From: Clostridia bacterium
GTDB lineage: Bacteria; Bacillota; Clostridia; Oscillospirales; Acutalibacteraceae
Assembly: GCA_017513525.1 (NCBI GenBank)
Contig: JAFXFC010000021.1
Location: 1-64,000 of the forward strand
Length of the DNA stretch: 64,000 bases
Direction: 5' to 3'
In this document: one piece after another, positions 1-64,000 of the stretch
Position numbering within the stretch: the stretch's first letter is position 1
Layout of the letters: the number at the start of each line of letters is the position of its first letter
Notes under the pieces: generated by a model
Database searches by the model: none
Seen by the model: only the letters and a program-made list of their open reading frames with translations
Told to the model about the DNA's origin: nothing
Position numbers and translations under genes: made by a program

Positions 1-80
1 ATCGTATTGAGTGGAACGAGAAATTTAACACGATAAAAGATGCAAAGCAAAAATTCTTAAGTATGAAAGTCCTTAAATAA
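1..80 (+). CDS. 3' end of an unidentified gene (partial)
   Basis: An open frame enters from the left edge and ends at a TAA at 78-80. Only about 26 C-terminal codons are visible, rich in Lys and Phe, ending with the residues SMKVLK. This is too short to assign to a family. A strong terminator follows immediately, supporting a real 3' end. The gene reads toward the guaA 3' end, a common insertion site for integrative elements, so it could belong to such an element, but none of the conserved tyrosine-recombinase motifs lie within these residues. Confidence 0.5.
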   Translation, partial: RIEWNEKFNTIKDAKQKFLSMKVLK

Positions 81-93
81 CAAAAGACGACAA

Positions 94-136
94 AAAAGCC
101 CTTAACTGCGGTAATCCACAGTTAAGGGCTTTTTAA
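94..136 (+). terminator. Rho-independent terminator of the left-edge gene
   Basis: The stem AAGCCCTTAACTG pairs with CAGTTAAGGGCTT around a loop of about ten bases, followed by a T run. It begins about 15 bases after the stop codon at 80. Confidence 0.85.
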
Positions 137-300
137 TCGTCCAATACAGATTTAATTGTTGACAACAACCACTTGATAATTATTCTGATAACCTACAAGC
201 CACTTGTGGTATAGAATAATAGTCGTTCTAAGGATTGTTATCAAATCGTTATCAAAAGGAGTGGGCGAAGTCCGAAAACCCTTGATATTACTGGGTTTTT
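137..300. repeat. Repeat-rich non-coding stretch beside the guaA 3' end
   Basis: No credible gene is seen. A long imperfect hairpin at 179-220 has arms ATTATTCT and AGAATAAT outside, and ACAAG/CTTGT inside. CCACTTG occurs at 169 and 200. The near-tandem pair TTGTTATCAAA and TCGTTATCAAA lies at about 235-256. Clustered short direct and inverted repeats next to a known integration target resemble integrase arm-binding sites. This is inference; no att duplication can be shown in this window. Confidence 0.4.
275..299 (-). terminator. Probable weak terminator of guaA
   Basis: AAAACCC at 275-281 pairs with GGGTTTT at 293-299 around an 11-base loop, 15 bases beyond the guaA stop. The stem itself supplies the U run in the guaA direction. 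The stem is short, so termination strength is uncertain. Confidence 0.45.
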
Positions 301-313
301 AGGCTTTTCGTGA

Positions 314-1315
314 TTATTCCCATTCAATTGTGCCTGTGGGCTTGGGGGTGATGTCGTAGAGGACTCGGTTGATGCCTTCTACTTCGTTAGTGATTCGGGC
401 TGTTATTTTATGAAGAAGTGAGTAGGGTAGCTCTTCAATTGTTGCAGTCATTGCATCCTTTGTGTTGACGGCTCTGATGATAGCGGGCCAGCCTTCATAA
501 CGGCTTTCGTCTTTAACACCGACACTCTTCATATCGGGAACTACAACGAAATACTGCCATACCTTACCTGCAAGACCTGCAATTTCAAATTCTTCACGAA
601 GAATTGCATCTGCTTCTCTGAGGGCGTGAAGACGGTCGCGAGTGATAGCACCAAGACACCTTACACCAAGACCGGGGCCGGGGAAGGGCTGACGGTAAAC
701 CATCTGGTGGGGAAGACCGAGAGCTTCACCGACAACGCGGACTTCATCCTTGAAAAGAAGCTTGATGGGTTCAACGAGCTCCATTTCCATTTCTTCGGGA
801 AGACCGCCGACATTATGATGTGACTTTACGGCTTTTTTGCCTTCAGCCTGCTTAATGCTTTCAAGAATATCGGGATAAATAGTGCCCTGAGCAAGGAAGG
901 AAATACCGTCAAGCTTTGCAGCTTCTTCGTCGAATACATTAATAAATTCTGCGCCGATTATCTTTCGTTTTCTTTCGGGGTCACTTACATCTTTAAGCAG
1001 ATCAAGGAAACGGTCAGTTGCATCAACATAGATAAGGTTTGCATCAAGTCCGTTTTTGAAAACCTCAATAACATTTTCACTTTCGCTCTTACGCATAAGA
1101 CCGTGGTTAACGTGAACGCATACAAGCTGTTTTCCGATTGCTTTGATAAGAAGAGCAGCAACAACTGATGAGTCAACACCGCCAGAAAGAGCGAGAAGAA
1201 CCTTTTTATCGCCTACCTGTTCGCGTACAGCAGCTATCTGTTCTTCAATGAAGGCATCGGCAAGCTCTTTTGTTGTAATTCTTGCCATTGATTCGGGACG
1301 GATATCTGTTTGCAT
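314..1315 (-). CDS. guaA: GMP synthetase, ATP-pyrophosphatase subunit only
   Basis: This enzyme converts XMP to GMP in purine biosynthesis by adenylating XMP and aminating it. The 333-residue protein has the PP-loop SGGVDSS near residue 45, the conserved segment FPGPGLGVR, and the C-terminal dimerisation domain ending in GTIEWE. The usual bacterial protein is over 500 residues and begins with a glutamine amidotransferase domain; that domain is absent here and is not encoded by the neighbouring genes. The gene therefore resembles the two-subunit arrangement best known from archaea, with glutaminase supplied from elsewhere or ammonia used directly. An AGGAGGT ribosome binding site precedes the ATG. 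It follows the CofE-like gene on the same strand by 43 bases, so the two are probably co-transcribed. Confidence 0.93.
   Translation of the reverse strand: MQTDIRPESMARITTKELADAFIEEQIAAVREQVGDKKVLLALSGGVDSSVVAALLIKAIGKQLVCVHVNHGLMRKSESENVIEVFKNGLDANLIYVDATDRFLDLLKDVSDPERKRKIIGAEFINVFDEEAAKLDGISFLAQGTIYPDILESIKQAEGKKAVKSHHNVGGLPEEMEMELVEPIKLLFKDEVRVVGEALGLPHQMVYRQPFPGPGLGVRCLGAITRDRLHALREADAILREEFEIAGLAGKVWQYFVVVPDMKSVGVKDESRYEGWPAIIRAVNTKDAMTATIEELPYSLLHKITARITNEVEGINRVLYDITPKPTGTIEWE
567..592. other. No separate feature (interior of guaA)
   Basis: This short interval lies within the guaA coding region and carries no additional signal; it is listed only to state that nothing else was seen there. 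Confidence 0.05.
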
Positions 1316-1358
1316 ATGAATACCTCCTAAATATAGAAAAATATAAAAATGAAATAAA

Positions 1359-2558
1359 TCAGGTTGTATAGTTATCGAAATAACCCTGAACGAGAACTAC
1401 GGGAGTACCTTTATCGCCGGAGCCGCTTGTAAGGTCGCAAAGAGAACCGATGAGGTCTGTAAGCTGACGGGGAGTAGTACCCTGAGAAGCCATGTTTCCT
1501 ACAAGGTTATCGCCCTTTGCCTTAATAGAAGCGGAAATAGCAGCCTTGAGCTCTTCACCTGAAAGATCCTTGAAATCGTTATCTGCAAGATACTTAAGCT
1601 TTAGTTCATTGGGAGTGCCTATAAGTCCGTCTGTGAATGCGGGGGAAACTACGGGGTCTGCAAGTTCCCAGATCTTACCCTGAGGATCCTTGAATGCGCC
1701 GTCACCGTAAACCATAACTTCAACGTGCTTACCGCAGGCATTTAAAATTCTGTTCTGAATGTCAAGAACAAGCTCCTTGCATTCACGGGGGAAGAGCTTA
1801 ATTGTATCTTCGGTAGATTTGTTTGAACCTAAAAGACCGTATTTCTCATTGCTGCCGCCGAGTGTTCCGGGAGCGGTGAGAATATCATCAAGACCGATAA
1901 CGGCTTTTGCACCTGCCGCTTTAAGAATTCTCTTGGTTCTTGCTCTTGTATGGATATCACATGTAAGAACACAGTCTGTGTAATCAAGAATAGCTTTTGC
2001 CTGATTTGCAAAAATAACTTCTACTTCAGCGCCGCTTTCACGGATAAGGTCACAGTAATAATCAACATAATCAACACCAGTGAAGGGATGAAGAATTGTA
2101 CCGAAAAGCTCTCTGTATTTTTCAAGTGTAAGAACATCTGAATAGGGGTTGACACCTGCTTCGTCTATCTTATCAAGACTTACAAGTTCGTTACCGACTT
2201 CGTCGGAAGGATATGAAAGCATAAGAACAACCTTTTTTGCACCCTTTGCAGTACCTCTGAGACATATAGCAAAACGGTTTCTTGAGAGAATGGGGAAAAT
2301 AACACCGATAGTTTCTCCGCCGAGTTTTGCTTTTACATCATTAGCAATATCGTCAACAGAGGCATAATTTCCCTGAGCACGAGCTACGATTGATTCGGTA
2401 ATAGCAATAACATCACGGTCACGAAGGCTGAAGCCTTCACATTCTGCTGCTTCAAGGACGCTTTCTGCAACAATTTTAGCGAGATCGTCACCTTCTCTTA
2501 TGATTGGGCAGCGGATACCGCGTGAAACTGTTCCGACTTTTCTGATGTTTGTTTCCAT
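1359..2558 (-). CDS. CofE-like gamma-glutamyl ligase family protein
   Basis: The 399-residue protein resembles the coenzyme F420-0:L-glutamate ligase family (COG1478 type). N-terminal features include VGTVSRGIRCPIIREGDDL and a segment DRDVIAITESIVARAQG; the middle carries CDIHTRARTKRILKAAGAKAV split by conserved charged residues; the C-terminus has GNMASQGTTPRQLTDLIG. Clostridia of this kind are not expected to make F420. Known family precedent includes members recruited for folate polyglutamylation in Chlamydia, so a gamma-glutamyl transfer to folate or another acceptor is one possibility. It lies upstream of guaA in a likely two-gene operon, which may hint at nucleotide or one-carbon metabolism. 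The exact substrate is unknown. Confidence 0.7.
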   Translation of the reverse strand: METNIRKVGTVSRGIRCPIIREGDDLAKIVAESVLEAAECEGFSLRDRDVIAITESIVARAQGNYASVDDIANDVKAKLGGETIGVIFPILSRNRFAICLRGTAKGAKKVVLMLSYPSDEVGNELVSLDKIDEAGVNPYSDVLTLEKYRELFGTILHPFTGVDYVDYYCDLIRESGAEVEVIFANQAKAILDYTDCVLTCDIHTRARTKRILKAAGAKAVIGLDDILTAPGTLGGSNEKYGLLGSNKSTEDTIKLFPRECKELVLDIQNRILNACGKHVEVMVYGDGAFKDPQGKIWELADPVVSPAFTDGLIGTPNELKLKYLADNDFKDLSGEELKAAISASIKAKGDNLVGNMASQGTTPRQLTDLIGSLCDLTSGSGDKGTPVVLVQGYFDNYTT

Positions 2559-2623
2559 AATTTGTTGTTCCTTTCGTAAGAATCCGTAGGGATCCTAAAT
2601 TTATAACAAAAATAATACAAAAT

Positions 2624-2652
2624 ATTATATCGCAACATCTTGATAAAATCAA
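2624..2652 (-). promoter_or_regulatory. Promoter of the CofE-like gene and guaA
   Basis: Reading leftwards, TTGATT at 2652-2647 and a perfect TATAAT at 2629-2624 are separated by 17 bases. Transcription would start about 60 bases before the ATG at 2558. A second, more distal candidate (TTGACA at 2776-2771 with TATAAC near 2752) lies upstream. Confidence 0.65.
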
Positions 2653-2837
2653 GAATTTGGATACATTTTCTTGCGAAAAAAATAAAAAATTCAACTGATC
2701 GCCTTATAATTCTAATAATAAAAACGCTCAATTGAATTACATAATTGTTATAAAACTTTTTAGTATATTTTGTCAATGTTAGAATAACAAAAAGTAAAAG
2801 GAAAAATAAAAAAAATTTTGTGCGAGAAAAACAAAAA

Positions 2838-2866
2838 TTGACACATAAACGCTCTGATGATATAAT
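2838..2866 (+). promoter_or_regulatory. Consensus sigma-A promoter of ridA
   Basis: TTGACA at 2838-2843 and TATAAT at 2861-2866 are separated by exactly 17 bases. The leader to the ridA start is very short (about 15-20 bases) and holds the AGGAGG ribosome binding site. Confidence 0.85.
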
Positions 2867-2889
2867 TAAAAATGATAGGAGGAGATAAA

Positions 2890-3270
2890 ATGAGTAATAT
2901 AATAAATACAGAAAATGCACCTAAAGCAATAGGTCCGTATTCTCAGGCTGTTGTTGTGGGTAGTTTTGTGTTTACATCAGGACAAATACCTCTTTGTCCT
3001 GTATCGGGTGAAATGGTAGGATGTAATATAACCGAACAGACCGAGCAGGTCTGCAAAAATCTTAAAGCTGTTCTTGAAGCATCAGGAAGTGGCTTCAAAA
3101 GTGTCATTAAAACAACATGCTTTTTACAAAATATGGAAGATTTTGCTGCATTTAATGAGGTTTATTCCAAGTATTTTGTTTCAAAGCCTGCAAGAAGCTG
3201 TGTTGCTGTAAAAACATTACCTAAAAACTCTCTCGTTGAAATTGAAGCAGTAGCTGAAATAATAAAATAA
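2890..3270 (+). CDS. ridA: RidA family enamine/imine deaminase
   Basis: RidA (YjgF/YER057c/UK114) proteins hydrolyse reactive 2-aminoacrylate and related imines released by PLP enzymes, protecting the cell from damage. The 126-residue protein has the family features: NAPKAIGPYSQA at the N-terminus, the substrate-binding Arg in KPARSCVAV, and the C-terminal LVEIEAVAE motif. The start chosen is the ATG at 2890 because AGGAGGAG lies at the correct distance just upstream; an in-frame ATG at 2872 lies before that site. The gene stands alone with its own promoter and terminator, and faces the histidine kinase gene. Confidence 0.92.
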   Translation: MSNIINTENAPKAIGPYSQAVVVGSFVFTSGQIPLCPVSGEMVGCNITEQTEQVCKNLKAVLEASGSGFKSVIKTTCFLQNMEDFAAFNEVYSKYFVSKPARSCVAVKTLPKNSLVEIEAVAEIIK

Positions 3271-3275
3271 GAAAA

Positions 3276-3303
3276 TATCCCGAAGTTTTTCAGCTTCGGG
3301 ATA
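3276..3303. terminator. Bidirectional terminator between ridA and the kinase gene
   Basis: TATCCCGAAG at 3276-3285 pairs with CTTCGGGATA at 3294-3303, flanked by A- and T-rich runs. It lies between two convergent genes and probably serves both. Confidence 0.75.
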
Positions 3304-3308
3304 AAATT

Positions 3309-5855
3309 TTATTCAACATCAATTGTGGGGAAGGAAAGAGTAACCTTAAAAAGATCTCCGTCTATTATTATAGAAAGCTTTCCGCCCAAAATTTCAGTCA
3401 GACTGTTTGCAATTGAAAGACCAAGCCCTGAGCCTTCAGTGTTTCTTGAAGTATCTCCCCGTACAAAGCGTTCAGTCAGATTTTCCGGACTGATATTGAG
3501 CTTATTTCTCGAAATGTTTCTAAAAGAAATAAATGCTTTTCCCTTGTTTTCCCAAAGAGTGAGATAAACTCTGGTACCCGGCATGGAATACTTGCAGATG
3601 TTATTCATAAGATTATCAATAACTCTCCATAAAAGTCTTCCGTCAGTTGATATTGTTATATCATTTTCGGGTATTTCCTGAACAAGTGTAAGCGCCTTTT
3701 CTTCAAGTCTTTCGATATACTCACCGTTAGTCTGAAGAAGGATGACATTCAAAACTGTGTTCTCACAGTTGACTTCAATATTACCTGTTGCAGCCTTTGA
3801 AGCTTCAACAATGTCAATGGTCAGTTTCTTGAGCCTTTGTGACTGTCTGTCTATAACTTCTATATATTGCAGTGCTTTCGGGTTATCGATATCTTCTTTT
3901 TTCAGCAGATCAACATAGTTTACTATTGAAGTTAAAGGTGTTTTCAGGTCATGCGAAACATTAGTAATGAGCTCTGTTTTCAGACTTTCACTCTTAAGCC
4001 GCTCTTCGACCGCACAGTTTACGGCATCGTTAATGCTGTTAAGATAATCTGCATGTTTTTTTAATGGACCAACTAAGAATGAATTTCTGATTCTGTATGA
4101 AACATCCCCCTTAGATATTGCCTTTGCACCGCTTTGAAGTGCTGTGAGAGCTACGAGCAGAAGAATGACGAACGGGATTTCAATAAGTCTTACAAAAAAC
4201 AGGATAACACCTATAGCGTATGAGGAGGTTTCAAGTATCATAAAGCATACTATTTCACAAGCTGATATTAAAAGAAATGTTGCTGTGACTAAAAAAATGC
4301 GAAGCTTTGAGCCTGAGGCTTCATCCATAACTTCTGCTGCATTTTTTACAGCTTTGTACACTTTATAAATGAGAGTTCCTGTTTTAAGTGACTTTGTTCG
4401 CAGTCTTACCGCAAAAGTGTAAATAAAGCCCAGAAGCAGAAGCGCGAGACCTATAAAGCCGAGTATATTGAACAGCATATCGTATGTGTCTATCAATGCA
4501 AAACAGCCCACCGCCGCTAATACAGTGATAAGAATATAAACATCAAAGTAAATTGCATGAAGACCTCTTGCTACGGGCTTTTCTTTTTTCGGAATAAAAC
4601 CTGCCGAATAGAAAATGAAAACAAATGATGCAATAAAAAGAAGAATATCAATTATGGTTATAAGTACGATATTGTCCCGATAGACCATAACAATATCAAC
4701 AAAGCTTTCTGCTGCTTTATAGATATCGTTTGCATAACAGATATAGGGGACATGAATTTCAACTTTAAGTTGTATTCTGCCTTTTTGTTTATAGTCAAAA
4801 ATAAGCGGATCGTTATCTTCGGAATTTCCTATTATAAGAGAGGTAAAAGAAAGTCTGTTCTGGAATTCTTCGTCATAGAATGAGCCGTTATAAGTGTAGG
4901 TGATGTCGGCTTCCTTAGAGCCGCTTAAAAGCTTTGTTGTGAAGCTTCTTTCGGGGAGAGATTCATCGGTTGCATTATAGGTTTCATAAATTTCATAATC
5001 GCCATAGCTGTCACCATAATAATGAACAGTGAAGTCGTCCTGATAAAAAGTGATTTCCGTAATATCATAAGAAAGATTCTCTACAAGACCTTTGCAGTAT
5101 TCCAATATTTTAAAATTTAGGCCGTCATGGTAGTAATAGTATATTATTGTTTCATTGTCTGAATTTTTGTTGTAAACTGTGACTTCTTCCAGTAAATAGC
5201 TTGTGTTGTCACTAGCTTCCGTGCTTGTAATTTCTGATGATGTTTCGTTGTCATCCTCAATTAAATGTGTTGTAGTTTCTGTTATGGTATCATCGTAAAG
5301 TTCCTGTTCTTCAGTAACGTTTTCCTCTTCGAAGAAGTTTTCAAAAACTGTGCTTTCTTCCGTAATATACGGAGCTATTGTCACGGAATCTGCTTTTTCC
5401 GAACCGCCCATAACAAACCAGTCATTGTAATAATTATTATACTCAGTTTCTGTTGAAAAAAGAGAAGAAAAAGTAAAATACGGTTCAGATACAACATTTG
5501 AATTTTTTAGTAATATGTTTCCTTTTTCGTCAGAAATATTAAAATAAATGTTGGAATTTTCAGATGAATATTTTGATTTATAAAGCTGAAGTTCAGACTG
5601 ATGATAATTTTTGTAATTATCATTGTTGATGTGTGTGTTTTCCAGACTGCGTAAATATCTCATCAAATCGCTTGCAGTATAGTCATAAACATATGAATAG
5701 ACTTTCTGCTGAATCTGTTCGCGGCTTGCATAATAGAGATTTTCTTCCATTAAAAGAGCGGTGCCCACAATGTTTGCAACAATTGCAGCGGCGAGAATCA
5801 GTATCATGAAGCCTGCGACAAATTTTGCCAGACGGGAACGGCGTAATCTGCCCAT
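3309..5855 (-). CDS. Membrane sensor histidine kinase with a very large extracytoplasmic domain
   Basis: The 848-residue protein starts with a basic stretch and a membrane segment (about residues 10-33), then has about 350 residues predicted outside the cell, including an acidic Thr/Ser/Glu-rich low-complexity region (about residues 165-220). Several membrane helices follow between about residues 390 and 575. The kinase core has the H-box NVSHDLKTPLTS with His635, the N-box DNLMNNICKYS and the glycine box GSGLGLSIANS. It should autophosphorylate and pass phosphate to the response regulator encoded just upstream; the regulator stop and this ATG are four bases apart, and the ribosome binding site lies in the end of the regulator gene. 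The ligand is unknown. nagA lies upstream of the pair, and a link to glycan sensing is only inference. Confidence 0.88.
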   Translation of the reverse strand: MGRLRRSRLAKFVAGFMILILAAAIVANIVGTALLMEENLYYASREQIQQKVYSYVYDYTASDLMRYLRSLENTHINNDNYKNYHQSELQLYKSKYSSENSNIYFNISDEKGNILLKNSNVVSEPYFTFSSLFSTETEYNNYYNDWFVMGGSEKADSVTIAPYITEESTVFENFFEEENVTEEQELYDDTITETTTHLIEDDNETSSEITSTEASDNTSYLLEEVTVYNKNSDNETIIYYYYHDGLNFKILEYCKGLVENLSYDITEITFYQDDFTVHYYGDSYGDYEIYETYNATDESLPERSFTTKLLSGSKEADITYTYNGSFYDEEFQNRLSFTSLIIGNSEDNDPLIFDYKQKGRIQLKVEIHVPYICYANDIYKAAESFVDIVMVYRDNIVLITIIDILLFIASFVFIFYSAGFIPKKEKPVARGLHAIYFDVYILITVLAAVGCFALIDTYDMLFNILGFIGLALLLLGFIYTFAVRLRTKSLKTGTLIYKVYKAVKNAAEVMDEASGSKLRIFLVTATFLLISACEIVCFMILETSSYAIGVILFFVRLIEIPFVILLLVALTALQSGAKAISKGDVSYRIRNSFLVGPLKKHADYLNSINDAVNCAVEERLKSESLKTELITNVSHDLKTPLTSIVNYVDLLKKEDIDNPKALQYIEVIDRQSQRLKKLTIDIVEASKAATGNIEVNCENTVLNVILLQTNGEYIERLEEKALTLVQEIPENDITISTDGRLLWRVIDNLMNNICKYSMPGTRVYLTLWENKGKAFISFRNISRNKLNISPENLTERFVRGDTSRNTEGSGLGLSIANSLTEILGGKLSIIIDGDLFKVTLSFPTIDVE

Positions 5856-5859
5856 ATAA

Positions 5860-6555
5860 TCACCTCATATTATCGTCTATTTTATAGCCTTGTCCCCATA
5901 CAACCTTTATGTATCTCGGCTGATTGGGATTTATTTCAATTTTTTCTCTGAGATGTCTTATATGAACTGCAACGGTAGCATCTGCACCGTAGGGTTCATC
6001 CTTCCAGACATGGCGGTAAATATCGGTGGGTGAGAACACCTTACCGGGAGATTTTGCAAGTAGCTTTAATATCTCATATTCTTTTGGTGTGAGATTAACT
6101 TCTTTGTTATCTACATAAACCGATTTTGCGTTATCGTCAATGGTGATCCCCTGAACATTAATTGTCTTATCAGAGAAATTACCGCCGCCGAGCTTTGTAT
6201 ATCTTCTCAGTTGTGAACGAACACGTGCTAATAATTCTACGGGATTAAATGGCTTTGTCACATAATCGTCAGCACCTAAATTGAGCCCTAAGATTATATC
6301 ATTATCTTCACTTTTTGCAGTTGTGAAAATAACGGGTGTGTTATGATTTTCCCGAATTTTCATAAGGGCAGTAAGTCCGTCTGTTTCGGGCATCATAATG
6401 TCCATAAGAACAAGATGCACTTCATTATTTTCTATTATATCAATTGCTTCTTTGCCGTTATAGGCTTCAAGCACATTATATCCGTCAGAAGTAAGATATA
6501 TTTTTAATGCGGAAACGATATCTTTTTCGTCGTCACAAACAAGTACAGTATACAT
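5860..6555 (-). CDS. OmpR/PhoB-family response regulator
   Basis: The 231-residue protein has an N-terminal receiver domain with acidic pocket CDDEKD, phospho-acceptor Asp52 in LMDIMMPE, and Lys in the segment DDYVTKPFNP. A C-terminal winged-helix DNA-binding domain follows (LTPKEYEILKLLAKSPGKVF, then HIRHLREKIE and the closing VWGQGYKI). The ATG at 6555 is preferred because GTGAGGG lies at the right spacing; a GTG four codons upstream at 6567 would place the start inside that site. It forms a tight operon with the kinase gene. Direct repeats upstream of its promoter suggest self-activation. Confidence 0.93.
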   Translation of the reverse strand: MYTVLVCDDEKDIVSALKIYLTSDGYNVLEAYNGKEAIDIIENNEVHLVLMDIMMPETDGLTALMKIRENHNTPVIFTTAKSEDNDIILGLNLGADDYVTKPFNPVELLARVRSQLRRYTKLGGGNFSDKTINVQGITIDDNAKSVYVDNKEVNLTPKEYEILKLLAKSPGKVFSPTDIYRHVWKDEPYGADATVAVHIRHLREKIEINPNQPRYIKVVWGQGYKIDDNMR

Positions 6556-6584
6556 AATAACCCTCACTTTCTTATTGCACTTAG

Positions 6585-6613
6585 ATTATCGCATAAAGAT
6601 TATTAATAAACAA
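6585..6613 (-). promoter_or_regulatory. Promoter of the two-component operon
   Basis: Reading leftwards, TTGTTT at 6613-6608 and GATAAT at 6590-6585 are spaced by 17 bases. The -35 hexamer is poor, as expected for a promoter that needs an activator. Confidence 0.5.
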
Positions 6614-6624
6614 CTATACTAATT

Positions 6625-6652
6625 CTTAAGATTTGCTTAAGATAGCTTCTTA
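6625..6652 (-). promoter_or_regulatory. Candidate response-regulator box of 11-bp direct repeats
   Basis: On the + strand CTTAAG begins at 6625 and again at 6636, with a degenerate third copy (TTCTTAA) from 6647, giving an 11-bp period. OmpR/PhoB-family regulators bind direct repeats with this period. The array lies about 12 bases upstream of the weak -35 and overlaps the nagA stop codon, the usual place for an activating site. Binding by the adjacent regulator is inference. Confidence 0.45.
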
Positions 6653-7813
6653 ACTTTTTATGATCTTTCCGTTAACTGTGACAAAAGATACGTTGATATC
6701 CTCATCGAAAATGATAAGGTCTTCATCGTAGCCTTTTTCAATTCTACCTTTTGTTTTGTCACAACCAATTACTGAAAGGGGAGTAAGGCTTGCCATTTTA
6801 ACTGCATCAATAAGAGGAATTTTTGCCGTTTTTACCATGTTTCTTACAAGAACATTGCTTGTTGCAACACTTCCGGCAAGACAGGAGCGGTCAGCGAGCT
6901 TCATAACATTATCTTCATATAAAACTTCAAGTCCGTTTTCCTGTAATATAACGGTGCCTTCTTCCATATCAAGTGCGGAATATTCGAGTCCGTCGCTTAT
7001 GGCATAAGCTTTATCGGCACCCTTGGCCTTATATATTAGTTTTAATACACCGTAGGGGAGATGTCTTAAATCTGCGATAAACTGTGCCGAGTAGCCGTCA
7101 AGTGAAAGACCTGCCTCAACTACACCCGCATGGCGGAAAATACCAATTTTTCTCATTCCTGAGCACGCGGAATAAATATGTGTAACATCACTATAACCGT
7201 GAGAAAGTGCTTCCTCAGTATTGGAATAATCCCCGTCTGAATGAGCAACTGATGCTATGATACCTCTTTTTGACGCTTCTTCACCTACAAGGAAGCCGTT
7301 TTCGATTTCGGGGGCCGCACCGATTATTTTTATAATATCTGAGCTGTCGAGAAGCTCAGCGAGATTTTCTTTTGTCGGAACAAGAATATTTTCTGGGCTT
7401 TGTGCCCCCTTCATTTTCATTGAAATAAAGGGACCTTCAAGGTGTACACCGAGAATATTTGAATCGGTACAGATTTTCTGAGCTTCTTCTATATTTTTTA
7501 TTACCTTTTTAAGTTGTTCTATGGGAGCAGCAAGAGTGGTCGGAAGAATTGATGTTGTGCCTCTTAAAGCATGAGCAGTGCACATTTTTACTATATCTTC
7601 GGGTGAGCCCATAGCGGAATAACCGCCGCCGCCGTGAACATGAATATCTGCAAAGCCGGGAGAAAGATAATTTCCTTTACAGTCAATAATTTCGTTGCCT
7701 TCACTTTCATATTCTGAAACGATGTCAATAATTTTACCGTTTTCGGTAAGTACTGCTTTGTTTTCAATAATATCTGAGGGGGTTATAATTTTAGCGTTTA
7801 TATAAATTCTCAT
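6650..7813 (-). CDS. nagA: N-acetylglucosamine-6-phosphate deacetylase
   Basis: NagA removes acetate from GlcNAc-6-phosphate to give glucosamine-6-phosphate, the entry step of amino-sugar catabolism and cell-wall recycling. The 387-residue protein has the amidohydrolase metal motif in GFADIHVHGGGG, the conserved HLEGPFIS segment, HSDGDYS, THIYSACSGM, and the late catalytic-loop segment AISDGLEY. The length is normal for the family. A GAGGT ribosome binding site precedes the ATG. The gene is transcribed divergently from the GH109-like/kinase/GH4 cluster, which fits a shared role in N-acetylhexosamine use. nagB, the deaminase usually found with it, is not in the window. Confidence 0.93.
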   Translation of the reverse strand: MRIYINAKIITPSDIIENKAVLTENGKIIDIVSEYESEGNEIIDCKGNYLSPGFADIHVHGGGGYSAMGSPEDIVKMCTAHALRGTTSILPTTLAAPIEQLKKVIKNIEEAQKICTDSNILGVHLEGPFISMKMKGAQSPENILVPTKENLAELLDSSDIIKIIGAAPEIENGFLVGEEASKRGIIASVAHSDGDYSNTEEALSHGYSDVTHIYSACSGMRKIGIFRHAGVVEAGLSLDGYSAQFIADLRHLPYGVLKLIYKAKGADKAYAISDGLEYSALDMEEGTVILQENGLEVLYEDNVMKLADRSCLAGSVATSNVLVRNMVKTAKIPLIDAVKMASLTPLSVIGCDKTKGRIEKGYDEDLIIFDEDINVSFVTVNGKIIKS

Positions 7814-7836
7814 AGTTTTACCTCACTTTCATGTTG

Positions 7837-7865
7837 ATTTTATCAAATGTATTAATAAAATTCAA
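7837..7865 (-). promoter_or_regulatory. Promoter of nagA
   Basis: Reading leftwards, TTGAAT at 7865-7860 and TAAAAT at 7842-7837 are spaced by 17 bases. The leader is about 25 bases. Confidence 0.6.
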
Positions 7866-7884
7866 TAAAAATAAAAATAAAGTA

Positions 7885-7932
7885 TGGAAATATTAATTCT
7901 TATGTGATAGAATAAACTAAATTATGCTATCA
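7885..7932 (+). promoter_or_regulatory. Weak promoter with inverted repeat for the amino-sugar cluster
   Basis: TGGAAA at 7885-7890 and TAGAAT at 7908-7913 are spaced by 17 bases. The inverted repeat TGATAG (7906-7911) and CTATCA (7927-7932) straddles the start point, so it could be an operator. Both the -35 and the repeat are short, so this is tentative. Confidence 0.35.
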
Positions 7933-7948
7933 GAAAGAAGGTACTTAA

Positions 7949-9217
7949 ATGAGTGCGGATAAAAAAATAAGAATCGGAGCTGTAGGTATAAGCGGAAGAG
8001 GTTCAGGTATGCTTGAATTGTTGCTTGCCGTACCCGGAGTAGTTTGTCCTGCAGTATGTGATAAATATGAAGACAGAGCCCAAAGAGGTATTGAAATTGT
8101 CAAGAACTCAGAAAGCTATGACGGATATGAGGTTAATTCATATCTTGATTATGAAGAAATGCTCAAAACTGAAAAGCTTGACGCTCTTGTTGTTTTTACA
8201 ACATGGATCACTCATTCAAAAATTGCAATTGCAGGTATGAATGCAGGACTTAATGTTGCTATGGAAGTAGGCGGTGCCGCTTCAATAGAGGAGTGCTGGG
8301 AGCTTGTAAGAACAAGCGAAAGAACGGGTAAGTTCTGTATGCTTCTTGAAAACTGCTGTTATGACAGAAATGAAATGGCAGTATTCAATATGGTTAAAAA
8401 AGGTCTTTTCGGTGAAATTGTTCACTGTGAAGGCGGTTACAGACATGACCTTCGTGATGAAATAAGTCTTGGCAGAGAAAACAGACACGGAAGACTTTAT
8501 AATTTCCAGAACAGAAACGGTGAATTATATCCCACTCATCAGTTAGGCCCCATTTCAAAGGTTCTCGGTATTAACCGCGGAAACCGTTTCCTTTCTCTTG
8601 TATCAATGGCAAGTAAATCAAGAGGACTTAATCAGTGGATCAAGGACAATAAGGGCGAAGACTATGATATTTACGGTTATGATTTTGCCTGCGGTGATGT
8701 TGTAACAACAATTATCAAGTGTGCTCACGGGGAAACAATTACACTTACGCATGACTGCTGTCTGCCGAGACCCTATACAAGAAACTACATGGTACAGGGA
8801 ACAAAAGGCGTTTTCACCGATGTTGAAGATGATGCAAGCTGTGCTATAGAAGGTGTTACCGAATCTACACACGATTGGACAAAGTTTGAAGATATCAGAG
8901 AAAAATATGATCATCCTCTCTGGTCACAATATGAAAAGGCAGGCGTCAAGGCAGGTCACGGCGGTATGGACTATCTGGTGCTTTCCGCTTTTGTTGAAGC
9001 AGCAATGCTTGGCAAACAGCCTCCCATTGATGTGTATGACACAGCAGCATGGATGGCAATTACATGTCTTTCCGAGCAGTCTGTTGCAATGGGCGGCATG
9101 CCTGTTCCCATACCCGACTTTACAAACGGTATGTGGATAGACCGTGAACCCTACAGACGCGGTGTTTACTGCCTTGAAGAGGTTTGCGAGGATTTTTTCA
9201 CTGATGAGGAGGAATAA
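7949..9217 (+). CDS. GH109-like (Gfo/Idh/MocA-fold) alpha-N-acetylgalactosaminidase
   Basis: The 422-residue protein has an N-terminal NAD-binding Rossmann motif (GAVGISGRGSGM) and a Gfo/Idh/MocA C-terminal domain. The segments ELYPTHQLGPISKVL, NRGNRFLSLVSM and SKSRGLNQW match the GH109 family, which cleaves alpha-linked GalNAc by an NAD-dependent oxidation-elimination mechanism. Known GH109 enzymes are usually exported; this one has no signal peptide, so it is predicted to act in the cytoplasm on imported glycans. It starts a tight cluster (3, 20 and 21 base gaps) with a hexosamine kinase, a GH4 enzyme and the propeller fusion. A simple sugar dehydrogenase is the main alternative. Confidence 0.78.
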   Translation: MSADKKIRIGAVGISGRGSGMLELLLAVPGVVCPAVCDKYEDRAQRGIEIVKNSESYDGYEVNSYLDYEEMLKTEKLDALVVFTTWITHSKIAIAGMNAGLNVAMEVGGAASIEECWELVRTSERTGKFCMLLENCCYDRNEMAVFNMVKKGLFGEIVHCEGGYRHDLRDEISLGRENRHGRLYNFQNRNGELYPTHQLGPISKVLGINRGNRFLSLVSMASKSRGLNQWIKDNKGEDYDIYGYDFACGDVVTTIIKCAHGETITLTHDCCLPRPYTRNYMVQGTKGVFTDVEDDASCAIEGVTESTHDWTKFEDIREKYDHPLWSQYEKAGVKAGHGGMDYLVLSAFVEAAMLGKQPPIDVYDTAAWMAITCLSEQSVAMGGMPVPIPDFTNGMWIDREPYRRGVYCLEEVCEDFFTDEEE

Positions 9218-9220
9218 AAT

Positions 9221-10156
9221 ATGAGCTTTTACATAGGAATTGACGGCGGCGGTACAAAAACACAGTATGCGCTGTTCAATGAAAAAAAGGAAATGCTCTC
9301 AACCGTTAAAACTACGGGAAGCAATCATGAAAATCTTGAGGGCGCAATTCCCGAAGCAGCAGGAATAATCATGGGCGGTATTAATGATTTGCTTTCTGAA
9401 AACAAACTCGCTCTTTCAGATATCAGCCATATTCTTATGGCACTTGCAGGAATCGACCATCAGTATCAGTGCGATGAAATGACAGAAGAACTTAAAAAAC
9501 TCGGTCTCAATGTTCCTTTCTCAATTTATAATGACGGCTTTATCGTTGTAAAAGCAGGGCTTACGGGAAAAGCAGGTATCGGCTATAACTGCGGAACAGG
9601 CACTTGCTGTAACTCTGTGGGCATTGACGGAAAGCTTCTTCAGGTGGGCGGCTTCGGTGAGCTCTCAGGTGATGTCGGCGGCGGTCACTGGATTGCAAGA
9701 CAGACCTTCGGAAAACTCTATGATGACATTTGCCTTAAAATCAAGCATACCGAAATGACAGATAAGATAGTTGAAAATTTCGGAATTACAGCAGACAGAG
9801 ACGGAGTACTGTCTTTGATAGCCGATATGGAAGAAGAGGGCGATGATATTGTAAGAGATATGCTTGATATCTTCTTTGAAGCTCTTAATAACAAAGATAC
9901 TGCAGCACTTGAAATTGCTGATGTTATGGCCCTAAGAGGAGCTCAGTTTATATGTGCTCACATAAGAAATCAGAAATTTGATGATGAAGTGATACAGGTT
10001 GTGCTTTCCGGCTCAATGCACTGTAAGCTTCCTTCTGATGTTTATGTAAATAAGCTCATTGCAAAAACCGAGGAGCTCAGCGGCAGAAAGCTCGAATTTA
10101 TAAAGCTTCAGGTAGCTCCCGTTATGGGATGTATCAACTGGATGCTTGAAGACTGA
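9221..10156 (+). CDS. N-acetylglucosamine kinase (BadF/BadG/BcrA/BcrD ATPase family)
   Basis: The 311-residue protein has the ASKHA phosphate-binding motif DGGGTKTQYALF at the N-terminus, a second phosphate motif GIGYNCGTGTCC, the segment GDVGGGHWIARQ, and an adenosine-type motif VVLSGSMHCK near the C-terminus. Family members phosphorylate GlcNAc (mammalian NAGK type) or related sugars. It lies three bases after the GH109-like gene and opposite nagA, so the likely role is to make HexNAc-6-phosphate from freed HexNAc for NagA. Whether GlcNAc or GalNAc is the main substrate cannot be decided from sequence. Confidence 0.82.
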   Translation: MSFYIGIDGGGTKTQYALFNEKKEMLSTVKTTGSNHENLEGAIPEAAGIIMGGINDLLSENKLALSDISHILMALAGIDHQYQCDEMTEELKKLGLNVPFSIYNDGFIVVKAGLTGKAGIGYNCGTGTCCNSVGIDGKLLQVGGFGELSGDVGGGHWIARQTFGKLYDDICLKIKHTEMTDKIVENFGITADRDGVLSLIADMEEEGDDIVRDMLDIFFEALNNKDTAALEIADVMALRGAQFICAHIRNQKFDDEVIQVVLSGSMHCKLPSDVYVNKLIAKTEELSGRKLEFIKLQVAPVMGCINWMLED

Positions 10157-10176
10157 TAAGAAAGAAGGAAATAGCG

Positions 10177-11460
10177 ATGAAAGAAATTAATGTTACCGTT
10201 ATAGGTTCAGGCAGTACTTATTGTCCCGAGCTCGTTGACGGATTTTTACAGAGACAGGATTCTCTCAAATTAAAGCGTCTTGTTCTTATGGATATTGATG
10301 ACAGAAAGAGAAATATTGTAGGCTCTCTTTGCGAAAGAATGATAAAGGCTGCAGGTATGGATACCGAGGTTGTTATGACAGATAATCTTGACGATGCTCT
10401 TCCCGGTGCAGATTTCGTTGTAACTCAGATTCGTGTAGGTAAGCTTCCTTGCAGATATCTTGATGAATCTATTCCTGTAAAATACGGTCTTATCGGACAG
10501 GAAACCACAGGTATCGGCGGCTTCTTTAAGGCTCTTCGTACTATTCCTGTTATCGGTAACATCTGTAAGAAAATTGAAGAGCTTTGTCCCGATGCATGGC
10601 TTATCAACTTTACCAATCCCTCAGGTATCATCACAGACTTTGTTCTTAATAACACAAATGTTAAGTGCATAGGGCTTTGCAATGTGCCCATTGATATGAT
10701 TGATGATGTTAAAGAAGCAGTAGGCGAGGATGCAGATGTTACATATCTCGGACTTAATCATTTAAGCTGGATAACTTCCGTTATGAAGGATGGCGAGGAT
10801 GTTCTTTATAAGCTTTTTGACGAAGGCTTTGCTCCAAAGGTAATGGCAAACATTGTTGATGACGGTTTTGATCCTGACTGTCTTCGTGCCTGCGGCGGTT
10901 GGCCCTCATCATATCTTCAGTATTACTACAATCGTGAAGATAAAATCAAGCATCTTAAAGAGGACAAAAAGAGCCGTGCACAGGTTTGTATGGATATCGA
11001 GGAACAGCTTCTTAAAATGTATCAGGATGAAGAGCTTTGCATAAAGCCGGCTCTTCTTGATAAGCGCGGCGGTCATAAGTATTCTCTTGCAGCCTGCTCA
11101 CTTATTGATTCTATCGCAAATGATATAAACGATGTTCATGTAGTAAATGTTCTCAATAACGGAACACTTCCCTTTATGAAGGATGATGATGTTGTTGAAG
11201 TAGCAGCTCGTATCGGCGCAGACGGTGCAAAGCCCGTGCCCGTAAGAAAGACATGGAATCGTCATATAGAAGGACTTATGACAGTTGTTAAAACTTATGA
11301 AAAGTACACTGTTGAAGCTGGTATGAATGGTGATGATCGTGCCGCATATAATGCAATGATGGTTCATCCTCTTATCGGTGATTTCAAAAAAGCCCGTGAT
11401 TGTTATGAAGAAATGAAGGATGCCCACAGAGAGTTTTTACCTCAGTTTCTCGGAAAATAA
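10177..11460 (+). CDS. GH4 family 6-phospho-beta-glucosidase-like enzyme
   Basis: GH4 enzymes hydrolyse phosphorylated or free glycosides by an NAD- and divalent-metal-dependent redox mechanism. The 427-residue protein shows the NAD-binding VIGSGSTYCPELVDGF, the LIGQETTGIGGFF segment, NFTNPSG, the metal-ligand Cys in GLCNVP, and the metal-ligand His in LNHLSWI. These features fit the 6-phospho-beta-glucosidase group. In this cluster the substrate may be a phosphorylated HexNAc-containing disaccharide, which is inference. No PTS component is encoded nearby, so the source of any 6-phosphorylated substrate is unclear; the upstream kinase is one candidate. Confidence 0.85.
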   Translation: MKEINVTVIGSGSTYCPELVDGFLQRQDSLKLKRLVLMDIDDRKRNIVGSLCERMIKAAGMDTEVVMTDNLDDALPGADFVVTQIRVGKLPCRYLDESIPVKYGLIGQETTGIGGFFKALRTIPVIGNICKKIEELCPDAWLINFTNPSGIITDFVLNNTNVKCIGLCNVPIDMIDDVKEAVGEDADVTYLGLNHLSWITSVMKDGEDVLYKLFDEGFAPKVMANIVDDGFDPDCLRACGGWPSSYLQYYYNREDKIKHLKEDKKSRAQVCMDIEEQLLKMYQDEELCIKPALLDKRGGHKYSLAACSLIDSIANDINDVHVVNVLNNGTLPFMKDDDVVEVAARIGADGAKPVPVRKTWNRHIEGLMTVVKTYEKYTVEAGMNGDDRAAYNAMMVHPLIGDFKKARDCYEEMKDAHREFLPQFLGK

Positions 11461-11481
11461 AACTTAAGGTGGAAAAAATTT

Positions 11482-13584
11482 ATGAGTTTTTATTCTCTTA
11501 AAACAAAGAAAACTCCTCAGAAGGTACGGACACTTTTTACTGTAGGAAAAGGACTTCCTTGTGATAGTGTGACACGCCTTGCTTACGGAAAAGACGGAGT
11601 ATTATTCGCAGGTACTGAAAAAGGACTTGCATATTTTAACGGTAGTGAATTCTCTGTTCTTGAGGGAATTACAGAAAAGGTCACAGCACTATATTTTTCA
11701 AAAAATGATATATTATATGTCGGAACACCTGTTTCTGTATATACCGTAAAAGAGTTTGTTGTTACAGGCAGACAGGAGTTTCCTGATTCCGTAGTAGATA
11801 TAGCAAGGGACTCAAACGGTGATATATGGCTTGCAACTGTCAGCACCTGCTATAAGCTTACTGACGGTGTGTTTAACAGATTTCAGCGATTTGATTTTGA
11901 AAGCACTCATTGTATGACTGCATTCGGTGACAGAGAAGTCTTTGCTGCTTGTGATAAGGCACTTTTAGTGCTTCACGGAAAACGTCCCCGTTGGAGTACA
12001 CTTATTCCGGGTATGTGCAAAGCCCCCTCGGGTATAAGAACACTTTCAAGCGATTCACTCGGATATGTGTGGGTAGGTACCAATGAAGGTGTTTATCTTT
12101 ATGACGGAAAAAGTGAGTGGATAACTCCCTCAGAGTTTGATTTCTTCCCGAAGTGTCCCATAAACAGAATTGTTTTCGGTTCTGACGGCACTTTCTATTT
12201 CGCAACAGAAATCGGTCTTTATGTTGTAAACGGCTGGAAAACGAGATTTTTAGGAAAGGGCAGATATCTTGCTTCCGAAAAAGCTATTGATGTGGCTGTT
12301 AAAGAAGATAATAGTGAATATTGGATAGCAACCGATAAGGGACTTTCAAGAATTGAGCTCAGAATGATGTCGCTTTCCGAAAAGGCAGCGTATTATGAAA
12401 GCAAAATGCCATGCTTTAACAGAGAAGATTATTATGCGGGGGCTTATATGTCCGATATTTCCGTTCCTTTGGAAGAAAGCACAAATGAGATTTCCGATAA
12501 TGACGGATTGTGGTCTGCTTTATATCTTGGTGCATTATGCTTCAAATATAAAAAGACAGGTGATATTGCTGCAAAAGAACAGGCAAGAAAAACAATGAAG
12601 GCACTTCTCAAGCTTCAGAATATTACCGGCATCAGCGGTTTCCCTGCACGTGCTTACCGCCGTCCCGGAGAACATCGTTTTGGTGACGGACACCACGAAT
12701 GGCATCGTGTTGAGGATGAAAAGGGTCCTCTTGAATGGAAGGGCGAAACCTCCTCGGATGAGCTTGTAGGTCATTATTTCGCAGCTGCTTATTATTCGGA
12801 TATGATAGCAGATGATGATGAGAAAAAGGAAATTGCAGAGTCAATAAAGAGGATAACAGATCATCTGATTGCTAACGGCTACACCCTCTGTGATGTTGAC
12901 GGACTTCCCACAACATGGGCTCATTTCGGTCCGCAGGAACTCAATGATGAAGAGCTTTGGTGTTGGGAAAAGGGCATTAATTCTCTCGAACTGATTGCAT
13001 TTATGCGAATTACAGAGCATCTTACAGGTGATGATAAATACGGTGCAATTGCAGATGAACTTATAAAGAAGCATCATTACGGAATGAATCTTCTTATGTA
13101 TAAGCGTTATGACAGCTATGCTAATCATATCGATGATCTTCTCGGTATTCTTTCAATTCTGCCGTTACTCGAATATGAGAAAAATCCCGATATGAGAAGA
13201 TATCTTCTTTTAGCGCTCAGACGTCATTATAATTATGAAAAGATTGAGCATTATCCGCTTTTTGCTTTTGCAAACGCGCTTTATACGGGCGGTCACGCTA
13301 ATATCGAAGAATGTATCGAAACACTTGAGGATTATTCTCTTGATTTGCTTGATTATAAGACTGATCACACGATCCGTCCCGATGTGGAAATAAATTACGG
13401 TCCCGAGGAATTCGGTGACGGTCCTCAGGCACTTCATGCGTTTCCTGCTGACGAAAGAGTTCTCGGCTGTCTTTCTTATGAAGCATTCTGTATAAAAGGC
13501 GGATACGATACAAGATATATTGAACCCTCCGAATGGCTTCTTAATTACTGGATGGGTGTATATTACGGAATGATAGAAGAATAA
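11482..13584 (+). CDS. Cytoplasmic beta-propeller fused to an alpha/alpha-barrel domain
   Basis: The 700-residue protein has two parts. Residues about 15-295 form repeated blades with the pattern of two-component-regulator propeller repeats (for example GVLFAGTEKGLAYFNG, YVWVGTNEGVYLYDG, EYWIATDKGLSRIE). Residues about 310-700 are helical and resemble an (alpha/alpha)-barrel hydrolase-like domain, with conserved-looking SSDELVGHYFAAAYYSD, GLPTTWAHFGP, WCWEKGINSLELIAFM and a Tyr/His-rich tail. There is no signal peptide or membrane segment, unlike most propeller sensors, which are periplasmic. It is the last gene of the amino-sugar cluster. Enzymatic activity is not established; a glycan-binding hydrolase or lyase is the main guess. 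Confidence 0.6.
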   Translation: MSFYSLKTKKTPQKVRTLFTVGKGLPCDSVTRLAYGKDGVLFAGTEKGLAYFNGSEFSVLEGITEKVTALYFSKNDILYVGTPVSVYTVKEFVVTGRQEFPDSVVDIARDSNGDIWLATVSTCYKLTDGVFNRFQRFDFESTHCMTAFGDREVFAACDKALLVLHGKRPRWSTLIPGMCKAPSGIRTLSSDSLGYVWVGTNEGVYLYDGKSEWITPSEFDFFPKCPINRIVFGSDGTFYFATEIGLYVVNGWKTRFLGKGRYLASEKAIDVAVKEDNSEYWIATDKGLSRIELRMMSLSEKAAYYESKMPCFNREDYYAGAYMSDISVPLEESTNEISDNDGLWSALYLGALCFKYKKTGDIAAKEQARKTMKALLKLQNITGISGFPARAYRRPGEHRFGDGHHEWHRVEDEKGPLEWKGETSSDELVGHYFAAAYYSDMIADDDEKKEIAESIKRITDHLIANGYTLCDVDGLPTTWAHFGPQELNDEELWCWEKGINSLELIAFMRITEHLTGDDKYGAIADELIKKHHYGMNLLMYKRYDSYANHIDDLLGILSILPLLEYEKNPDMRRYLLLALRRHYNYEKIEHYPLFAFANALYTGGHANIEECIETLEDYSLDLLDYKTDHTIRPDVEINYGPEEFGDGPQALHAFPADERVLGCLSYEAFCIKGGYDTRYIEPSEWLLNYWMGVYYGMIEE

Positions 13585-13623
13585 AAAAATTGCAGGACAC
13601 AAAAAGTGTCCTGCAATTTTTTT
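13583..13623 (+). terminator. Strong terminator of the amino-sugar cluster
   Basis: An 18-base A-rich arm at 13583-13600 ending GCAGGACAC pairs fully with GTGTCCTGC plus a T run at 13606-13623, with a five-base loop. The symmetrical A and T runs mean it can also serve the convergent gene ending at 13629. Confidence 0.9.
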
Positions 13624-13628
13624 GAATG

Positions 13629-14063
13629 CTACTGATTGATAAAACTTTTCAGCTGATTATAAAATTCAAGTGTTTCTTCATTAGTTTCTTTGCTTATAAC
13701 AAGCACTTTTTTGTTAATGTCTGTTATAGCAATACATGAAGTGCATTTTGTGTAAGAATATCTTAAATATTTGCCGAAGGCATCGTTTTCGAATACGCCC
13801 ATCAACAACTTCATTGAGCCGAAGCCGGATGTTCTTGAGCCTTTTGAGTCTGTTTCGGTATACTCAATTGATTCAATATCCTTTAATAATACTGAATACT
13901 CAGACCAATACGGGGAAGATATTTCAAGTTTTTCTTCATTTACAGAAAACTCAATTTTTCCCGTGTTGGTTATTAATAACACGAAAGAAAAAATCACAAG
14001 AAGAAAAACGGCAACAAAAATATTAACTTTTTTATCAAAGGATGAAAGCTTTTTATCTGCCAT
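13629..14063 (-). CDS. Membrane-anchored PH-like domain protein
   Basis: The 144-residue protein has an N-terminal membrane helix (about residues 14-34, VNIFVAVFLLVIFSFVLLI) followed by a beta-rich domain with alternating hydrophobic residues and a C-terminal helix, the layout of bacterial pleckstrin-homology-like proteins. No catalytic motif is seen. It follows the GH78 gene by seven bases, so it is the third gene of a lacZ-GH78 operon. A function is unknown; a link to glycan use rests on position only. Confidence 0.5.
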   Translation of the reverse strand: MADKKLSSFDKKVNIFVAVFLLVIFSFVLLITNTGKIEFSVNEEKLEISSPYWSEYSVLLKDIESIEYTETDSKGSRTSGFGSMKLLMGVFENDAFGKYLRYSYTKCTSCIAITDINKKVLVISKETNEETLEFYNQLKSFINQ

Positions 14064-14070
14064 AATTTTT

Positions 14071-16227
14071 TTATTTGATGGTGATTTCTCCCGTAACCTC
14101 TGTTTTTATATTTCTGTTGCCTTTGCTGTCAGTTGAAATATCAACAGTTATATCTCCCCATTTTGTTCTCATTGTACCTTTGACATTTTTGAGTTCAGCG
14201 ATATTTGCGGGATTTATTGTGATTTCTTTATAGCCGGCTTTATCTTCCAATCTCTTAATACCAAGAATATCGCTGAAGAAATATTCTACTATTGCGCCGA
14301 ACATGGGATGACATCTTGAATCACAGCCGTCCCAATTTTCCCAAAGAGTAGTAGCACCGTGCTTTTTCATATTGTAAAAGGATGTTATTTCTTCATTAAT
14401 AAGAAGCTTGAAAGCAATATCACCTTTACCGAGACTAAATAACATTCTTATAACAAGGTCAGTTCCGAAAATACCCGTATCGAAGGTGAGAAGAGAAGAA
14501 TATTTATTGATAAAATTATTTCTTGTTCTTTCATCGCCAAGACCAATATCAAGAGCGAAGGCATCTGCGCCCTGCTTTCCTTCACAGAAGCTGCCTGTCG
14601 CTTGATCATAAAAATGTCTGATAATCGCTTTTTTGCATTTTTCTGATAATTCATTATAGAAAGTTACTTCATCTGTAATACCTAAAATTTCAGCAGTTTC
14701 TGCAGTCATTTCGGCGCACTTTGTGAGGAAGTATGTATTAACAAAGGCTTCGGGAATAGTGACCTTGTTTCCGAGAGGACACCAGTCACCGAGACACCAA
14801 CCACCCGGTTCTTCACTTGTGACAATGCCGTCTTCACAGTGGTTTATCATATATTTCAGATATGCTTTCATGGAATCATAAGATTCCTCTAAAATTGAAA
14901 TATCATTATAGAACTTATAGTATCTGTAGGGGACAATACAAGCTGCACCGCCCCAGCCGCCGGGACCTCCGCCACCTCCGTAGAAGGGTGCCGTGTGTTG
15001 AACATGACCGCCGACTTTATCCTGACAGTCTCTGATATCAGCCATCCACTTTTTATACATTTCTCTTGCATCAAAAACGCTCATTACAGCGCCGCAAGTC
15101 AGTTGTCCGTCACCTGTATATCCCAAGCGTTCTCTGTGAGGGCAGTCTGATGGAATACAGCCGTGAATATTGGCATTCTGTGTTTTTACATAAGCGTCAA
15201 ATATCCACTGAAGAGTTTCATTATCGCAGGTAAAATCAGATATCTTCTTAATATCTGTCTGTATAACTCGGTATTCTTTTATATGGCAAATTCCCGTAAC
15301 TTCAATGTATCTTGCTGCATGCCAGGTAAAATGCGGATGAAACTCCTGATCTTTTGCATTCATATCATAAACAAAATGGTCTCTCTGCATTCTTGAAGTG
15401 CCGCCGCAGTAATGGAACTGTAAGCTGCCGTCCTCGTTCAATTCATCTGCATAGCGAAGAGTTGCTCTCTCGTTGTTTCTTGCATTTTCATCAAAGACAA
15501 GAACAGCATAGCCTGCCGCAAGTTCACCGATATCATAAATTTTTGTGTCACCGAATTCATAAATCACTTTCGGTTCGATTGTTCTTATAACCTTATCAGA
15601 GGGGAAGAAGCATTGCTCTAAAACGGTTTCGGGAGGTGTTCTTACTTTTGAATTTTCCCAAGAACTGTCGTCAAATTCAGCAGTTTTCCAACCAATCGGA
15701 TAAAGTCTGGCATCGTGATATTCTCCGTAATAAAGGCTTGTTTCAAGAATATAACTTTTTCTCCATTTTGTGTTATCGGAAGATGAGTTTATAAATGTAA
15801 CATTTCCGTTATTATCGGTAAGTTTAATCGAAAAGACAAGTGTGTTATCTCCCCAGTAAGGCATTCCCTCATTGGGACTTTCGTGCTGACCGTACCAACC
15901 GGCACCGATATGAGCTGCAAGAATGTTGCTGCTGTCTGTGAGGGAAGATGTAATATCATACTTGTAATAATAAATTCTATGTGAAAGCGTGTCAAAAATA
16001 GGCATATGTATCTTTGAAAGATCTCGCTTTTCATAATCTGTCATTGCAGGGATAAAATGCTCGTCAGATACTCTTTTCCCATTTATATATGCCTCAAAAT
16101 AACCGAGTGCAGTAATATAAAGCGTGGCTTCTTTGATATCGTTGCAGCAGAATGCTGTTCTCGTAAGAACAGCATCCATACCGGGATAGGTGAGCCAAGA
16201 GCAATTCTTGAAAATTTCAGAACTCAT
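14071..16227 (-). CDS. GH78 alpha-L-rhamnosidase
   Basis: GH78 enzymes release terminal L-rhamnose from plant glycosides and polysaccharides. The 718-residue protein has the family layout: an N-terminal beta domain, then an (alpha/alpha)6 barrel with the hallmark DCPHRERLGYTGDGQ carrying catalytic acidic residues, followed by YKKWMADIRDCQ and the conserved GATTLWENWDG segment, and a C-terminal beta sandwich. No signal peptide is present, so it is predicted to be intracellular. It starts four bases after the lacZ stop and its ribosome binding site overlaps the lacZ end, so the two are co-translated. Confidence 0.9.
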   Translation of the reverse strand: MSSEIFKNCSWLTYPGMDAVLTRTAFCCNDIKEATLYITALGYFEAYINGKRVSDEHFIPAMTDYEKRDLSKIHMPIFDTLSHRIYYYKYDITSSLTDSSNILAAHIGAGWYGQHESPNEGMPYWGDNTLVFSIKLTDNNGNVTFINSSSDNTKWRKSYILETSLYYGEYHDARLYPIGWKTAEFDDSSWENSKVRTPPETVLEQCFFPSDKVIRTIEPKVIYEFGDTKIYDIGELAAGYAVLVFDENARNNERATLRYADELNEDGSLQFHYCGGTSRMQRDHFVYDMNAKDQEFHPHFTWHAARYIEVTGICHIKEYRVIQTDIKKISDFTCDNETLQWIFDAYVKTQNANIHGCIPSDCPHRERLGYTGDGQLTCGAVMSVFDAREMYKKWMADIRDCQDKVGGHVQHTAPFYGGGGGPGGWGGAACIVPYRYYKFYNDISILEESYDSMKAYLKYMINHCEDGIVTSEEPGGWCLGDWCPLGNKVTIPEAFVNTYFLTKCAEMTAETAEILGITDEVTFYNELSEKCKKAIIRHFYDQATGSFCEGKQGADAFALDIGLGDERTRNNFINKYSSLLTFDTGIFGTDLVIRMLFSLGKGDIAFKLLINEEITSFYNMKKHGATTLWENWDGCDSRCHPMFGAIVEYFFSDILGIKRLEDKAGYKEITINPANIAELKNVKGTMRTKWGDITVDISTDSKGNRNIKTEVTGEITIK

Positions 16228-16231
16228 AATT

Positions 16232-19200
16232 TTAGCCTTTCGTAGGGATTATTGTGAAGCTGAATTCCATTACTTTGTCAGCATTCAGTCTGAATTCCTC
16301 TCTTGTGTCGGGACCGCAGCTTGAAGAACCGATACCTCTTGTAAATCCGTCTATAGTAAGATATGTAGTATTCATATCCCTCAAATCTTCCTGATGCTCA
16401 GCTTTATTAATGGCAGACTGACTCTGGTGATGAACGCTGAAATTAAAGGGAGAGTCACCGAAGAATGCTACCGTGTTATAACCGTCAGAGAGCTTCAGCC
16501 ATCTAGTATCGCAGTGCATACCGTTTTCCTGCGGATATACATATGGCTCATACATATCTGCAACTTTTGATTCATAGATGCCTACAGGTGCGTGAGCTTT
16601 GAAGTCGGGCATATTTTCAGCCTCGCCTCTGCCGAAATATTTAGCAGTGTCAAAGCTTCTGTCAAGCTCAAGCGTTACGCCGAAACGGGGTATATCAGAA
16701 ACTGCTTCGGGAGCAAGTTTCCTTAACACTGTCTTTATTTCCATTGCACCGAGAGAAGATATCACATACTTAATAAACCAGCTGTACATTGCCTTTCTCT
16801 TGTGCTTCATTGTATATAAAACATCAATTTCTATTTCGCCGTCTTCAATTGAAGCGGAGAAGTGTTCGAGATTCTTTTTGAGCCTGTCGAGGCCTCCCTC
16901 AGCCCAACTATCACGCATTCTTGCATCGTTATCAATTAATGCTCTGTAGAGATTAAGATTGATACCTTTGTTTTCAGCAGGATTTTGATTGAGAAGCTCT
17001 TTACCGTTTACTATATAGGAGGTTAATTCACCTGTTGAGCCGTCAAAGATTGCCTTGCCGTTATCGTAAACAACAGTCAGAATACCGTTTTCGGATTCTG
17101 CAGAAATTTTGCTTCCGATCTCAATATCATATTCACAGTCGGAAACAGCAAGCTCAATTTGCTCAATTGCAATTTCAAGTTCGGTTTCCTTGTCAGTATA
17201 AATGAAGTTTATGTAACAGTCGTCACCAAGAGTCACAGCAATGTCGGAAAGCTTGACATCTATTGATTTCATCGGCTCTATATTTAAGTCAATTTTGCCG
17301 GTAAGGGTAGTTTCACCGTTAATCTGATAATCGTATGTCACAGCTATATATGAGGAGTCACGGAAACGATTAGTGTTTGTAAATGTAAATGTACCGTCAC
17401 CCTTATATTCTGCTCGAATGGGTCTGTAAACCACTTTCATACACTTAGCGCCTGTGTGAAGTCTTCTGTCTGCATACATAAGACCGTCAACGCAGAAATG
17501 ACCGTCATGCTGCTTTTCGCCATGGTCACCGCCATAGGTATATTTATACTTATATTTCTTATCGTTTTCATCGTGGAAAACAGTATGATCAGCCCATTCC
17601 CAGATACAGCCACCCATTGAATTATCCCATTTATAGAAAAGATCCCAGTATTCTTCAAGATTACCGGGGCCTACGCCCATTGCATGTGCATATTCACAGA
17701 GATAGAAGGGATATTTTGAATATTCCTTACAAAGATACTTTTTATCGTCATATTCTCTTATGCGTTTACCTTTGATCATCTGTTCAATTTCTTCGGTGCT
17801 TGTATACATCTCGGAAATAACATCATAATGGAAACGCTTTGTTCTTACAACACCTTCATAATGAACGGGAACAGTCGTACCTGTGCTCTTTAAGAACTGA
17901 TAACACTTATCGTGACATTTATATCCGCCCGATTCGTTACCGAGTGACCACATGATAATTGACGGGTGATTTCTGTCGCGGTAATACATACGCTTTACTC
18001 TGTCAACATAATGCTTTGCCCATTTAAGATCCATACTGAGATGGCTTACATCGTCAAACATTTCACCGCAGCCGTGTGTTTCAATATCAGCTTCATCAAT
18101 GACATAAAGACCGTATAAGTCGCACAGTGTTATAAAATAGGGGTCGGGAGGATAATGCGAGGTTCTGACACCGTTACAGTTAAGCTCTTTCATGAGTTTA
18201 ATATCTCTTTCCATATCACTGAGTGACATGGCATATCCCTTATAAAGATCGGTATCATGGTGATTTACGCCTTTAACTTTTATAGGTCTGTCATTAACAT
18301 AGAAAACAGCATTTTCAATTTTTATTGTTTTGAAGCCAATAAAGCTTCTGAGAGTCATACATTCTTTACCGTCTTTTATAACAGAAAGATAAAGGGTATA
18401 GCAGACAGGAATTTCTGCATTCCATTCAGTTACATCTAAATCGGTAAATTTGATAGTTTCTTCGCCGGCAGCTTCTTTTACAGCGATAACATTTTTATCT
18501 TTATCATAAATTTCAGCTTTTACGGTACAGTCCTTGTTTTCACCGAGCTCAGTATTTACTGTGAGGTCATAGCCTTTATCAGTTTTATTTGTTTCAGTAT
18601 AAAAATCATATATATAGTTTTCGGGATAATTGTAAAGAAGAACATCTCTGAATATACCGTTTTCTCTGAACATGTCCTGTGCTTCAAGGAAAGTACCGTT
18701 GCACCATTTGAACATTACAACTACGATTTCGTTGATTCCTTCATTTAGAATAGCTGTAATATCAAATTCAGCAGTGTTGTGTGAGCCTTCAGAATAACCG
18801 ACAAATTTACCGTTAACATAAAGTGAAAGGTTATTTGAAACACCGAGGAAGGATATGATATGCTTGGAGCAAAGTTCAGAAATTTCAATTGTTTTTCTGT
18901 ATATTCCAACAGGCATATCCTGAGGGATCTCAGGTGCAATAGTTTTGATCTCATACGGACAATTAAGATAAACAGGCTCCTGATAACCGGTTCTTTGCCA
19001 ATCACAGGGAATAGTTACTGTGTTGAATTTTGTCTTAAGAGTATCGAGCTTATCAGGTACATCATTAATTGATTTATAGAATTTGAAATTCCATTCACCT
19101 GAAAGAACACTTACCATATCTGAGGTATAACGTTCCTCTTTGAAACATGTATCTTTCAGTGTATCGGCATTTTTATATGCAACAGCATATGCTCTGGGAA

Positions 19201-19273
19201 AAAGCTTATTCTTTTCAAAAACTGAAAAATTATTGTGAATATTCTTAATTATCTGATATTTCACATCTGACAT
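16232..19273 (-). CDS. lacZ: GH2 beta-galactosidase (LacZ type)
   Basis: The 1013-residue protein has the five-domain LacZ layout: a jelly-roll sugar-binding domain (WQRTGYQEPVYLN), Ig-like domain, TIM barrel with acid/base Glu in WSLGNESGG and nucleophile Glu in YLCEYAHAMG, a second Ig-like domain, and the C-terminal super-sandwich. It hydrolyses terminal beta-galactosides. No signal peptide is seen. The start is uncertain: the first ATG at 19273 directly abuts the AAAGG ribosome binding site, so the GTG three codons later (19264) has better spacing and may be used. It leads an operon with GH78 and the PH-like protein. Confidence 0.93.
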   Translation of the reverse strand: MSDVKYQIIKNIHNNFSVFEKNKLFPRAYAVAYKNADTLKDTCFKEERYTSDMVSVLSGEWNFKFYKSINDVPDKLDTLKTKFNTVTIPCDWQRTGYQEPVYLNCPYEIKTIAPEIPQDMPVGIYRKTIEISELCSKHIISFLGVSNNLSLYVNGKFVGYSEGSHNTAEFDITAILNEGINEIVVVMFKWCNGTFLEAQDMFRENGIFRDVLLYNYPENYIYDFYTETNKTDKGYDLTVNTELGENKDCTVKAEIYDKDKNVIAVKEAAGEETIKFTDLDVTEWNAEIPVCYTLYLSVIKDGKECMTLRSFIGFKTIKIENAVFYVNDRPIKVKGVNHHDTDLYKGYAMSLSDMERDIKLMKELNCNGVRTSHYPPDPYFITLCDLYGLYVIDEADIETHGCGEMFDDVSHLSMDLKWAKHYVDRVKRMYYRDRNHPSIIMWSLGNESGGYKCHDKCYQFLKSTGTTVPVHYEGVVRTKRFHYDVISEMYTSTEEIEQMIKGKRIREYDDKKYLCKEYSKYPFYLCEYAHAMGVGPGNLEEYWDLFYKWDNSMGGCIWEWADHTVFHDENDKKYKYKYTYGGDHGEKQHDGHFCVDGLMYADRRLHTGAKCMKVVYRPIRAEYKGDGTFTFTNTNRFRDSSYIAVTYDYQINGETTLTGKIDLNIEPMKSIDVKLSDIAVTLGDDCYINFIYTDKETELEIAIEQIELAVSDCEYDIEIGSKISAESENGILTVVYDNGKAIFDGSTGELTSYIVNGKELLNQNPAENKGINLNLYRALIDNDARMRDSWAEGGLDRLKKNLEHFSASIEDGEIEIDVLYTMKHKRKAMYSWFIKYVISSLGAMEIKTVLRKLAPEAVSDIPRFGVTLELDRSFDTAKYFGRGEAENMPDFKAHAPVGIYESKVADMYEPYVYPQENGMHCDTRWLKLSDGYNTVAFFGDSPFNFSVHHQSQSAINKAEHQEDLRDMNTTYLTIDGFTRGIGSSSCGPDTREEFRLNADKVMEFSFTIIPTKG

Positions 19274-19348
19274 CCTTTCATAATAAGGTTAAATATATGC
19301 TATCATAATATGAAATTAATAACAACAGTTTTTTCATATTTATTTTAT

Positions 19349-19377
19349 TTGACAAATATCTTTTTTTGTATAATAAT
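19349..19377 (+). promoter_or_regulatory. Promoter of the lipoprotein-HAD-GH127 operon
   Basis: TTGACA at 19349-19354 is followed by AATAAT at 19372-19377 with 17-base spacing; a better TATAAT hexamer at 19369-19374 overlaps it at only 14 bases. The leader is about 25 bases. Confidence 0.6.
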
Positions 19378-19407
19378 GTATAGGTAATCAAATCAGCGGA
19401 GGTACAT

Positions 19408-20151
19408 ATGAAAATCAGAAGAATTTCAGCTTTAATAACAGCCCTTTTTTTATTATCAGTTTCTTGTTTGACATCATGTGATAAAGCACCCGAAGAAATT
19501 GAAAGCAGTACGGGGTATGAATATATTCCTTCAGGGCAGGAGAGTACCACTGTATCCGATAATACTGATCTTCAGAAAGAGATTAAGATAGATACTTCCT
19601 GGCAAAAGAATTTTACAGTGAAGTACAGTTATTATAATCCCGAGCAAAGTATTACAACTATGAAGATAGAAGAAAAAAAATCCGCAAATGCTTTTACTGT
19701 TGAATATCTTGATACGGGATCACTGCTATATTATAAAGCAAACGGTAATGATACAGATTATTATGTTATAATTGATAATGAAGATGAACAGGTCCATTCT
19801 GTTTTAGAAGGTAAAAAGTTCAGCTCTCTTTCCAGCATGTTTATGAAGCTCTCTGTCCTCAGTCCTGAGCTTCCTACACAAAGCAATGTGCTTTATATGT
19901 ATGAAGAAGCTGTTGCGGGAAGACCCTGTCATAAATATATCCAAAGAGCTTATTCTGACGGAAAGCTTACTGAATCTGTTTATGTATGGGTTGATGCCCA
20001 GTTTGGTTTTGCGGCTAAGTGTGAAGCATATGATGCAGAAGATAACCTTACCGTAATGTGGGAGGTTGAGAGTTTTTCTGAAGGAGATCTTCAAGACTCA
20101 GATGTGTTTATTGATTTAACAGAATATACATTTAAGGAGGAAATAGGATGA
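19408..20151 (+). CDS. Predicted outer-face lipoprotein
   Basis: The 247-residue protein has a lipoprotein signal peptide with lipobox LTSC, giving lipidated Cys24, followed by a Ser/Thr/Glu-rich linker. The mature part is beta-rich, with segments FTVEYLDTGSLLYYKANG and ESVYVWVDAQFGFAAKCEA resembling an outer-membrane-lipoprotein-sorting-type (LolA/LppX-like) fold, but this is a weak resemblance. It shares four bases with the HAD gene (ATGA overlap) and is in an operon with GH127. The role is unknown; a surface ligand-binding function is possible. Confidence 0.7.
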   Translation: MKIRRISALITALFLLSVSCLTSCDKAPEEIESSTGYEYIPSGQESTTVSDNTDLQKEIKIDTSWQKNFTVKYSYYNPEQSITTMKIEEKKSANAFTVEYLDTGSLLYYKANGNDTDYYVIIDNEDEQVHSVLEGKKFSSLSSMFMKLSVLSPELPTQSNVLYMYEEAVAGRPCHKYIQRAYSDGKLTESVYVWVDAQFGFAAKCEAYDAEDNLTVMWEVESFSEGDLQDSDVFIDLTEYTFKEEIG

Positions 20152-20717
20152 ATGTCTACGATTTTGATAATACCATTTATAGAGGCGAAAGTGTCCTGCA
20201 TTTCTTTTTCTTTTATATAAAAAAGACTCCTTATCTTTTGAAGTATATACCTAAGGTTTTTCACGCTTTGCTGAAATATAAGGCAGGTAAAGTGACTGTC
20301 GAACAGGCACTTGAGGAATATGCACCTTTTGTAGAAGACTATTTTAAGAATATTTCAGACCTTAAAGCCGATTCGGTTGAATTCTGGGATAAACACATGC
20401 ACAATATCAAGCCTTTCTATAAAGAAATTCAAAAAGAAGATGATGTTATAGTTACTGCTTCTCCCATAAATACAATGCAAGAGGTATGCAAAAGGCTGGG
20501 TATTAAGCATTGCGTCGGCAGTATAATTGACGAAGAAACCGGAAAAATTACAAGGCTTTGTATGCGTTCAAGAAAGGTTCCTGCTTTTCTTGAAGCATTT
20601 CCCGAAGCGCATATAGATAATTTTTATACGGATTCTCCTAAGAATGATGCTCCGCTTATAGAACTTGCCGATCATGCTTTTGTTGTTAAAGGCGATAAAA
20701 TTACGCAAATTAAATAA
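20148..20717 (+). CDS. HAD superfamily (subclass IB) phosphatase
   Basis: The 189-residue protein starts with the HAD nucleophile motif DFDNTIYRGES, has the motif II Ser/Thr in VIVTASPINT, and motif III/IV in YTDSPKNDAPL. A helical cap of about 60 residues after the first motif is typical of the phosphoserine-phosphatase-like IB group. The substrate cannot be read from the sequence. It overlaps the lipoprotein gene by four bases and is followed 10 bases later by GH127, so a sugar-phosphate substrate is possible but not shown. Confidence 0.82.
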   Translation: MNVYDFDNTIYRGESVLHFFFFYIKKTPYLLKYIPKVFHALLKYKAGKVTVEQALEEYAPFVEDYFKNISDLKADSVEFWDKHMHNIKPFYKEIQKEDDVIVTASPINTMQEVCKRLGIKHCVGSIIDEETGKITRLCMRSRKVPAFLEAFPEAHIDNFYTDSPKNDAPLIELADHAFVVKGDKITQIK

Positions 20718-20727
20718 GGTGAGTTAC

Positions 20728-22560
20728 ATGGAAAAGTTGACACCTGTATCTTTTAAAAATGTTAATATAAAAGATGGATTTTGGAAAAGAAGAATGGATA
20801 TAAATGAAAAGGTCACAATTTTTTCTGTCCGTGACCGTTTTCGTGATACGGGAAGATTTGAAGCATTCAAATTTAATTGGAAAGAAGATTCTGATGTTCC
20901 GAAACCTCATATTTTCTGGGATTCCGATGTTGCGAAATGGATGGAAAGTGCTGCTTACATAATTGCAAAGAATCCTAATTCTGAGCTTCAGGCGGAACTG
21001 GAAGAATTAATATCTCTTATGAAAAAAAATCAGTGCGAAGACGGATATTTTAATATTTTTCACACCGTTGTTCAATCCGAAAACAGATTTATGATAAGAG
21101 ATAATCATGAACTGTACTGTTTGGGGCATTTTATTGAAGCTGCCGTAGCATATTATATGGCAACAGGAAAAGAAAATCTTATTAATATTGTTGATAAATA
21201 TATTGACCTTGTTATAAGGATTTTCTGTGTAGATAAAAGTGCTGCATTTATGACACCGGGGCATGAAGAAATAGAGCTCGCACTTATTAGACTTTACAGG
21301 TTAAAAAAAGATAAAAAATATCTTGACCTAGCTATGTTTTTTATCAACGAAAGAGGAGTGCGGGAAGAACAGCTTACTTCTTGGTCTAACAGTTCATACA
21401 ATCAGAGCCATATTCCCGTAAGACAGCAAAAAGAAGCAATGGGACACTGTGTAAGAGCTTGTTATTTATATTCTGCAATGGCGGATGCGGCAAGAGAAAC
21501 AGATGATTCTGAATTGCTTGAAGCCTGCAAGAATTTATTTGAAGATATCGTCAATAAGAAAATGTATATAAGCGGCGGTATCGGATCTAGTCACCATGGT
21601 GAAGCCTTTACTGTTGCGTATGATCTTCCTAATGACACTGCTTATGCTGAGACTTGTGCTTCAATTGCTCTTATGATGTTTGCCGACAGAATGAAGGATA
21701 TAGTGCTTGATTCTCGTTATGCCGATATTGTTGAAAGAGAGATATATAACGGTATTATTTCAGGTATCTCACTTGACGGCAAGGCGTTTTTCTATGAAAA
21801 TCCGCTTGAAATAGATCTTTGTGACAGATACAGACATACATCTGTTATTAACGCCAATGAAAGACTGCCGATAACACAAAGACAGGAGGTTTTCAGCTGT
21901 TCATGCTGTCCTCCGAATATGACAAGATTTATTGCAACAATTGGCGAACATATTTTTTCAACCGATGAAAATTCGTTGTATGTTCATCAATTTATTCCAT
22001 GTAATGCCGATTTCAACGGAATAAAGGTAGAGGTAAGCACCGAATATCCCTCAAAAGGAAATGTCAGAATTTCTGTTTCAGGAGCTAAAGGAAAGTCTGT
22101 ATATATAAGAATTCCGGGTTGGTGTAAAAAGTTTGAAGCATCAGAAAATTATGAAATTTGCGGCGGTTACGCAAAATTTTTTGTTGATGAAGATGCAATA
22201 GAGCTTGAAATTAACATTCCGATAATTCCACGGTTTTATGCAAGTTCTTCTTTTGTAAGAGCAGATGCGGGCAAACTTGCATTAATGTGTGGTCCGGTGC
22301 TTTACTGTGCAGAACAGATTGATAATGATGTAAAAATATCGGATATACGTTTAGATACAAAAGTAAAGCCTGAAATTGAATTTAACAGCTTTTTTGGATG
22401 TAATATCCTGAAAATGAAGGCATACAAAACAAAAGACAGCCAATCGCTTTATATTCCTTTGGATGAATTCAGCGAAGAAGAAACATCTGTAACGCTAATA
22501 CCGTATTTCGGTTTCGCAAACAGAGGCGAAAGTGATATGGCCGTATGGCTCAAAAAGTAA
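20728..22560 (+). CDS. GH127 beta-L-arabinofuranosidase
   Basis: GH127 enzymes release L-arabinofuranose from plant hydroxyproline-rich glycans using a zinc-bound cysteine nucleophile. The 610-residue protein has the key residues: Glu308 and Cys310 in AYAETCASIA and the pair Cys393-Cys394 in FSCSCCPPNMTRF, matching the zinc site of the characterised enzyme HypBA1. An (alpha/alpha)6 barrel followed by C-terminal beta domains is consistent with length. The start chosen is the ATG at 20728 because AAGGTGAG lies just upstream; an in-frame upstream codon lies inside the HAD gene. No signal peptide is present, so it is intracellular. Confidence 0.92.
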   Translation: MEKLTPVSFKNVNIKDGFWKRRMDINEKVTIFSVRDRFRDTGRFEAFKFNWKEDSDVPKPHIFWDSDVAKWMESAAYIIAKNPNSELQAELEELISLMKKNQCEDGYFNIFHTVVQSENRFMIRDNHELYCLGHFIEAAVAYYMATGKENLINIVDKYIDLVIRIFCVDKSAAFMTPGHEEIELALIRLYRLKKDKKYLDLAMFFINERGVREEQLTSWSNSSYNQSHIPVRQQKEAMGHCVRACYLYSAMADAARETDDSELLEACKNLFEDIVNKKMYISGGIGSSHHGEAFTVAYDLPNDTAYAETCASIALMMFADRMKDIVLDSRYADIVEREIYNGIISGISLDGKAFFYENPLEIDLCDRYRHTSVINANERLPITQRQEVFSCSCCPPNMTRFIATIGEHIFSTDENSLYVHQFIPCNADFNGIKVEVSTEYPSKGNVRISVSGAKGKSVYIRIPGWCKKFEASENYEICGGYAKFFVDEDAIELEINIPIIPRFYASSSFVRADAGKLALMCGPVLYCAEQIDNDVKISDIRLDTKVKPEIEFNSFFGCNILKMKAYKTKDSQSLYIPLDEFSEEETSVTLIPYFGFANRGESDMAVWLKK

Positions 22561-22566
22561 AAATTT

Positions 22567-22595
22567 AAGCCTACCCGAATTCGGGTAGGCTTTTT
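22567..22595 (+). terminator. Terminator after GH127
   Basis: A perfect palindrome at 22567-22592 (AAGCCTACCCGA with TCGGGTAGGCTT) is followed by a T run. It lies seven bases after the stop and may also serve the convergent gdhA. Confidence 0.9.
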
Positions 22596-22609
22596 ACATT
22601 ATATTACGC

Positions 22610-23953
22610 TTATACAATTCCCTGTTCAAGCATTGCCTGTGCGACTCTCTTGAAGCCTGCAATGTTTGCACCTGCTACAAGATCATAACCAAGTCCGTAT
22701 TCCTCTGCACATTCAGCGGAAACATCATGGATATGCTTCATAATTTCGTGAAGCTTATTATCGACCTTTTCAGCTGACCACATATATCTTGCAGAGTTCT
22801 GGCTCATTTCAAGAGCAGATACAGCAACACCGCCTGCATTAACTGCCTTAGAGGGAGCAACTGCTTTACATCTCATCTGAAGATATTTAAGAGCATCGTT
22901 TGTTGTAGGCATATTTGAAACTTCGATATAATACTGAGTACCGTTAGCAACAATCTTCTTTGCCTGTGCAATATCGACCTCATTCTGAGTAGCACAGGGC
23001 ATAACAATATCAGCTTTAACGCCCCAAGGTTTTTTGCCGGGTATAAATTCAACGCCGAACTTCTTAGCATATTCATCGATAGTTAAATTTTCTGAACGCA
23101 TTTTAAGCATAAAATCGAGTTTTTCGGGAGTGTTAACACCGTCGGGATCATAAATATAACCTGTGGGATCTGAAAGTGTGACAACTTTTGCTCCGAGCTG
23201 AGACATTTTCTTTGCAACACCCCATGCAACATTGCCGAAACCGGAAATTGCAACTGTTTTTTCTTCAATGGAATCCTCATAATGCTTAAGTACTTCCTGG
23301 AGATAATAAACAGCACCGTAGCCTGTAGCTTCTGGACGGATAAGAGAACCGCCGTAAGAAAGTCCTTTACCTGTGAGAACACCGTTTTCAAATGTAGCCT
23401 TAATTCTCTTGTATTGACCGAATAAGTAACCGATTTCTCTGCCGCCGACACCGATATCACCTGCAGGAACGTCAACATCAGGTCCTACATATCTGTAAAG
23501 CTCTGTCATAAAGCTTTGGCAAAAACGCATGATTTCTGCATCACTCTTACCGATAGGATCAAAGTTAGAACCACCCTTTGCACCACCGATAGGAAGTCCT
23601 GTAAGAGAGTTTTTGAAGGTCTGTTCAAATCCGAGGAACTTGATAATACCGGAATAAACACTGGGATGGAAACGAAGACCGCCCTTATAGGGACCTATAG
23701 CAGAATTAAACTGATAACGATAACCTCTGTTTACCTGAACATTGCCGTTGTCATCTACCCATGTCACACGGAAGGAAACAGCTCTGTCGGGTTCAGTCAT
23801 TCTCATAAGAATGTCATTTTTTTCATATTCGGGGTGAGCATTTATAAGAGGTTCAATAGAAGTAAAAACTTCTTCGACCGTCTGAATAAATTCAGGCTCA
23901 TGTGCATTTCTGATTTTTACATTTTCAATAACTCGTTCGATATAGGGATTCAT
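22610..23953 (-). CDS. gdhA: NADP-specific glutamate dehydrogenase
   Basis: The enzyme interconverts 2-oxoglutarate plus ammonia and glutamate and is the main ammonia-assimilation route in many gut Clostridia. The 447-residue protein has the catalytic-lysine segment LTGLPIGGAKGGSNFDP, the conserved DVPAGDIGVGGREIGYLFG, a Rossmann motif AISGFGNVAWG and the closing ANIAGFKRVAQAML. Length and motifs fit the hexameric NADP type. AGGAGGT precedes the ATG. It is monocistronic with its own promoter at 24071-24099. Confidence 0.95.
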   Translation of the reverse strand: MNPYIERVIENVKIRNAHEPEFIQTVEEVFTSIEPLINAHPEYEKNDILMRMTEPDRAVSFRVTWVDDNGNVQVNRGYRYQFNSAIGPYKGGLRFHPSVYSGIIKFLGFEQTFKNSLTGLPIGGAKGGSNFDPIGKSDAEIMRFCQSFMTELYRYVGPDVDVPAGDIGVGGREIGYLFGQYKRIKATFENGVLTGKGLSYGGSLIRPEATGYGAVYYLQEVLKHYEDSIEEKTVAISGFGNVAWGVAKKMSQLGAKVVTLSDPTGYIYDPDGVNTPEKLDFMLKMRSENLTIDEYAKKFGVEFIPGKKPWGVKADIVMPCATQNEVDIAQAKKIVANGTQYYIEVSNMPTTNDALKYLQMRCKAVAPSKAVNAGGVAVSALEMSQNSARYMWSAEKVDNKLHEIMKHIHDVSAECAEEYGLGYDLVAGANIAGFKRVAQAMLEQGIV

Positions 23954-24332
23954 AAATACCTCCTGAAAGTAATCATCGCAACTATAAATATAATTTATAT
24001 GTATGTGATGAAGTAAAAGATATATTTGTCACAAAAAGGAAAATATACTCGTAGAAATAATTTGTTTAATACAATACTACTATAATAATAGATTGTCAAG
24101 TAAAATTATTGAATATTTGTTGATATTTTTGATTAAAAAAACTAATGAAATATATATTATTTTTTTTGATTTGTTCAATTTATCACACCTATAAATAAAT
24201 GTTTATGCGCGCATCGGTTTTATGGTCGATGTTAATAAAAAATCTATAACGTTAAACAGAAATATAGGCATTTTTTCATTTTTTTTGTCAATACTCATTT
24301 TGTCCGTGAAAGTGAAAGAAAAGAGATGAAAA
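23954..24332. other. Divergent intergenic region between gdhA and sigG
   Basis: The 379 bases contain the gdhA leader and promoter, several A/T runs, and a perfect 10-bp GC palindrome ATGCGCGCAT at 24205-24214 about 120 bases upstream of sigG. No clear sigma-F or sigma-G promoter could be fixed for sigG. No RNA gene was recognised. Confidence 0.5.
24071..24099 (-). promoter_or_regulatory. Promoter of gdhA
   Basis: Reading leftwards, TTGACA at 24099-24094 and TATTGT at 24076-24071 are spaced by 17 bases. The predicted leader is about 110 bases. Confidence 0.6.
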
Positions 24333-25097
24333 ATGCAATATTCAAAAGTTGAAATAACTTCTGTAAACACATCAAAACTCAAGGTACTGACTGAAAAAGA
24401 ATGCTGTGAACTTTTGAAAAAGACAAAAGAAGGAGATAAAAGAGCCAGAGAAAAGCTTATTTCAGGTAATCTGAGATTAGTTCTATCAGTTGTTCAAAGG
24501 TTCAGGAACCGAGACGAAAACCCTGACGATCTGTTTCAGGTAGGCTGTATTGGTCTTATAAAGGCGTGTGATAATTTTGATATAAGTCAGCAGGTGAAAT
24601 TCAGCACTTATGCCGTTCCTATGATAATCGGAGAAATCAAGAGATATCTCAGAGATAACACATATCTCAGAGTATCGCGTTCGATGAGAGATATTGCTTA
24701 TCATGCAATGCAGGTTAAAGAAGAATTGACTAATTTGAATAATAAGGAGCCTTCTCCCGAAGAGATAGCTGAAAAGCTGGGGCTTGGTGTCCGTCAGGTT
24801 GTTATAGCTCTTGAATCTATAGTTGAGCCTTTATCTCTTTATGAACCCGTTTATTCTGATAACGGAGATGCTTTATATGTTGTAGATCAATTGGGAGATT
24901 CGCAGTCAGCGGCAAGCTGGATTGATGAAATCAGTATTAAAGAAGCAATAAAAAACCTTGACAGTCGTGAAAAGCTTATTTTGCATAATCGTTTTATGCT
25001 TGGTAAAACACAAACTGAGGTTGCTGATGAGATCGGCATTTCGCAGGCACAAGTATCGCGACTTGAAAAAGGTGCTTTGGAAAAAATAAAGCAGTAG
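24333..25097 (+). CDS. sigG: Sporulation sigma factor sigma-G
   Basis: Sigma-G directs late gene expression in the forespore. The 254-residue protein starts with the sigma-G signature KVEITSVNTSKLKVL, then region 2 (NLRLVLSVVQRF, DDLFQVGCIGLIKACDNFD, FSTYAVPMIIGEIKRYLRD), region 3, and the region 4 helix-turn-helix KTQTEVADEIGISQAQVSRLEKGAL. The following ylmC/ymxH-like gene matches the order seen near sigG in Bacillus. The usual upstream partners spoIIGA and sigE are not present; gdhA lies upstream on the opposite strand. Confidence 0.95.
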   Translation: MQYSKVEITSVNTSKLKVLTEKECCELLKKTKEGDKRAREKLISGNLRLVLSVVQRFRNRDENPDDLFQVGCIGLIKACDNFDISQQVKFSTYAVPMIIGEIKRYLRDNTYLRVSRSMRDIAYHAMQVKEELTNLNNKEPSPEEIAEKLGLGVRQVVIALESIVEPLSLYEPVYSDNGDALYVVDQLGDSQSAASWIDEISIKEAIKNLDSREKLILHNRFMLGKTQTEVADEIGISQAQVSRLEKGALEKIKQ

Positions 25098-25143
25098 TTC
25101 ATTATTCGATTTTTCAAAGAATATACTTATCTGAGGTGTTTTT

Positions 25144-25434
25144 ATGAATTGCTGTATTGATGAGCTTTGTAACAAAGATGTGATAAATATTGAGAACGGT
25201 TGTCGGATAGGTTATGTTTTTGATGTTGAAGTGGATATGGGTTCAGGGCACATATCCACTTTGTTGATTGCAGAAAACTCAAAAGGTCTGTCATTTAAAC
25301 GGCCTGATTGTCTAAAGGTATGCTGGGCAGATGTAGTTGTCATTGGTGATGAAACGATACTTGTCAAAAATGTTCCTCAAATTCAAAAGCCTATAAAACA
25401 GACAAAGAGCTTTTTTGATATATTTTCAAAGTAA
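25144..25434 (+). CDS. YlmC/YmxH family sporulation protein (PRC-barrel)
   Basis: The 96-residue protein is a PRC-barrel-like protein of the YlmC/YmxH family, with the pattern VINIENGCRIGYVFDVEVDMGSG split by beta turns and a C-terminal segment in which a strand DVVVIGDETILVK follows a Trp. Members are conserved in spore formers and sit next to sigG, as here (46-base gap). The molecular function is not known. A GAGGTG ribosome binding site precedes the ATG. Confidence 0.82.
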   Translation: MNCCIDELCNKDVINIENGCRIGYVFDVEVDMGSGHISTLLIAENSKGLSFKRPDCLKVCWADVVVIGDETILVKNVPQIQKPIKQTKSFFDIFSK

Positions 25435-25437
25435 GTC

Positions 25438-25466
25438 TTGAAAATGAAATTATAATAATATAAAAT
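25438..25466 (+). promoter_or_regulatory. Promoter of the GH38 gene
   Basis: TTGAAA at 25438-25443 and TAAAAT at 25461-25466 are spaced by 17 bases, starting four bases after the ylmC stop. It separates GH38 expression from the sporulation genes. Confidence 0.6.
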
Positions 25467-25499
25467 ATAATAAATATTTCCAAGGGAGGAATGTAAATT

Positions 25500-28400
25500 A
25501 TGCTTAACGATAAACAGATCGAGCGGCTTCTCGGAAAAATGGAGGCTTTTATTGAACGACTTGAGCCCCATATTTTTGTAAAAGTCGGCGAACTTAATAA
25601 TGTAGAAAAATGTCATGTTGATAAAAGATATCATACAATTCCCGAGCTTCCTTTTGAAAAGGCAGAAAAGGGCAGCTTCTGGGAAGGCGAGGGTACATAT
25701 TGCTGGTTTAAGGGTGACTATACAGTTCCCGAAGAGCTTGCAGGTAAAACTCTTTTTATAAAACCTCATATCGAAGGCTATGAAGCTCTTTTGTTTGTAA
25801 ACGGAAAGCCCTTCGGTACTTTTGCAACCAAAATAGTTGTTACCTCTCACGGTAATCACTATTGCGATATGATAAAATATGAACCTGTAGCCGGTGAAAA
25901 GATAGATATCGCACTTGAATACTATGCAGGTCATTATGTACCCGGTACCAGTCCTTTTGAAACTAACAGACTCAGCGACTTTAAGTTTTGTTATAACGGC
26001 GCAGATATATGTATTAAGGATTATGATGCTCAGGAGTTTTATTTTGATTTAAAAACTCTTTATCAGCTCTCTAAAAATCTTCCCGTGGACAGCTTCAGAC
26101 GAGCAAAAGTCGTTAATGCTCTTATTGAGATTTATAATAATGTACCTATTGCTACTGAGGATGTACCCTTTAAAAAGATAATTGAAGCTTTAAAAACGGT
26201 CAAGCCTTTAATTAAAGAGGTACTTTCTGCAAAGAACGGTGATTCCGCTCCCGAGGCTGCAATTATCGGTCATTCTCATATGGATACTGCATGGCTTTGG
26301 CATGTTGGTGAAACAGTAAAGAAATGTGCAAGAACCTATGCTAACCAGATTAACCTTATGCAGCAGTATCCCGAATACAAGTTTATTCAGTCTTCCGCTT
26401 GTCACGGTGATATGATAAGAAAATATTATCCCGAGCTTTTTGAGGATATAAAAAAGGCAGTAGCAGAGGGCAGATATGAGCCCAACGGCGGTGTATGGGT
26501 AGAATGTGACTGTAATATCACTTCAGGCGAATCTATGATAAGACAGTTCCTCTGGGGACAGAGATTTACCCGTAAGCACTTCGGATATACATCTAACTGT
26601 TTCTGGCTTCCCGATACATTCGGCTATTCTGCAGCAATTCCTCAGATTATGAAGGGCTGTGCAGTTGATTACTTCCTTACAACAAAGATCAGCTGGAACG
26701 ATACAAATGAATTCCCCTATGATACCTTCTATTGGCAGGGTATTGACGGAACTAAGGTATTCACACATTTCAATACAACCCATCATTTCCCCGATGTTGA
26801 AGATATTTATGATAGAATAAATAAAGGTATCAAGCAGAAGAGTGTTACAGACAGAAGAATGCTTACCTTCGGTTTCGGTGACGGAGGCGGCGGTCCTCAG
26901 TTTGAAATGATTGAAATGGCAAGACGCTGTGAAAATCTTGAAGGTGTTCCGAAAGCTCAGTATAAGCTTGTCGGTGACTTCATGAAAGAGCTTGAAGACA
27001 CCTGCGTTTCTCCCAATACATACAGAGGTGAGCTTTATCTCGAGCTTCACAGAGGTACTCTTACCAATCAGCATACTATTAAGAGAAATAACCGTAAATC
27101 CGAGTTTGCTTTGCGTGATCTTGAAATTGCGACTGTCAATGATGCAGTAAAATCGGACAAGGTTGCAGACAGCAGTGAAATTGCTCCTCTTTACGAAACA
27201 CTGCTTATTAATCAGTTCCATGACATTCTTCCCGGTACTTGTATCAACAAGGCACATGAAGAAAGCCGTGAACAGACAACAGCTCTTATTAAAGAAGCAA
27301 AGGAAAAGACCGCAGCTCTTATCAAAGAAAATGACGATAATACAATTACTGTTATCAATACCCTTTCTTTTGACAGAAAAGATGTGCTTTTCCTTAATGT
27401 TCCGGAAGGTCTTATGATTGACGGCAGATATAATCAGCAGAGATACACAGACCTTGACGGTAATTCCGTTCTTCTTGTCGACGGAGTAACTATCCCTGCT
27501 TTCGGCAGTGTTACACTTCAGCTTAAAGAATATGATCTTAACTTCTCAAGCAGTTTCCTCAGAGAGGGCAATAAACTTTCAACTCCTTTATATGAGGTAG
27601 AGATTGCCGATAACGGTACTATTTCTTCTTATTTTGATAAGAGAGTCGGAAGACAAATTGTAAACGGAGAGAATTTCAATACTCTTCTTATGGCTGAAGA
27701 TATTCCTGCAAGCTGGGATAACTGGGATGTTGATGCTGATTATGAAATGAAGTTCAAGAATGCTTCAAATCTTGTATCAAGTGAAGTTGTATCTGTCGGC
27801 AGAGTAGCTTATATTATCAGAAATAAGTATCAGATAAGCGAAAAGTCCACAGTTACTCAGGATATGATGTTCTTTGCTGATTCTGCAGAGATACGTTTTG
27901 ATACTGTAATGGATTGGAAAGACAATCACCAGTTCCTTAAAGCTGCTTTTGATACTGATGTATTTGATGATTTTGCACGTCATGAGATTCAGTTCGGTTA
28001 CGCTAAGCGTCCTACAACAAGAAATACTTCTGTTGAACAGGCAAAGTTTGAAGTACTTAACCATAAATATTCAGATATTTCTGAAGCAAGATACGGCGTT
28101 GCAGTTCTTAATGACTGTAAATACGGAATCAGTGCAAAAGACGGAAGTCTTCGTCTTTCTCTTCATAAGGGAGGAAACCGTCCTGACCATAAGGGTGATA
28201 TGGACGGACTTCATCGTTGTGTATATTCAGTACTTCCTCATGACAGCGCTTTTAATTCTGAAAGTGTTATAAAGCCCTCATATATGCTTAATATTCCCGC
28301 TCTTCAGATCGGCGGTACTACTAATGTCACACCTCTTATTAATATTGAAGCAGACAACTGCTTCGTTGAGGCAATTAAGCCCTGTGAGGATGCTGAAAAG

Positions 28401-28589
28401 GCATTTATTGTCCGAATTTATGAAGCTGAAGGTGCTTACACAAAAACAAAGATTAATGTTTTTGACGGTGCTAAGAAGATTTCTCTTGCAAACATGCTTG
28501 AAGAAGAAATTGAAGTGCTGGATGGCACTTCTGATATTGGCTTAACATTCAGACCGTTTGAAATAAAAACCGTAAAAGTGTATTATTAA
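25500..28589 (+). CDS. GH38 alpha-mannosidase
   Basis: GH38 enzymes remove alpha-linked mannose from N-glycan- or mannan-derived oligosaccharides with a zinc ion. The 1029-residue protein has the zinc-site segment GHSHMDTAWLWH, the nucleophile Asp372 in FWLPDTFGYSAAIPQI, and the conserved FGDGGGGP segment, followed by the helical-bundle (NRKSEFALRDLE, NQFHDILPGTCI) and C-terminal beta domains. The N-terminal ~250 residues are the extra beta domain of the larger bacterial/vacuolar group. No signal peptide is present. A GGGAGGA ribosome binding site lies nine bases before the ATG. A membrane-protein gene follows by 36 bases. Confidence 0.93.
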   Translation: MLNDKQIERLLGKMEAFIERLEPHIFVKVGELNNVEKCHVDKRYHTIPELPFEKAEKGSFWEGEGTYCWFKGDYTVPEELAGKTLFIKPHIEGYEALLFVNGKPFGTFATKIVVTSHGNHYCDMIKYEPVAGEKIDIALEYYAGHYVPGTSPFETNRLSDFKFCYNGADICIKDYDAQEFYFDLKTLYQLSKNLPVDSFRRAKVVNALIEIYNNVPIATEDVPFKKIIEALKTVKPLIKEVLSAKNGDSAPEAAIIGHSHMDTAWLWHVGETVKKCARTYANQINLMQQYPEYKFIQSSACHGDMIRKYYPELFEDIKKAVAEGRYEPNGGVWVECDCNITSGESMIRQFLWGQRFTRKHFGYTSNCFWLPDTFGYSAAIPQIMKGCAVDYFLTTKISWNDTNEFPYDTFYWQGIDGTKVFTHFNTTHHFPDVEDIYDRINKGIKQKSVTDRRMLTFGFGDGGGGPQFEMIEMARRCENLEGVPKAQYKLVGDFMKELEDTCVSPNTYRGELYLELHRGTLTNQHTIKRNNRKSEFALRDLEIATVNDAVKSDKVADSSEIAPLYETLLINQFHDILPGTCINKAHEESREQTTALIKEAKEKTAALIKENDDNTITVINTLSFDRKDVLFLNVPEGLMIDGRYNQQRYTDLDGNSVLLVDGVTIPAFGSVTLQLKEYDLNFSSSFLREGNKLSTPLYEVEIADNGTISSYFDKRVGRQIVNGENFNTLLMAEDIPASWDNWDVDADYEMKFKNASNLVSSEVVSVGRVAYIIRNKYQISEKSTVTQDMMFFADSAEIRFDTVMDWKDNHQFLKAAFDTDVFDDFARHEIQFGYAKRPTTRNTSVEQAKFEVLNHKYSDISEARYGVAVLNDCKYGISAKDGSLRLSLHKGGNRPDHKGDMDGLHRCVYSVLPHDSAFNSESVIKPSYMLNIPALQIGGTTNVTPLINIEADNCFVEAIKPCEDAEKAFIVRIYEAEGAYTKTKINVFDGAKKISLANMLEEEIEVLDGTSDIGLTFRPFEIKTVKVYY

Positions 28590-28625
28590 TTAATTGTAAA
28601 AGTATTTGTAAAAGGAGGAAACAAA

Positions 28626-29261
28626 ATGATAAAGCAGATAAAATTCAGTCCGAAACCCGGACTCATTGGCAGTTTTATGTCAGTTCTTTTGATTGTTTCC
28701 TTCTTTTTACCGAGAATCTGGCAAAATGACAGTACCGTCGAGTCTTTAAATACTGTGCTTATTGTTATTATTTTGTGCTTGGCGGTACATCTTGTCAGAA
28801 TAACATCCTCTTTGTTTTTTGAGCATGTCTGGAATAATATCGGGTATACTGTATTATGGCTGCTGCCGGTGTTAAATCTGATTGTTACGGCATGTCAGTT
28901 CGTTTGGGAAAACCTTGCTTTCATGCAAAGCCCGTTATTTATTTCATTTCTGGTTTTATTTTCGTTGCCGTCTTTTTGCTGCTATTATTTTACTGTCATA
29001 ATATTGTTTTGTAAAAGAAACACTGCATTGATAATAAGCACAGTTCTTCTTGATATCATAGGTTTTATTTACTGTTTTATTCGTCTTGCAGACCGCGTTT
29101 TTCTTCCTGCAGCTGTAAATATGGGACATGAGACTGCATCGATTATAGAATTAATGGCTTCTTTAAGTCCATGGTTTTCACTTATAATTTATATCCTTTC
29201 TTTTATCAATTTTATTATATGCGCAAAATTATTTAACAGTGTTTTAACAGCATCTGAATAA
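28626..29261 (+). CDS. Multi-pass membrane protein of unknown function
   Basis: The 211-residue protein has about six predicted membrane helices (for example LIGSFMSVLLIVSFFL, TVLIVIILCLAVHLV, YTVLWLLPVLNLIV) and no recognised motif. An AAAGGAGG ribosome binding site precedes the ATG. It follows the mannosidase gene by 36 bases without a clear terminator between, so co-transcription is likely. The family is not recognised. Confidence 0.6.
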   Translation: MIKQIKFSPKPGLIGSFMSVLLIVSFFLPRIWQNDSTVESLNTVLIVIILCLAVHLVRITSSLFFEHVWNNIGYTVLWLLPVLNLIVTACQFVWENLAFMQSPLFISFLVLFSLPSFCCYYFTVIILFCKRNTALIISTVLLDIIGFIYCFIRLADRVFLPAAVNMGHETASIIELMASLSPWFSLIIYILSFINFIICAKLFNSVLTASE

Positions 29262-29315
29262 TTCAGTAATTTATGTAAATAATAAAAAAAAGGTAAAAAA
29301 TCTCAAAAAAAGTTC

Positions 29316-29344
29316 TTGACAAAGAGATATAATTGATGTATAAT
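29316..29344 (+). promoter_or_regulatory. Consensus promoter of tRNA-Gln
   Basis: TTGACA at 29316-29321 and TATAAT at 29339-29344 are separated by 17 bases, a perfect sigma-A promoter about 28 bases before the tRNA. Confidence 0.9.
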
Positions 29345-29371
29345 TCCTACTGTTCCGAATAAATGGAATAT

Positions 29372-29446
29372 AGAGGAATAGTGTAACGGTTAGCACTGCA
29401 GACTCTGACTCTGCCTGTTGGGGTTCGAATCCCTATTCCTCTGCCA
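29372..29446 (+). tRNA. tRNA-Gln (anticodon CTG)
   Basis: Acceptor arms AGAGGAA and TTCCTCT pair fully, the discriminator is G as expected for Gln, and CCA is encoded. The anticodon arm GCAGA/TCTGC encloses the loop CTCTGAC, giving anticodon CTG. The T loop TTCGAAT is canonical. Confidence 0.95.
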
Positions 29447-29480
29447 AAAAAATCGACTTGTTAAGCAAGTCGATTTTTTT
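29447..29480 (+). terminator. Terminator of tRNA-Gln
   Basis: A-rich arm ending in TCGACTTG pairs with CAAGTCGA plus T run, with a five-base loop TTAAG, directly after the encoded CCA. Confidence 0.9.
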
Positions 29481-29498
29481 ATTCATTATGAAAGCAAT

Positions 29499-29610
29499 GG
29501 TATATCTTCACGCGGAACGCGTGTATATCATCAAGGGCCGCGTTGCCGCCCTTGTATCTCATCACACCTTCAGGTGTGCATAAAAAAAACTTTCGCAATG
29601 ATGATATACA
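29499..29610. repeat. Multi-hairpin element with terminal inverted 12-mers
   Basis: The 112-bp block has the 12-mer TGTATATCATCA or close variants at 29499, 29522 and 29553, and an exact inverted copy at 29599-29610. Between the copies lie GC-rich hairpins: CACGCG/CGCGTG (29509-29523), CAAGGGC/GCCCTTG (29532-29554) and CACACC/GGTGTG with a TTCA loop (29563-29578). It contains no gene. The layout resembles a small non-autonomous (MITE- or REP-like) repeat; copy number elsewhere is unknown. Confidence 0.6.
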
Positions 29611-29628
29611 AAATTCAATGAAACAAAA

Positions 29629-29663
29629 AATCCGAAATTCACGAAATTAGTGAATCTCGGATT
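29629..29663 (-). terminator. Terminator of nrdR
   Basis: AATCCGAAATTCAC at 29629-29642 pairs with GTGAATCTCGGATT at 29650-29663 with one mismatch. In the nrdR direction the stem is followed by a U run. Confidence 0.8.
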
Positions 29664-29692
29664 AATTTATTATTTTATTGATATTCGTGTTT

Positions 29693-30148
29693 TTACTTTT
29701 CTTCTAAAAGTACTTTTAATTCATCCATAAACGACTGAATATCCTTAAAATCACGGTAAACTGATGCGAATCGAACATAGGCTATTTCATCAATTAGCTT
29801 GAGTTTTTCAAGTGCCATTTCACCGATAACCACTGAAGGTACTTCACGCTCCAAGGAATTCTGAAGCTGACTTTCAATTTCGTCAATAGCATTTTCGAGC
29901 ATATCAAGAGAAACAGGGCGCTTTTCACATGCACGCAGCATACCGCTTAATAATTTATTTCTGTCAAATACCTGACGGGACTTATCTCGCTTGATAATAA
30001 TTACAGGCTGACCTTCGATAGCTTCATAGGTTGTAAATCTTTTACAGCATTTGATACATTCTCTGCGGCGTCTGATTCTCTGACCGTCATCTGCAGGTCG
30101 GGAATCAATAACTTTACTTTCGGGATAAAGACAATAGGGACATTTCAT
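29693..30148 (-). CDS. nrdR: Transcriptional repressor NrdR
   Basis: NrdR represses ribonucleotide reductase genes in response to ATP/dATP. The 151-residue protein has the N-terminal zinc ribbon (CPYC at residues 3-6 and CIKC further on), the signature [18 protein letters not shown] and an ATP-cone domain ([21 protein letters not shown]). Length is normal. No ribonucleotide reductase gene is in the window. The ribosome binding site is weak. Confidence 0.95.
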
Positions 30149-30198
30149 ATCGTAAACCGTCCATTCATTTAATTACTGATATAATACCATAATGTATA

Positions 30199-30987
30199 TT
30201 AATAATCAATTAGTAATTTGTTTATTTTTTTATATGATTCATATATTTGTTCTTCATTGGTATAAGAATGATTATATAATTCAATTATATATTTTCCGGT
30301 GTATCCAATGTTTTTCATTGAATTGAAAAATTGAATAAAATCAAAATGACCTTCCATAGGCGGTATGCATGTGGAGCTTTCGTTATAGTCGCTTATATGC
30401 ACATGTTTAATGTAATTACCGAGCCTGTTTATAAAATCATCAGGGTTCTGTGTTGCTCTTCTTGCCTGTTTTATGTCAAGAACCATTCCGAAATCAGATC
30501 CGATGTAGTTCTTCATCATTTCAATATAATCAACGCTTTGTGACCTGTAATCAACAACATTTTCCTGACAAACCTGAATATTGAAGCTTTTTCCGATTTC
30601 AATTAATTTTGCAAATCTTTCAAAGTATTTTTCATCGGAGATTGATCCCGGAATTTTTGAACCGTGAATAATAAAAATATCCGACTTTAATTCATTCATA
30701 ATTTCAAAAAATCTTTTATATAAATCAAGAATATCAAAAAATCTTCTTTCATATGAACTAAAAAGAAAAAAAGATTCTGCAAATGACATAAAAGGATGCA
30801 CAGAGGGGATGGATACACCAAATTCATTTTGCATTGTTTTAATATTGGAAATAAATTCATCAGAAAGCTCAGAAGGGGAGTTAAAAAATAATTCAATACA
30901 TTTAATTTCAGCTTTACACGCTTTCATAAATGATTCTTCGGTTGTGAGAGGATAATAACAAGCCGATGATATTCCTAATCTTTCCAT
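30199..30987 (-). CDS. Sugar phosphate isomerase/epimerase-like TIM-barrel protein
   Basis: The 262-residue protein has the xylose-isomerase-like (AP endonuclease 2) barrel pattern: LGISSACYY at strand 1, a His in SIPSVHPF, IIHGSK, CQENVVDYRS, FGMVLDIKQA and VHISDYNESS, ending YIIELYNHSY. The acidic and His residues at strand ends would bind a divalent metal. The substrate, a sugar or polyol, is not predictable. TAGGAGGT precedes the ATG. It lies 50 bases from nrdR without obvious functional link. Confidence 0.75.
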   Translation of the reverse strand: MERLGISSACYYPLTTEESFMKACKAEIKCIELFFNSPSELSDEFISNIKTMQNEFGVSIPSVHPFMSFAESFFLFSSYERRFFDILDLYKRFFEIMNELKSDIFIIHGSKIPGSISDEKYFERFAKLIEIGKSFNIQVCQENVVDYRSQSVDYIEMMKNYIGSDFGMVLDIKQARRATQNPDDFINRLGNYIKHVHISDYNESSTCIPPMEGHFDFIQFFNSMKNIGYTGKYIIELYNHSYTNEEQIYESYKKINKLLIDY

Positions 30988-31061
30988 AACTTACCTCCTA
31001 ATACAAAATATACAGGTTGTTTTTAATATAAAGGATGATATATAATCATCATGGTGATTAT

Positions 31062-31331
31062 ATGAAGATTGTGAATTCAATTTTTGAAGTATTTCAAACT
31101 TTTAATAAAGAAACAAAAATAATAATTAAAAGCTTGTATTTTATAATATTTATTATGTATTTTTCGGGATTGATAATAATATCGTGCGCAAATGAACTGT
31201 TTTCAGATTATGACACAGCTTTATATTGGATGAATGAGGTGTTGATCTCAGCTAACAGAATATTCAGCGCAGTAATATTGCCTGTAATGCTATTTGAATT
31301 TGTATTACATAAAGAAAAAAGCACTTCCTAA
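31062..31331 (+). CDS. Small two-helix membrane protein
   Basis: The 89-residue protein has two predicted membrane helices (about residues 24-42 and 67-83) and no recognised motif. The ATG at 31062 follows a GGTGAT site; an earlier in-frame ATG would need translation through that site. The stop codon lies in the loop of the following terminator hairpin. The gene is short and low in complexity, so expression needs confirmation. Confidence 0.5.
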   Translation: MKIVNSIFEVFQTFNKETKIIIKSLYFIIFIMYFSGLIIISCANELFSDYDTALYWMNEVLISANRIFSAVILPVMLFEFVLHKEKSTS

Positions 31332-31343
31332 GAAGTGCTTTTT
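31317..31343 (+). terminator. Terminator overlapping the end of the small membrane gene
   Basis: AAAAGCACTTC at 31317-31327 pairs with GAAGTGCTTTT at 31332-31342, and the TAA stop of the gene falls in the four-base loop. The structure separates this gene from the convergent tRNA-Lys and probably terminates both. Confidence 0.85.
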
Positions 31344-31347
31344 ATCT

Positions 31348-31423
31348 TGGTGATCCAGCGGAGATTCGAACTCCGGACACCCTGCTTAAAAGGCAGGTGC
31401 TCTGCCGACTGAGCTACTGGATC
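31348..31423 (-). tRNA. tRNA-Lys (anticodon TTT)
   Basis: Read leftwards, acceptor arms GATCCAG and CTGGATC pair, the discriminator is A and CCA is encoded. The anticodon arm CCTGC/GCAGG encloses CTTTTAA, giving anticodon TTT. The tRNA begins within the secG stop codon, so the two share a transcript. Confidence 0.95.
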
Positions 31424-31682
31424 AACGGGAAACCATAAACGCAAGAAGGAAAGTGCAGAATAATGAAAGAACAAAGAAAGCAACACCAAAAATCTTAGTG
31501 AACTTGCTCAACTTTGCTTCTGCGGAACGAGACTTGTTCTTGCCGAAGAAAGTTTCAGCTCCACCTGAAATGGCACCTGAAAGACCTGCTCTGCGGCTTT
31601 GCTGCATAAGTACAAGAATAACAATAAAAATTGATGTTATTACAAGTAATACACCTATAAGAATTTCATACCATGCCATCAT
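31422..31682 (-). CDS. secG: Preprotein translocase subunit SecG
   Basis: SecG is the small, non-essential subunit of the SecYEG channel. The 86-residue protein has two membrane helices (about residues 5-25 and 63-83) joined by the family segment LMQQSRRAGLSGAISGGAETFFGKNKS (cited by its first and last residues: LMQQ near 25 and KNKS near 51). The TGA stop overlaps the first two bases of tRNA-Lys. A GAGAGGT site lies upstream of two consecutive ATG codons, either of which could start translation. Confidence 0.93.
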   Translation of the reverse strand: MMAWYEILIGVLLVITSIFIVILVLMQQSRRAGLSGAISGGAETFFGKNKSRSAEAKLSKFTKIFGVAFFVLSLFCTFLLAFMVSR

Positions 31683-31733
31683 AATGTAACTCTACCTCTC
31701 ACATAAACATTGCGTTTCCTTTGGCGCTAAGAT

Positions 31734-31762
31734 ATATTATCACACACTTCTGAAAAAATCAA
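31734..31762 (-). promoter_or_regulatory. Promoter of secG and tRNA-Lys
   Basis: Reading leftwards, TTGATT at 31762-31757 and TAATAT at 31739-31734 are spaced by 17 bases, about 50 bases before the start. Confidence 0.65.
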
Positions 31763-31850
31763 GTCTTTTTTTCTAATTTGTGAAAAAAAAGTTTAAGAAA
31801 CCAATATTTTATTGAAATATTTATATATTTAATAAAATATAAGATTTTAG

Positions 31851-31879
31851 TTGATAAATTTTAGTAAATGTTATATAAT
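31851..31879 (+). promoter_or_regulatory. Promoter of fucO
   Basis: TTGATA at 31851-31856 and TATAAT at 31874-31879 are spaced by 17 bases. A loose AT-rich inverted repeat (TATTTTATT and AATAAAATA, about 31805-31839) lies just upstream and might be a regulator site. Confidence 0.7.
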
Positions 31880-31912
31880 TAATCTATAATAAATGAAAGA
31901 AGGTTGATACCA

Positions 31913-33058
31913 ATGTACAAATTTACATTAAATGAAACTTCCTATCACGGAGCAGGCGCTATTAATGCGATTCCCGATGAAGTCAACAGCCGCGGATTTT
32001 CAAAAGTTCTCGTAGTAACGGATCCTGATCTTTTAAAATTTGATGTGACTTCAAAAGTAACTGATGTTCTTAAAAATGCTGATATCGCATATGATGTTTT
32101 TTCTGATGTAAAACCCAATCCTACGATTGAAAATGTTCAGAACGGCGTTAAATTTTTTAAGGAATGTTCAGCAGATTGTATCGTTGCTGTCGGCGGCGGT
32201 TCTGCAATGGATACAGCGAAAGCAATAGCTATAATCATTGCAAATTCTGAATTTGAAGATGTTCGCTCTCTTGAAGGTGTAGCACCCACAAAAAATAAGT
32301 GCGTTCCTATTATTGCAGTTCCCACAACAGCAGGAACTGCTGCTGAAGTTACAATTAATTATGTTATAACTGATGTTGAAAAGAAACGCAAATTTGTTTG
32401 TGTTGATGTTCACGATATTCCGGTTGTAGCTGTAGTTGATCCTGATATGATGGCTTCAATGCCTAAAGCTCTTACTGCAGCAACAGGTATGGATGCTCTT
32501 ACACATGCAATTGAGGGCTATATCACAAAAGGTGCTTGGGAATTGTCTGATATGTTCCATATTAAGGCAATTGAAGTTATTGCAAAATCTCTCCGCGGTG
32601 CAGTAAATAATGAAAAAGACGGCAGAGACGGCATGGCTCTCGGTCAGTATATTGCTGGTATGGGCTTCTCAAATGTCGGTCTTGGTGTTGACCATTCAAT
32701 GGCACATACTCTTTCTGCTTATTATGATATGCCTCACGGTAAAGCTTGTGCTGTGCTTCTTCCTACTGTTATGGCGTATAATGCTGAATATACAGGTGAA
32801 AAATACCGTGAAATCGCACGCGCAATGGGCGTTCAGGGTGTTGATGCTATGACACAGGAAGAATATAGAAGCGCTGCTGTTGAAGCAGTTCGTCAGCTTT
32901 CAGAAGATGTAGGTATAGAATCCACTCTTAAAGGCGTTGTTAAAGATGAGGATGTTGAGGCTTTAGCTGAGTCCGCATATGCTGATGCTTGTCGTCCCGG
33001 AAATCCGAGAGAAACAAGTGTTGAAGATATAATTGCTCTTTATAAAAGCCTTATGTAA
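31913..33058 (+). CDS. fucO: Lactaldehyde reductase / 1,2-propanediol oxidoreductase
   Basis: FucO is an iron-dependent alcohol dehydrogenase that reduces L-lactaldehyde from fucose or rhamnose breakdown to 1,2-propanediol. The 381-residue protein closely matches FucO along its length: LNETSYHGAGAI, EDVRSLEGVAPT, PTTAGTAAEVTINYVIT, GMDALTHAIEGYIT and the metal site FSNVGLGVDHSMAH with HGKA. The ATG at 31913 is nine bases after GAAGG and is preferred over an in-frame TTG at 31904. It stands alone with promoter and terminator. The GH78 enzyme in this window would supply rhamnose, a plausible source of lactaldehyde. Confidence 0.9.
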   Translation: MYKFTLNETSYHGAGAINAIPDEVNSRGFSKVLVVTDPDLLKFDVTSKVTDVLKNADIAYDVFSDVKPNPTIENVQNGVKFFKECSADCIVAVGGGSAMDTAKAIAIIIANSEFEDVRSLEGVAPTKNKCVPIIAVPTTAGTAAEVTINYVITDVEKKRKFVCVDVHDIPVVAVVDPDMMASMPKALTAATGMDALTHAIEGYITKGAWELSDMFHIKAIEVIAKSLRGAVNNEKDGRDGMALGQYIAGMGFSNVGLGVDHSMAHTLSAYYDMPHGKACAVLLPTVMAYNAEYTGEKYREIARAMGVQGVDAMTQEEYRSAAVEAVRQLSEDVGIESTLKGVVKDEDVEALAESAYADACRPGNPRETSVEDIIALYKSLM

Positions 33059-33105
33059 AAAAATATGGGTTACTCTTTTTAACAGAAGGGTAACCCATAT
33101 TTTCA
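33058..33105. terminator. Bidirectional terminator after fucO
   Basis: AAATATGGGTTAC pairs with GTAACCCATATTT around a loop of about 16 bases that can pair further. The right arm overlaps the stop codon of the convergent small gene. Confidence 0.8.
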
Positions 33106-33342
33106 TATTTTATTCATGATAAGCTTATCATAGGCTTTTCCAATAATGAAATCATGAATAACATCATTAAAATGCACAGGAGAAATATTTCCTGCCTTTA
33201 TTTGTTCGCTCAGAGCCTCGGCATCTTCTTTATTTTCCGTAATACCATAATAATTGAATTCTTTTTCTGTTGTTGTAATACGGATTGAAAATATAGTACT
33301 GCCTTTTACCGATTCTTCTATGACCTCAATATTTAAATCCAT
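33103..33342 (-). CDS. Small conserved-looking Clostridial protein
   Basis: The 79-residue acidic protein has beta-strand-like alternation at the N-terminus, then YYGITENKEDAEALSEQIKAG split by a turn, and the closing pattern SPVHFNDVIHDFI. The pattern recalls small Clostridial proteins of the DUF6514 type, but I cannot confirm this. The ATG at 33342 follows a near-perfect GGAGGTGATT site. Its promoter overlaps two perfect palindromes, so it is probably tightly regulated. Confidence 0.65.
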   Translation of the reverse strand: MDLNIEVIEESVKGSTIFSIRITTTEKEFNYYGITENKEDAEALSEQIKAGNISPVHFNDVIHDFIIGKAYDKLIMNKI

Positions 33343-33357
33343 ATCAATCACCTCCAC

Positions 33358-33421
33358 TATGTGAAAGTATATCACATATGTGAATAATATTCAATGGTAA
33401 TATGTGATAGTAATTCACATA
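33358..33421. promoter_or_regulatory. Two perfect palindromic operators, TATGTGA-N7-TCACATA
   Basis: The first copy spans 33358-33378 and the second 33401-33421; both have identical 7-base arms and a 7-base spacer. An additional TATGTGA half-site lies at 33377-33383. Centres are 43 bp apart, about four helical turns. The first overlaps the -10 of the small gene and the second lies upstream of its -35. The arrangement fits a dimeric repressor, possibly looping DNA. The regulator is not identified. The upstream region of the GH5 gene is also close. Confidence 0.65.
33366..33394 (-). promoter_or_regulatory. Promoter of the small gene
   Basis: Reading leftwards, TTGAAT at 33394-33389 and TATACT at 33371-33366 are spaced by 17 bases. 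The -10 hexamer sits in the spacer of the first palindrome. Confidence 0.6.
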
Positions 33422-33505
33422 AAAATTTGTTTATTTTGCGAATTTAATTGATATGTTCGATTTTATTGGTTTAATTTGTAATATTTTATAAAAGGAGAGA
33501 TTGTT

Positions 33506-34756
33506 ATGAAATTGAAATTAAAAAAATCTCTGAGTATTTTTCTTGTAATATTAACTTTATTCTCTATTTGTAATTTTTCGGTTTTAGCATCTGCTGAAAC
33601 TGTCGGTTTTACAGATGACGATTTTCTTAAGACCCGCGGACAGGATATTGTTAACCAGAAAGGTGAAAAAATTCATCTGAAAGGTGTTAATCTCGGCGCT
33701 TGGCTTATATGGGAAGACTGGCTTTGTCCTTATGAGGAAGCAACTGATCATGCTGATATTATTGACATTTTAACTGAAAGATTCGGTATTGAAGCAGCAT
33801 ATGATTTAATGAATACTTATATGGATAACTGGATTACAGAATTTGATCTTGATCAGATAAAGGCCATGGGATTTAATTGCGTGAGAGTGCCATTCTGGTA
33901 CAGAAATTTTTATTATGATGACAATGGTACTAAAATACTGAATGAAGAAGGTGAGTGGGACTTTTCACGACTCGACTGGGTTGTTGAAGAGTGCTCCAAA
34001 AGAGAGCTTTATGTAGTTCTTGATATGCACGGTGCTGTCGGTTATCAGAGTGATGCACCTCATAGCGGTAAGGCTGATTCGTGCGGATTATACGATAAAA
34101 CTGAACAGGGCGAGAGATACAGAGAGCTTACTGATGAGCTCTGGACCGCAATTGCATCACGCTTCAAGGGTAATCCTGCTGTTGCCATGTATGATCTTCT
34201 CAATGAGCCCATGTGCGATGTTGACGCCGGAGAAATTAAAAGAAGGATAAATAACGAATTTATTTATTCAAGACTTTACGACACGGTAAGAGCAGTTGAT
34301 CCTGATCACATTATTACAATGGAATGTATATGGACAGCTATTGCATTACCTCAGGCTTTTCTAAAAGGTTGGGATAATGTAGTTTATCAGGTTCATTTTT
34401 ATAATAATTCAAATTTTATTTTTAATCTGTTTGCATTATTTACAAAACTTATATATTGGGATGTTCCCATGATGATGGGTGAGTTCTTCCCGCACCAAAA
34501 AACTACATGGGAAAATTGCTTTAATTTTATGAATAAGACAAATTATAACTGGTTCCTCTGGACATATAAAGCAACAGGGCATATGATGTGGGAATCAGAT
34601 TGGTGCTTAAGAGGGAGCAAAGACGGCTTCCATAGAGCTAAAATACAAACTGATTCTTACGAAGAAATTGCCCGAAAATGGGGCGAATGTATCAGGACTG
34701 AAATAGGTTTTCAGGATACGGGACATTACGATAAAAATGTAAAAGATCATATTTAA
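33506..34756 (+). CDS. Secreted GH5 family glucanase
   Basis: The 416-residue protein has a Sec signal peptide with likely cleavage after ASA (Ala30). The GH5 TIM barrel has HLKGVNLGAWLIWEDW, FNCVRVPFWY, VVLDMHGAVG, acid/base Glu234 in DLLNEPM and nucleophile Glu326 in MMGEFFPH. The pattern is closest to exo-beta-1,3-glucanase- or cellulase-type members, and the exact substrate is not certain. It is the only glycoside hydrolase in the window with an export signal. AGGAGAG precedes the ATG. A possible promoter is TTCGAT with TAATAT 17 bases later. Confidence 0.88.
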   Translation: MKLKLKKSLSIFLVILTLFSICNFSVLASAETVGFTDDDFLKTRGQDIVNQKGEKIHLKGVNLGAWLIWEDWLCPYEEATDHADIIDILTERFGIEAAYDLMNTYMDNWITEFDLDQIKAMGFNCVRVPFWYRNFYYDDNGTKILNEEGEWDFSRLDWVVEECSKRELYVVLDMHGAVGYQSDAPHSGKADSCGLYDKTEQGERYRELTDELWTAIASRFKGNPAVAMYDLLNEPMCDVDAGEIKRRINNEFIYSRLYDTVRAVDPDHIITMECIWTAIALPQAFLKGWDNVVYQVHFYNNSNFIFNLFALFTKLIYWDVPMMMGEFFPHQKTTWENCFNFMNKTNYNWFLWTYKATGHMMWESDWCLRGSKDGFHRAKIQTDSYEEIARKWGECIRTEIGFQDTGHYDKNVKDHI

Positions 34757-34761
34757 ATAAG

Positions 34762-34789
34762 TAAAGGAGCAGCGAAAACTGCTCCTTTT
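34762..34789. terminator. Terminator between GH5 and the recombinase gene
   Basis: AAAGGAGCAG pairs with CTGCTCCTTT around CGAAAA, with T run. It lies between convergent genes. Confidence 0.9.
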
Positions 34790-34793
34790 TCAT

Positions 34794-35783
34794 TTAATCT
34801 TTTTTATTAGAAAAATCAGATAGGGGATTGGCTTCAACAGCTTTTTTCAATTTGTCACTGTGAAGATGCGTGTATATCTGAGTTGTGTTGAGATTTTCAT
34901 GACCGAGTATCTCTTTGAGTTCAAGAACATCTACATTTCCGGTCTGATACATCAATGTTGCTGCAGTGTGACGAAGCTTATGAACAGAAAATCCCATACC
35001 GGAAAGCCCTGCTTTTTCAAGATAAATATCAACCAAATGCTGAACAGTTTTTGCGCTGATTCTTGTAAGACGGTTGGATAAAAACAAGGCATTTCTGTCT
35101 TTAACACCGTCTGCAGGACGTACTCGCATGTAGGCATTAATTGCTAAAACACAGGCTCTGTTGAGATAAACGGTTCTTTCTTTATTGCCTTTTCCGGTAA
35201 TTACCATAGTTGCATTGTCTTCTTCAAATTTTATAGAATTATAATTTATTGAAACTAATTCCGACAATCGTAATCCGCAATTTAAGAATAATGTTAAAAT
35301 ACAGTAATCTCTTTCTTTGTGAACGCCATCCACACTCATAAGAAGCTTTTTAGCCTGATCAACAGTAAGGTATTTCGGAAGACTTTTTTTGAGCTTAGGG
35401 GAGTCGAGATTTATCATAGGATTGTCATCAATATAACCGTTTACCTTCAGATATTTAAAAAATGTGCGGATTGATGAAACCTTGCGGGCTCTTGCGCGTT
35501 CTTGATTATTGCGTTGAGATTTGCAATATGAAAGAAATCTGTAAGCATCATCAAGTGTAACAGACTTGAAATATTCAGTCTGAAGACCTGTAATATCTAT
35601 CTTATCCAATTCTTCATCAGTAAACTTAGATTTTGTTTCAGTAATTATTAGAAATCTGAAAAACATACGAAGATCCAAGCTGTATTCATCAAGTGAAAGC
35701 TCAGATTTGCTTTTTACATTCGATTGATAATTGAGAAATTTGATTATAATGTCAGGTAAAGTTGAAATATAATTATCATTCAT
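34794..35783 (-). CDS. Tyrosine recombinase (XerC/XerD-like)
   Basis: The 329-residue protein has an N-terminal SAM-like core-binding domain and a catalytic domain with the full RKHRHY set: Arg in CGLRLSELVS, Lys in ITGKGNKERTVYL, HKLRHTAAT, His in LGHENL and nucleophile Tyr in TQIYTHLHSDKL. This matches XerC/XerD-type chromosome-dimer resolution enzymes. No adjacent mobile-element genes or att sites were seen, so a housekeeping role is more likely than phage integration. The ribosome binding site is weak. Confidence 0.88.
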   Translation of the reverse strand: MNDNYISTLPDIIIKFLNYQSNVKSKSELSLDEYSLDLRMFFRFLIITETKSKFTDEELDKIDITGLQTEYFKSVTLDDAYRFLSYCKSQRNNQERARARKVSSIRTFFKYLKVNGYIDDNPMINLDSPKLKKSLPKYLTVDQAKKLLMSVDGVHKERDYCILTLFLNCGLRLSELVSINYNSIKFEEDNATMVITGKGNKERTVYLNRACVLAINAYMRVRPADGVKDRNALFLSNRLTRISAKTVQHLVDIYLEKAGLSGMGFSVHKLRHTAATLMYQTGNVDVLELKEILGHENLNTTQIYTHLHSDKLKKAVEANPLSDFSNKKD

Positions 35784-35877
35784 TAATAAATTTCACATAT
35801 ATACAGAACAATTTGAAAGCTTCAAAAATGGCTTAATAAGAAGCAAGAGGAACAAAATGGCTATTTTTACTCCCCTA

Positions 35878-35907
35878 AATTATACAAAATATTTATTTTG
35901 TATAATT
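35878..35907. repeat. Perfect AT-rich 14-bp inverted repeat
   Basis: AATTATACAAAATA and its exact complement TATTTTGTATAATT are separated by two bases. It lies between the small gene after radA and the recombinase gene. It holds a TATAAT-like hexamer on each strand. It lacks G/C needed for a strong terminator, so an operator or weak attenuator is more likely. Confidence 0.6.
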
Positions 35908-35972
35908 CCTCAAATTGATTTCAGCATATTATACAATTCCCTTTCAGTTTGTTTTATGTATGCTCTTAATGC

Positions 35973-36074
35973 TTATTTAGTGTATTTTTTTATTACTACA
36001 GCGATTGCAACGCTTAATACAAGTAATGTAACGCTTGCTCTGAAATTTGCTTTATTTCTCATTTCTTTTTTCAT
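35973..36074 (-). CDS. 33-residue single-helix membrane protein after radA
   Basis: Reading leftwards, an ATG at 36074 starts a 33-codon frame ending with TAA at 35975-35973. The product begins MKKEMRNKANFRAS, has a membrane helix VTLLVLSVAIAVVI, and ends KKYTK. A GTGAGG site six bases before the ATG overlaps the radA TGA stop, and the gap from radA is eight bases, so coupling is likely. The basic N- and C-termini around one helix are typical of real small membrane proteins. Function is unknown. Confidence 0.6.
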   Translation of the reverse strand: MKKEMRNKANFRASVTLLVLSVAIAVVIKKYTK

Positions 36075-36082
36075 AATTATCC

Positions 36083-37438
36083 TCACTTTATTGCTTCGTA
36101 ATACGCACTGCGTATATTATTAACTCCGATGATTTCAATTTCATTTTTATAATCTTTGGGAATTTCTTTTAGATTGCTTTCAGATATAATACATTTTTTG
36201 AATCCAAGTCGTATTGCTTCTTTAATGCGCAATTCTGCAAAACTTACACTGCGGATTTCTCCTGCAAGACCTATTTCTCCGAATGAAATGCAATCATCGC
36301 GCAAAACTTCATCTTTTAAGCTTGATATCAATGTTAATGCAACCGGTAGATCCGATGCAGGTTCATCAATTTTTAATCCGCCTGCTACATTGACATAAAC
36401 ATCACAATTTCCCATAAAATACCCGGCTCTTTTTTCCAAAACAGCAATTAACAGTGACATTCGGTTATAATCGAAGCCTGTTGACATTCTTCGTGGATTT
36501 CCAAAGCCTGATTGACAAACTAAACCTTGAACTTCAGCTAATATTGGTCTTGAGCCTTCAATAACGGATGCAATACAAGAACCTGATACGCTTTTTGGTT
36601 TGCCTGAAATCAAAGCCTGTGAAGGATTTTTTACCTCTTTTAAGCCCTTATCTTTCATTTCAAATACGCCGATTTCATTTGTTGAGCCGTATCTGTTTTT
36701 GACGGCTCTTAATATTCTGTATGAAAGATTTTTTTCGCCCTCAAAATATAAAACACTGTCTACAATATGTTCTAAAACCTTCGGTCCGGCAATATTGCCG
36801 TCTTTATTAACATGTCCGACAATTATAATCGGTATATTCAAGGTTTTTGCTGATCTCATAAGTAAATTAGAGCATTCTCTGACCTGAGTTATGCTTCCGG
36901 GTAAAGAATTAATTTCTTTAATGCACATTGTCTGTATAGAATCAATTATCACAACATCAGGCATGTCTTTTTTTATAAATTCACAAATAGCTAAGGCATC
37001 GGTGTCGCAAATAATTGAAAGATTTTCGCAATAAACGCCGATTCTCTCAGCTCGAAGCTTTAACTGATGCGGTGATTCTTCACCAGAAACATAGAGAACT
37101 TTTTTTGTAATGCCAAGTGAATGTGTTGTCTGTAAAAGAAGTGTTGATTTGCCGATTCCCGGATCACCGCTTAGTAACACAACTGAACCTTTAACCAATC
37201 CGCCACCGAGCACTCTGTTAAGCTCAGAAATTCCTGTATCATATCTGTGCTCTGAAAACTCTTCAATATCCGTTAACTTAAGTGAAACGATATTTGATAC
37301 ATGTGTATTAGCTGAAAAACTTTCTTGCTGTTCTTCAAAAGTATTCCATTCATTACAATCAGGACACTTCCCTGCCCATTTCGGTGTTTGATATCCGCAA
37401 ACATTGCAAATATAAACTGTTTTATTTTTATTAGCCAT
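36083..37438 (-). CDS. radA: DNA repair protein RadA
   Basis: RadA (Sms) is a RecA-like ATPase that helps branch migration during recombination and repair. The 451-residue protein has the N-terminal zinc finger (YICNVCGYQTPKW with KCPDC), Walker A GDPGIGKSTLL, Walker B VVIIDSIQTM, the RadA-specific KNRYG motif, and a C-terminal Lon-protease-like domain (CDVYVNVAGGLKIDEP). It starts three bases after the cwlD stop and is followed by the 33-residue gene, making a compact three-gene unit. Confidence 0.95.
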   Translation of the reverse strand: MANKNKTVYICNVCGYQTPKWAGKCPDCNEWNTFEEQQESFSANTHVSNIVSLKLTDIEEFSEHRYDTGISELNRVLGGGLVKGSVVLLSGDPGIGKSTLLLQTTHSLGITKKVLYVSGEESPHQLKLRAERIGVYCENLSIICDTDALAICEFIKKDMPDVVIIDSIQTMCIKEINSLPGSITQVRECSNLLMRSAKTLNIPIIIVGHVNKDGNIAGPKVLEHIVDSVLYFEGEKNLSYRILRAVKNRYGSTNEIGVFEMKDKGLKEVKNPSQALISGKPKSVSGSCIASVIEGSRPILAEVQGLVCQSGFGNPRRMSTGFDYNRMSLLIAVLEKRAGYFMGNCDVYVNVAGGLKIDEPASDLPVALTLISSLKDEVLRDDCISFGEIGLAGEIRSVSFAELRIKEAIRLGFKKCIISESNLKEIPKDYKNEIEIIGVNNIRSAYYEAIK

Positions 37439-37441
37439 AAA

Positions 37442-38164
37442 TTAAACAACCTTTTGTGATAATAAATATTCCAATAACCCTGAAACTATAAAATATGAAA
37501 TTTTTGTGCGGTATTCAAAGTTATTCAATAGTGCGAGTTCTTCCATATTTGACATAAATCCGCATTCTACAAGTACAGAAGGTCTCTTTGCATTATATAG
37601 CAGATAAATGCTTTTGTCTCCCTCTTTGATTGATCTTTTATTGTTATTCTGAAGAGAGGATACAACGGAAGACTGAATACACTGTGCAAGATTTTTTGAA
37701 CTATCAACAGATTTTGCATAAAAAACCTGAGTTCCCGAATATTTTTCAACAGAAAACATATTCTGATGAATACTCAATAAAATAGAATTTTCAGTTGTAT
37801 TAATTATATCATATCTTTTATAAATGTCGGATGCTTTTCTTTCTTTTATTGTTTCAAGTGTTGTGTCACCGACACTTATATCTTCAGTTCGGATATTAAT
37901 ATAATTTATGCCGAAAATATCAAAAAACAGCGAAATAGCTGAACATATTTCAAGATTGATATCCTTTTCCAGTGTGCCGTCAAACGCGACAGCACCGCCG
38001 TCTTCACCGCCGTGTCCTGCATCAAGTATCACTGTATTATCAAACTGAGATTTATTATAAGAATTTACAGTTTCTGAAATATTTTTTTCAATCTGATTAA
38101 TTCCCAGAAATATACAAACAGAAAAAACTATAATACTTAATATTGTTACAGCACATTCTTTCAT
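37442..38164 (-). CDS. cwlD: CwlD-type N-acetylmuramoyl-L-alanine amidase
   Basis: CwlD works in spore cortex synthesis, cleaving peptide side chains to make muramic-delta-lactam. The 240-residue protein has an N-terminal membrane anchor (about residues 6-22) and an Amidase_3 domain with zinc-site motifs: VILDAGHGGEDGGAV, Glu in LEKDINLEI, His in LLSIHQN and the catalytic Glu in VLVECGFMSN. The length and single anchor fit CwlD. The presence of sigK nearby supports a sporulation role. Confidence 0.85.
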   Translation of the reverse strand: MKECAVTILSIIVFSVCIFLGINQIEKNISETVNSYNKSQFDNTVILDAGHGGEDGGAVAFDGTLEKDINLEICSAISLFFDIFGINYINIRTEDISVGDTTLETIKERKASDIYKRYDIINTTENSILLSIHQNMFSVEKYSGTQVFYAKSVDSSKNLAQCIQSSVVSSLQNNNKRSIKEGDKSIYLLYNAKRPSVLVECGFMSNMEELALLNNFEYRTKISYFIVSGLLEYLLSQKVV

Positions 38165-38214
38165 TCGATCACCTGTTTTTCAGTATCAATAAAAGATTAT
38201 GCTGCTGACAAAAA

Positions 38215-38760
38215 TTAATTCTTAATGTTAAACAGTTTTCTGAATCGTTTTTTGAATTTTATTAAATACAACTGCTGTAATCTGACTACGAGAATATCAT
38301 AAACAACAAAAAGAACATTCATCAGAAGAATAAAAGCAATAGTAAAAATAAGTCCATCCTGTGTTAAATCATCATAACTTATGCCGAAAACATATATACA
38401 AATCATAATTGACAAGAAACAGGAAATATCAAAAATTTTAAGTTTGATAATATAACGAAGGATTTTGTTTTTGATCCTGTTTTCAAAAAAAACTGATAAG
38501 ATAGGAAAATAACCGAAAAACATGGTAAAAAATACAGCAGATTCTTTATCGGCAATCAGAAAAATCGATAGCAAACTAATAGATACATAAGTACCGACAG
38601 ACCACTTATAACCGAGTTCATTAACTATAAGCAAAAGAAGTAAGCCTGCAAAAGGTGGGGCTGTATAGACCAGTAGCGGAGAGATATAAGTGCTTAGCAT
38701 TATTACAATCGCAAGAGCACTTACGATGCCGCCTAAAGCTGCCTTTGAGCTTTCTCGCAC
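38215..38760 (-). CDS. Membrane protein resembling an ECF-type substrate-binding subunit
   Basis: The 181-residue protein has five to six predicted membrane helices, beginning KAALGGIVSALAIVIMLSTY, with a basic C-terminal tail. The N-terminal Ala/Gly-rich helix followed by short loops is reminiscent of S components of energy-coupling-factor transporters, but this is weak. It lies 50 bases upstream of cwlD in the same direction. The function is not known. Confidence 0.5.
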   Translation of the reverse strand: MRESSKAALGGIVSALAIVIMLSTYISPLLVYTAPPFAGLLLLLIVNELGYKWSVGTYVSISLLSIFLIADKESAVFFTMFFGYFPILSVFFENRIKNKILRYIIKLKIFDISCFLSIMICIYVFGISYDDLTQDGLIFTIAFILLMNVLFVVYDILVVRLQQLYLIKFKKRFRKLFNIKN

Positions 38761-38906
38761 AACTACACTCCCCTCTCAATTTCTTATGAGTTATTTTATC
38801 ATGAAATCTGTTTCAATTCAATAATTAAAATTAAATAATCAGTGACAGGCATTATTATTTTCAGAAATCATAATATGTTGTATAACATGAAATGAAAGGA
38901 AAAATT

Positions 38907-39599
38907 ATGATTTTTGAGTTTCTTTTAAGTAACATGCTTATTTTTGCATTGCATCTTGATAATAACGGAATATTTCCGCCGCCATTGAATTCTAAAGATG
39001 AAAAAAAGTATCTGGAGCTATTGTCGCATGGGGATATAAATGCAAAAGAGAAATTAATAAAGCATAATCTTCGTTTAGTTGCTCACATCATTAAAAAATA
39101 TTATTCTCAAGATGCTGAAAATGAAGAACTAATTTCAGTCGGAACAGTAGGGTTAATTAAAGCCATTAATACATTTGACCATACAAAAGGAGTCCGCCTT
39201 GCCACATATGCATCACGTTGTATTGAGAATGAAATTTTAATGTATTTCAGAAATCAAAAAAAATCTTCACTTGATATCTCACTCGATGAGCCGATAGAAA
39301 CAGATGCAGAAGGCAATCCGTTAACGCTAATTGATATTATTTCGATGGATGATACTATTGTTGATGATATAACGCTTAAAAATAATATAAAGCTTCTCAT
39401 AAAATTCATAAATGAAATTCAGAACGAACGGGAGCGTAAGTTAATAATTATAAGATACGGTCTTGACGGTAATGAACCTAAAACGCAAAGTCAGATAGCA
39501 TCTATGTACGGCATATCACGTTCATATGTGAGCCGTCTTGAAACAAAAATATTAAAGAAACTAAGAAAGCGTTTTGAATCAGAGGCAGGATGCAATTAA
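38907..39599 (+). CDS. sigK: Sporulation sigma factor sigma-K
   Basis: Sigma-K directs late mother-cell gene expression. The 230-residue protein starts with a hydrophobic leader (MIFEFLLSNMLIFALHL) consistent with the pro-sequence removed on activation, then FPPPLNSKDEKKYLELLSHG, NLRLVAHIIKKYY, ELISVGTVGLIKAINTFD, RCIENEILMYFR, and the region 4 helix-turn-helix SQIASMYGISRSYVSRLE. The ATG at 38907 is preferred because AAAGGA lies just upstream. The gene is uninterrupted, unlike strains carrying a skin-type element. It diverges from the membrane/cwlD/radA unit. Confidence 0.93.
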   Translation: MIFEFLLSNMLIFALHLDNNGIFPPPLNSKDEKKYLELLSHGDINAKEKLIKHNLRLVAHIIKKYYSQDAENEELISVGTVGLIKAINTFDHTKGVRLATYASRCIENEILMYFRNQKKSSLDISLDEPIETDAEGNPLTLIDIISMDDTIVDDITLKNNIKLLIKFINEIQNERERKLIIIRYGLDGNEPKTQSQIASMYGISRSYVSRLETKILKKLRKRFESEAGCN

Positions 39600-39605
39600 T
39601 AATGA

Positions 39606-39635
39606 TTGACATATAAATTAGATAAATGTTACTAT
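39606..39635 (+). promoter_or_regulatory. Promoter of the GH31 gene
   Basis: TTGACA at 39606-39611 and TACTAT at 39630-39635 are spaced by 18 bases. Transcription would begin near 39642, which excludes an in-frame ATG at 39634 as the start. Confidence 0.65.
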
Positions 39636-39663
39636 GAAGAAAAAAATTACAGGAAGTGAATTT

Positions 39664-42069
39664 ATGAGTAACTATCTTTCAAAATTGAAAATTTCAACTA
39701 ACCCTGTTACAGACGCTTCAAATACTATTGTATTAAATGACATACGACTGTCGGTACTTTCACCATATATGCTGAGAGTTGAAATTGATAAGGCATCTGA
39801 ATTCTGCGATCAACCGACTCAATCGGTAATCGACAGATCTTTTAATGAAGCTGAATTTACATATGAGATTTTGGGCTCAGCTGTAATAATCACAACTTCG
39901 TCTGTTAAATTTATTTTTGATACTGCAAAGAGAGTTATGGAGTCTATAACACTTGACGACGGACGAAAAATAACTGATTACAAAAAAGGGAATTTAAAGG
40001 GCACATGCCGAACCTTAGACGGAGTAAATGGCAGAACATCTCTTAATGACGGTATAATATCCCTTAACGGTGTTGCCATTCTTGATGATAGTGATTCGTT
40101 GATTTTATGTGATGACGGCCGGGTGAAGCCGAGAGAAAATGCTGAAGCTGACATTTACTATTTTGCATACGGTTATAATTACCGTGAGGCTATTAAGGAT
40201 CTCTTTAACCTCACGGGTAAAGCACCGCTTATACCGAGATTTACTCTCGGTAACTGGTGGAGCAGGTATAAAGCGTATACTCAAGATGAATATACGGAAC
40301 TTATGCAAAGATTTATTGATGAAAAAATTCCGGTTACTATTGCTACCATTGATATGGATTGGCATTGGGTAGATGTTGTTAAACGTTTCGGCAAGGATGC
40401 TTTGGACGATAAGCATAAAAACAGTATATATGAGTTGTTTTATAATACTGTTTTCCCCGGTTGGACAGGTTATTCATGGAATACTGATCTGTTTCCCGAT
40501 CACAAGGCTTTTCTCACATGGCTGAAAAATAACGGATTTAAGATTACGATGAATCTCCATCCTGCTTCAGGCTGTAAGTTTTACGAGGATGCCTATAATG
40601 ACTTTTGTGAATTTATGGAAATTGATAAAAATTCAAAACAGCAAATCAGATTTGATATAACAGATGAAAAGTTTATTGAAGGTTATTTCAGATTTCTTCA
40701 TCATCCTCATGAAGAAGAAGGCGTTGATTTCTGGTGGATAGATTGGCAGCAAGGTAAAAATACTTCAATAAAAGGATTGGATCCTTTGTGGGCGTTAAAT
40801 CATTATCACTCAATTGATATTTCAAGAGACGGCAAACGACCCTTGATTCTTTCACGCTTTGCAGGTGCCGGTTCACAAAGATATCCTCTCGGCTTTTCAG
40901 GAGATACTGTTCAGACATGGAAATCTCTTGAATTTCAGCCTTATTTCACCTCCACGGCATCGAATATAGGTTATAGCTGGTGGAGCCATGATATCGGCGG
41001 TCATTGCCGCGGCTACAGAGATGATGAATTATATCTCAGGTGGGTACAATACGGCGTTTTCAGCCCTATTAACCGTCTGCATTCGACATCAAATGAATTC
41101 ATGGGTAAAGAACCCTGGATGTATAATAAATTTGTTGAGAATACAGCTGTTGACTTCTTAAGATTCAGACACAGATTAATCCCATATATATACTCAATGA
41201 ATAAAAGAACAGCTTCTGAAGGTAGATGCCTAATAGAACCAATGTACTACGGCAATCCCCGTGATGAAAGAGCTTATAAATGTCCCAACGAATATTATTT
41301 CGGAAGCGAATTAATTGTTTGCCCCATAACAGAAAAAGTAAACACCGACACGGGATTGGCAGGTACCGAAGTCTATCTTCCTAAAGGTCGTTATACAGAT
41401 ATCTTTACAGGAAGAATATACAGAGGAAATACTTTAACAAAGTTATACAGAGATCAGTCAACTATTCCTGTTCTCGCAAAAGAGGGTGCTATCATTCCTT
41501 TAAGCATCAACGATAAAAATAACAGCACAGCAAATCCTGAAAATATGGAGCTGCTAATTTCAAGAGGAAATAACAGTTTTACATTATATGAAGATGACGG
41601 TGAAACACTTAATTTTTTAAACGGTGCGTATTGTGAAACTGAATTTTGCGTCAAAAAAACAGGTCAGGATCTAGAATTCTCAATAAATGCTGCCTCAGGA
41701 GATATTAGTGTAATTCCTAAAGTAAGAAATTATACGTTGACATTTATTGATATTTCAGGGTGTAATAATATTTCTGTTAAAGTAAACGGAAAAGATTTTG
41801 ATTTTGAAACATCAAATGTTAAAAACATGCTGAGAGTAGATATAAAAAATATTACTCCCGAAGATAAAGTAATTGTTAACTTAAATAATTACACGGCAAG
41901 AAAAAATCCCGAAAAGAAAATCCTTTTAATTGAGCTTTTCTCAAAGCTTCGCGGCAGTAATGAGAAAAAACAGGTTAAATTTACAAAGCTAATTAAGAAA
42001 AATAATCCTGTTAAATTGCCGATTCAGTTAAAAGGTCCTGTTGCAGAATTAGAAGAATTATACTATTAA
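39664..42069 (+). CDS. GH31 family alpha-glucosidase
   Basis: GH31 enzymes hydrolyse alpha-glucosides or alpha-xylosides from the non-reducing end. The 801-residue protein has an N-terminal beta-sandwich, a TIM barrel with nucleophile Asp360 in FWWIDWQQG and acid/base Asp414 in LGFSGDTVQTW, the conserved RFAGAGSQRYP and SWWSHDIGGHCRG segments, and C-terminal beta domains. The last ~60 residues are Lys-rich and extend past the usual fold. There is no signal peptide. AGGAAG precedes the ATG. It stands alone with its own promoter and terminator. Confidence 0.92.
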   Translation: MSNYLSKLKISTNPVTDASNTIVLNDIRLSVLSPYMLRVEIDKASEFCDQPTQSVIDRSFNEAEFTYEILGSAVIITTSSVKFIFDTAKRVMESITLDDGRKITDYKKGNLKGTCRTLDGVNGRTSLNDGIISLNGVAILDDSDSLILCDDGRVKPRENAEADIYYFAYGYNYREAIKDLFNLTGKAPLIPRFTLGNWWSRYKAYTQDEYTELMQRFIDEKIPVTIATIDMDWHWVDVVKRFGKDALDDKHKNSIYELFYNTVFPGWTGYSWNTDLFPDHKAFLTWLKNNGFKITMNLHPASGCKFYEDAYNDFCEFMEIDKNSKQQIRFDITDEKFIEGYFRFLHHPHEEEGVDFWWIDWQQGKNTSIKGLDPLWALNHYHSIDISRDGKRPLILSRFAGAGSQRYPLGFSGDTVQTWKSLEFQPYFTSTASNIGYSWWSHDIGGHCRGYRDDELYLRWVQYGVFSPINRLHSTSNEFMGKEPWMYNKFVENTAVDFLRFRHRLIPYIYSMNKRTASEGRCLIEPMYYGNPRDERAYKCPNEYYFGSELIVCPITEKVNTDTGLAGTEVYLPKGRYTDIFTGRIYRGNTLTKLYRDQSTIPVLAKEGAIIPLSINDKNNSTANPENMELLISRGNNSFTLYEDDGETLNFLNGAYCETEFCVKKTGQDLEFSINAASGDISVIPKVRNYTLTFIDISGCNNISVKVNGKDFDFETSNVKNMLRVDIKNITPEDKVIVNLNNYTARKNPEKKILLIELFSKLRGSNEKKQVKFTKLIKKNNPVKLPIQLKGPVAELEELYY

Positions 42070-42108
42070 AAAAAGGATGCCTTATAATTTAAGGCATCTT
42101 TTTTTTAG
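42068..42108. terminator. Bidirectional terminator after GH31
   Basis: GATGCCTT pairs with AAGGCATC around a seven-base loop, flanked by an A run and a T run. The T run overlaps the stop of the convergent tmcAL gene. Confidence 0.9.
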
Positions 42109-43319
42109 CGAATATATATAGGAGGAATGTCATATTCAGCATTTCCCGATAACGGGCAAGGAAGACAAAGATTATAAATTTTTGCTGCTGTCATATCAAG
42201 ATATGCATCTCGAACAGCTTTTTTATTATTACTGTCAATTTGCGACAGATTCATAATTACCGGAAGCTTCGCTGTTCTTTTCATTTCATGCAGCACTTCC
42301 CTACCTTTTTCGTTAAAACCTAAAATTCTGATATACGAAATATCATTGTTTATATCATCTCTTGTAATACCTAAAACAGCACTCAATAATATCTGCCTTA
42401 TTCTTGATAAAGTATATCGTTTTGTTTTGATAATATTGCAAATTTCATTAAGTGAAGATGAATTTTTGATTGCATCTGTTATTCTGTTTTCAATTCCTGC
42501 AGTTACGTTGTTGATGTTTAAGAAATATTCATTATCCAGTGATAAAAGTCTTGAAATACATACCTTTTCGAAGGTTTCTTTTGAAGTCGGGAATTGACCT
42601 GAGGAATAGGCATCACGATAACAGCTGAAAGCTTCGGTAGGCAAAAACTTTTCACAGGAGCATAAGGCTTTTTCTGTGTATTCTGCATCTTCGCGGTAAA
42701 TTATATCTCTTATGGCAGAAGCACTTGCAAATCTGTCTGTCGTTATTACCGAATCGTGGGCTACTCCTTTTCTTAATACGGAAAAAACAGAAACTTCAGG
42801 GAAAAATTCATCACGGGCGCGTAAATATTCGATAGCTAAAGTATTATTAGCATCCTTGAGCATTTCAGAATATTCCTCGCCGAAATGTTCGCTGAGATAA
42901 TTACTTAATGCAACAGGATAACTAATATCCTTATTGCTTGATTGAATAAATTTCTGTGTTTCAGAAGAATTCACTGCATCTTTGAGATTCTTCAATTCGT
43001 CAATACTGTTATTAGCACCAAATGAAATGTAACCTACAAGTCCTGTCGCATGAGCTGTTTTAATAAAACCGTCAGCAAATAAAGAAGCTGTTGAAACAGC
43101 ATATTTTAACGGCAATTCAATAACAAGATCGGCACCGCTCATTAAGGCGGCTTTTGCACGTTGATGTTTCTCGCAAATTGCAATATCTCCACGTTGGACG
43201 AAATTACCGCTCATAATACAAATTACGGCATCCGCACCATGCTCTTTTGTCATCTTAATATGATGTAAATGTCCGTTATGAAAAGGATTATATTCACATG
43301 CAATAAATGCAGCATTCAA
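42105..43319 (-). CDS. tmcAL: tRNA(Met) cytidine acetate ligase (YlbM family)
   Basis: TmcAL makes N4-acetylcytidine at the wobble position of elongator tRNA-Met using acetate and ATP. The 404-residue protein has the nucleotidyltransferase HxGH-type motif in EYNPFHNGHLHH, the segment CIMSGNFVQRGD, KHQRAKAAL and ADLVIELP, all hallmarks of the YlbM group. The start chosen is the TTG at 43319, six bases after GGAGAG; a TTG six codons upstream would precede the site. Its divergent neighbour ackA also concerns acetate, though a link is only suggestive. Confidence 0.9.
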   Translation of the reverse strand: MNAAFIACEYNPFHNGHLHHIKMTKEHGADAVICIMSGNFVQRGDIAICEKHQRAKAALMSGADLVIELPLKYAVSTASLFADGFIKTAHATGLVGYISFGANNSIDELKNLKDAVNSSETQKFIQSSNKDISYPVALSNYLSEHFGEEYSEMLKDANNTLAIEYLRARDEFFPEVSVFSVLRKGVAHDSVITTDRFASASAIRDIIYREDAEYTEKALCSCEKFLPTEAFSCYRDAYSSGQFPTSKETFEKVCISRLLSLDNEYFLNINNVTAGIENRITDAIKNSSSLNEICNIIKTKRYTLSRIRQILLSAVLGITRDDINNDISYIRILGFNEKGREVLHEMKRTAKLPVIMNLSQIDSNNKKAVRDAYLDMTAAKIYNLCLPCPLSGNAEYDIPPIYIR

Positions 43320-43348
43320 AAAAATCTCTCCAAACAATATTCTAATAC

Positions 43349-43377
43349 TTGAAAAATGGTAAATATAAGTATATAAT
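43349..43377 (+). promoter_or_regulatory. Promoter of ackA
   Basis: TTGAAA at 43349-43354 and TATAAT at 43372-43377 are spaced by 17 bases. Transcription begins about 35 bases before the ribosome binding site. Confidence 0.75.
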
Positions 43378-43420
43378 ACTAAAGGTTATAATATATTTCA
43401 ATAATTTCGGAGGTAAAAAA

Positions 43421-44626
43421 ATGAAAATTCTTGTTATCAATTGCGGCAGCTCCTCTCTTAAATATCAGCTTTTTGATATGGCAACCAATGAAATGCTTGC
43501 AAAAGGTATTTGTGAACAGATTGGTAGTGAAAGCACTTTTACTCACAAGGTATCTGCTGATGAATCAAAGAATTGCAAAGCAGTCAGCATGACTATGAAG
43601 GATCATGCCGATGCAATCAAAATCGTTATTGATACACTTACAAGCGCAGACAGAGGCGTTCTTACTTCAATGTCGGAAATTGCTGCAGTCGGACACAGAG
43701 TTCTTCACGGCGGTGAAAAGTTCAGCGGCTCTGTTCTTGTTAATGAAAAAGTTAAGGAAGCTATCAGAGAGTGCTTTGATTTAGGACCTCTTCATAATCC
43801 TGCAAATCTTATGGGTATTGAATCCTGTGAAAAGGTTATGCCCGGTGTTCCTCAGGTTGCAGTGTTTGACACAGGCTTCCATGCAACCATGCCTGATTAC
43901 GCATATATGTATGCTCTTCCCTACGAGTATTATGAAAAATACGGTATCCGCCGTTATGGTTTCCACGGTACTTCTCACAGATTTGTAAGCAAGAGATGTG
44001 TTGAGCTTCTCGGCGGTAATGCAGAAGGTACAAAGATAGTAACCTGCCACCTTGGTAACGGCTCATCCATTGCCGCTGTTAAGGACGGTAAATGTCTTGA
44101 TACTACAATGGGCGTTACTCCTCTTGAGGGTATTATGATGGGTACAAGATGCGGTTCTATTGACCCCGCTATCATTCCCATTATCATGAAAAAGGAAGGC
44201 CTTACTCCTGACGAAATGGACAGCGTTATGAACAAAAAGTCAGGTATGCTCGGCGTTACTCAGAAAACAAGCGATAACAGAACAATTGAATCTGATGCCA
44301 AAAACGGATGCGAAAGAGCTAAGCTCGTTGAATCGATGCTTTGCCATCAGCTCGTAAAATATATCGGCGGATTTGCAGCTGCAATGGGCGGCGTTGATGC
44401 TGTTGTATTTACAGGCGGTATCGGTGAAAACAATCCTCATTACCGTACAAGAGTTGCTGAAAAATTAGGCTTCCTTGGTACAGCTATCAATGAAGAAGCT
44501 AACGGCAAGCGCGGTGAAGAGTTAGAAATTTCTGTTCCCGGTTCAAAGGTTAAGCTCTTCGTTATCCCCACAAACGAAGAACTTATGATAGCACAGGATA
44601 CCTACGAGATCGTTACAGCTCTTTGA
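43421..44626 (+). CDS. ackA: Acetate kinase
   Basis: AckA converts acetyl phosphate and ADP to acetate and ATP, a main energy-yielding step of fermentation. The 401-residue protein begins with MKILVINCGSSSLKYQLFD, and has GHRVLHGGEKFSGS, FDTGFHATMP, RRYGFHGTSHRFV, HLGNGSSIAAV and VFTGGIGENN, all family signatures. The ATG at 43421 follows CGGAGG. The phosphotransacetylase gene, often adjacent, is not in the window. Confidence 0.97.
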   Translation: MKILVINCGSSSLKYQLFDMATNEMLAKGICEQIGSESTFTHKVSADESKNCKAVSMTMKDHADAIKIVIDTLTSADRGVLTSMSEIAAVGHRVLHGGEKFSGSVLVNEKVKEAIRECFDLGPLHNPANLMGIESCEKVMPGVPQVAVFDTGFHATMPDYAYMYALPYEYYEKYGIRRYGFHGTSHRFVSKRCVELLGGNAEGTKIVTCHLGNGSSIAAVKDGKCLDTTMGVTPLEGIMMGTRCGSIDPAIIPIIMKKEGLTPDEMDSVMNKKSGMLGVTQKTSDNRTIESDAKNGCERAKLVESMLCHQLVKYIGGFAAAMGGVDAVVFTGGIGENNPHYRTRVAEKLGFLGTAINEEANGKRGEELEISVPGSKVKLFVIPTNEELMIAQDTYEIVTAL

Positions 44627-44644
44627 TAAAATAATCAATTTAAT

Positions 44645-44677
44645 TAAAGCAAGTGCTGAAAAGTGCTTGCTTTTTTT
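44645..44677 (+). terminator. Terminator of ackA
   Basis: AAAGCAAGTGC pairs with GCACTTGCTTT-type complement (GTGCTTGCTTT) around a short loop and is followed by a T run, 20 bases after the stop. Confidence 0.85.
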
Positions 44678-44695
44678 GATAATACAGAGGTAAAA

Positions 44696-46342
44696 ATGAA
44701 AGTAATCAGTGCATGCTTAAATTCGAAATATATTCATTCTTCTTTATCTGTATGGTGCTTATATGCAGGTGTTAAAAAATACTGTTGTTCTGACATTGAT
44801 ATTGATGTTATGGAAACAACAATTAATTACGATAACAATAAGTTTTTGCAGGAGATAATAAATAAGAAACCGGATCTCATTTCTTTTTCATGTTATATCT
44901 GGAATATAAATAAAACATTAGAACTATGCCGTATCATTAAAGAACAATTAAATTGCAAAATCGTACTCGGAGGCCCCGAAGTCGCTTACAGAACAGCTCA
45001 AATTCTCGACAATTACGGATTTATTGATTTTGTTCTTACGGGTGAAGGCGAATGGGCATTTGCTTCACTGTTAAATGCGATTACTGCCGATTGTAATTTT
45101 TCAGCAGTAGAGGGACTTTCTTTCAGAAACGAGAAAAAAATATTTATTAACCCCGAAATTGAGCATAATGAAACTCCCCCGTCACCTTACTGTGATAAAT
45201 ATTTTGAAAAACTGTCAGGCCGTATTGCGTATATAGAAACTTCGAGAGGTTGTCCGTTCAGATGTGCTTACTGCCTTTCAGGTAGAGTATCAAATCTTCG
45301 CTTTTTTGATTTGTCGCAGATTAAAACTGATTTATTTTTGTTAGCTAAAAGCGGCACTAAAACCATAAAGTTTGTTGACAGAACTTTCAATGCATCTGTA
45401 CATCACTGTAATGAGATTCTTACATTTATCAAGGATAATTTCGGGAATTCAGATTACAAAAATGTTTGCTTTCATTTTGAAATTGCTGCTGACATACTTC
45501 ATAACAGTACGCTTGAAATATTATCGGAAATGCCCCAAGGTCTCGTTCAGCTTGAAATTGGTATTCAATCTTTTAATGAAACTACATTAAAGCATATTAA
45601 CAGAAAATCTGACATAAAAAGACTAATCGAAAATATTAAGAAATTAATAAGTTTAAGAAACATTCATGTCCATATTGATTTGATTGCGGGACTAAGCTTT
45701 GAAGATATAGAAAGCTTTATAGCAGGCTTTAATAAGGCTTATCTTCTTAAAGCTGATATGCTTCAATTAGGTTTTCTGAAATTGCTTCATGGAGCTGATA
45801 TGAGAGAAAAAAGGCAAGAATTTCCATGTGAATTCTCAGTTGATCCGCCATATGAAGTGATTTCTACACCATGGATTAATGAAGATGAAATATTTGAATT
45901 AAAACGGTGTGAAGATGCACTTGACAGATTATATAACAGCGGACGCTTTTTACTGACTCTTGGTTATCTTATTGATGATATAGGTTTTACTCCTTATGAA
46001 TTATTTGCTCAATTCGGAAAAGAATATGATTTTAATAATATCACTCTAACGGATTTTGTTGTCTGTCTTTTTGTTTATTTCAGTAAGTTTTCTGATCCTA
46101 TAATTTTAAGAGAAAAAATTTGTTGTGATCTTATTGCTTCTTCGGTTAACATCACTCTCCCCGAACAACTCAAAATTTATGATCCTAAATATAAACAATT
46201 AAAAAAGTATTTTTCTGAAAAACTCAATCAGAATATAAAAATGGTCATTCTTAATAGCTGCAATAAAGTTTATATAATACCTGAGAATGCAAGAAAGAAT
46301 TTGAACGGCAGATTTGAAGGTTTGTATTTTGATATACCGTAA
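44696..46342 (+). CDS. Cobalamin-binding radical SAM protein with C-terminal DUF4080-like domain
   Basis: The 548-residue protein has an N-terminal B12-binding-like Rossmann domain (LISFSCYIWNINKT, IVLGGPEVAYR), a radical SAM barrel with the cluster motif CPFRCAYC (about residues 185-195), and a C-terminal domain resembling DUF4080. Related proteins are common in anaerobes, but the reaction is unknown; methylthiolation or methylation are possibilities. The ATG at 44696 follows AGAGG. It lies just after the ackA terminator and before tRNA-Ser. Confidence 0.85.
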   Translation: MKVISACLNSKYIHSSLSVWCLYAGVKKYCCSDIDIDVMETTINYDNNKFLQEIINKKPDLISFSCYIWNINKTLELCRIIKEQLNCKIVLGGPEVAYRTAQILDNYGFIDFVLTGEGEWAFASLLNAITADCNFSAVEGLSFRNEKKIFINPEIEHNETPPSPYCDKYFEKLSGRIAYIETSRGCPFRCAYCLSGRVSNLRFFDLSQIKTDLFLLAKSGTKTIKFVDRTFNASVHHCNEILTFIKDNFGNSDYKNVCFHFEIAADILHNSTLEILSEMPQGLVQLEIGIQSFNETTLKHINRKSDIKRLIENIKKLISLRNIHVHIDLIAGLSFEDIESFIAGFNKAYLLKADMLQLGFLKLLHGADMREKRQEFPCEFSVDPPYEVISTPWINEDEIFELKRCEDALDRLYNSGRFLLTLGYLIDDIGFTPYELFAQFGKEYDFNNITLTDFVVCLFVYFSKFSDPIILREKICCDLIASSVNITLPEQLKIYDPKYKQLKKYFSEKLNQNIKMVILNSCNKVYIIPENARKNLNGRFEGLYFDIP

Positions 46343-46365
46343 GGAATTATTAATTATTATGTGAC

Positions 46366-46394
46366 TTGACAATCAAATAAGTATTTGATAAAAT
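46366..46394 (+). promoter_or_regulatory. Promoter of tRNA-Ser (CGA)
   Basis: TTGACA at 46366-46371 and TAAAAT at 46389-46394 are spaced by 17 bases, about 20 bases before the tRNA. Confidence 0.85.
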
Positions 46395-46413
46395 ACTCCT
46401 GTTCACATAAAAT

Positions 46414-46506
46414 GGAGATGTACCCAAGAGGCTGAAGGGTCCGCACTCGAAATGCGGTAGGTCGGCTTAAACCGGCGCAAGAGTTCAAATCTCTTCATCT
46501 CCGCCA
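46414..46506 (+). tRNA. tRNA-Ser (anticodon CGA)
   Basis: Acceptor arms GGAGATG and CATCTCC pair fully, the discriminator is G and CCA is encoded. The arm CCGCA/TGCGG encloses CTCGAAA, giving anticodon CGA. The long variable arm identifies a class II tRNA as expected for serine. Confidence 0.95.
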
Positions 46507-46507
46507 T

Positions 46508-46567
46508 AAATAAAGCACCGTTGTATATGAATGATCAGTTCTTTGCTTCGGTGTTTTATTTTTTTAT
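46508..46567 (+). terminator. Terminator of tRNA-Ser
   Basis: AAATAAAGCACCG pairs with CGGTGTTTTATTT around a long loop of about 28 bases, ending in T-rich sequence. Confidence 0.6.
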
Positions 46568-46659
46568 ATTAAAATGTGTATATTTCGAAAATATCTGCAA
46601 ATAAGTATTATGTATGATTTACAACATAAAATATTAGATGTTTTTGAGAGGTTGATAAA

Positions 46660-47094
46660 ATGATAGAACAGGATACAATTAAACTTTTAAGAGAATGTGA
46701 TGCCGGTGTTAAAATGGGCATAAAATCTATAAGTGAAGTTATAGACAGAGTTGAATCATCCGATTTCAGAAAAATTTTAACTGATAATAAACTTGAACAT
46801 GAGAAGCTTGAAGCGGAAATTCAGAAGGAATTGATACGATTTGAGGATGCGGGCAAGGATCCGAATTTTATGGCAAAAAGTATGTCATGGATGAAAACAA
46901 ATGTAATGCTCGGGTTAAATGATTCCGACAAAACTATTGCAGATCTTATTACTGACGGCTGCAATATGGGTGTAAAATCACTTAATGAATATCTAAATGA
47001 TTATAAAGCTGCAGAAGAATTTGCAAAAGATATTACAAAAAGACTTATTAATCTTGAAGAAAGATTAACAGTTGATATAAGAGATTATTTGTAA
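46660..47094 (+). CDS. Four-helix-bundle protein of unknown function
   Basis: The 144-residue protein is predicted to be all helical, with heptad-like patterns (GVKMGIKSISEVIDRVESS, KLEHEKLEAEIQKELIRF) and a repeated GVKxGxKS/GVKSLNEYL theme at both ends, suggesting a ferritin-like or DUF2383-type four-helix bundle. The Glu and His residues could bind metal, but no clear di-iron site can be assigned. AGAGGT precedes the ATG. It stands alone between tRNA-Ser and DUF4317. Confidence 0.6.
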   Translation: MIEQDTIKLLRECDAGVKMGIKSISEVIDRVESSDFRKILTDNKLEHEKLEAEIQKELIRFEDAGKDPNFMAKSMSWMKTNVMLGLNDSDKTIADLITDGCNMGVKSLNEYLNDYKAAEEFAKDITKRLINLEERLTVDIRDYL

Positions 47095-47097
47095 AAA

Positions 47098-47125
47098 TAA
47101 GCCGCCAAATTCGCTTGGCGGCTTA
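47098..47125 (+). terminator. Hairpin terminator after the four-helix gene
   Basis: TAAGCCGCCAA pairs with TTGGCGGCTTA around a six-base loop. The T run after it is weak. Confidence 0.75.
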
Positions 47126-47146
47126 AATTAGTTGTTTTATATCTAG

Positions 47147-47175
47147 TTGAAATATATGTAATTTTAGAGTATAAT
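47147..47175 (+). promoter_or_regulatory. Promoter of the DUF4317 gene
   Basis: TTGAAA at 47147-47152 and TATAAT at 47170-47175 are spaced by 17 bases, with a leader of about 20 bases. Confidence 0.75.
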
Positions 47176-47203
47176 TATTTAGAAAATTAAAGGAGAAATT
47201 AGT

Positions 47204-48337
47204 ATGAACGACAAGGAATTAAGAGAAATCAGACGAAGATTCAGATCCAATAAAAATAATATCATGAGCATCAAAGGTTGTATTGTTGATCATGAAAAAA
47301 ATATTAAATCTTACATAAATCAATCAATGATAAATACTTTATCCGATGACAGTGAAAAACTGTTGTCTTTAATGAAAAAATCATTATCTGGCTCCGTTGG
47401 TATTAACTTATTTGATCTTGAATATCAATCAATGCAGGTTATGGATAGTGAAGAACATAAGCTTCTCATGGAACTGAGAAATTCCAAATTAGTTAATGAA
47501 GATGCACTAAACATTTTTTTTAATAAAGTTATTGAATCTGTTAATTTTGAAGGTAGCTTCGCAATACTTCTCGCTTGTGACGATTATGATGTATTTTCTT
47601 ATAATGAATCCGGTGAGAGAGAAGAAGAATCTAATTCTGTGTTTACATATATTGTGTGCAGTATCTGTTCCATAAAGGATGCAAAACCAAGTTTATATTA
47701 CAGTGACTTTGATAACACATTCAGAACCACAGATAAGTTCTCATTGTTAGGGAACCCTGAAATAGGATTTATGTTCCCCACCTTTGATGACAGAGCGACA
47801 AATATTTATAAAGCGCAATTCTATTCAAAGGATGTATCAAATACTTATCCTGATTTTATTAAAAATATTTTTAATGTCCTCTCTCCTATGGCGTCAACAA
47901 TACAAAAAGACAGCTTCGGTTTATGCTTAAATGAAACCTTGTCTGACGATTGCAGCTTTAATGTTATCAGATCAGTGCATGAGCACGTCTCGGAGCTTGT
48001 TCAGGAGCATAAAATATCAAAGCAGGAAGAACCTCTCAGGCTTTCAAAAAACAGTTTCAGAACCGTACTTGAATCTTGCGGAGTTTCTGATGAAAAGGTT
48101 GAAAACTTTGAAAGTAAATTTGATGAGTCATTCGGAAAAAATGCTGAAATCGTGCCATCAGCCATAATAGATGTTAAGAAATTTGAAGTTTCAACTCCCT
48201 ATGTTTCTATTAAAGTTGATCCCGAACGCAGTGATCTTATATCAACTCAGATTATAAACGGTTCAAGATATATCCTTATCCGTGCCAATGATTCGGTTGA
48301 GGTCAACGGTGTAAATATTGATTTTCATGCTGATTAA
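47204..48337 (+). CDS. DUF4317 family protein
   Basis: The 377-residue protein matches the DUF4317 family of Firmicutes from memory of its pattern: ELREIRRRFRSNKNNI at the N-terminus, GCIVDHEKNI, and ETLSDDCSFNVIRSVHEHV in the central part. No catalytic motif or membrane segment is apparent. It has its own promoter. The function is unknown. Confidence 0.8.
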   Translation: MNDKELREIRRRFRSNKNNIMSIKGCIVDHEKNIKSYINQSMINTLSDDSEKLLSLMKKSLSGSVGINLFDLEYQSMQVMDSEEHKLLMELRNSKLVNEDALNIFFNKVIESVNFEGSFAILLACDDYDVFSYNESGEREEESNSVFTYIVCSICSIKDAKPSLYYSDFDNTFRTTDKFSLLGNPEIGFMFPTFDDRATNIYKAQFYSKDVSNTYPDFIKNIFNVLSPMASTIQKDSFGLCLNETLSDDCSFNVIRSVHEHVSELVQEHKISKQEEPLRLSKNSFRTVLESCGVSDEKVENFESKFDESFGKNAEIVPSAIIDVKKFEVSTPYVSIKVDPERSDLISTQIINGSRYILIRANDSVEVNGVNIDFHAD

Positions 48338-48347
48338 CATTAAAATA

Positions 48348-48959
48348 TTAATAATTTATCAGCCCGTCAAATAATATCTGAAATACCATAGCGGTTAAAG
48401 CGGATGCAACGCACAGCAAAATTATCAGTATATAAGATATTATATATTCTTTAATTTTAATTTCTGCTCTTTTTCCAAAAAAAACATATGAAGCAATAGA
48501 TGCAGACATATCTAACGAAATTCCAGAAGAGATTATTATCAGTAATGCAATTACCGTTGCAACCGGTAATTGCATTAAAATAAATGATAACAGCCCTTTG
48601 AGTCCGCAAGTAAACAGCAATGTTCCGCTTATTACACCGAATGCCATACCGTTTAATATCGGAAGCGGTAATATGAATGTTATTCCGATACTGCATAAGC
48701 CTGAACAAAAGCTGATTATGATGATTATAACAGAATACATTAATGTATTGATAAAATACTCAATCGGCTTATTATTAGCCAGAATACTTTCAGTTGTATT
48801 AAAAATATCAACTGATGTTGCCGCTAAAACACTTCCGATAATCAGCCCGCAAAGAAATAAACTATTTAACAAAATTAGATTGCTGTTGGATTTTAACATG
48901 GAAGCAAATCCGAAAAAATCAAAATTTCTTTTTTTTGTATAAATCATTAATCTTTTCAT
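48348..48959 (-). CDS. SpoIIM-like membrane protein
   Basis: The 203-residue protein has about five membrane helices. The N-terminal helix with LCGLIIGSVLAA and the central LPLPILNGMAFGVISGTLLF plus QLPVATVIALLIIISSGISL resemble the SpoIIM family, whose founding member helps forespore engulfment peptidoglycan degradation. Identity is weak and a general membrane protein remains possible. It follows the YrzE-like gene by 15 bases in the same direction. Confidence 0.6.
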   Translation of the reverse strand: MKRLMIYTKKRNFDFFGFASMLKSNSNLILLNSLFLCGLIIGSVLAATSVDIFNTTESILANNKPIEYFINTLMYSVIIIIISFCSGLCSIGITFILPLPILNGMAFGVISGTLLFTCGLKGLLSFILMQLPVATVIALLIIISSGISLDMSASIASYVFFGKRAEIKIKEYIISYILIILLCVASALTAMVFQILFDGLINY

Positions 48960-48974
48960 TTTCTGCCTTCTTTA

Positions 48975-49361
48975 TTATTTAAGATTAGATGAAATAATAC
49001 CTCCGACAGCACCGAAAAGCACCGTTAAAGGAATTATAAGGAAGGTCAGCAAATTTATAGAAAATGAGTTAAAAATAAAAATTGTTAAAAATGCTATTAC
49101 AGCTACTATAAGTGATGATAAACTTCCCCAAATTATACCCCGGCTTTGTGTAAGTTTTCCTGCAAGAAGCCCGCTTATAAGCCCTGAAACTATTGAAACA
49201 GGTATCCAGAAGAATTTTATATATTCAGATGGAATATCGTTTTTTACTAAAACAAAGGCACAAAGCATCAATATAATTACAGCTGAAAACACGCCAAACA
49301 ATGTGCTCAATGCTATATTAACGATTTTAGAAGATGATTTTATTAATTTTTTCTTAGCCAT
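48975..49361 (-). CDS. YrzE/TIGR04086-like membrane protein
   Basis: The 128-residue protein has four predicted membrane helices with a Gly-rich pair (FWIPVSIVSGLISGLLAGKL and TVLFGAVGGIISS), matching the TIGR04086 (YrzE) family in pattern. It lies downstream of queA, tgt and yajC in the same order as in Bacillus subtilis, which supports the assignment. AAAGGAG precedes the ATG. The function is unknown. Confidence 0.75.
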   Translation of the reverse strand: MAKKKLIKSSSKIVNIALSTLFGVFSAVIILMLCAFVLVKNDIPSEYIKFFWIPVSIVSGLISGLLAGKLTQSRGIIWGSLSSLIVAVIAFLTIFIFNSFSINLLTFLIIPLTVLFGAVGGIISSNLK

Positions 49362-49411
49362 ATTATTTTCTCCTTTTATGTTGTCCGTTAAACAATATGA
49401 AGGAGCTTTTT

Positions 49412-49513
49412 ATTTTATGACAAGAAAACGGCTTCGCCGAAGCCTATCGGCGACCGTTTTCGAATAGTCCATCGCCGTGGGAAGCTTTCTTCCCGTTCGG
49501 CGGGACATAAAAT
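49412..49513. repeat. Second multi-hairpin element with terminal inverted repeat
   Basis: The 102-bp block is bounded by ATTTTATG (49412-49419) and its exact complement CATAAAAT (49506-49513). Inside are two long hairpins. The first, at 49424-49461, pairs GAAAACGG and TCGCCGA with TCGGCGA and CCGTTTTC. The second, at 49467-49506, pairs GTCC, CGCCG and GGGAAG with CTTCCC, CGGCG and GGAC. It contains no gene. It is a candidate REP- or MITE-like repeat. Confidence 0.55.
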
Positions 49514-49514
49514 C

Positions 49515-49580
49515 TTTTTACATTATAGGAAGGACTTTCCTATAATGTAAAAAAAGCTGCAACTTAAAGTTACAGCTTAA
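49515..49580 (-). terminator. Tandem terminator hairpins after yajC
   Basis: One hairpin (AAGCTGCAACTT with AAAGTTACAGCTT, 49554-49578) is followed in the yajC direction by a U run. A second, 16-bp A/T-flanked hairpin (ACATTATAGGAA with TTTCCTATAATGT, about 49516-49554) directly follows. Together they separate yajC from the YrzE-like gene. Confidence 0.75.
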
Positions 49581-49584
49581 AAAT

Positions 49585-50019
49585 TTATTCTTCGTTTTTC
49601 TTTGATCTTCTCTTTGAAGCTTTCTTTTCTTCTTTTTCTGCAGCCTTTGCAGCTTCAAATGCAGCCTTTTCGCTTTCAGCTCTTTCGTTAGCAGTATTAT
49701 TAGTCTGAATAGCCCAACGCATAATTTTCATCTTAACTCTGTCTGCGCCTGTTTCAAGAACGATCGAATCTTCTTTAACTGTTACTACTCTTCCGTTAAT
49801 TCCGCCGATTGTTGTGATTTCATCACCGATCTGAACTGAATCGCGAAGCTTCTGTTCTTCCTGCTGTTTCTTTTTCTGAGGTCTTATCATGATGAAGTAC
49901 ATAACAACAAGCATTACAACCATCATTATGATCATAGTAAATGAACTGCCGCTGCTACCCTCAGCTGTAGCACCGGTGCCGGTGCCCATGCAAAGATAAT
50001 TTAAGGTGTTGAATAACAT
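49585..50019 (-). CDS. yajC: Preprotein translocase subunit YajC
   Basis: YajC is a small membrane partner of SecDF. The 144-residue protein has one membrane helix (FTMIIMMVVMLVVMYFIMI), then the signature RPQKKKQQE and a beta-rich domain QIGDEITTIGGINGRVV. It is longer than the usual YajC because of a C-terminal Ala/Glu/Lys-rich tail of about 50 residues. It lies after tgt as in many Firmicutes. GGAGG precedes the ATG. Confidence 0.93.
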   Translation of the reverse strand: MLFNTLNYLCMGTGTGATAEGSSGSSFTMIIMMVVMLVVMYFIMIRPQKKKQQEEQKLRDSVQIGDEITTIGGINGRVVTVKEDSIVLETGADRVKMKIMRWAIQTNNTANERAESEKAAFEAAKAAEKEEKKASKRRSKKNEE

Positions 50020-50098
50020 GAGATTTCCTCCAAATACAATAATGCAATAATTATAACTAAATAAAAGTTTAATTTCAAGTATTTTTGCGATATTTTTA

Positions 50099-51244
50099 TT
50101 ATAATTGTTCTAAAACAGCTCTCTTATCAAGAACATTAATATATTTTGCATAAAACTCTTCAAATGTGCCATTGTCAAGAGAGTCTCTGATTTTCTCCAT
50201 AAGTGAATTATAGAAATAAAGATTGTGCATTACAGCAAGTCTTAAACCGAGAACCTCTTTTGCTTTTAGCAAGTGTCTTAAATATGCTCTGGAATGATGT
50301 CTGCATACGGGACAGTCACATTCAGCATCAACAGGTCTTATATCTTTTTCAAAACGAGCATTATTAAGATTAATAATTCCGTTCCATGTAAATAAATGTC
50401 CGTGACGGGCATTTCTAGAGGGCATTACGCAGTCAAAAAGATCAACTCCGCGGTGAACAGCCTCAAGGATATTAACGGGGGTACCTACGCCCATAAGATA
50501 GCGGATCTTTTCTTTCGGCATATGCGGCTCTACAGCAGAAATAATTTCATACATGACTTCTGCCGGTTCTCCGACTGCAAGACCGCCTATTGCATAGCCG
50601 TCCAGATCCAGCTTTGATATTTCCTGCATATGTTTTACACGAAGTTCAGGAAACGTACAGCCTTGATTTATTCCAAATAACAGCTGATTTTTATTTACGG
50701 TATCATGCAATGCGTTTAATCTTTCATGCTCTTCTTTACATCTCAAAAGCCAGCGTGTGGTTCTGTCGCAAGAAAGTTTTGAATAATCAAATGTAGAAGG
50801 ATTTTCAACGCATTCATCGAAAGCCATTGCGATTGTTGAACCGAGATTTGACTGAATTTGCATACTTTCTTCAGGTCCCATAAATATTTTTCTACCGTCG
50901 ATGTGAGAATTAAAAGTAACCCCTTCTTCTTTTATAGAGCGTAGTTTTGCAAGGGAAAACACCTGAAACCCGCCTGAGTCAGTAAGTATCGGCTTGTCCC
51001 ATCCCGTAAATTTGTGAAGACCGCCCATTTCCTTAATTGCCTTGTCACCCGTTCTTACATGAAGATGATAGGTGTTGCAAAGCATCACCTGACAGTTTAT
51101 GTCCATAAGATCAAATGCTGACAAACCGCCTTTAATTGCGGCAGTGGTGGCAACATTCATAAAACCGGGAGTCTGAACTGTGCCGTGAACCGTGGTAAAT
51201 TCTCCACGTCGGGCACTTCCCTCTTGTTTTAATAATTTATACAT
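50099..51244 (-). CDS. tgt: Queuine/preQ1 tRNA-guanine transglycosylase
   Basis: Tgt exchanges guanine 34 for preQ1 in tRNAs with GUN anticodons. The 381-residue protein has TVHGTVQTPGFMNV, the nucleophile-region ILTDSGGFQVFSL, AIGGLAVGEP, GVDLFDCVMPSRNARHG and the zinc-site CDCPVCRHHSRAYLRHL. It starts 11 bases after queA, so the two form an operon. GAGGT precedes the ATG. Confidence 0.96.
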   Translation of the reverse strand: MYKLLKQEGSARRGEFTTVHGTVQTPGFMNVATTAAIKGGLSAFDLMDINCQVMLCNTYHLHVRTGDKAIKEMGGLHKFTGWDKPILTDSGGFQVFSLAKLRSIKEEGVTFNSHIDGRKIFMGPEESMQIQSNLGSTIAMAFDECVENPSTFDYSKLSCDRTTRWLLRCKEEHERLNALHDTVNKNQLLFGINQGCTFPELRVKHMQEISKLDLDGYAIGGLAVGEPAEVMYEIISAVEPHMPKEKIRYLMGVGTPVNILEAVHRGVDLFDCVMPSRNARHGHLFTWNGIINLNNARFEKDIRPVDAECDCPVCRHHSRAYLRHLLKAKEVLGLRLAVMHNLYFYNSLMEKIRDSLDNGTFEEFYAKYINVLDKRAVLEQL

Positions 51245-51255
51245 TCTTTTTACCT

Positions 51256-52290
51256 CTATATTTCATCGGTAATGATTGTTGAATCTCCAAATGAAAAGAA
51301 AAAATAACCGTGTTCTATTGCGGCTTTATATGCGTTAAGAGCATTTTCTCTTCCGCAAAAAGCAGAAACTAACATTATTAGTGTACTTTCAGGTAAATGA
51401 AAGTTTGTTATAAGAGTATCAATACATTTGAATTTATATCCGGGATAAATAAAAATATTTGTTGAATTACAGCAAGGAGTAACGAAACCGTTTTCGTCAC
51501 AGGCAGATTCGAGAGTTCTGCAGCAAGTAGTGCCCGTGCAAACAATTTTACCGCCGTTTTTCTTGGTGGAATTTATTGCTTCTGCAGCTTCAGGAGAAAT
51601 CATATAATTTTCATAGTGCATATCATGATCTTCTATGTTTTCAGCTTTAACGGGTCTGAAGGTTCCGATTCCCACATGCAATGTTATATAGGCAATCTTA
51701 ACTCCCTTTGCCTTGATTTTTTCAAGAAGTTCGGGAGTATAATGAAGTCCTGCTGTCGGTGCAGCGGCTGAACCGTCATTTTTTGCATAAACCGTCTGAT
51801 AGCGTTCTTTATCTTCAAGTTTTTTTGTTATATAATGAGGTAAGGGCATTTCTCCTATTTCTTCGAGCCTTTCAAGAAATACGCCGTCATATGTAAATTT
51901 AACCAATCTGTTGCCGTTTTCGAGCACAGAAATTACTTCACCGAATAAAATATCATTACCGAAAGTGAATTTTGTACCTTCCTTTGCTCTTTTTCCGGGT
52001 CCTGCGATACATTCCCATATATCATTTCCCTTGTTATTCAGAAGAAGAAATTCTACATTAGCGCCTGTATCATTTTTTATTCCGTAAATTCTCGCGGGAA
52101 GTACTTTGGAATTATTTAACACAAGGCAATCACCTTCATGTAAATAATCAAGAATATCATAAAAATGCTTATGTTCAAGTTTTCCTGAATGTTTTCCTAT
52201 TACAAGAAGTCTTGAATGATCCCGTTGTTCTGAAGGGGTCTGAGCTATTAATTCTTCGGGGAGCTCAAAATAAAAATCGCTTTTTTTCAT
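51256..52290 (-). CDS. queA: S-adenosylmethionine:tRNA ribosyltransferase-isomerase
   Basis: QueA transfers the ribosyl group of SAM to preQ1-tRNA, forming epoxyqueuosine. The 344-residue protein has the signatures [57 protein letters not shown] and [15 protein letters not shown]. It precedes tgt in the same operon. No preQ1 riboswitch was recognised upstream. Confidence 0.96.
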
Positions 52291-52415
52291 AAAACATCGC
52301 CTTATATGATGTATTCGGCTAATTTAAGCCGGCTAATATGTAAAAAATATCTGAAATTATCAGAAATTTTAATAAGAAACATCATCTTTATTTATCAGTT
52401 TTGCATAAATTACAA

Positions 52416-52444
52416 TTGACACAATTGAAATAAGATGATAGAAT
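52416..52444 (+). promoter_or_regulatory. Promoter of the asd-dapA operon
   Basis: TTGACA at 52416-52421 and TAGAAT at 52439-52444 are spaced by 17 bases. The leader is about 85 bases, too short for a lysine riboswitch. Confidence 0.75.
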
Positions 52445-52537
52445 TATAAAACACAAATTATGTTAACACAAATATTAAAAAGACGCAAGACCTAAACACT
52501 TCTTTTTGAATATAATATTTGTGACGGAGGTTTTACT

Positions 52538-53632
52538 ATGAATAAGAATTATAAGGTTGGCGTTATTGGCGCAACAGGTATGGTTGGACAGAGATTTATT
52601 TCTCTTCTCAGCGATCATCCCTGGTTTGATATCACAGTTCTCGCTGCAAGTCCCCGTTCAGCAGGAAAAACCTATGAAGAGGCACTCGGCGGCAGATGGG
52701 TAATGAAGACCGAGCTTCCCGAAAAGGTTAAAAATATGGTAGTATTGGATGCACAGGCTGACATAGAAAAGATTGCTTCTCTTGTTGATTTTGTTTTCTG
52801 TGCAGTAGATATGAAAAAGGATGAAATAAAAGCACTTGAAGAAGCATATGCAAAGGCTGAATGTCCTGTTGTTTCTAATAACAGTGCTCACAGATTTACA
52901 CCTGATGTTCCCATGCTCATCCCCGAAATCAATGTAAATCACTGTGATGTTATTGCTTCTCAGAAAGAAAGACTCGGAACTAAGAGAGGCTTTATCGCTG
53001 TTAAGTCTAACTGTTCTCTTCAGAGCTATGTTCCTGCTCTTTATCCTCTTGATGAAAAGTTCGGTGTTGAGGATGTTCTCGTTTGTACATATCAGGCAAT
53101 TTCAGGTGCAGGTAAAACATTTGACAGATGGCCCGAAATGATCGACAATGTAATTCCCTATATCGGCGGCGAAGAAGAAAAGAGTGAAAAAGAACCTCTT
53201 AAAATCTGGGGTAAGGTTGAAAACGGCGAAATTGTCCCTGCTCAGAAGCCTCATTTTACTGCTCAGTGTCTCAGAGTTCCCGTTTCAGACGGTCACATGG
53301 CGGCTGTTTTTGTAAGATTTAAGAATAAGCCTTCAAAGGAAGAGATCATTGAAGTATGGAACAGCTTCTCCGGCCGTCCTCAGGAGCTTTCCCTTCCTCA
53401 TGCACCTAAGCAGTTCCTTAATTACTTTACAGAAGACAATATGCCTCAGACAAAAATGCACAGAGATCTTGAAGGCGGTATGGCTGTTTCAATCGGCAGA
53501 CTCAGAGAAGATACTCAGTACGATTATAAATTTGTATGTCTTTCTCATAATACACTCAGAGGCGCTGCAGGCGGTGCTGTTCTTGCTGCTGAGCTCCTTT
53601 GTGCGGAAGGTTATATTGAGCCTAAAAACTGA
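52538..53632 (+). CDS. asd: Aspartate-semialdehyde dehydrogenase
   Basis: Asd reduces aspartyl phosphate to the semialdehyde, the branch point to lysine, methionine and threonine. The 364-residue protein has the NADP motif GVIGATGMVGQRF, active-site Cys159 in KSNCSLQSYVPAL and the catalytic His in RVPVSDGHMAAVF. The length and motif forms fit the archaeal/fungal-type group rather than the shorter E. coli type. It is followed by dapA after 15 bases. CGGAGG precedes the ATG. Confidence 0.95.
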   Translation: MNKNYKVGVIGATGMVGQRFISLLSDHPWFDITVLAASPRSAGKTYEEALGGRWVMKTELPEKVKNMVVLDAQADIEKIASLVDFVFCAVDMKKDEIKALEEAYAKAECPVVSNNSAHRFTPDVPMLIPEINVNHCDVIASQKERLGTKRGFIAVKSNCSLQSYVPALYPLDEKFGVEDVLVCTYQAISGAGKTFDRWPEMIDNVIPYIGGEEEKSEKEPLKIWGKVENGEIVPAQKPHFTAQCLRVPVSDGHMAAVFVRFKNKPSKEEIIEVWNSFSGRPQELSLPHAPKQFLNYFTEDNMPQTKMHRDLEGGMAVSIGRLREDTQYDYKFVCLSHNTLRGAAGGAVLAAELLCAEGYIEPKN

Positions 53633-53647
53633 ATTCGGTGATATTAT

Positions 53648-54541
53648 TTGAAAAAACGTATTTTCACAGGTTGTGCCACGGCTTTGATAACGCCGTTCAC
53701 TCCTGACGGAAATGATGTTGATTACAAAGCTTTCGAAAAACTGCTGAGCTTTCAGTTAGAAAATGATATTGATGCTTTGGTAGTAGCAGGAACTACGGGT
53801 GAATCCCCAGTTCTAACAAAGGAAGAAAAGTTACAGCTTATCAAGAAAGCTTGTGAATTTTCATGCGGTAAAATTCCTGTAATAGCAGGAACGGGCTCAA
53901 ATAATACTTCGGAAGCAGTAAAAAAATCAAATGATTCAGAAAAACAGGGAGTTGACGGTCTTCTGATCGTAACTCCCTATTATAATAAATGTACTCAGGA
54001 AGGTTTAATCGATCATTATTTTTACATTGCAGACAGAGTATCAACTCCAATAATTGTGTATAATGTACCTTCCAGGACGGGGGTAAATATATCAAGTGAA
54101 ACATACAAAGCGCTGTCAGAACATAAGAATATAGTTGCTGTTAAGGAAGCCGGCGGAAATATCTCTGAATTTGCAAAAACATCCGTATTATGTAGAGATA
54201 ATTTGGATTTTTACTCAGGAAACGATGATCAGACACTTCCTATGATGGCTCTTGGTGCAAAAGGTGTAATTTCAGTTGTTTCTAACATTATTCCACATGA
54301 AATGAAGTTATTAACGCAAGCTTGCATTGACAGTAATTTTGATGAAGGCCGTAATGTTCACGAAAAATATCTTAAATTGATGAATACAATGTTTTGCGAA
54401 GTAAATCCCATACCTGTTAAAAGTGCCTGTAACATCCTTTATGGTTTCAGTAAATCACTACGCTTACCGCTGACTTCAATTTCATCAGAGAATGAGAAAA
54501 TAATAGAGCAGTTACTAAGAAATTATAACATGATTAAATGA
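53648..54541 (+). CDS. dapA: 4-hydroxy-tetrahydrodipicolinate synthase
   Basis: DapA condenses pyruvate with aspartate semialdehyde, the first committed step of lysine and dipicolinate synthesis, and so also serves spore core formation. The 297-residue protein has TGCATALITPF, VAGTTGESPVL, YYNKCTQEGL, YNVPSRTG and the Schiff-base Lys166 in VAVKEAGGN. The start codon is TTG at 53648 with GGTGAT upstream. It ends the asd-dapA operon. Confidence 0.95.
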   Translation: MKKRIFTGCATALITPFTPDGNDVDYKAFEKLLSFQLENDIDALVVAGTTGESPVLTKEEKLQLIKKACEFSCGKIPVIAGTGSNNTSEAVKKSNDSEKQGVDGLLIVTPYYNKCTQEGLIDHYFYIADRVSTPIIVYNVPSRTGVNISSETYKALSEHKNIVAVKEAGGNISEFAKTSVLCRDNLDFYSGNDDQTLPMMALGAKGVISVVSNIIPHEMKLLTQACIDSNFDEGRNVHEKYLKLMNTMFCEVNPIPVKSACNILYGFSKSLRLPLTSISSENEKIIEQLLRNYNMIK

Positions 54542-54550
54542 TAGAAAATT

Positions 54551-54580
54551 AAGGCGTCGCAATGAAATGCGACGCCTTTT
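54551..54580. terminator. Terminator after dapA
   Basis: AAGGCGTCGCA pairs with TGCGACGCCTT around ATGAAA, followed by a T run. It lies between convergent genes. Confidence 0.92.
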
Positions 54581-54606
54581 GATAAACTATGATTCAGTAA
54601 ATTGGA

Positions 54607-56385
54607 TTAGTTTAAGCTGCTTCTGAGGTTTTCAAGTTCATTCTTGAGAGTTTCGGGAAGCTTGTTACCAAACTTAGCATAAAATTCTTCAATTCCGGGG
54701 ATTTCATCCTTCCAAAGGTTGTTATCAACAACAAGAATTGATTCGAGAGTTTCCTTAGAAACTTCGTCTTCAATACCTGTAAGGTCGATATCGTCAGCAA
54801 AAGGTACATAACCGATAGCAGTTTCTTTTGCATCAACTTTACCTTCGCAACGGTCAAGAATCCAGTTAAGAACTCTGAGGTTATCACCGAAACCGGGCCA
54901 TAAGAAGTTGCCTTCATCATCTTTTCTGAACCAGTTAACATTGAAGATCTTGGGAGCCTTTTCAGGATCAAGAGTCTTACCGATCTCAATCCAATGCTGC
55001 CAATAGTCACCCATGTTGTAACCGCAGAAAGGAAGCATAGCCATAGGATCACGACGGACAACACCGACTGCACCTGCAGCTGCAGCTGTAGTTTCTGATG
55101 CCATGATAGAACCTACGAATACACCGTTATTCCAATCCTTTGACTGATATACGAGAGGAGCAAGCTTAGCACGTCTGCCGCCGAATACGAAAGCAGAGAT
55201 CGGAACACCCTGAGGATTTTCGAATTCAGAGCTAAGGCAAGGACAGTTAACAGCGGGAGCTGTAAATCTTGAGTTGGGATGAGCGCCCTTAATTTCGGAA
55301 GTCTTGCCGTTCCAGGGTTCACCGATCCAATCCTTTGCGTTTTCGGGGGGATTCTTATCAAGACCTTCCCACCATACTGTATTATTGTCAAGGTTATGAG
55401 CAACGTTTGTAAAGATAGTGCCCTGCTTTGTTGAAAGAAGAGCATTGGGGTTTGACTTCATGTTTGTTCCGGGAGCAACACCGAAGAAACCGTTTTCGGG
55501 GTTGATAGCATAAAGTCTTCCGTCTTCACCCTTACGGATCCAGGAAATATCGTCGCCTACGCACCATACTTTATATCCGGCCTTCTTGAAGCCTTCGGGC
55601 GGAATAAGCATTGCAAGGTTTGTTTTACCGCAAGCAGAGGGGAAAGCAGCACAGATATACTTTGTTTCACCCTGGGGATTTTCTACACCGAGAATGAGCA
55701 TATGCTCAGCCTGCCAGCCTTCTTTCCAGCCCTGATAGGATGCAATACGAAGAGCAAAGCACTTCTTTCCGAGAAGAACATTTCCGCCGTAACCGGAGTT
55801 TACGGAGATGATAGTGTTATCCTGGGGGAACTGACAGATCCAACGCTTTTCAGCATCTATATCACATTTGCAGTGAAGACCGCGAACCCAGTCATTTGAA
55901 TCACCGAGTACATCAAGAACAGCCTTACCTACTCTCGTCATGATAGCCATGTTGAGCACAACATAGATAGAGTCTGTAAGCTCGATACCTGCTTTCGAGA
56001 ACTTAGAACCAACGGGACCCATTGAATAAGGAATAACATACATTGTTCTGCCTTTATATGAGTCACGTGCAATATCATAAAGCATTTCATAGCAAGCATT
56101 GGGTTCCATCCAATGGTTTGTGGGGCCTGCTTCTTCTTTTGTGGGTGTGCAGATAAGAGTTCTGTCTTCTACACGTGCAACGTCATTGGGGTTTGTTCTG
56201 TGAAGATAGCAATCGGGAAGAAGTTCATCGTTGAGCTTAAGCATTTCGCCTGTAGCACAAGCTTCTGCTCTTAAAGCTTCAATCTGTTCTTTTGAACCGT
56301 CGATCCAGACAATTTTGTCGGGTTTAACAAGTTCAACCTTTTCTTCTATCCAGCTAAGAATAGACTTGTTTGTTGTAAGTGACAT
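54607..56385 (-). CDS. pckG: Phosphoenolpyruvate carboxykinase (GTP)
   Basis: PckG interconverts oxaloacetate and phosphoenolpyruvate using GTP, serving gluconeogenesis or CO2 fixation toward succinate in anaerobes. The 592-residue protein has the GTP-type P-loop FPSACGKTNLAML, the segment LHRTNPNDVARVEDRT, PYSMGPVGSKFSK and GDDISWIRKGEDGRLY. Length and motifs fit the GTP rather than ATP class. GGAGAG precedes the ATG. Its promoter lies inside the end of the upstream tsaD gene. Confidence 0.96.
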   Translation of the reverse strand: MSLTTNKSILSWIEEKVELVKPDKIVWIDGSKEQIEALRAEACATGEMLKLNDELLPDCYLHRTNPNDVARVEDRTLICTPTKEEAGPTNHWMEPNACYEMLYDIARDSYKGRTMYVIPYSMGPVGSKFSKAGIELTDSIYVVLNMAIMTRVGKAVLDVLGDSNDWVRGLHCKCDIDAEKRWICQFPQDNTIISVNSGYGGNVLLGKKCFALRIASYQGWKEGWQAEHMLILGVENPQGETKYICAAFPSACGKTNLAMLIPPEGFKKAGYKVWCVGDDISWIRKGEDGRLYAINPENGFFGVAPGTNMKSNPNALLSTKQGTIFTNVAHNLDNNTVWWEGLDKNPPENAKDWIGEPWNGKTSEIKGAHPNSRFTAPAVNCPCLSSEFENPQGVPISAFVFGGRRAKLAPLVYQSKDWNNGVFVGSIMASETTAAAAGAVGVVRRDPMAMLPFCGYNMGDYWQHWIEIGKTLDPEKAPKIFNVNWFRKDDEGNFLWPGFGDNLRVLNWILDRCEGKVDAKETAIGYVPFADDIDLTGIEDEVSKETLESILVVDNNLWKDEIPGIEEFYAKFGNKLPETLKNELENLRSSLN

Positions 56386-56427
56386 TTGGTTCTCTCCTTT
56401 TGAAGAAAAAATTTCAAATCAGTAAAA

Positions 56428-56456
56428 ATAATACTATATTTTAGTATTTTTGTCAA
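56428..56456 (-). promoter_or_regulatory. pckG promoter embedded in the tsaD 3' end
   Basis: Reading leftwards, TTGACA at 56456-56451 and TATTAT at 56433-56428 are spaced by 17 bases. The -35 lies in the last codons of tsaD and the -10 directly follows its stop. Confidence 0.7.
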
Positions 56457-57453
56457 TATCTAATGCAGCAGTTGCATTGAGTTTAAGTGTTGCAATTTTA
56501 TTGTCTTGATATTCGTAATATGCCTGTGAGCCTACCATAGCCGCATTATCACCGCAATACTTAAGCTCGGGCATATATAATTCGATGTCATATTTTTCAG
56601 CAAGCTTCTTCATTTCGCGTCTTAATACTGAATTCGCTGAAACACCGCCCGCAAGAACCAATCTTTCGGGATGAATTTTATTAATAGCTCTCTCGGTTCT
56701 GTCGCAAAGGCAATTTACCACGCAATACATAAATGAAGCACCTATATTCTTGACATCAATCTCCTCTCCTTTTTGTGTGAGATTGTGAACAAGGTTGATA
56801 ACAGCTGTTTTAAGCCCCGAAAAACTGAAATCAAGCTCTGCATCCTGAACCTTAGGCGATGGAAACTTATATGAATACGGATCTCCGTCTGTAGCGACCA
56901 TATCCATGTTAAGCCCTCCGGGGTACGGTAATCCCATTGTTCTTGCGGCTTTATCCATAGCTTCACCTGCTGCATCATCACGGGTGCGTCCTATTACTTC
57001 ATAATCAGTATAGGATTTTACATTGATAATGTGTGTATGACCGCCAGAAACTACAAGTGCAAGAAACGGAGGTTTGAGTTCTTTATCGGTAATATAATTT
57101 GAAGCGATATGACCTCGCAAATGATGAACGGGAATTAAAGGTTTACCTGTACAGTAAGAAAGACCTTTTGCGAAATTTACTCCGACAAGAAGAGCACCAA
57201 TAAGCCCCGGAGCATAAGTACAAGCAACAGCATCAATATCTTCTATTGATAAATCGGCATCATCCAGTGCTTTTTTTACAACTGATGAAATTGATTCACA
57301 ATGTCTTCTCGAGGCTATTTCAGGTACAACTCCTCCGTATAAAATATGTTCGGGAACCTGTGACGCGATAACGGAAGAGAGCACTTCCCTGCCGTCTTCA
57401 ACAACGGCAGCCGCAGTATCATCACAAGAGGATTCAATAGCTAAAATTTTCAA
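56434..57453 (-). CDS. tsaD: tRNA N6-threonylcarbamoyladenosine synthase TsaD
   Basis: TsaD transfers threonylcarbamoyl to A37 of ANN-decoding tRNAs. The 339-residue protein has the ASKHA features LAIESSCDDTAAAV, the iron-site HHLRGHIASNY, VSGGHTH, GLPYPGG and LVLAGGVSANSVLRR. It overlaps rimI by four bases in a rimI-tsaD pair common in bacteria (rimI, tsaD and tsaB often cluster; tsaB and tsaE are not seen here). Confidence 0.96.
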   Translation of the reverse strand: MKILAIESSCDDTAAAVVEDGREVLSSVIASQVPEHILYGGVVPEIASRRHCESISSVVKKALDDADLSIEDIDAVACTYAPGLIGALLVGVNFAKGLSYCTGKPLIPVHHLRGHIASNYITDKELKPPFLALVVSGGHTHIINVKSYTDYEVIGRTRDDAAGEAMDKAARTMGLPYPGGLNMDMVATDGDPYSYKFPSPKVQDAELDFSFSGLKTAVINLVHNLTQKGEEIDVKNIGASFMYCVVNCLCDRTERAINKIHPERLVLAGGVSANSVLRREMKKLAEKYDIELYMPELKYCGDNAAMVGSQAYYEYQDNKIATLKLNATAALDIDKNTKI

Positions 57454-57926
57454 TTTATATTCTCGCTTTCTTTATTAAAGTATAATGTATAAATACACGC
57501 ATTTTCCGTAGGTGATGAATAAAAGTTTTTTCTTATTCCGAGATTTATAAAACCGGCTTTTTCATAAACATGACGAGCAGCAGAATTTGACTCTCGAACT
57601 TCAAGTGTAGCAAATATACAGTTTTTGCTTTTCAAATTATTGATAAGAGTTTCAATTAAATTTGTTGCTATGCTCCTACCTCTGAACGCATTAGTTACAG
57701 CAATATTTGATATATAGAATTCATCTAAAATCAACTGCCCGCTTACATATCCGCATAACATATTATCTGACTTTGCAACAATAAATATAGCATTTTCTTT
57801 ATTTATTTCATCTTCTATTTGAGATTTGCTCCAAGGCGAAGAAAAACATTCTTTTTCAATCTTAGCAATATTTTCTGCATCTTCAAGATGTGCTTCAGTT
57901 AAAATAAAATCATTCTTTAGCATCAT
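57450..57926 (-). CDS. rimI: Ribosomal protein alanine N-acetyltransferase RimI-like
   Basis: The 158-residue GNAT protein has the RimI pattern: FSSPWSKSQIEDEI, ISNIAVTNAFRGRSIATNLIE (acetyl-CoA binding around the RGRSIA turn), LEVRESNSAARHVYEKAGF and a final YFN segment. It acetylates the N-terminus of ribosomal protein S18 in E. coli; specificity here is inferred. The start overlaps the polA end by 17 bases. Four bases overlap with tsaD downstream. Confidence 0.9.
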   Translation of the reverse strand: MMLKNDFILTEAHLEDAENIAKIEKECFSSPWSKSQIEDEINKENAIFIVAKSDNMLCGYVSGQLILDEFYISNIAVTNAFRGRSIATNLIETLINNLKSKNCIFATLEVRESNSAARHVYEKAGFINLGIRKNFYSSPTENACIYTLYFNKESENIN

Positions 57927-60537
57927 ACCAGGATCTGCCGATTGCTGTATCTGCAGCGAATTTTACAACTAAATTTACGGCGTTCTCCATTTCTTCTTTT
58001 ATTAAGTCAGCAACAGCTGCAGCATCTTTTTCGGGAGCTTCAGCCATAAGTTCGTCATGAACCTGCATAATAAGCTTTGTATCGGGATATTCTGACTTTA
58101 ATCTCTCGTATACTTTTATCATTGCAATTTTTATAATATCCGCTGCCGTGCCTTGAATAGGCATATTTCGAGCCACTCTCTCTCCAAAGGAACGAAGCAT
58201 ACCGTTTGAAGACGTAAGCTCAGGAAGATATCTTCTTCTCTTGAATAATGTTTCAGAGTATCCCTTTTCCTTTGCATCTGCAATACATTTATCCATGTAG
58301 TCGCTAACGGAAGAATATAATGCAAGATATGATTTTATAAATGAATCAGCTTCTGCTCTTGTTGTTTTTATATCCTTTGAAAGTGAAAAAGCACCTATTC
58401 CGTATACAATTCCGAAATTTACAGCCTTTGCTTTACTTCGAAGCTCTCCTGTTACAACGTTTAGAGGAACTCCGAAAACTTTTGAGGCAGTAACGGAATG
58501 TATATCAGTTCCTGAATTGAAAGCGTCTATCATATTTTTATCACCGGAGAGAGCCGCTAAAACTCTCAGTTCAATCTGTGAATAGTCGGCGTCGATTATT
58601 GCATAACCGTCATCTGCTATGAAAAATTTTCGCATTTCTCTGCCGAGTGCTGTTCTTACGGGAATATTCTGTAGATTCGGTTCTGTCGAAGAAAGTCTGC
58701 CGGTGCGGGTTTCTGTCTGATTGAAGGTACATCTTACTCTGTTATCGGCTTCTACAGCTTTTAATAATCCCTCACAATATGTCGATTTAAGCTTAGCATA
58801 GGTCCTGTATTCAAGTATCAGTGAAACTATCGGATATTCCTCTGCGAGAGCTTCAAGTACTTCAGCATTTGTGGAATAACCTGTTTTTGTTTTCTTTTTT
58901 GCAGGAAGACCTAATTTTTCGAATAATATCACACCTAATTGCTTGGGTGAGTTGATATTGAATTTTTCGCCTGCAAGCTCATATATTGATGTTTCGATAT
59001 TGTGAATATTAGCAGATAAAACATCTGAAAATTCTTTAATGCCGTTAACATCTACCTTCATTCCGATTTGTTCCATTGATGAGAGAACTTTTGCTAAAGG
59101 AATCTCAATATCTCTGAGAAGAAGTTCTTGTTCTCTTTCGGAGATTATAGAAGAAAGCCTGTCCGCCAAAACCTTCATAAGAGCGGCAGTTTCGCAAAAA
59201 TCTTTGTTTTCGGCAATAAAACTTTCTGTATCAGAATCCTCTGACACAGCTGTTAATGATTTAACATTATATGATAGAGACAGAGATTGAACAGAATAAT
59301 CAGATGAATTTACATCAAGCAGATACGCTGCAAGCTTTACATCAAAAATAATATTTTTGGGGTCAATATTTTGTAGTAAGCAATATGAGTAAAGATTCTT
59401 ACAATCTTCTGTAATTATCTTTTTCTCGGATTCAAGAACAGACTTGAAAAATGTATTAAACTCTAAATTCGAGTTCTCAACAATAATGACTTCTGTTTCG
59501 GTCGAAAAGGAAACATACAACGGAAAATTGTTTTCAAAATTAACAGTAATATAAATTTTATCCTTATCTTCTAATAATTGAGCTGCTTTATTTGTATCAA
59601 CAACATAAAATTTAAGATTTATGTTTTTATTATTATCCGAAAATTCACTTCTCAGGGCGTTAGATTTTTCAATATCAAGCTTTAATCTTGTAATTAACTT
59701 AAACATTTCATGTCTTGCCAATTCACTTAACATAAGCTTACTGTCGCGGACATTCTCAAGATATTTAGTCATATCGGTGTTGATTGGTGCTGAAAGGTTA
59801 ATTGTTCCGAGTTTTCTTGAAAAGAAAGCACTGTCTTTACCTGAAATTAATTTTGCTTTAACACCTGCAGATGCTTCAATCGTATCTATATCTTCATATA
59901 TAGTGTCAATATTTCCGTATTTTTTGATTAAATCGCCTGCTGTTTTGGGACCAATCCCTGCAACACCTGGAATATTATCTGAAGAGTCTCCCTGTAAAGC
60001 CTTTAACTCAATCATGCCAGAAGGACTTACACCGTATTCCTCAAACAGCCTGTTTTCATCATATTCTACAGTTTGTGTTTTTCCCATTTTTGTTGTTGTG
60101 AGGAGTACCGAAACATTATTCCTTATTAGCTGTAAGGAATCTCTGTCACCAGTTGCTATATAGCAGTGGTCATCTGCAGTTATTGATACGGATAATGTTC
60201 CGAGGATATCGTCAGCTTCAAAACCGGGACATTCAATTATATGGCAACCATATGCTCTTAAGAGCGTCTTTAAAGGCTCAAACTGTTCAAGAAGTTCCGG
60301 AGGAGGACTCTTTCTTCCCGCTTTATATCCATCATACATTTCATGTCTGAAAGTAGGTGCATGAACATCGAATGCAACAATAATACCGTCAGGCGAATAC
60401 TTCTCATCCAAATTCAGCAGTATATTCATAAAACCGTATATTGCGTTAGTAAAATGACCGTCTTTAGCATTTAACAATTTGATACCGTAAAATGCACGGT
60501 TAATAATACTGTTGCCGTCTATAACGAGATATTTCAT
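57910..60537 (-). CDS. polA: DNA polymerase I
   Basis: PolA fills gaps and removes RNA primers. The 875-residue protein has an N-terminal 5' nuclease (YLVIDGNSIINRAFYG, FEADDILGTLS, GDSSDNIPGVAGIGPKTA), a middle domain lacking the proofreading DxE motif, and a polymerase domain with motif A DADYSQIELRVLAALSG, motif B RSKAKAVNFGIVYG and motif C QVHDELMAE. The inactive exonuclease is typical for Firmicutes PolA. The ATG at 60537 is chosen because AGGAGAG lies just upstream; an in-frame GTG or ATG seven codons earlier precedes that site. Confidence 0.95.
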   Translation of the reverse strand: MKYLVIDGNSIINRAFYGIKLLNAKDGHFTNAIYGFMNILLNLDEKYSPDGIIVAFDVHAPTFRHEMYDGYKAGRKSPPPELLEQFEPLKTLLRAYGCHIIECPGFEADDILGTLSVSITADDHCYIATGDRDSLQLIRNNVSVLLTTTKMGKTQTVEYDENRLFEEYGVSPSGMIELKALQGDSSDNIPGVAGIGPKTAGDLIKKYGNIDTIYEDIDTIEASAGVKAKLISGKDSAFFSRKLGTINLSAPINTDMTKYLENVRDSKLMLSELARHEMFKLITRLKLDIEKSNALRSEFSDNNKNINLKFYVVDTNKAAQLLEDKDKIYITVNFENNFPLYVSFSTETEVIIVENSNLEFNTFFKSVLESEKKIITEDCKNLYSYCLLQNIDPKNIIFDVKLAAYLLDVNSSDYSVQSLSLSYNVKSLTAVSEDSDTESFIAENKDFCETAALMKVLADRLSSIISEREQELLLRDIEIPLAKVLSSMEQIGMKVDVNGIKEFSDVLSANIHNIETSIYELAGEKFNINSPKQLGVILFEKLGLPAKKKTKTGYSTNAEVLEALAEEYPIVSLILEYRTYAKLKSTYCEGLLKAVEADNRVRCTFNQTETRTGRLSSTEPNLQNIPVRTALGREMRKFFIADDGYAIIDADYSQIELRVLAALSGDKNMIDAFNSGTDIHSVTASKVFGVPLNVVTGELRSKAKAVNFGIVYGIGAFSLSKDIKTTRAEADSFIKSYLALYSSVSDYMDKCIADAKEKGYSETLFKRRRYLPELTSSNGMLRSFGERVARNMPIQGTAADIIKIAMIKVYERLKSEYPDTKLIMQVHDELMAEAPEKDAAAVADLIKEEMENAVNLVVKFAADTAIGRSWYDAKE

Positions 60538-60642
60538 AAAAATCTCTCCTACTACCATATTTATTTGATTATATCATGAATAAAATTAAAAGGCTACTTT
60601 ATTTTTACATTTTTTTATGATAAAATTATTTTTGGTGATAAA

Positions 60643-61608
60643 ATGAAAATTGGTAATGTGAACATTGACGGATTCTGTGCATTGGCTCCAATGGCAGGTG
60701 TTGCAGATATTTCTTTCAGAGTTTTATGTAAAGAATTCGGAGCTGCTTATACTGTCGGTGAAATGGTCAGCGCCAAAGGCGTCAGCATGAATGATAAAAA
60801 ATCAAAGGATCTCATGCAAATTGACTCATCTGAGCATCCGTCTGCAATTCAGATATTCGGAAATGATCCTGAGGTTATGGCTGAAGCGGCAAAATATGCA
60901 TTGAGCTTCTCCCCCGATATTATTGACATAAATATGGGTTGTCCTGCACCTAAAATCGTAAAAAATAAATCCGGTAGCGTTCTTATGAAAAATCCCGATC
61001 TTGCAGGAAGAATTACAAGGGCTGTCGTAAACGCCGTTGATATTCCTGTAACCGTAAAGTTTCGAACAGGTTGGGACTCACTGAGTATAAACTGCGTTGA
61101 ATTCGCAAAAATCATTGAAGAGAGCGGAGCAGCAGCTATAACTATACACGGAAGAACAAAAGAACAGATGTATGCCCCACCTGTTGATATTGATTCAATA
61201 AAAGCCGTTAAAAATGCTGTTTCTATTCCCGTAATCGGAAACGGAGATATTTTCACACCTGAAGATGCGAAAAATATGTATGAAATTACGGGCTGTGATT
61301 TAATTATGGTCGGAAGAGGCTCACTTGGCAGACCTTGGCTATTTTCTCAGATAAATGAGTATCTATCGAGCGGCATATATTCACCCGACCCGACACCTGA
61401 AGAGCGTATGAACATAATGTTGCGACACGCTGAGAATATTTGCAAAATCAGAGGTATAAAAAACGGGATGTGTGAGATAAGAAAGCATGCGTTATGGTAT
61501 ACAAAGGGGCTTAAAGGCTCAGCAAAACTTCGTAATGAATTCAGTATTGTAAAGACCTTTGATGAATTAAAGCTTCTTGCTGAAAAAGTAACTGAAATTA
61601 AGGATTGA
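60643..61608 (+). CDS. dusB: tRNA-dihydrouridine synthase
   Basis: Dus enzymes reduce uridines in the D loop of tRNAs with FMN and NADPH. The 321-residue protein has LAPMAGVADISFRVL, IQIFGNDPEVMAEAA, DINMGCPAPKIVKN with catalytic Cys, VKFRTGWD, ITIHGRTKEQMY, VIGNGDIF and MVGRGSLGRPWLF. The pattern is of the DusB group common in Firmicutes. GGTGAT precedes the ATG. A tRNA-Ser gene follows by about 80 bases. Confidence 0.93.
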   Translation: MKIGNVNIDGFCALAPMAGVADISFRVLCKEFGAAYTVGEMVSAKGVSMNDKKSKDLMQIDSSEHPSAIQIFGNDPEVMAEAAKYALSFSPDIIDINMGCPAPKIVKNKSGSVLMKNPDLAGRITRAVVNAVDIPVTVKFRTGWDSLSINCVEFAKIIEESGAAAITIHGRTKEQMYAPPVDIDSIKAVKNAVSIPVIGNGDIFTPEDAKNMYEITGCDLIMVGRGSLGRPWLFSQINEYLSSGIYSPDPTPEERMNIMLRHAENICKIRGIKNGMCEIRKHALWYTKGLKGSAKLRNEFSIVKTFDELKLLAEKVTEIKD

Positions 61609-61644
61609 ATTGTATTGCGTTTATAAAAAAATAAAAAAAGTACT

Positions 61645-61673
61645 TGATTTTTTAATTCACTTCGGTTATAATA
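61645..61673 (+). promoter_or_regulatory. Promoter of tRNA-Ser (GGA)
   Basis: TTGATT at 61645-61650 and TATAAT at 61668-61673 are spaced by 17 bases, 13 bases before the tRNA. Confidence 0.8.
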
Positions 61674-61686
61674 GCATTCGTCCTTT

Positions 61687-61778
61687 GGAGAGTTGTCCGA
61701 GTTGGCCGAAGGAGCACGATTGGAAATCGTGTATACGTCATAAGCGTATCAAGGGTTCGAATCCCTTACTCTCCGCCA
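61687..61778 (+). tRNA. tRNA-Ser (anticodon GGA)
   Basis: Acceptor arms GGAGAGT and ACTCTCC pair fully, the discriminator is G and CCA is encoded. The arm CACGA/TCGTG encloses TTGGAAA, giving anticodon GGA. A long variable arm (TATACGTCATAAGCGTATC) identifies a class II serine tRNA. Confidence 0.95.
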
Positions 61779-61788
61779 TAATTTATAC

Positions 61789-61826
61789 CACCGTTGATAC
61801 ACTCGTATCAACGGTGTTTTTTTTGT
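61789..61826 (+). terminator. Terminator of tRNA-Ser (GGA)
   Basis: CACCGTTGATAC pairs with GTATCAACGGTG around ACTC and is followed by a T run. Confidence 0.92.
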
Positions 61827-62032
61827 TAAAAGCCTTATTCATTATGAGAAATAAGATTATGAATTATTTTAATGTTTCCTATTCTAATTCTGCAAAATGC
61901 TATATAAATTTATAAAAAAAATATTATAATTTATATTTTTTTGTTGAATTTATTTTATTATTATGTTATTTTATTAAAAAAGAATAAAATATTTGTAAAG
62001 TAATATTAACATTTATAGGGTGTATTAAGTTT
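61827..62032. other. AT-rich intergenic stretch
   Basis: About 200 very AT-rich bases precede the coiled-coil gene. TTGTTGAATT near 61940 and TATGTT-like hexamers are possible promoter parts, but no confident pair could be set. No RNA structure was recognised. Confidence 0.4.
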
Positions 62033-62521
62033 ATGACTGATAAAGAACTGAAAAAATTAAGCCGACTTGAGCTACTTGAAATTCTTCTTGAAGAAACTAA
62101 AGAAAATGAGAAACTCAGGTCAGAGCTTGAAACAGCCAATAATATTATTAAAAATGCGACAATTTTTTCAGATCTGATCGGTAAGATGAATAATACATTA
62201 AATGATGCTCAGAGCTTTACAACAGAGCTTCGTCAGATAACAGATGATATGTCTCGGTGCAATTCTCGGAAAGAAATATCTAATGGCAATCAATGTCCAT
62301 CGCGACAAAATGATATTCCGACTCTGTTAAATGAAAATAAGTCTCCTAATAGTGCTAATAATACCAATATTATATCAGATAAAAAGCTCTATATCAGTAT
62401 TTTGAAATATTTTCTTGCAAATGAATCGGCTTTAAATTCACTTCCCTTCGACATTCAGAGTGATGTCAGAACCAGACTCAGAGGTATTCTTGATGCGAAA
62501 AAAAATCACACTAGCAATTAA
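62033..62521 (+). CDS. Coiled-coil protein of unknown function
   Basis: The 162-residue protein begins with a strong heptad pattern (LKKLSRLELLEILLEETKENEKLRSELE, about residues 5-33), then a polar, Asn/Ser-rich middle, and ends with a helical segment SILKYFLANESALNSLPFD. No signal peptide or membrane helix is present. It overlaps the signal peptidase gene by 29 bases, so the two are translationally linked. Similar small coiled-coil proteins are found beside signal peptidase and pilus genes in Clostridia, but the role is not known. Confidence 0.65.
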   Translation: MTDKELKKLSRLELLEILLEETKENEKLRSELETANNIIKNATIFSDLIGKMNNTLNDAQSFTTELRQITDDMSRCNSRKEISNGNQCPSRQNDIPTLLNENKSPNSANNTNIISDKKLYISILKYFLANESALNSLPFDIQSDVRTRLRGILDAKKNHTSN

Positions 62522-63074
62522 ATCGGAAGACATTGAAAAAGAGCTCAAAAGAGAGCGATATAAAAAGAAGTACAGGTCTTCACTGAAAAGCACATTTTTT
62601 ACTCTTGTCGCCGTTGCGGCAATTGCAGTGCTTGTTGCAACTCTCTGGCTCCCTGTTCTACAGATTTACGGCAGTTCAATGACTCCTTCTCTGAATGACG
62701 GAGAAATTGTTATTTCAATAAAGTCAAGAGAATTTGAATCAGGAGATATTGTTGCATTCTACTACAACAATAAAGTTCTTGTTAAAAGAGTAATTGCTAC
62801 TTCCGGAGAATTGATAGATATTAAAGAGGATGGCACTGTTTTTATTGACCGCACCGAACTTAATGAACCTTATATTACAGAAAAATCTTTGGGTAACTGC
62901 GATCTTGAGTTTCCTTATCAGGTACCGGAAAACCGAATTTTTGTTATGGGTGACCATAGAAGTGTCTCCGTTGATTCAAGAAACAGTGTTATCGGCTGCA
63001 TTTCAGAAGAAGATATTGTCGGTAAAATTGTATTCCGTGTATGGCCTATAGAAAAAACAGGTCCGTTACAATAA
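62493..63074 (+). CDS. lepB: Signal peptidase I
   Basis: The enzyme cleaves signal peptides outside the membrane. The 193-residue protein has one N-terminal membrane anchor (about residues 32-55), nucleophile Ser62 in YGSSMTPSL, general-base Lys98 in KVLVKRVIA, and box E FVMGDHRSVSVDSR. The ATG at 62493 is chosen because AGAGG lies upstream inside the preceding gene. It sits between a coiled-coil protein and a large surface protein, suggesting a dedicated peptidase for surface or pilus proteins. Confidence 0.92.
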   Translation: MRKKITLAIKSEDIEKELKRERYKKKYRSSLKSTFFTLVAVAAIAVLVATLWLPVLQIYGSSMTPSLNDGEIVISIKSREFESGDIVAFYYNNKVLVKRVIATSGELIDIKEDGTVFIDRTELNEPYITEKSLGNCDLEFPYQVPENRIFVMGDHRSVSVDSRNSVIGCISEEDIVGKIVFRVWPIEKTGPLQ

Positions 63075-63111
63075 GTTTTTAATAGATTTTTATGAAAGGA
63101 GGATAAGCGTA

Positions 63112-64000
63112 ATGGAAGCATTCTGGAAAAAAATTGCAGATGTTCTGTTTCTGTCAAAGCTTGAAAAACGCTGGCAAAAAATTGCAAAAGCGTTGGCTGT
63201 TATTGTTGTTTTCTGGACAACATATATGCTTATCCTGCCTGCCATAACCATGGAAAATGATACATATTGCGGACTCCATGAACATAAACACGAAGACAGT
63301 TGTTATATTATTGAAAGTATATTGATCTGTGATATTATAACAGAAAATGAAGAAACGACTTCAAATACAGAAGAATCCTCATCAGAAGAAAACTCAGCAG
63401 AAGAGTCTACTTCGGAGGTAACAACTACTGAAGAAACAATTTCTGAAGAAATTACTACTGAAGAAACTACAATTGAAGAAACAACTGCTGAAATTACAAC
63501 AACCGAAGAAACATCTTCAGGTGAAGCTGATACGGAAATTTCTGAAATTGTTGAAGAAATTCACTCACATACATCTGAGTGTTATAAATATAATAAGACT
63601 TTAATATGCGAAAATGAAGAGCATACTCATGAAGAGAGCTGTTTCTTTGAAGAACTGGCAATGTATGCTGTGAATCCCATGGCTTTAAGTGAGAACGGTA
63701 TCGCTACTATTGCAGATTCAACATATGCAACGAAGGTTAATTTTGACAACCTTGACGGGACAGGCTCAACTTATTATATAGTCTATACTCTTTATAATGG
63801 CACTTATTATGCTGTACCGGGCACTTTAAACGGCAGACCTTTAGCTATAACTGTAAACGATAATGGTACAATACCTGTAGCTTCACTTGGTAACAATTAT
63901 TATTGGAAATTCACGCAGCAAAGCGGTTCTACATATAAAATACAGAATCTCGGTTCAGGCAGATATATGCACTCATTTTATAACAGCAGCAGTGACTACG
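63112..64000 (+). CDS. Large surface-anchored protein, N-terminal part
   Basis: The frame opens at an ATG at 63112 after GAAAGGAGG and runs off the right edge with at least 296 codons. A long basic N-region precedes a membrane/signal helix (VIVVFWTTYMLILPAIT), the type seen on SpaA/collagen-binding-like surface proteins of Clostridia. Two Cys/His motifs follow: CGLHEHKHEDSCY and, after an acidic Thr/Glu-rich linker (about residues 80-145), a paired HSHTSECY and HTHEESCF. Repeated C-x(n)-HxH-x(n)-CY elements suggest metal binding. The next ~100 residues are beta-rich (YYIVYTLYNGTYYAV). The C-terminus and any LPxTG motif lie outside the window. Confidence 0.8.
   Translation, partial: MEAFWKKIADVLFLSKLEKRWQKIAKALAVIVVFWTTYMLILPAITMENDTYCGLHEHKHEDSCYIIESILICDIITENEETTSNTEESSSEENSAEESTSEVTTTEETISEEITTEETTIEETTAEITTTEETSSGEADTEISEIVEEIHSHTSECYKYNKTLICENEEHTHEESCFFEELAMYAVNPMALSENGIATIADSTYATKVNFDNLDGTGSTYYIVYTLYNGTYYAVPGTLNGRPLAITVNDNGTIPVASLGNNYYWKFTQQSGSTYKIQNLGSGRYMHSFYNSSSDY

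Follow-up and report, generated by a model that had tools for sequence, protein, structure and literature searches.

A seven-bladed propeller fused to a predicted alpha/alpha toroid at the end of an amino-sugar operon: a candidate family of carbohydrate-active enzymes

The propeller–toroid ORF closes an amino-sugar operon

The window, i.e. the whole stretch of 64,000 nucleotides that was analysed, comes from a Clostridia bacterium. It contains at 11482–13584 (plus strand) an intact open reading frame of 700 aa with an ATG start, hereafter the propeller–toroid ORF. Three genes precede it on the same strand: the first gene of the operon, for a GH109-like protein of the Gfo/Idh type with a YPTH motif (7949–9217); a gene for a BadF/BadG-type sugar kinase (9221–10156), N-acetylglucosamine kinase-like and below the NCBIfam cut-off; and, directly upstream of the ORF, a gene for a GH4 enzyme with a CNVP motif (10177–11460). 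The gaps along this order are 7, 24 and 25 bp. YPTH is the catalytic pair of GH109, and CNVP marks the 6-phospho-β-glycosidases within GH4. The nagA gene, for N-acetylglucosamine-6-phosphate deacetylase (6650–7813, minus strand; above the NCBIfam cut-off), is divergent from the operon.

The order GH109-like/kinase/GH4/ORF is also found in L004, L005, L006, L052 and L056. Two further loci (L053 and L055) have the GH109-like and GH4 genes without the kinase, another gene lying between. L052 and L056 additionally carry DHDPS-family and YdjC genes, and L056 has three tandem copies of the ORF behind GH4 (8063–14605) together with a GPH-type transporter gene. The DHDPS-family gene was considered as an N-acetylneuraminate lyase and this was dropped, the gene being closer to dapA and below every cut-off. 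The original prediction had placed the ORF at the end of an amino-sugar operon; the short gaps between the genes and the retention of their order in relatives bear this out. Further glycoside hydrolase genes lie at 14071–28589, of GH78-type, GH2, GH127 (20665–22560) and GH38 (25500–28589), so the window is a wider glycan-degradation region.

One propeller and one predicted helical domain

The N-terminal half of the ORF (residues 1–295; 11482–12366, plus strand) is made of Reg_prop-type repeats that form one seven-bladed propeller. Reg_prop (PF07494) matches residues ~20–295 with 53.3 bits for a Pfam gathering cut-off of 20.4, and matches all 32 members of the clade I alignment. Seven repeats of about 40 aa are readable, approximately at residues 24–62, 64–100, 102–140, 141–178, 183–222, 226–263 and 267–296 (borders set by eye). 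The off-diagonal self-similarity of this half is 35.3, against 21.7 ± 1.3 in 200 shuffles (maximum 26.7). The C-terminal half gives no repeat signal (27.8 against 25.8 ± 1.4 in shuffles); it is the toroid domain (residues 296–700; 12367–13581, plus strand), helical by prediction and matching no family by sequence. The proposed fusion of a two-component-type propeller to a helical domain is thus supported.

The N-terminus of the ORF shows neither a hydrophobic segment nor a signal peptide. The cytoplasmic location originally proposed therefore stands for the protein of the window, but it does not hold family-wide, as relatives of 871 aa and ~1740 aa have signal-peptide-like starts.

Structure prediction, proposed for both halves, was fair for the propeller and poor for the toroid. 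In the full-length AlphaFold model, built on a four-sequence alignment, the block pLDDT is mostly 70–95 in the propeller, which Foldseek matches to the periplasmic propellers of BT4663, BT4673 and BT3049, and ~35 in most of the C-terminal half. A low-confidence AlphaFold model of the toroid has a pLDDT of 46 and a pTM of 0.52, with the helical hairpins in the right order; the other toroid models also have a mean pLDDT of 46 or less. Given these values, fold and pocket rest mainly on helix order and conservation. Relative to the ortholog L004, dN/dS is 0.14 for the propeller and 0.04 for the toroid, indicating purifying selection on both.

Distribution and architectures of the family

The protein belongs to a real family: 300 genomes from its own bacterial family were searched, and 57 of them gave a match, some by the propeller only. 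Toroid profiles matched 9 of 245 genomes of the order and 6 of 391 of the class; in two samples of the phylum (398 and 299 genomes) they found only the genome of origin. A contig scan, able to detect close relatives only, returned three orthologs in Oscillospiraceae/Clostridia metagenome-assembled genomes, one of them from water deer caecum. Scans with different alignments gave no relative in viral contigs, and the toroid was not found in phages and plasmids. A match on a Treponema plasmid was rejected: it is a sensor-like propeller protein, and a query with the toroid alone finds nothing there. The genome of the window itself encodes a full-length paralog (L007, 36%) and a third, shorter one (L008).

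The members of clade I (about 690–745 aa) combine the seven-repeat propeller with the toroid; in the 560-aa, 600-aa and 730-aa types the N-terminal part is short. Searching 17 short relatives with a clade I profile of the last two blades (residues 224–294; 12151–12363, plus strand) gave a match immediately in front of the toroid, at E ≤8.5e-5, in 14 of them; among 340 shuffled controls the best value was 3e-5 and the next 0.005. The last two blades thus accompany the toroid. Since the 600-aa and 560-aa relatives share the toroid motifs and keep these two blades only, the full propeller is not a requirement of the family. The original suggestion that the propeller positions the glycan is not supported, and as a requirement it could not apply to every member. 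The tree is unrooted, and gain and loss of blades are therefore indistinguishable in it.

Larger forms also occur. The 871-aa type (L079:9265–11877 and L080:8391–11009) starts with a signal-peptide-like segment; its gene is followed immediately by a metallophosphatase-family gene in L080 and has one nearby in L079. Two genomes of a distant family encode secreted ~1740-aa proteins (L158:8428–13641 and L159:10539–15785) whose start is signal-peptide-like. These combine a Big_2 domain with two toroids, and blade-like repeats precede each toroid. SLH-type and SIS-type genes, annotated in L158 and arranged alike in L159, lie upstream of them; L159 also encodes a second toroid protein of 1195 aa. 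One member, L149 (G927:C359:1500–3293), has a single in-frame TAA within the toroid match and is either a pseudogene or affected by an assembly error.

Genomic contexts of the relatives

At seven loci (L008, L051, L077, L078, L082, L084 and L087) the gene for the 600-aa type immediately precedes a GH38 α-mannosidase gene, with gaps from -37 to 28 bp between the two. Near a further gene of this type (L066) a mannose-6-phosphate isomerase gene is found two genes upstream. When members linked to GH109/GH4 and members linked to GH38 are compared with each other on the tree, one change explains each group, and each forms one side of a branch. Other clade I members adjoin a glgB, GH2 or GH13 gene, or unrelated genes; several full-length members have LytB-S1, ClpB or NAPRTase genes as neighbours. 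Given these mixed contexts, only two subfamilies have a strong link to sugars.

At L057:5991–8063 a LytB (IspH)-S1 fusion gene lies directly upstream of two tandem propeller–toroid genes, and L059 has the same order with one copy. L061:6982–19500 and L068:1488–10198 hold propeller–toroid genes and share clusters c44–c46, with a glgB-type gene nearby in L068; this is possibly a glycogen operon.

The toroid compared with known families

Protein and profile queries with the toroid gave no match above cut-off in Pfam (2025), NCBIfam (2026), PHROGs or the 2026 PDB sequences. In the literature covered, to which subscription journals contributed little, we found no description of an architecture joining this propeller to a toroid. 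By sequence the toroid family is uncatalogued in Pfam, NCBIfam and the PDB, and the match to a characterised family that would have refuted the original prediction was not seen in these three databases.

We then compared the toroid by hhalign with locally built alignments; these are small, and the percentages shift with the query. The GH127-like family came first at 79% (89% with the all-types alignment), followed by the N-acylglucosamine 2-epimerases (AGE) at 42%, GH127 at 10%, GH88 at 2%, GH76 at 1.4%, GH125 at 0.4% and C5-epimerase at 0.3%. With ten unrelated local families as controls no value exceeded 0.7%; GH78, which is an α/α enzyme too, gave 1.5%. A query profile from the more diverse set lowered GH127-like to 43% and AGE to 10%. 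The GH88, GH76, GH125 and C5-epimerase profiles, at best about 5%, were discarded. Comparisons among known toroid families in the same set-up gave values from 0.8% to 97% (99.8% for GH127 against GH127-like, which are one family), so the match of the toroid corresponds to an ordinary distance between families. A weak resemblance to (alpha/alpha)6 enzymes, with which the original prediction had proposed a comparison, is present.

Comparisons of the low-confidence toroid model agree with this. Foldseek returned cellobiose 2-epimerases at the top, then AprG, GH76, GH88, PL2 and GH9, none below E 0.03. VIA gave Z values of 9.5–11.8, flat over lyases, epimerases, mannosidases, GH116 and LanC, and these were left out of the choice of a family. 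The matches of both programs are mostly alpha/alpha-toroid carbohydrate enzymes. Together, profile and model comparisons support assignment of the toroid to a predicted (alpha/alpha)6-type carbohydrate fold class and decide no family.

Invariant residues concentrate in four loops

In the 32 members of clade I, 42 toroid positions are invariant. Thirty of them fall in four loop segments (toroid positions 36–50, 88–134, 170–208 and 236–259) that precede alternate long helices in the helix order of the weak model; the four helical segments between and after these loops hold five. The conserved loop residues are SDNDG, AR, TSSDE, PTTWA and one Asp. The DNDG motif (residues 339–342; 12496–12507, plus strand) stands before the first long helix. 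In TSSDE (residues 423–427; 12748–12762, plus strand) D426 and E427 are conserved in all types except for one D-to-E change, and D551 (13132–13134, plus strand) is invariant in all types.

Conservation across all types includes K301, R314, D339, N340, D341, G342, G386, R390, S424, S425, D426, E427, W479, D551, R632, Y689 and W690, among others; the diverse set (A7) adds T423, with H431 and H461 at 90% or more. E496 becomes D in most other types, and E406 and E418 are restricted to clade I. Acidic and polar residues are thus retained between types that are only 22–30% identical, and mapping the acidic ones, as had been proposed, singles out D339, D341, D426, E427 and D551. No invariant or near-invariant Cys was seen in the 32 clade I sequences or in a set of 24. 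This loop conservation is the pattern of an active-site cleft, from which we infer a putative pocket on the weak model; invariant polar residues, whose lack would have refuted the original prediction, fill its loops.

Proposed function and alternatives

The reading that we prefer, and to which we give an even chance, is that the protein is an enzyme acting on carbohydrates in the cytoplasm, from a family of alpha/alpha toroids that is uncatalogued; most likely it is a glycosidase trimming an imported amino-sugar oligosaccharide. The toroid would bind the sugar in the cleft of loops preceding alternate helices. Some of the conserved carboxylates (D339, D341, D426, E427, D551, E/D496) would provide acid/base chemistry, H431 being a further candidate. 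The products may then be phosphorylated by the kinase, cleaved by the GH4 and GH109-like enzymes and deacetylated by NagA. Judged from the operon alone, the substrate could be an amino-sugar oligosaccharide, perhaps 6-phosphorylated. The universal conservation of several acidic residues and the presence of glycosidases as neighbours favour hydrolysis, as does the lack of the second His of an epimerase.

The two-blade relatives argue for the last two blades being the structural base: as a small beta-subdomain they would pack against the toroid. In the present subfamily five further blades would close a ring, which may enlarge the substrate site or have a part in assembly. A wider proposal, possible though rather doubtful in our view, is that the active site is shared by the alpha/alpha toroid and a blade-made beta subdomain, either two blades or the full seven-bladed ring, the amount of propeller tuning the glycan: amino sugar beside GH4, mannose beside GH38, and secreted forms with Ig-like domains.

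Four other readings were weighed. A sugar 2-epimerase or isomerase, working in the manner of N-acylglucosamine or cellobiose 2-epimerases before the kinase or NagA step, is unlikely. It has for it the second-best profile match (AGE), in which the NPGH stretch of AGE aligns with TSSDE..GH431, the conservation of H431 in the diverse set and the non-significant top rank of cellobiose 2-epimerase in Foldseek. Known AGE-type epimerases use two catalytic histidines, however, and no second His after H461 is conserved across the family; the AGE match also drops with the more diverse query. Membership of the toroid in a family of glycoside hydrolases or lyases that CAZy or the literature already describes would escape the databases and journals covered here, but we find it distinctly unlikely, as the Pfam, NCBIfam and PDB releases gave no match and the architecture was not found in papers.

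A non-enzymatic role, as a glycan-binding, scaffold or coat-like protein, also has an argument in its favour. Membrane-coat-like proteins are built in this way, from a propeller and an alpha-helical repeat domain (PMC2799638), and several members sit in housekeeping contexts. The invariant carboxylates, Arg and Trp of the loops, the strong constraint on the toroid and the repeated glycoside hydrolase neighbours nevertheless make this role improbable. Least probable is an exolytic polysaccharide-lyase-like enzyme eliminating uronic acid from an imported disaccharide: glycosaminoglycan lyases take the top VIA rows (PL17 alginate lyases stand lower) and N340, R390 and Y689 are universal, but the Z values are flat over many families on a poor model, the best conserved loops lack a universal His/Tyr pair, and uronate-catabolic genes were not recognised in the operon.

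If the toroid is catalytic, it would define an unnamed conserved enzyme family of Oscillospiraceae-like bacteria from gut and rumen, encoded in operons for the processing of amino sugars and mannosides. The two-blade, seven-blade and tandem secreted forms offer a natural series on how another fold stabilises a partial propeller and on whether such a propeller helps to bind substrate.

Comparison with known systems

The hybrid two-component sensors of Bacteroides (BT4663, BT4673, BT3049) share the Reg_prop repeats; in sequence they match the N-terminal half best, and in fold they rank among its closest matches. They have two propellers, a membrane segment, a kinase and a signal peptide; the ORF has one propeller, none of the rest and a helical enzyme-like domain instead. 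With neither a hydrophobic N-terminus nor a kinase or regulator domain found, it is not a hybrid two-component sensor.

For the toroid, GH127 and GH127-like enzymes (PF07944) are the best profile match, 79–89% for GH127-like and 10% for classical GH127, and are likely of the same fold class; PF07944 itself reaches 12.8–15.2 bits, below its gathering cut-off of 24.9. GH127 carries zinc-binding cysteines; having no conserved cysteine, the toroid lacks this site. AGE and cellobiose 2-epimerases (PF07221) have a similar 'D.dG.P...E..TGD.kY' stretch, but the toroid has a conserved counterpart (H431) of only one of the expected catalytic histidines, and PF07221 is absent from the families listed up to E 0.1 for the 32 members and from those up to E 10 when the toroid is queried by itself. 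The unsaturated glucuronyl hydrolases GH88/GH105, alpha/alpha enzymes of the cytoplasm, carry acidic residues where the inner helices start; their profile match to the toroid is at most 2.3% with the clade I and diverse profiles.

At the level of the operon, the nearest known arrangement is that of the chb-type N,N'-diacetylchitobiose operons (GH4 ChbF, YdjC/ChbG), which share with the present loci the GH4 CNVP motif, YdjC (in two relatives) and NagA. Here, in contrast, a kinase accompanies GH4 and no PTS genes were seen, while the GH109-like and propeller–toroid proteins are additions without counterpart in the chb-type operons.
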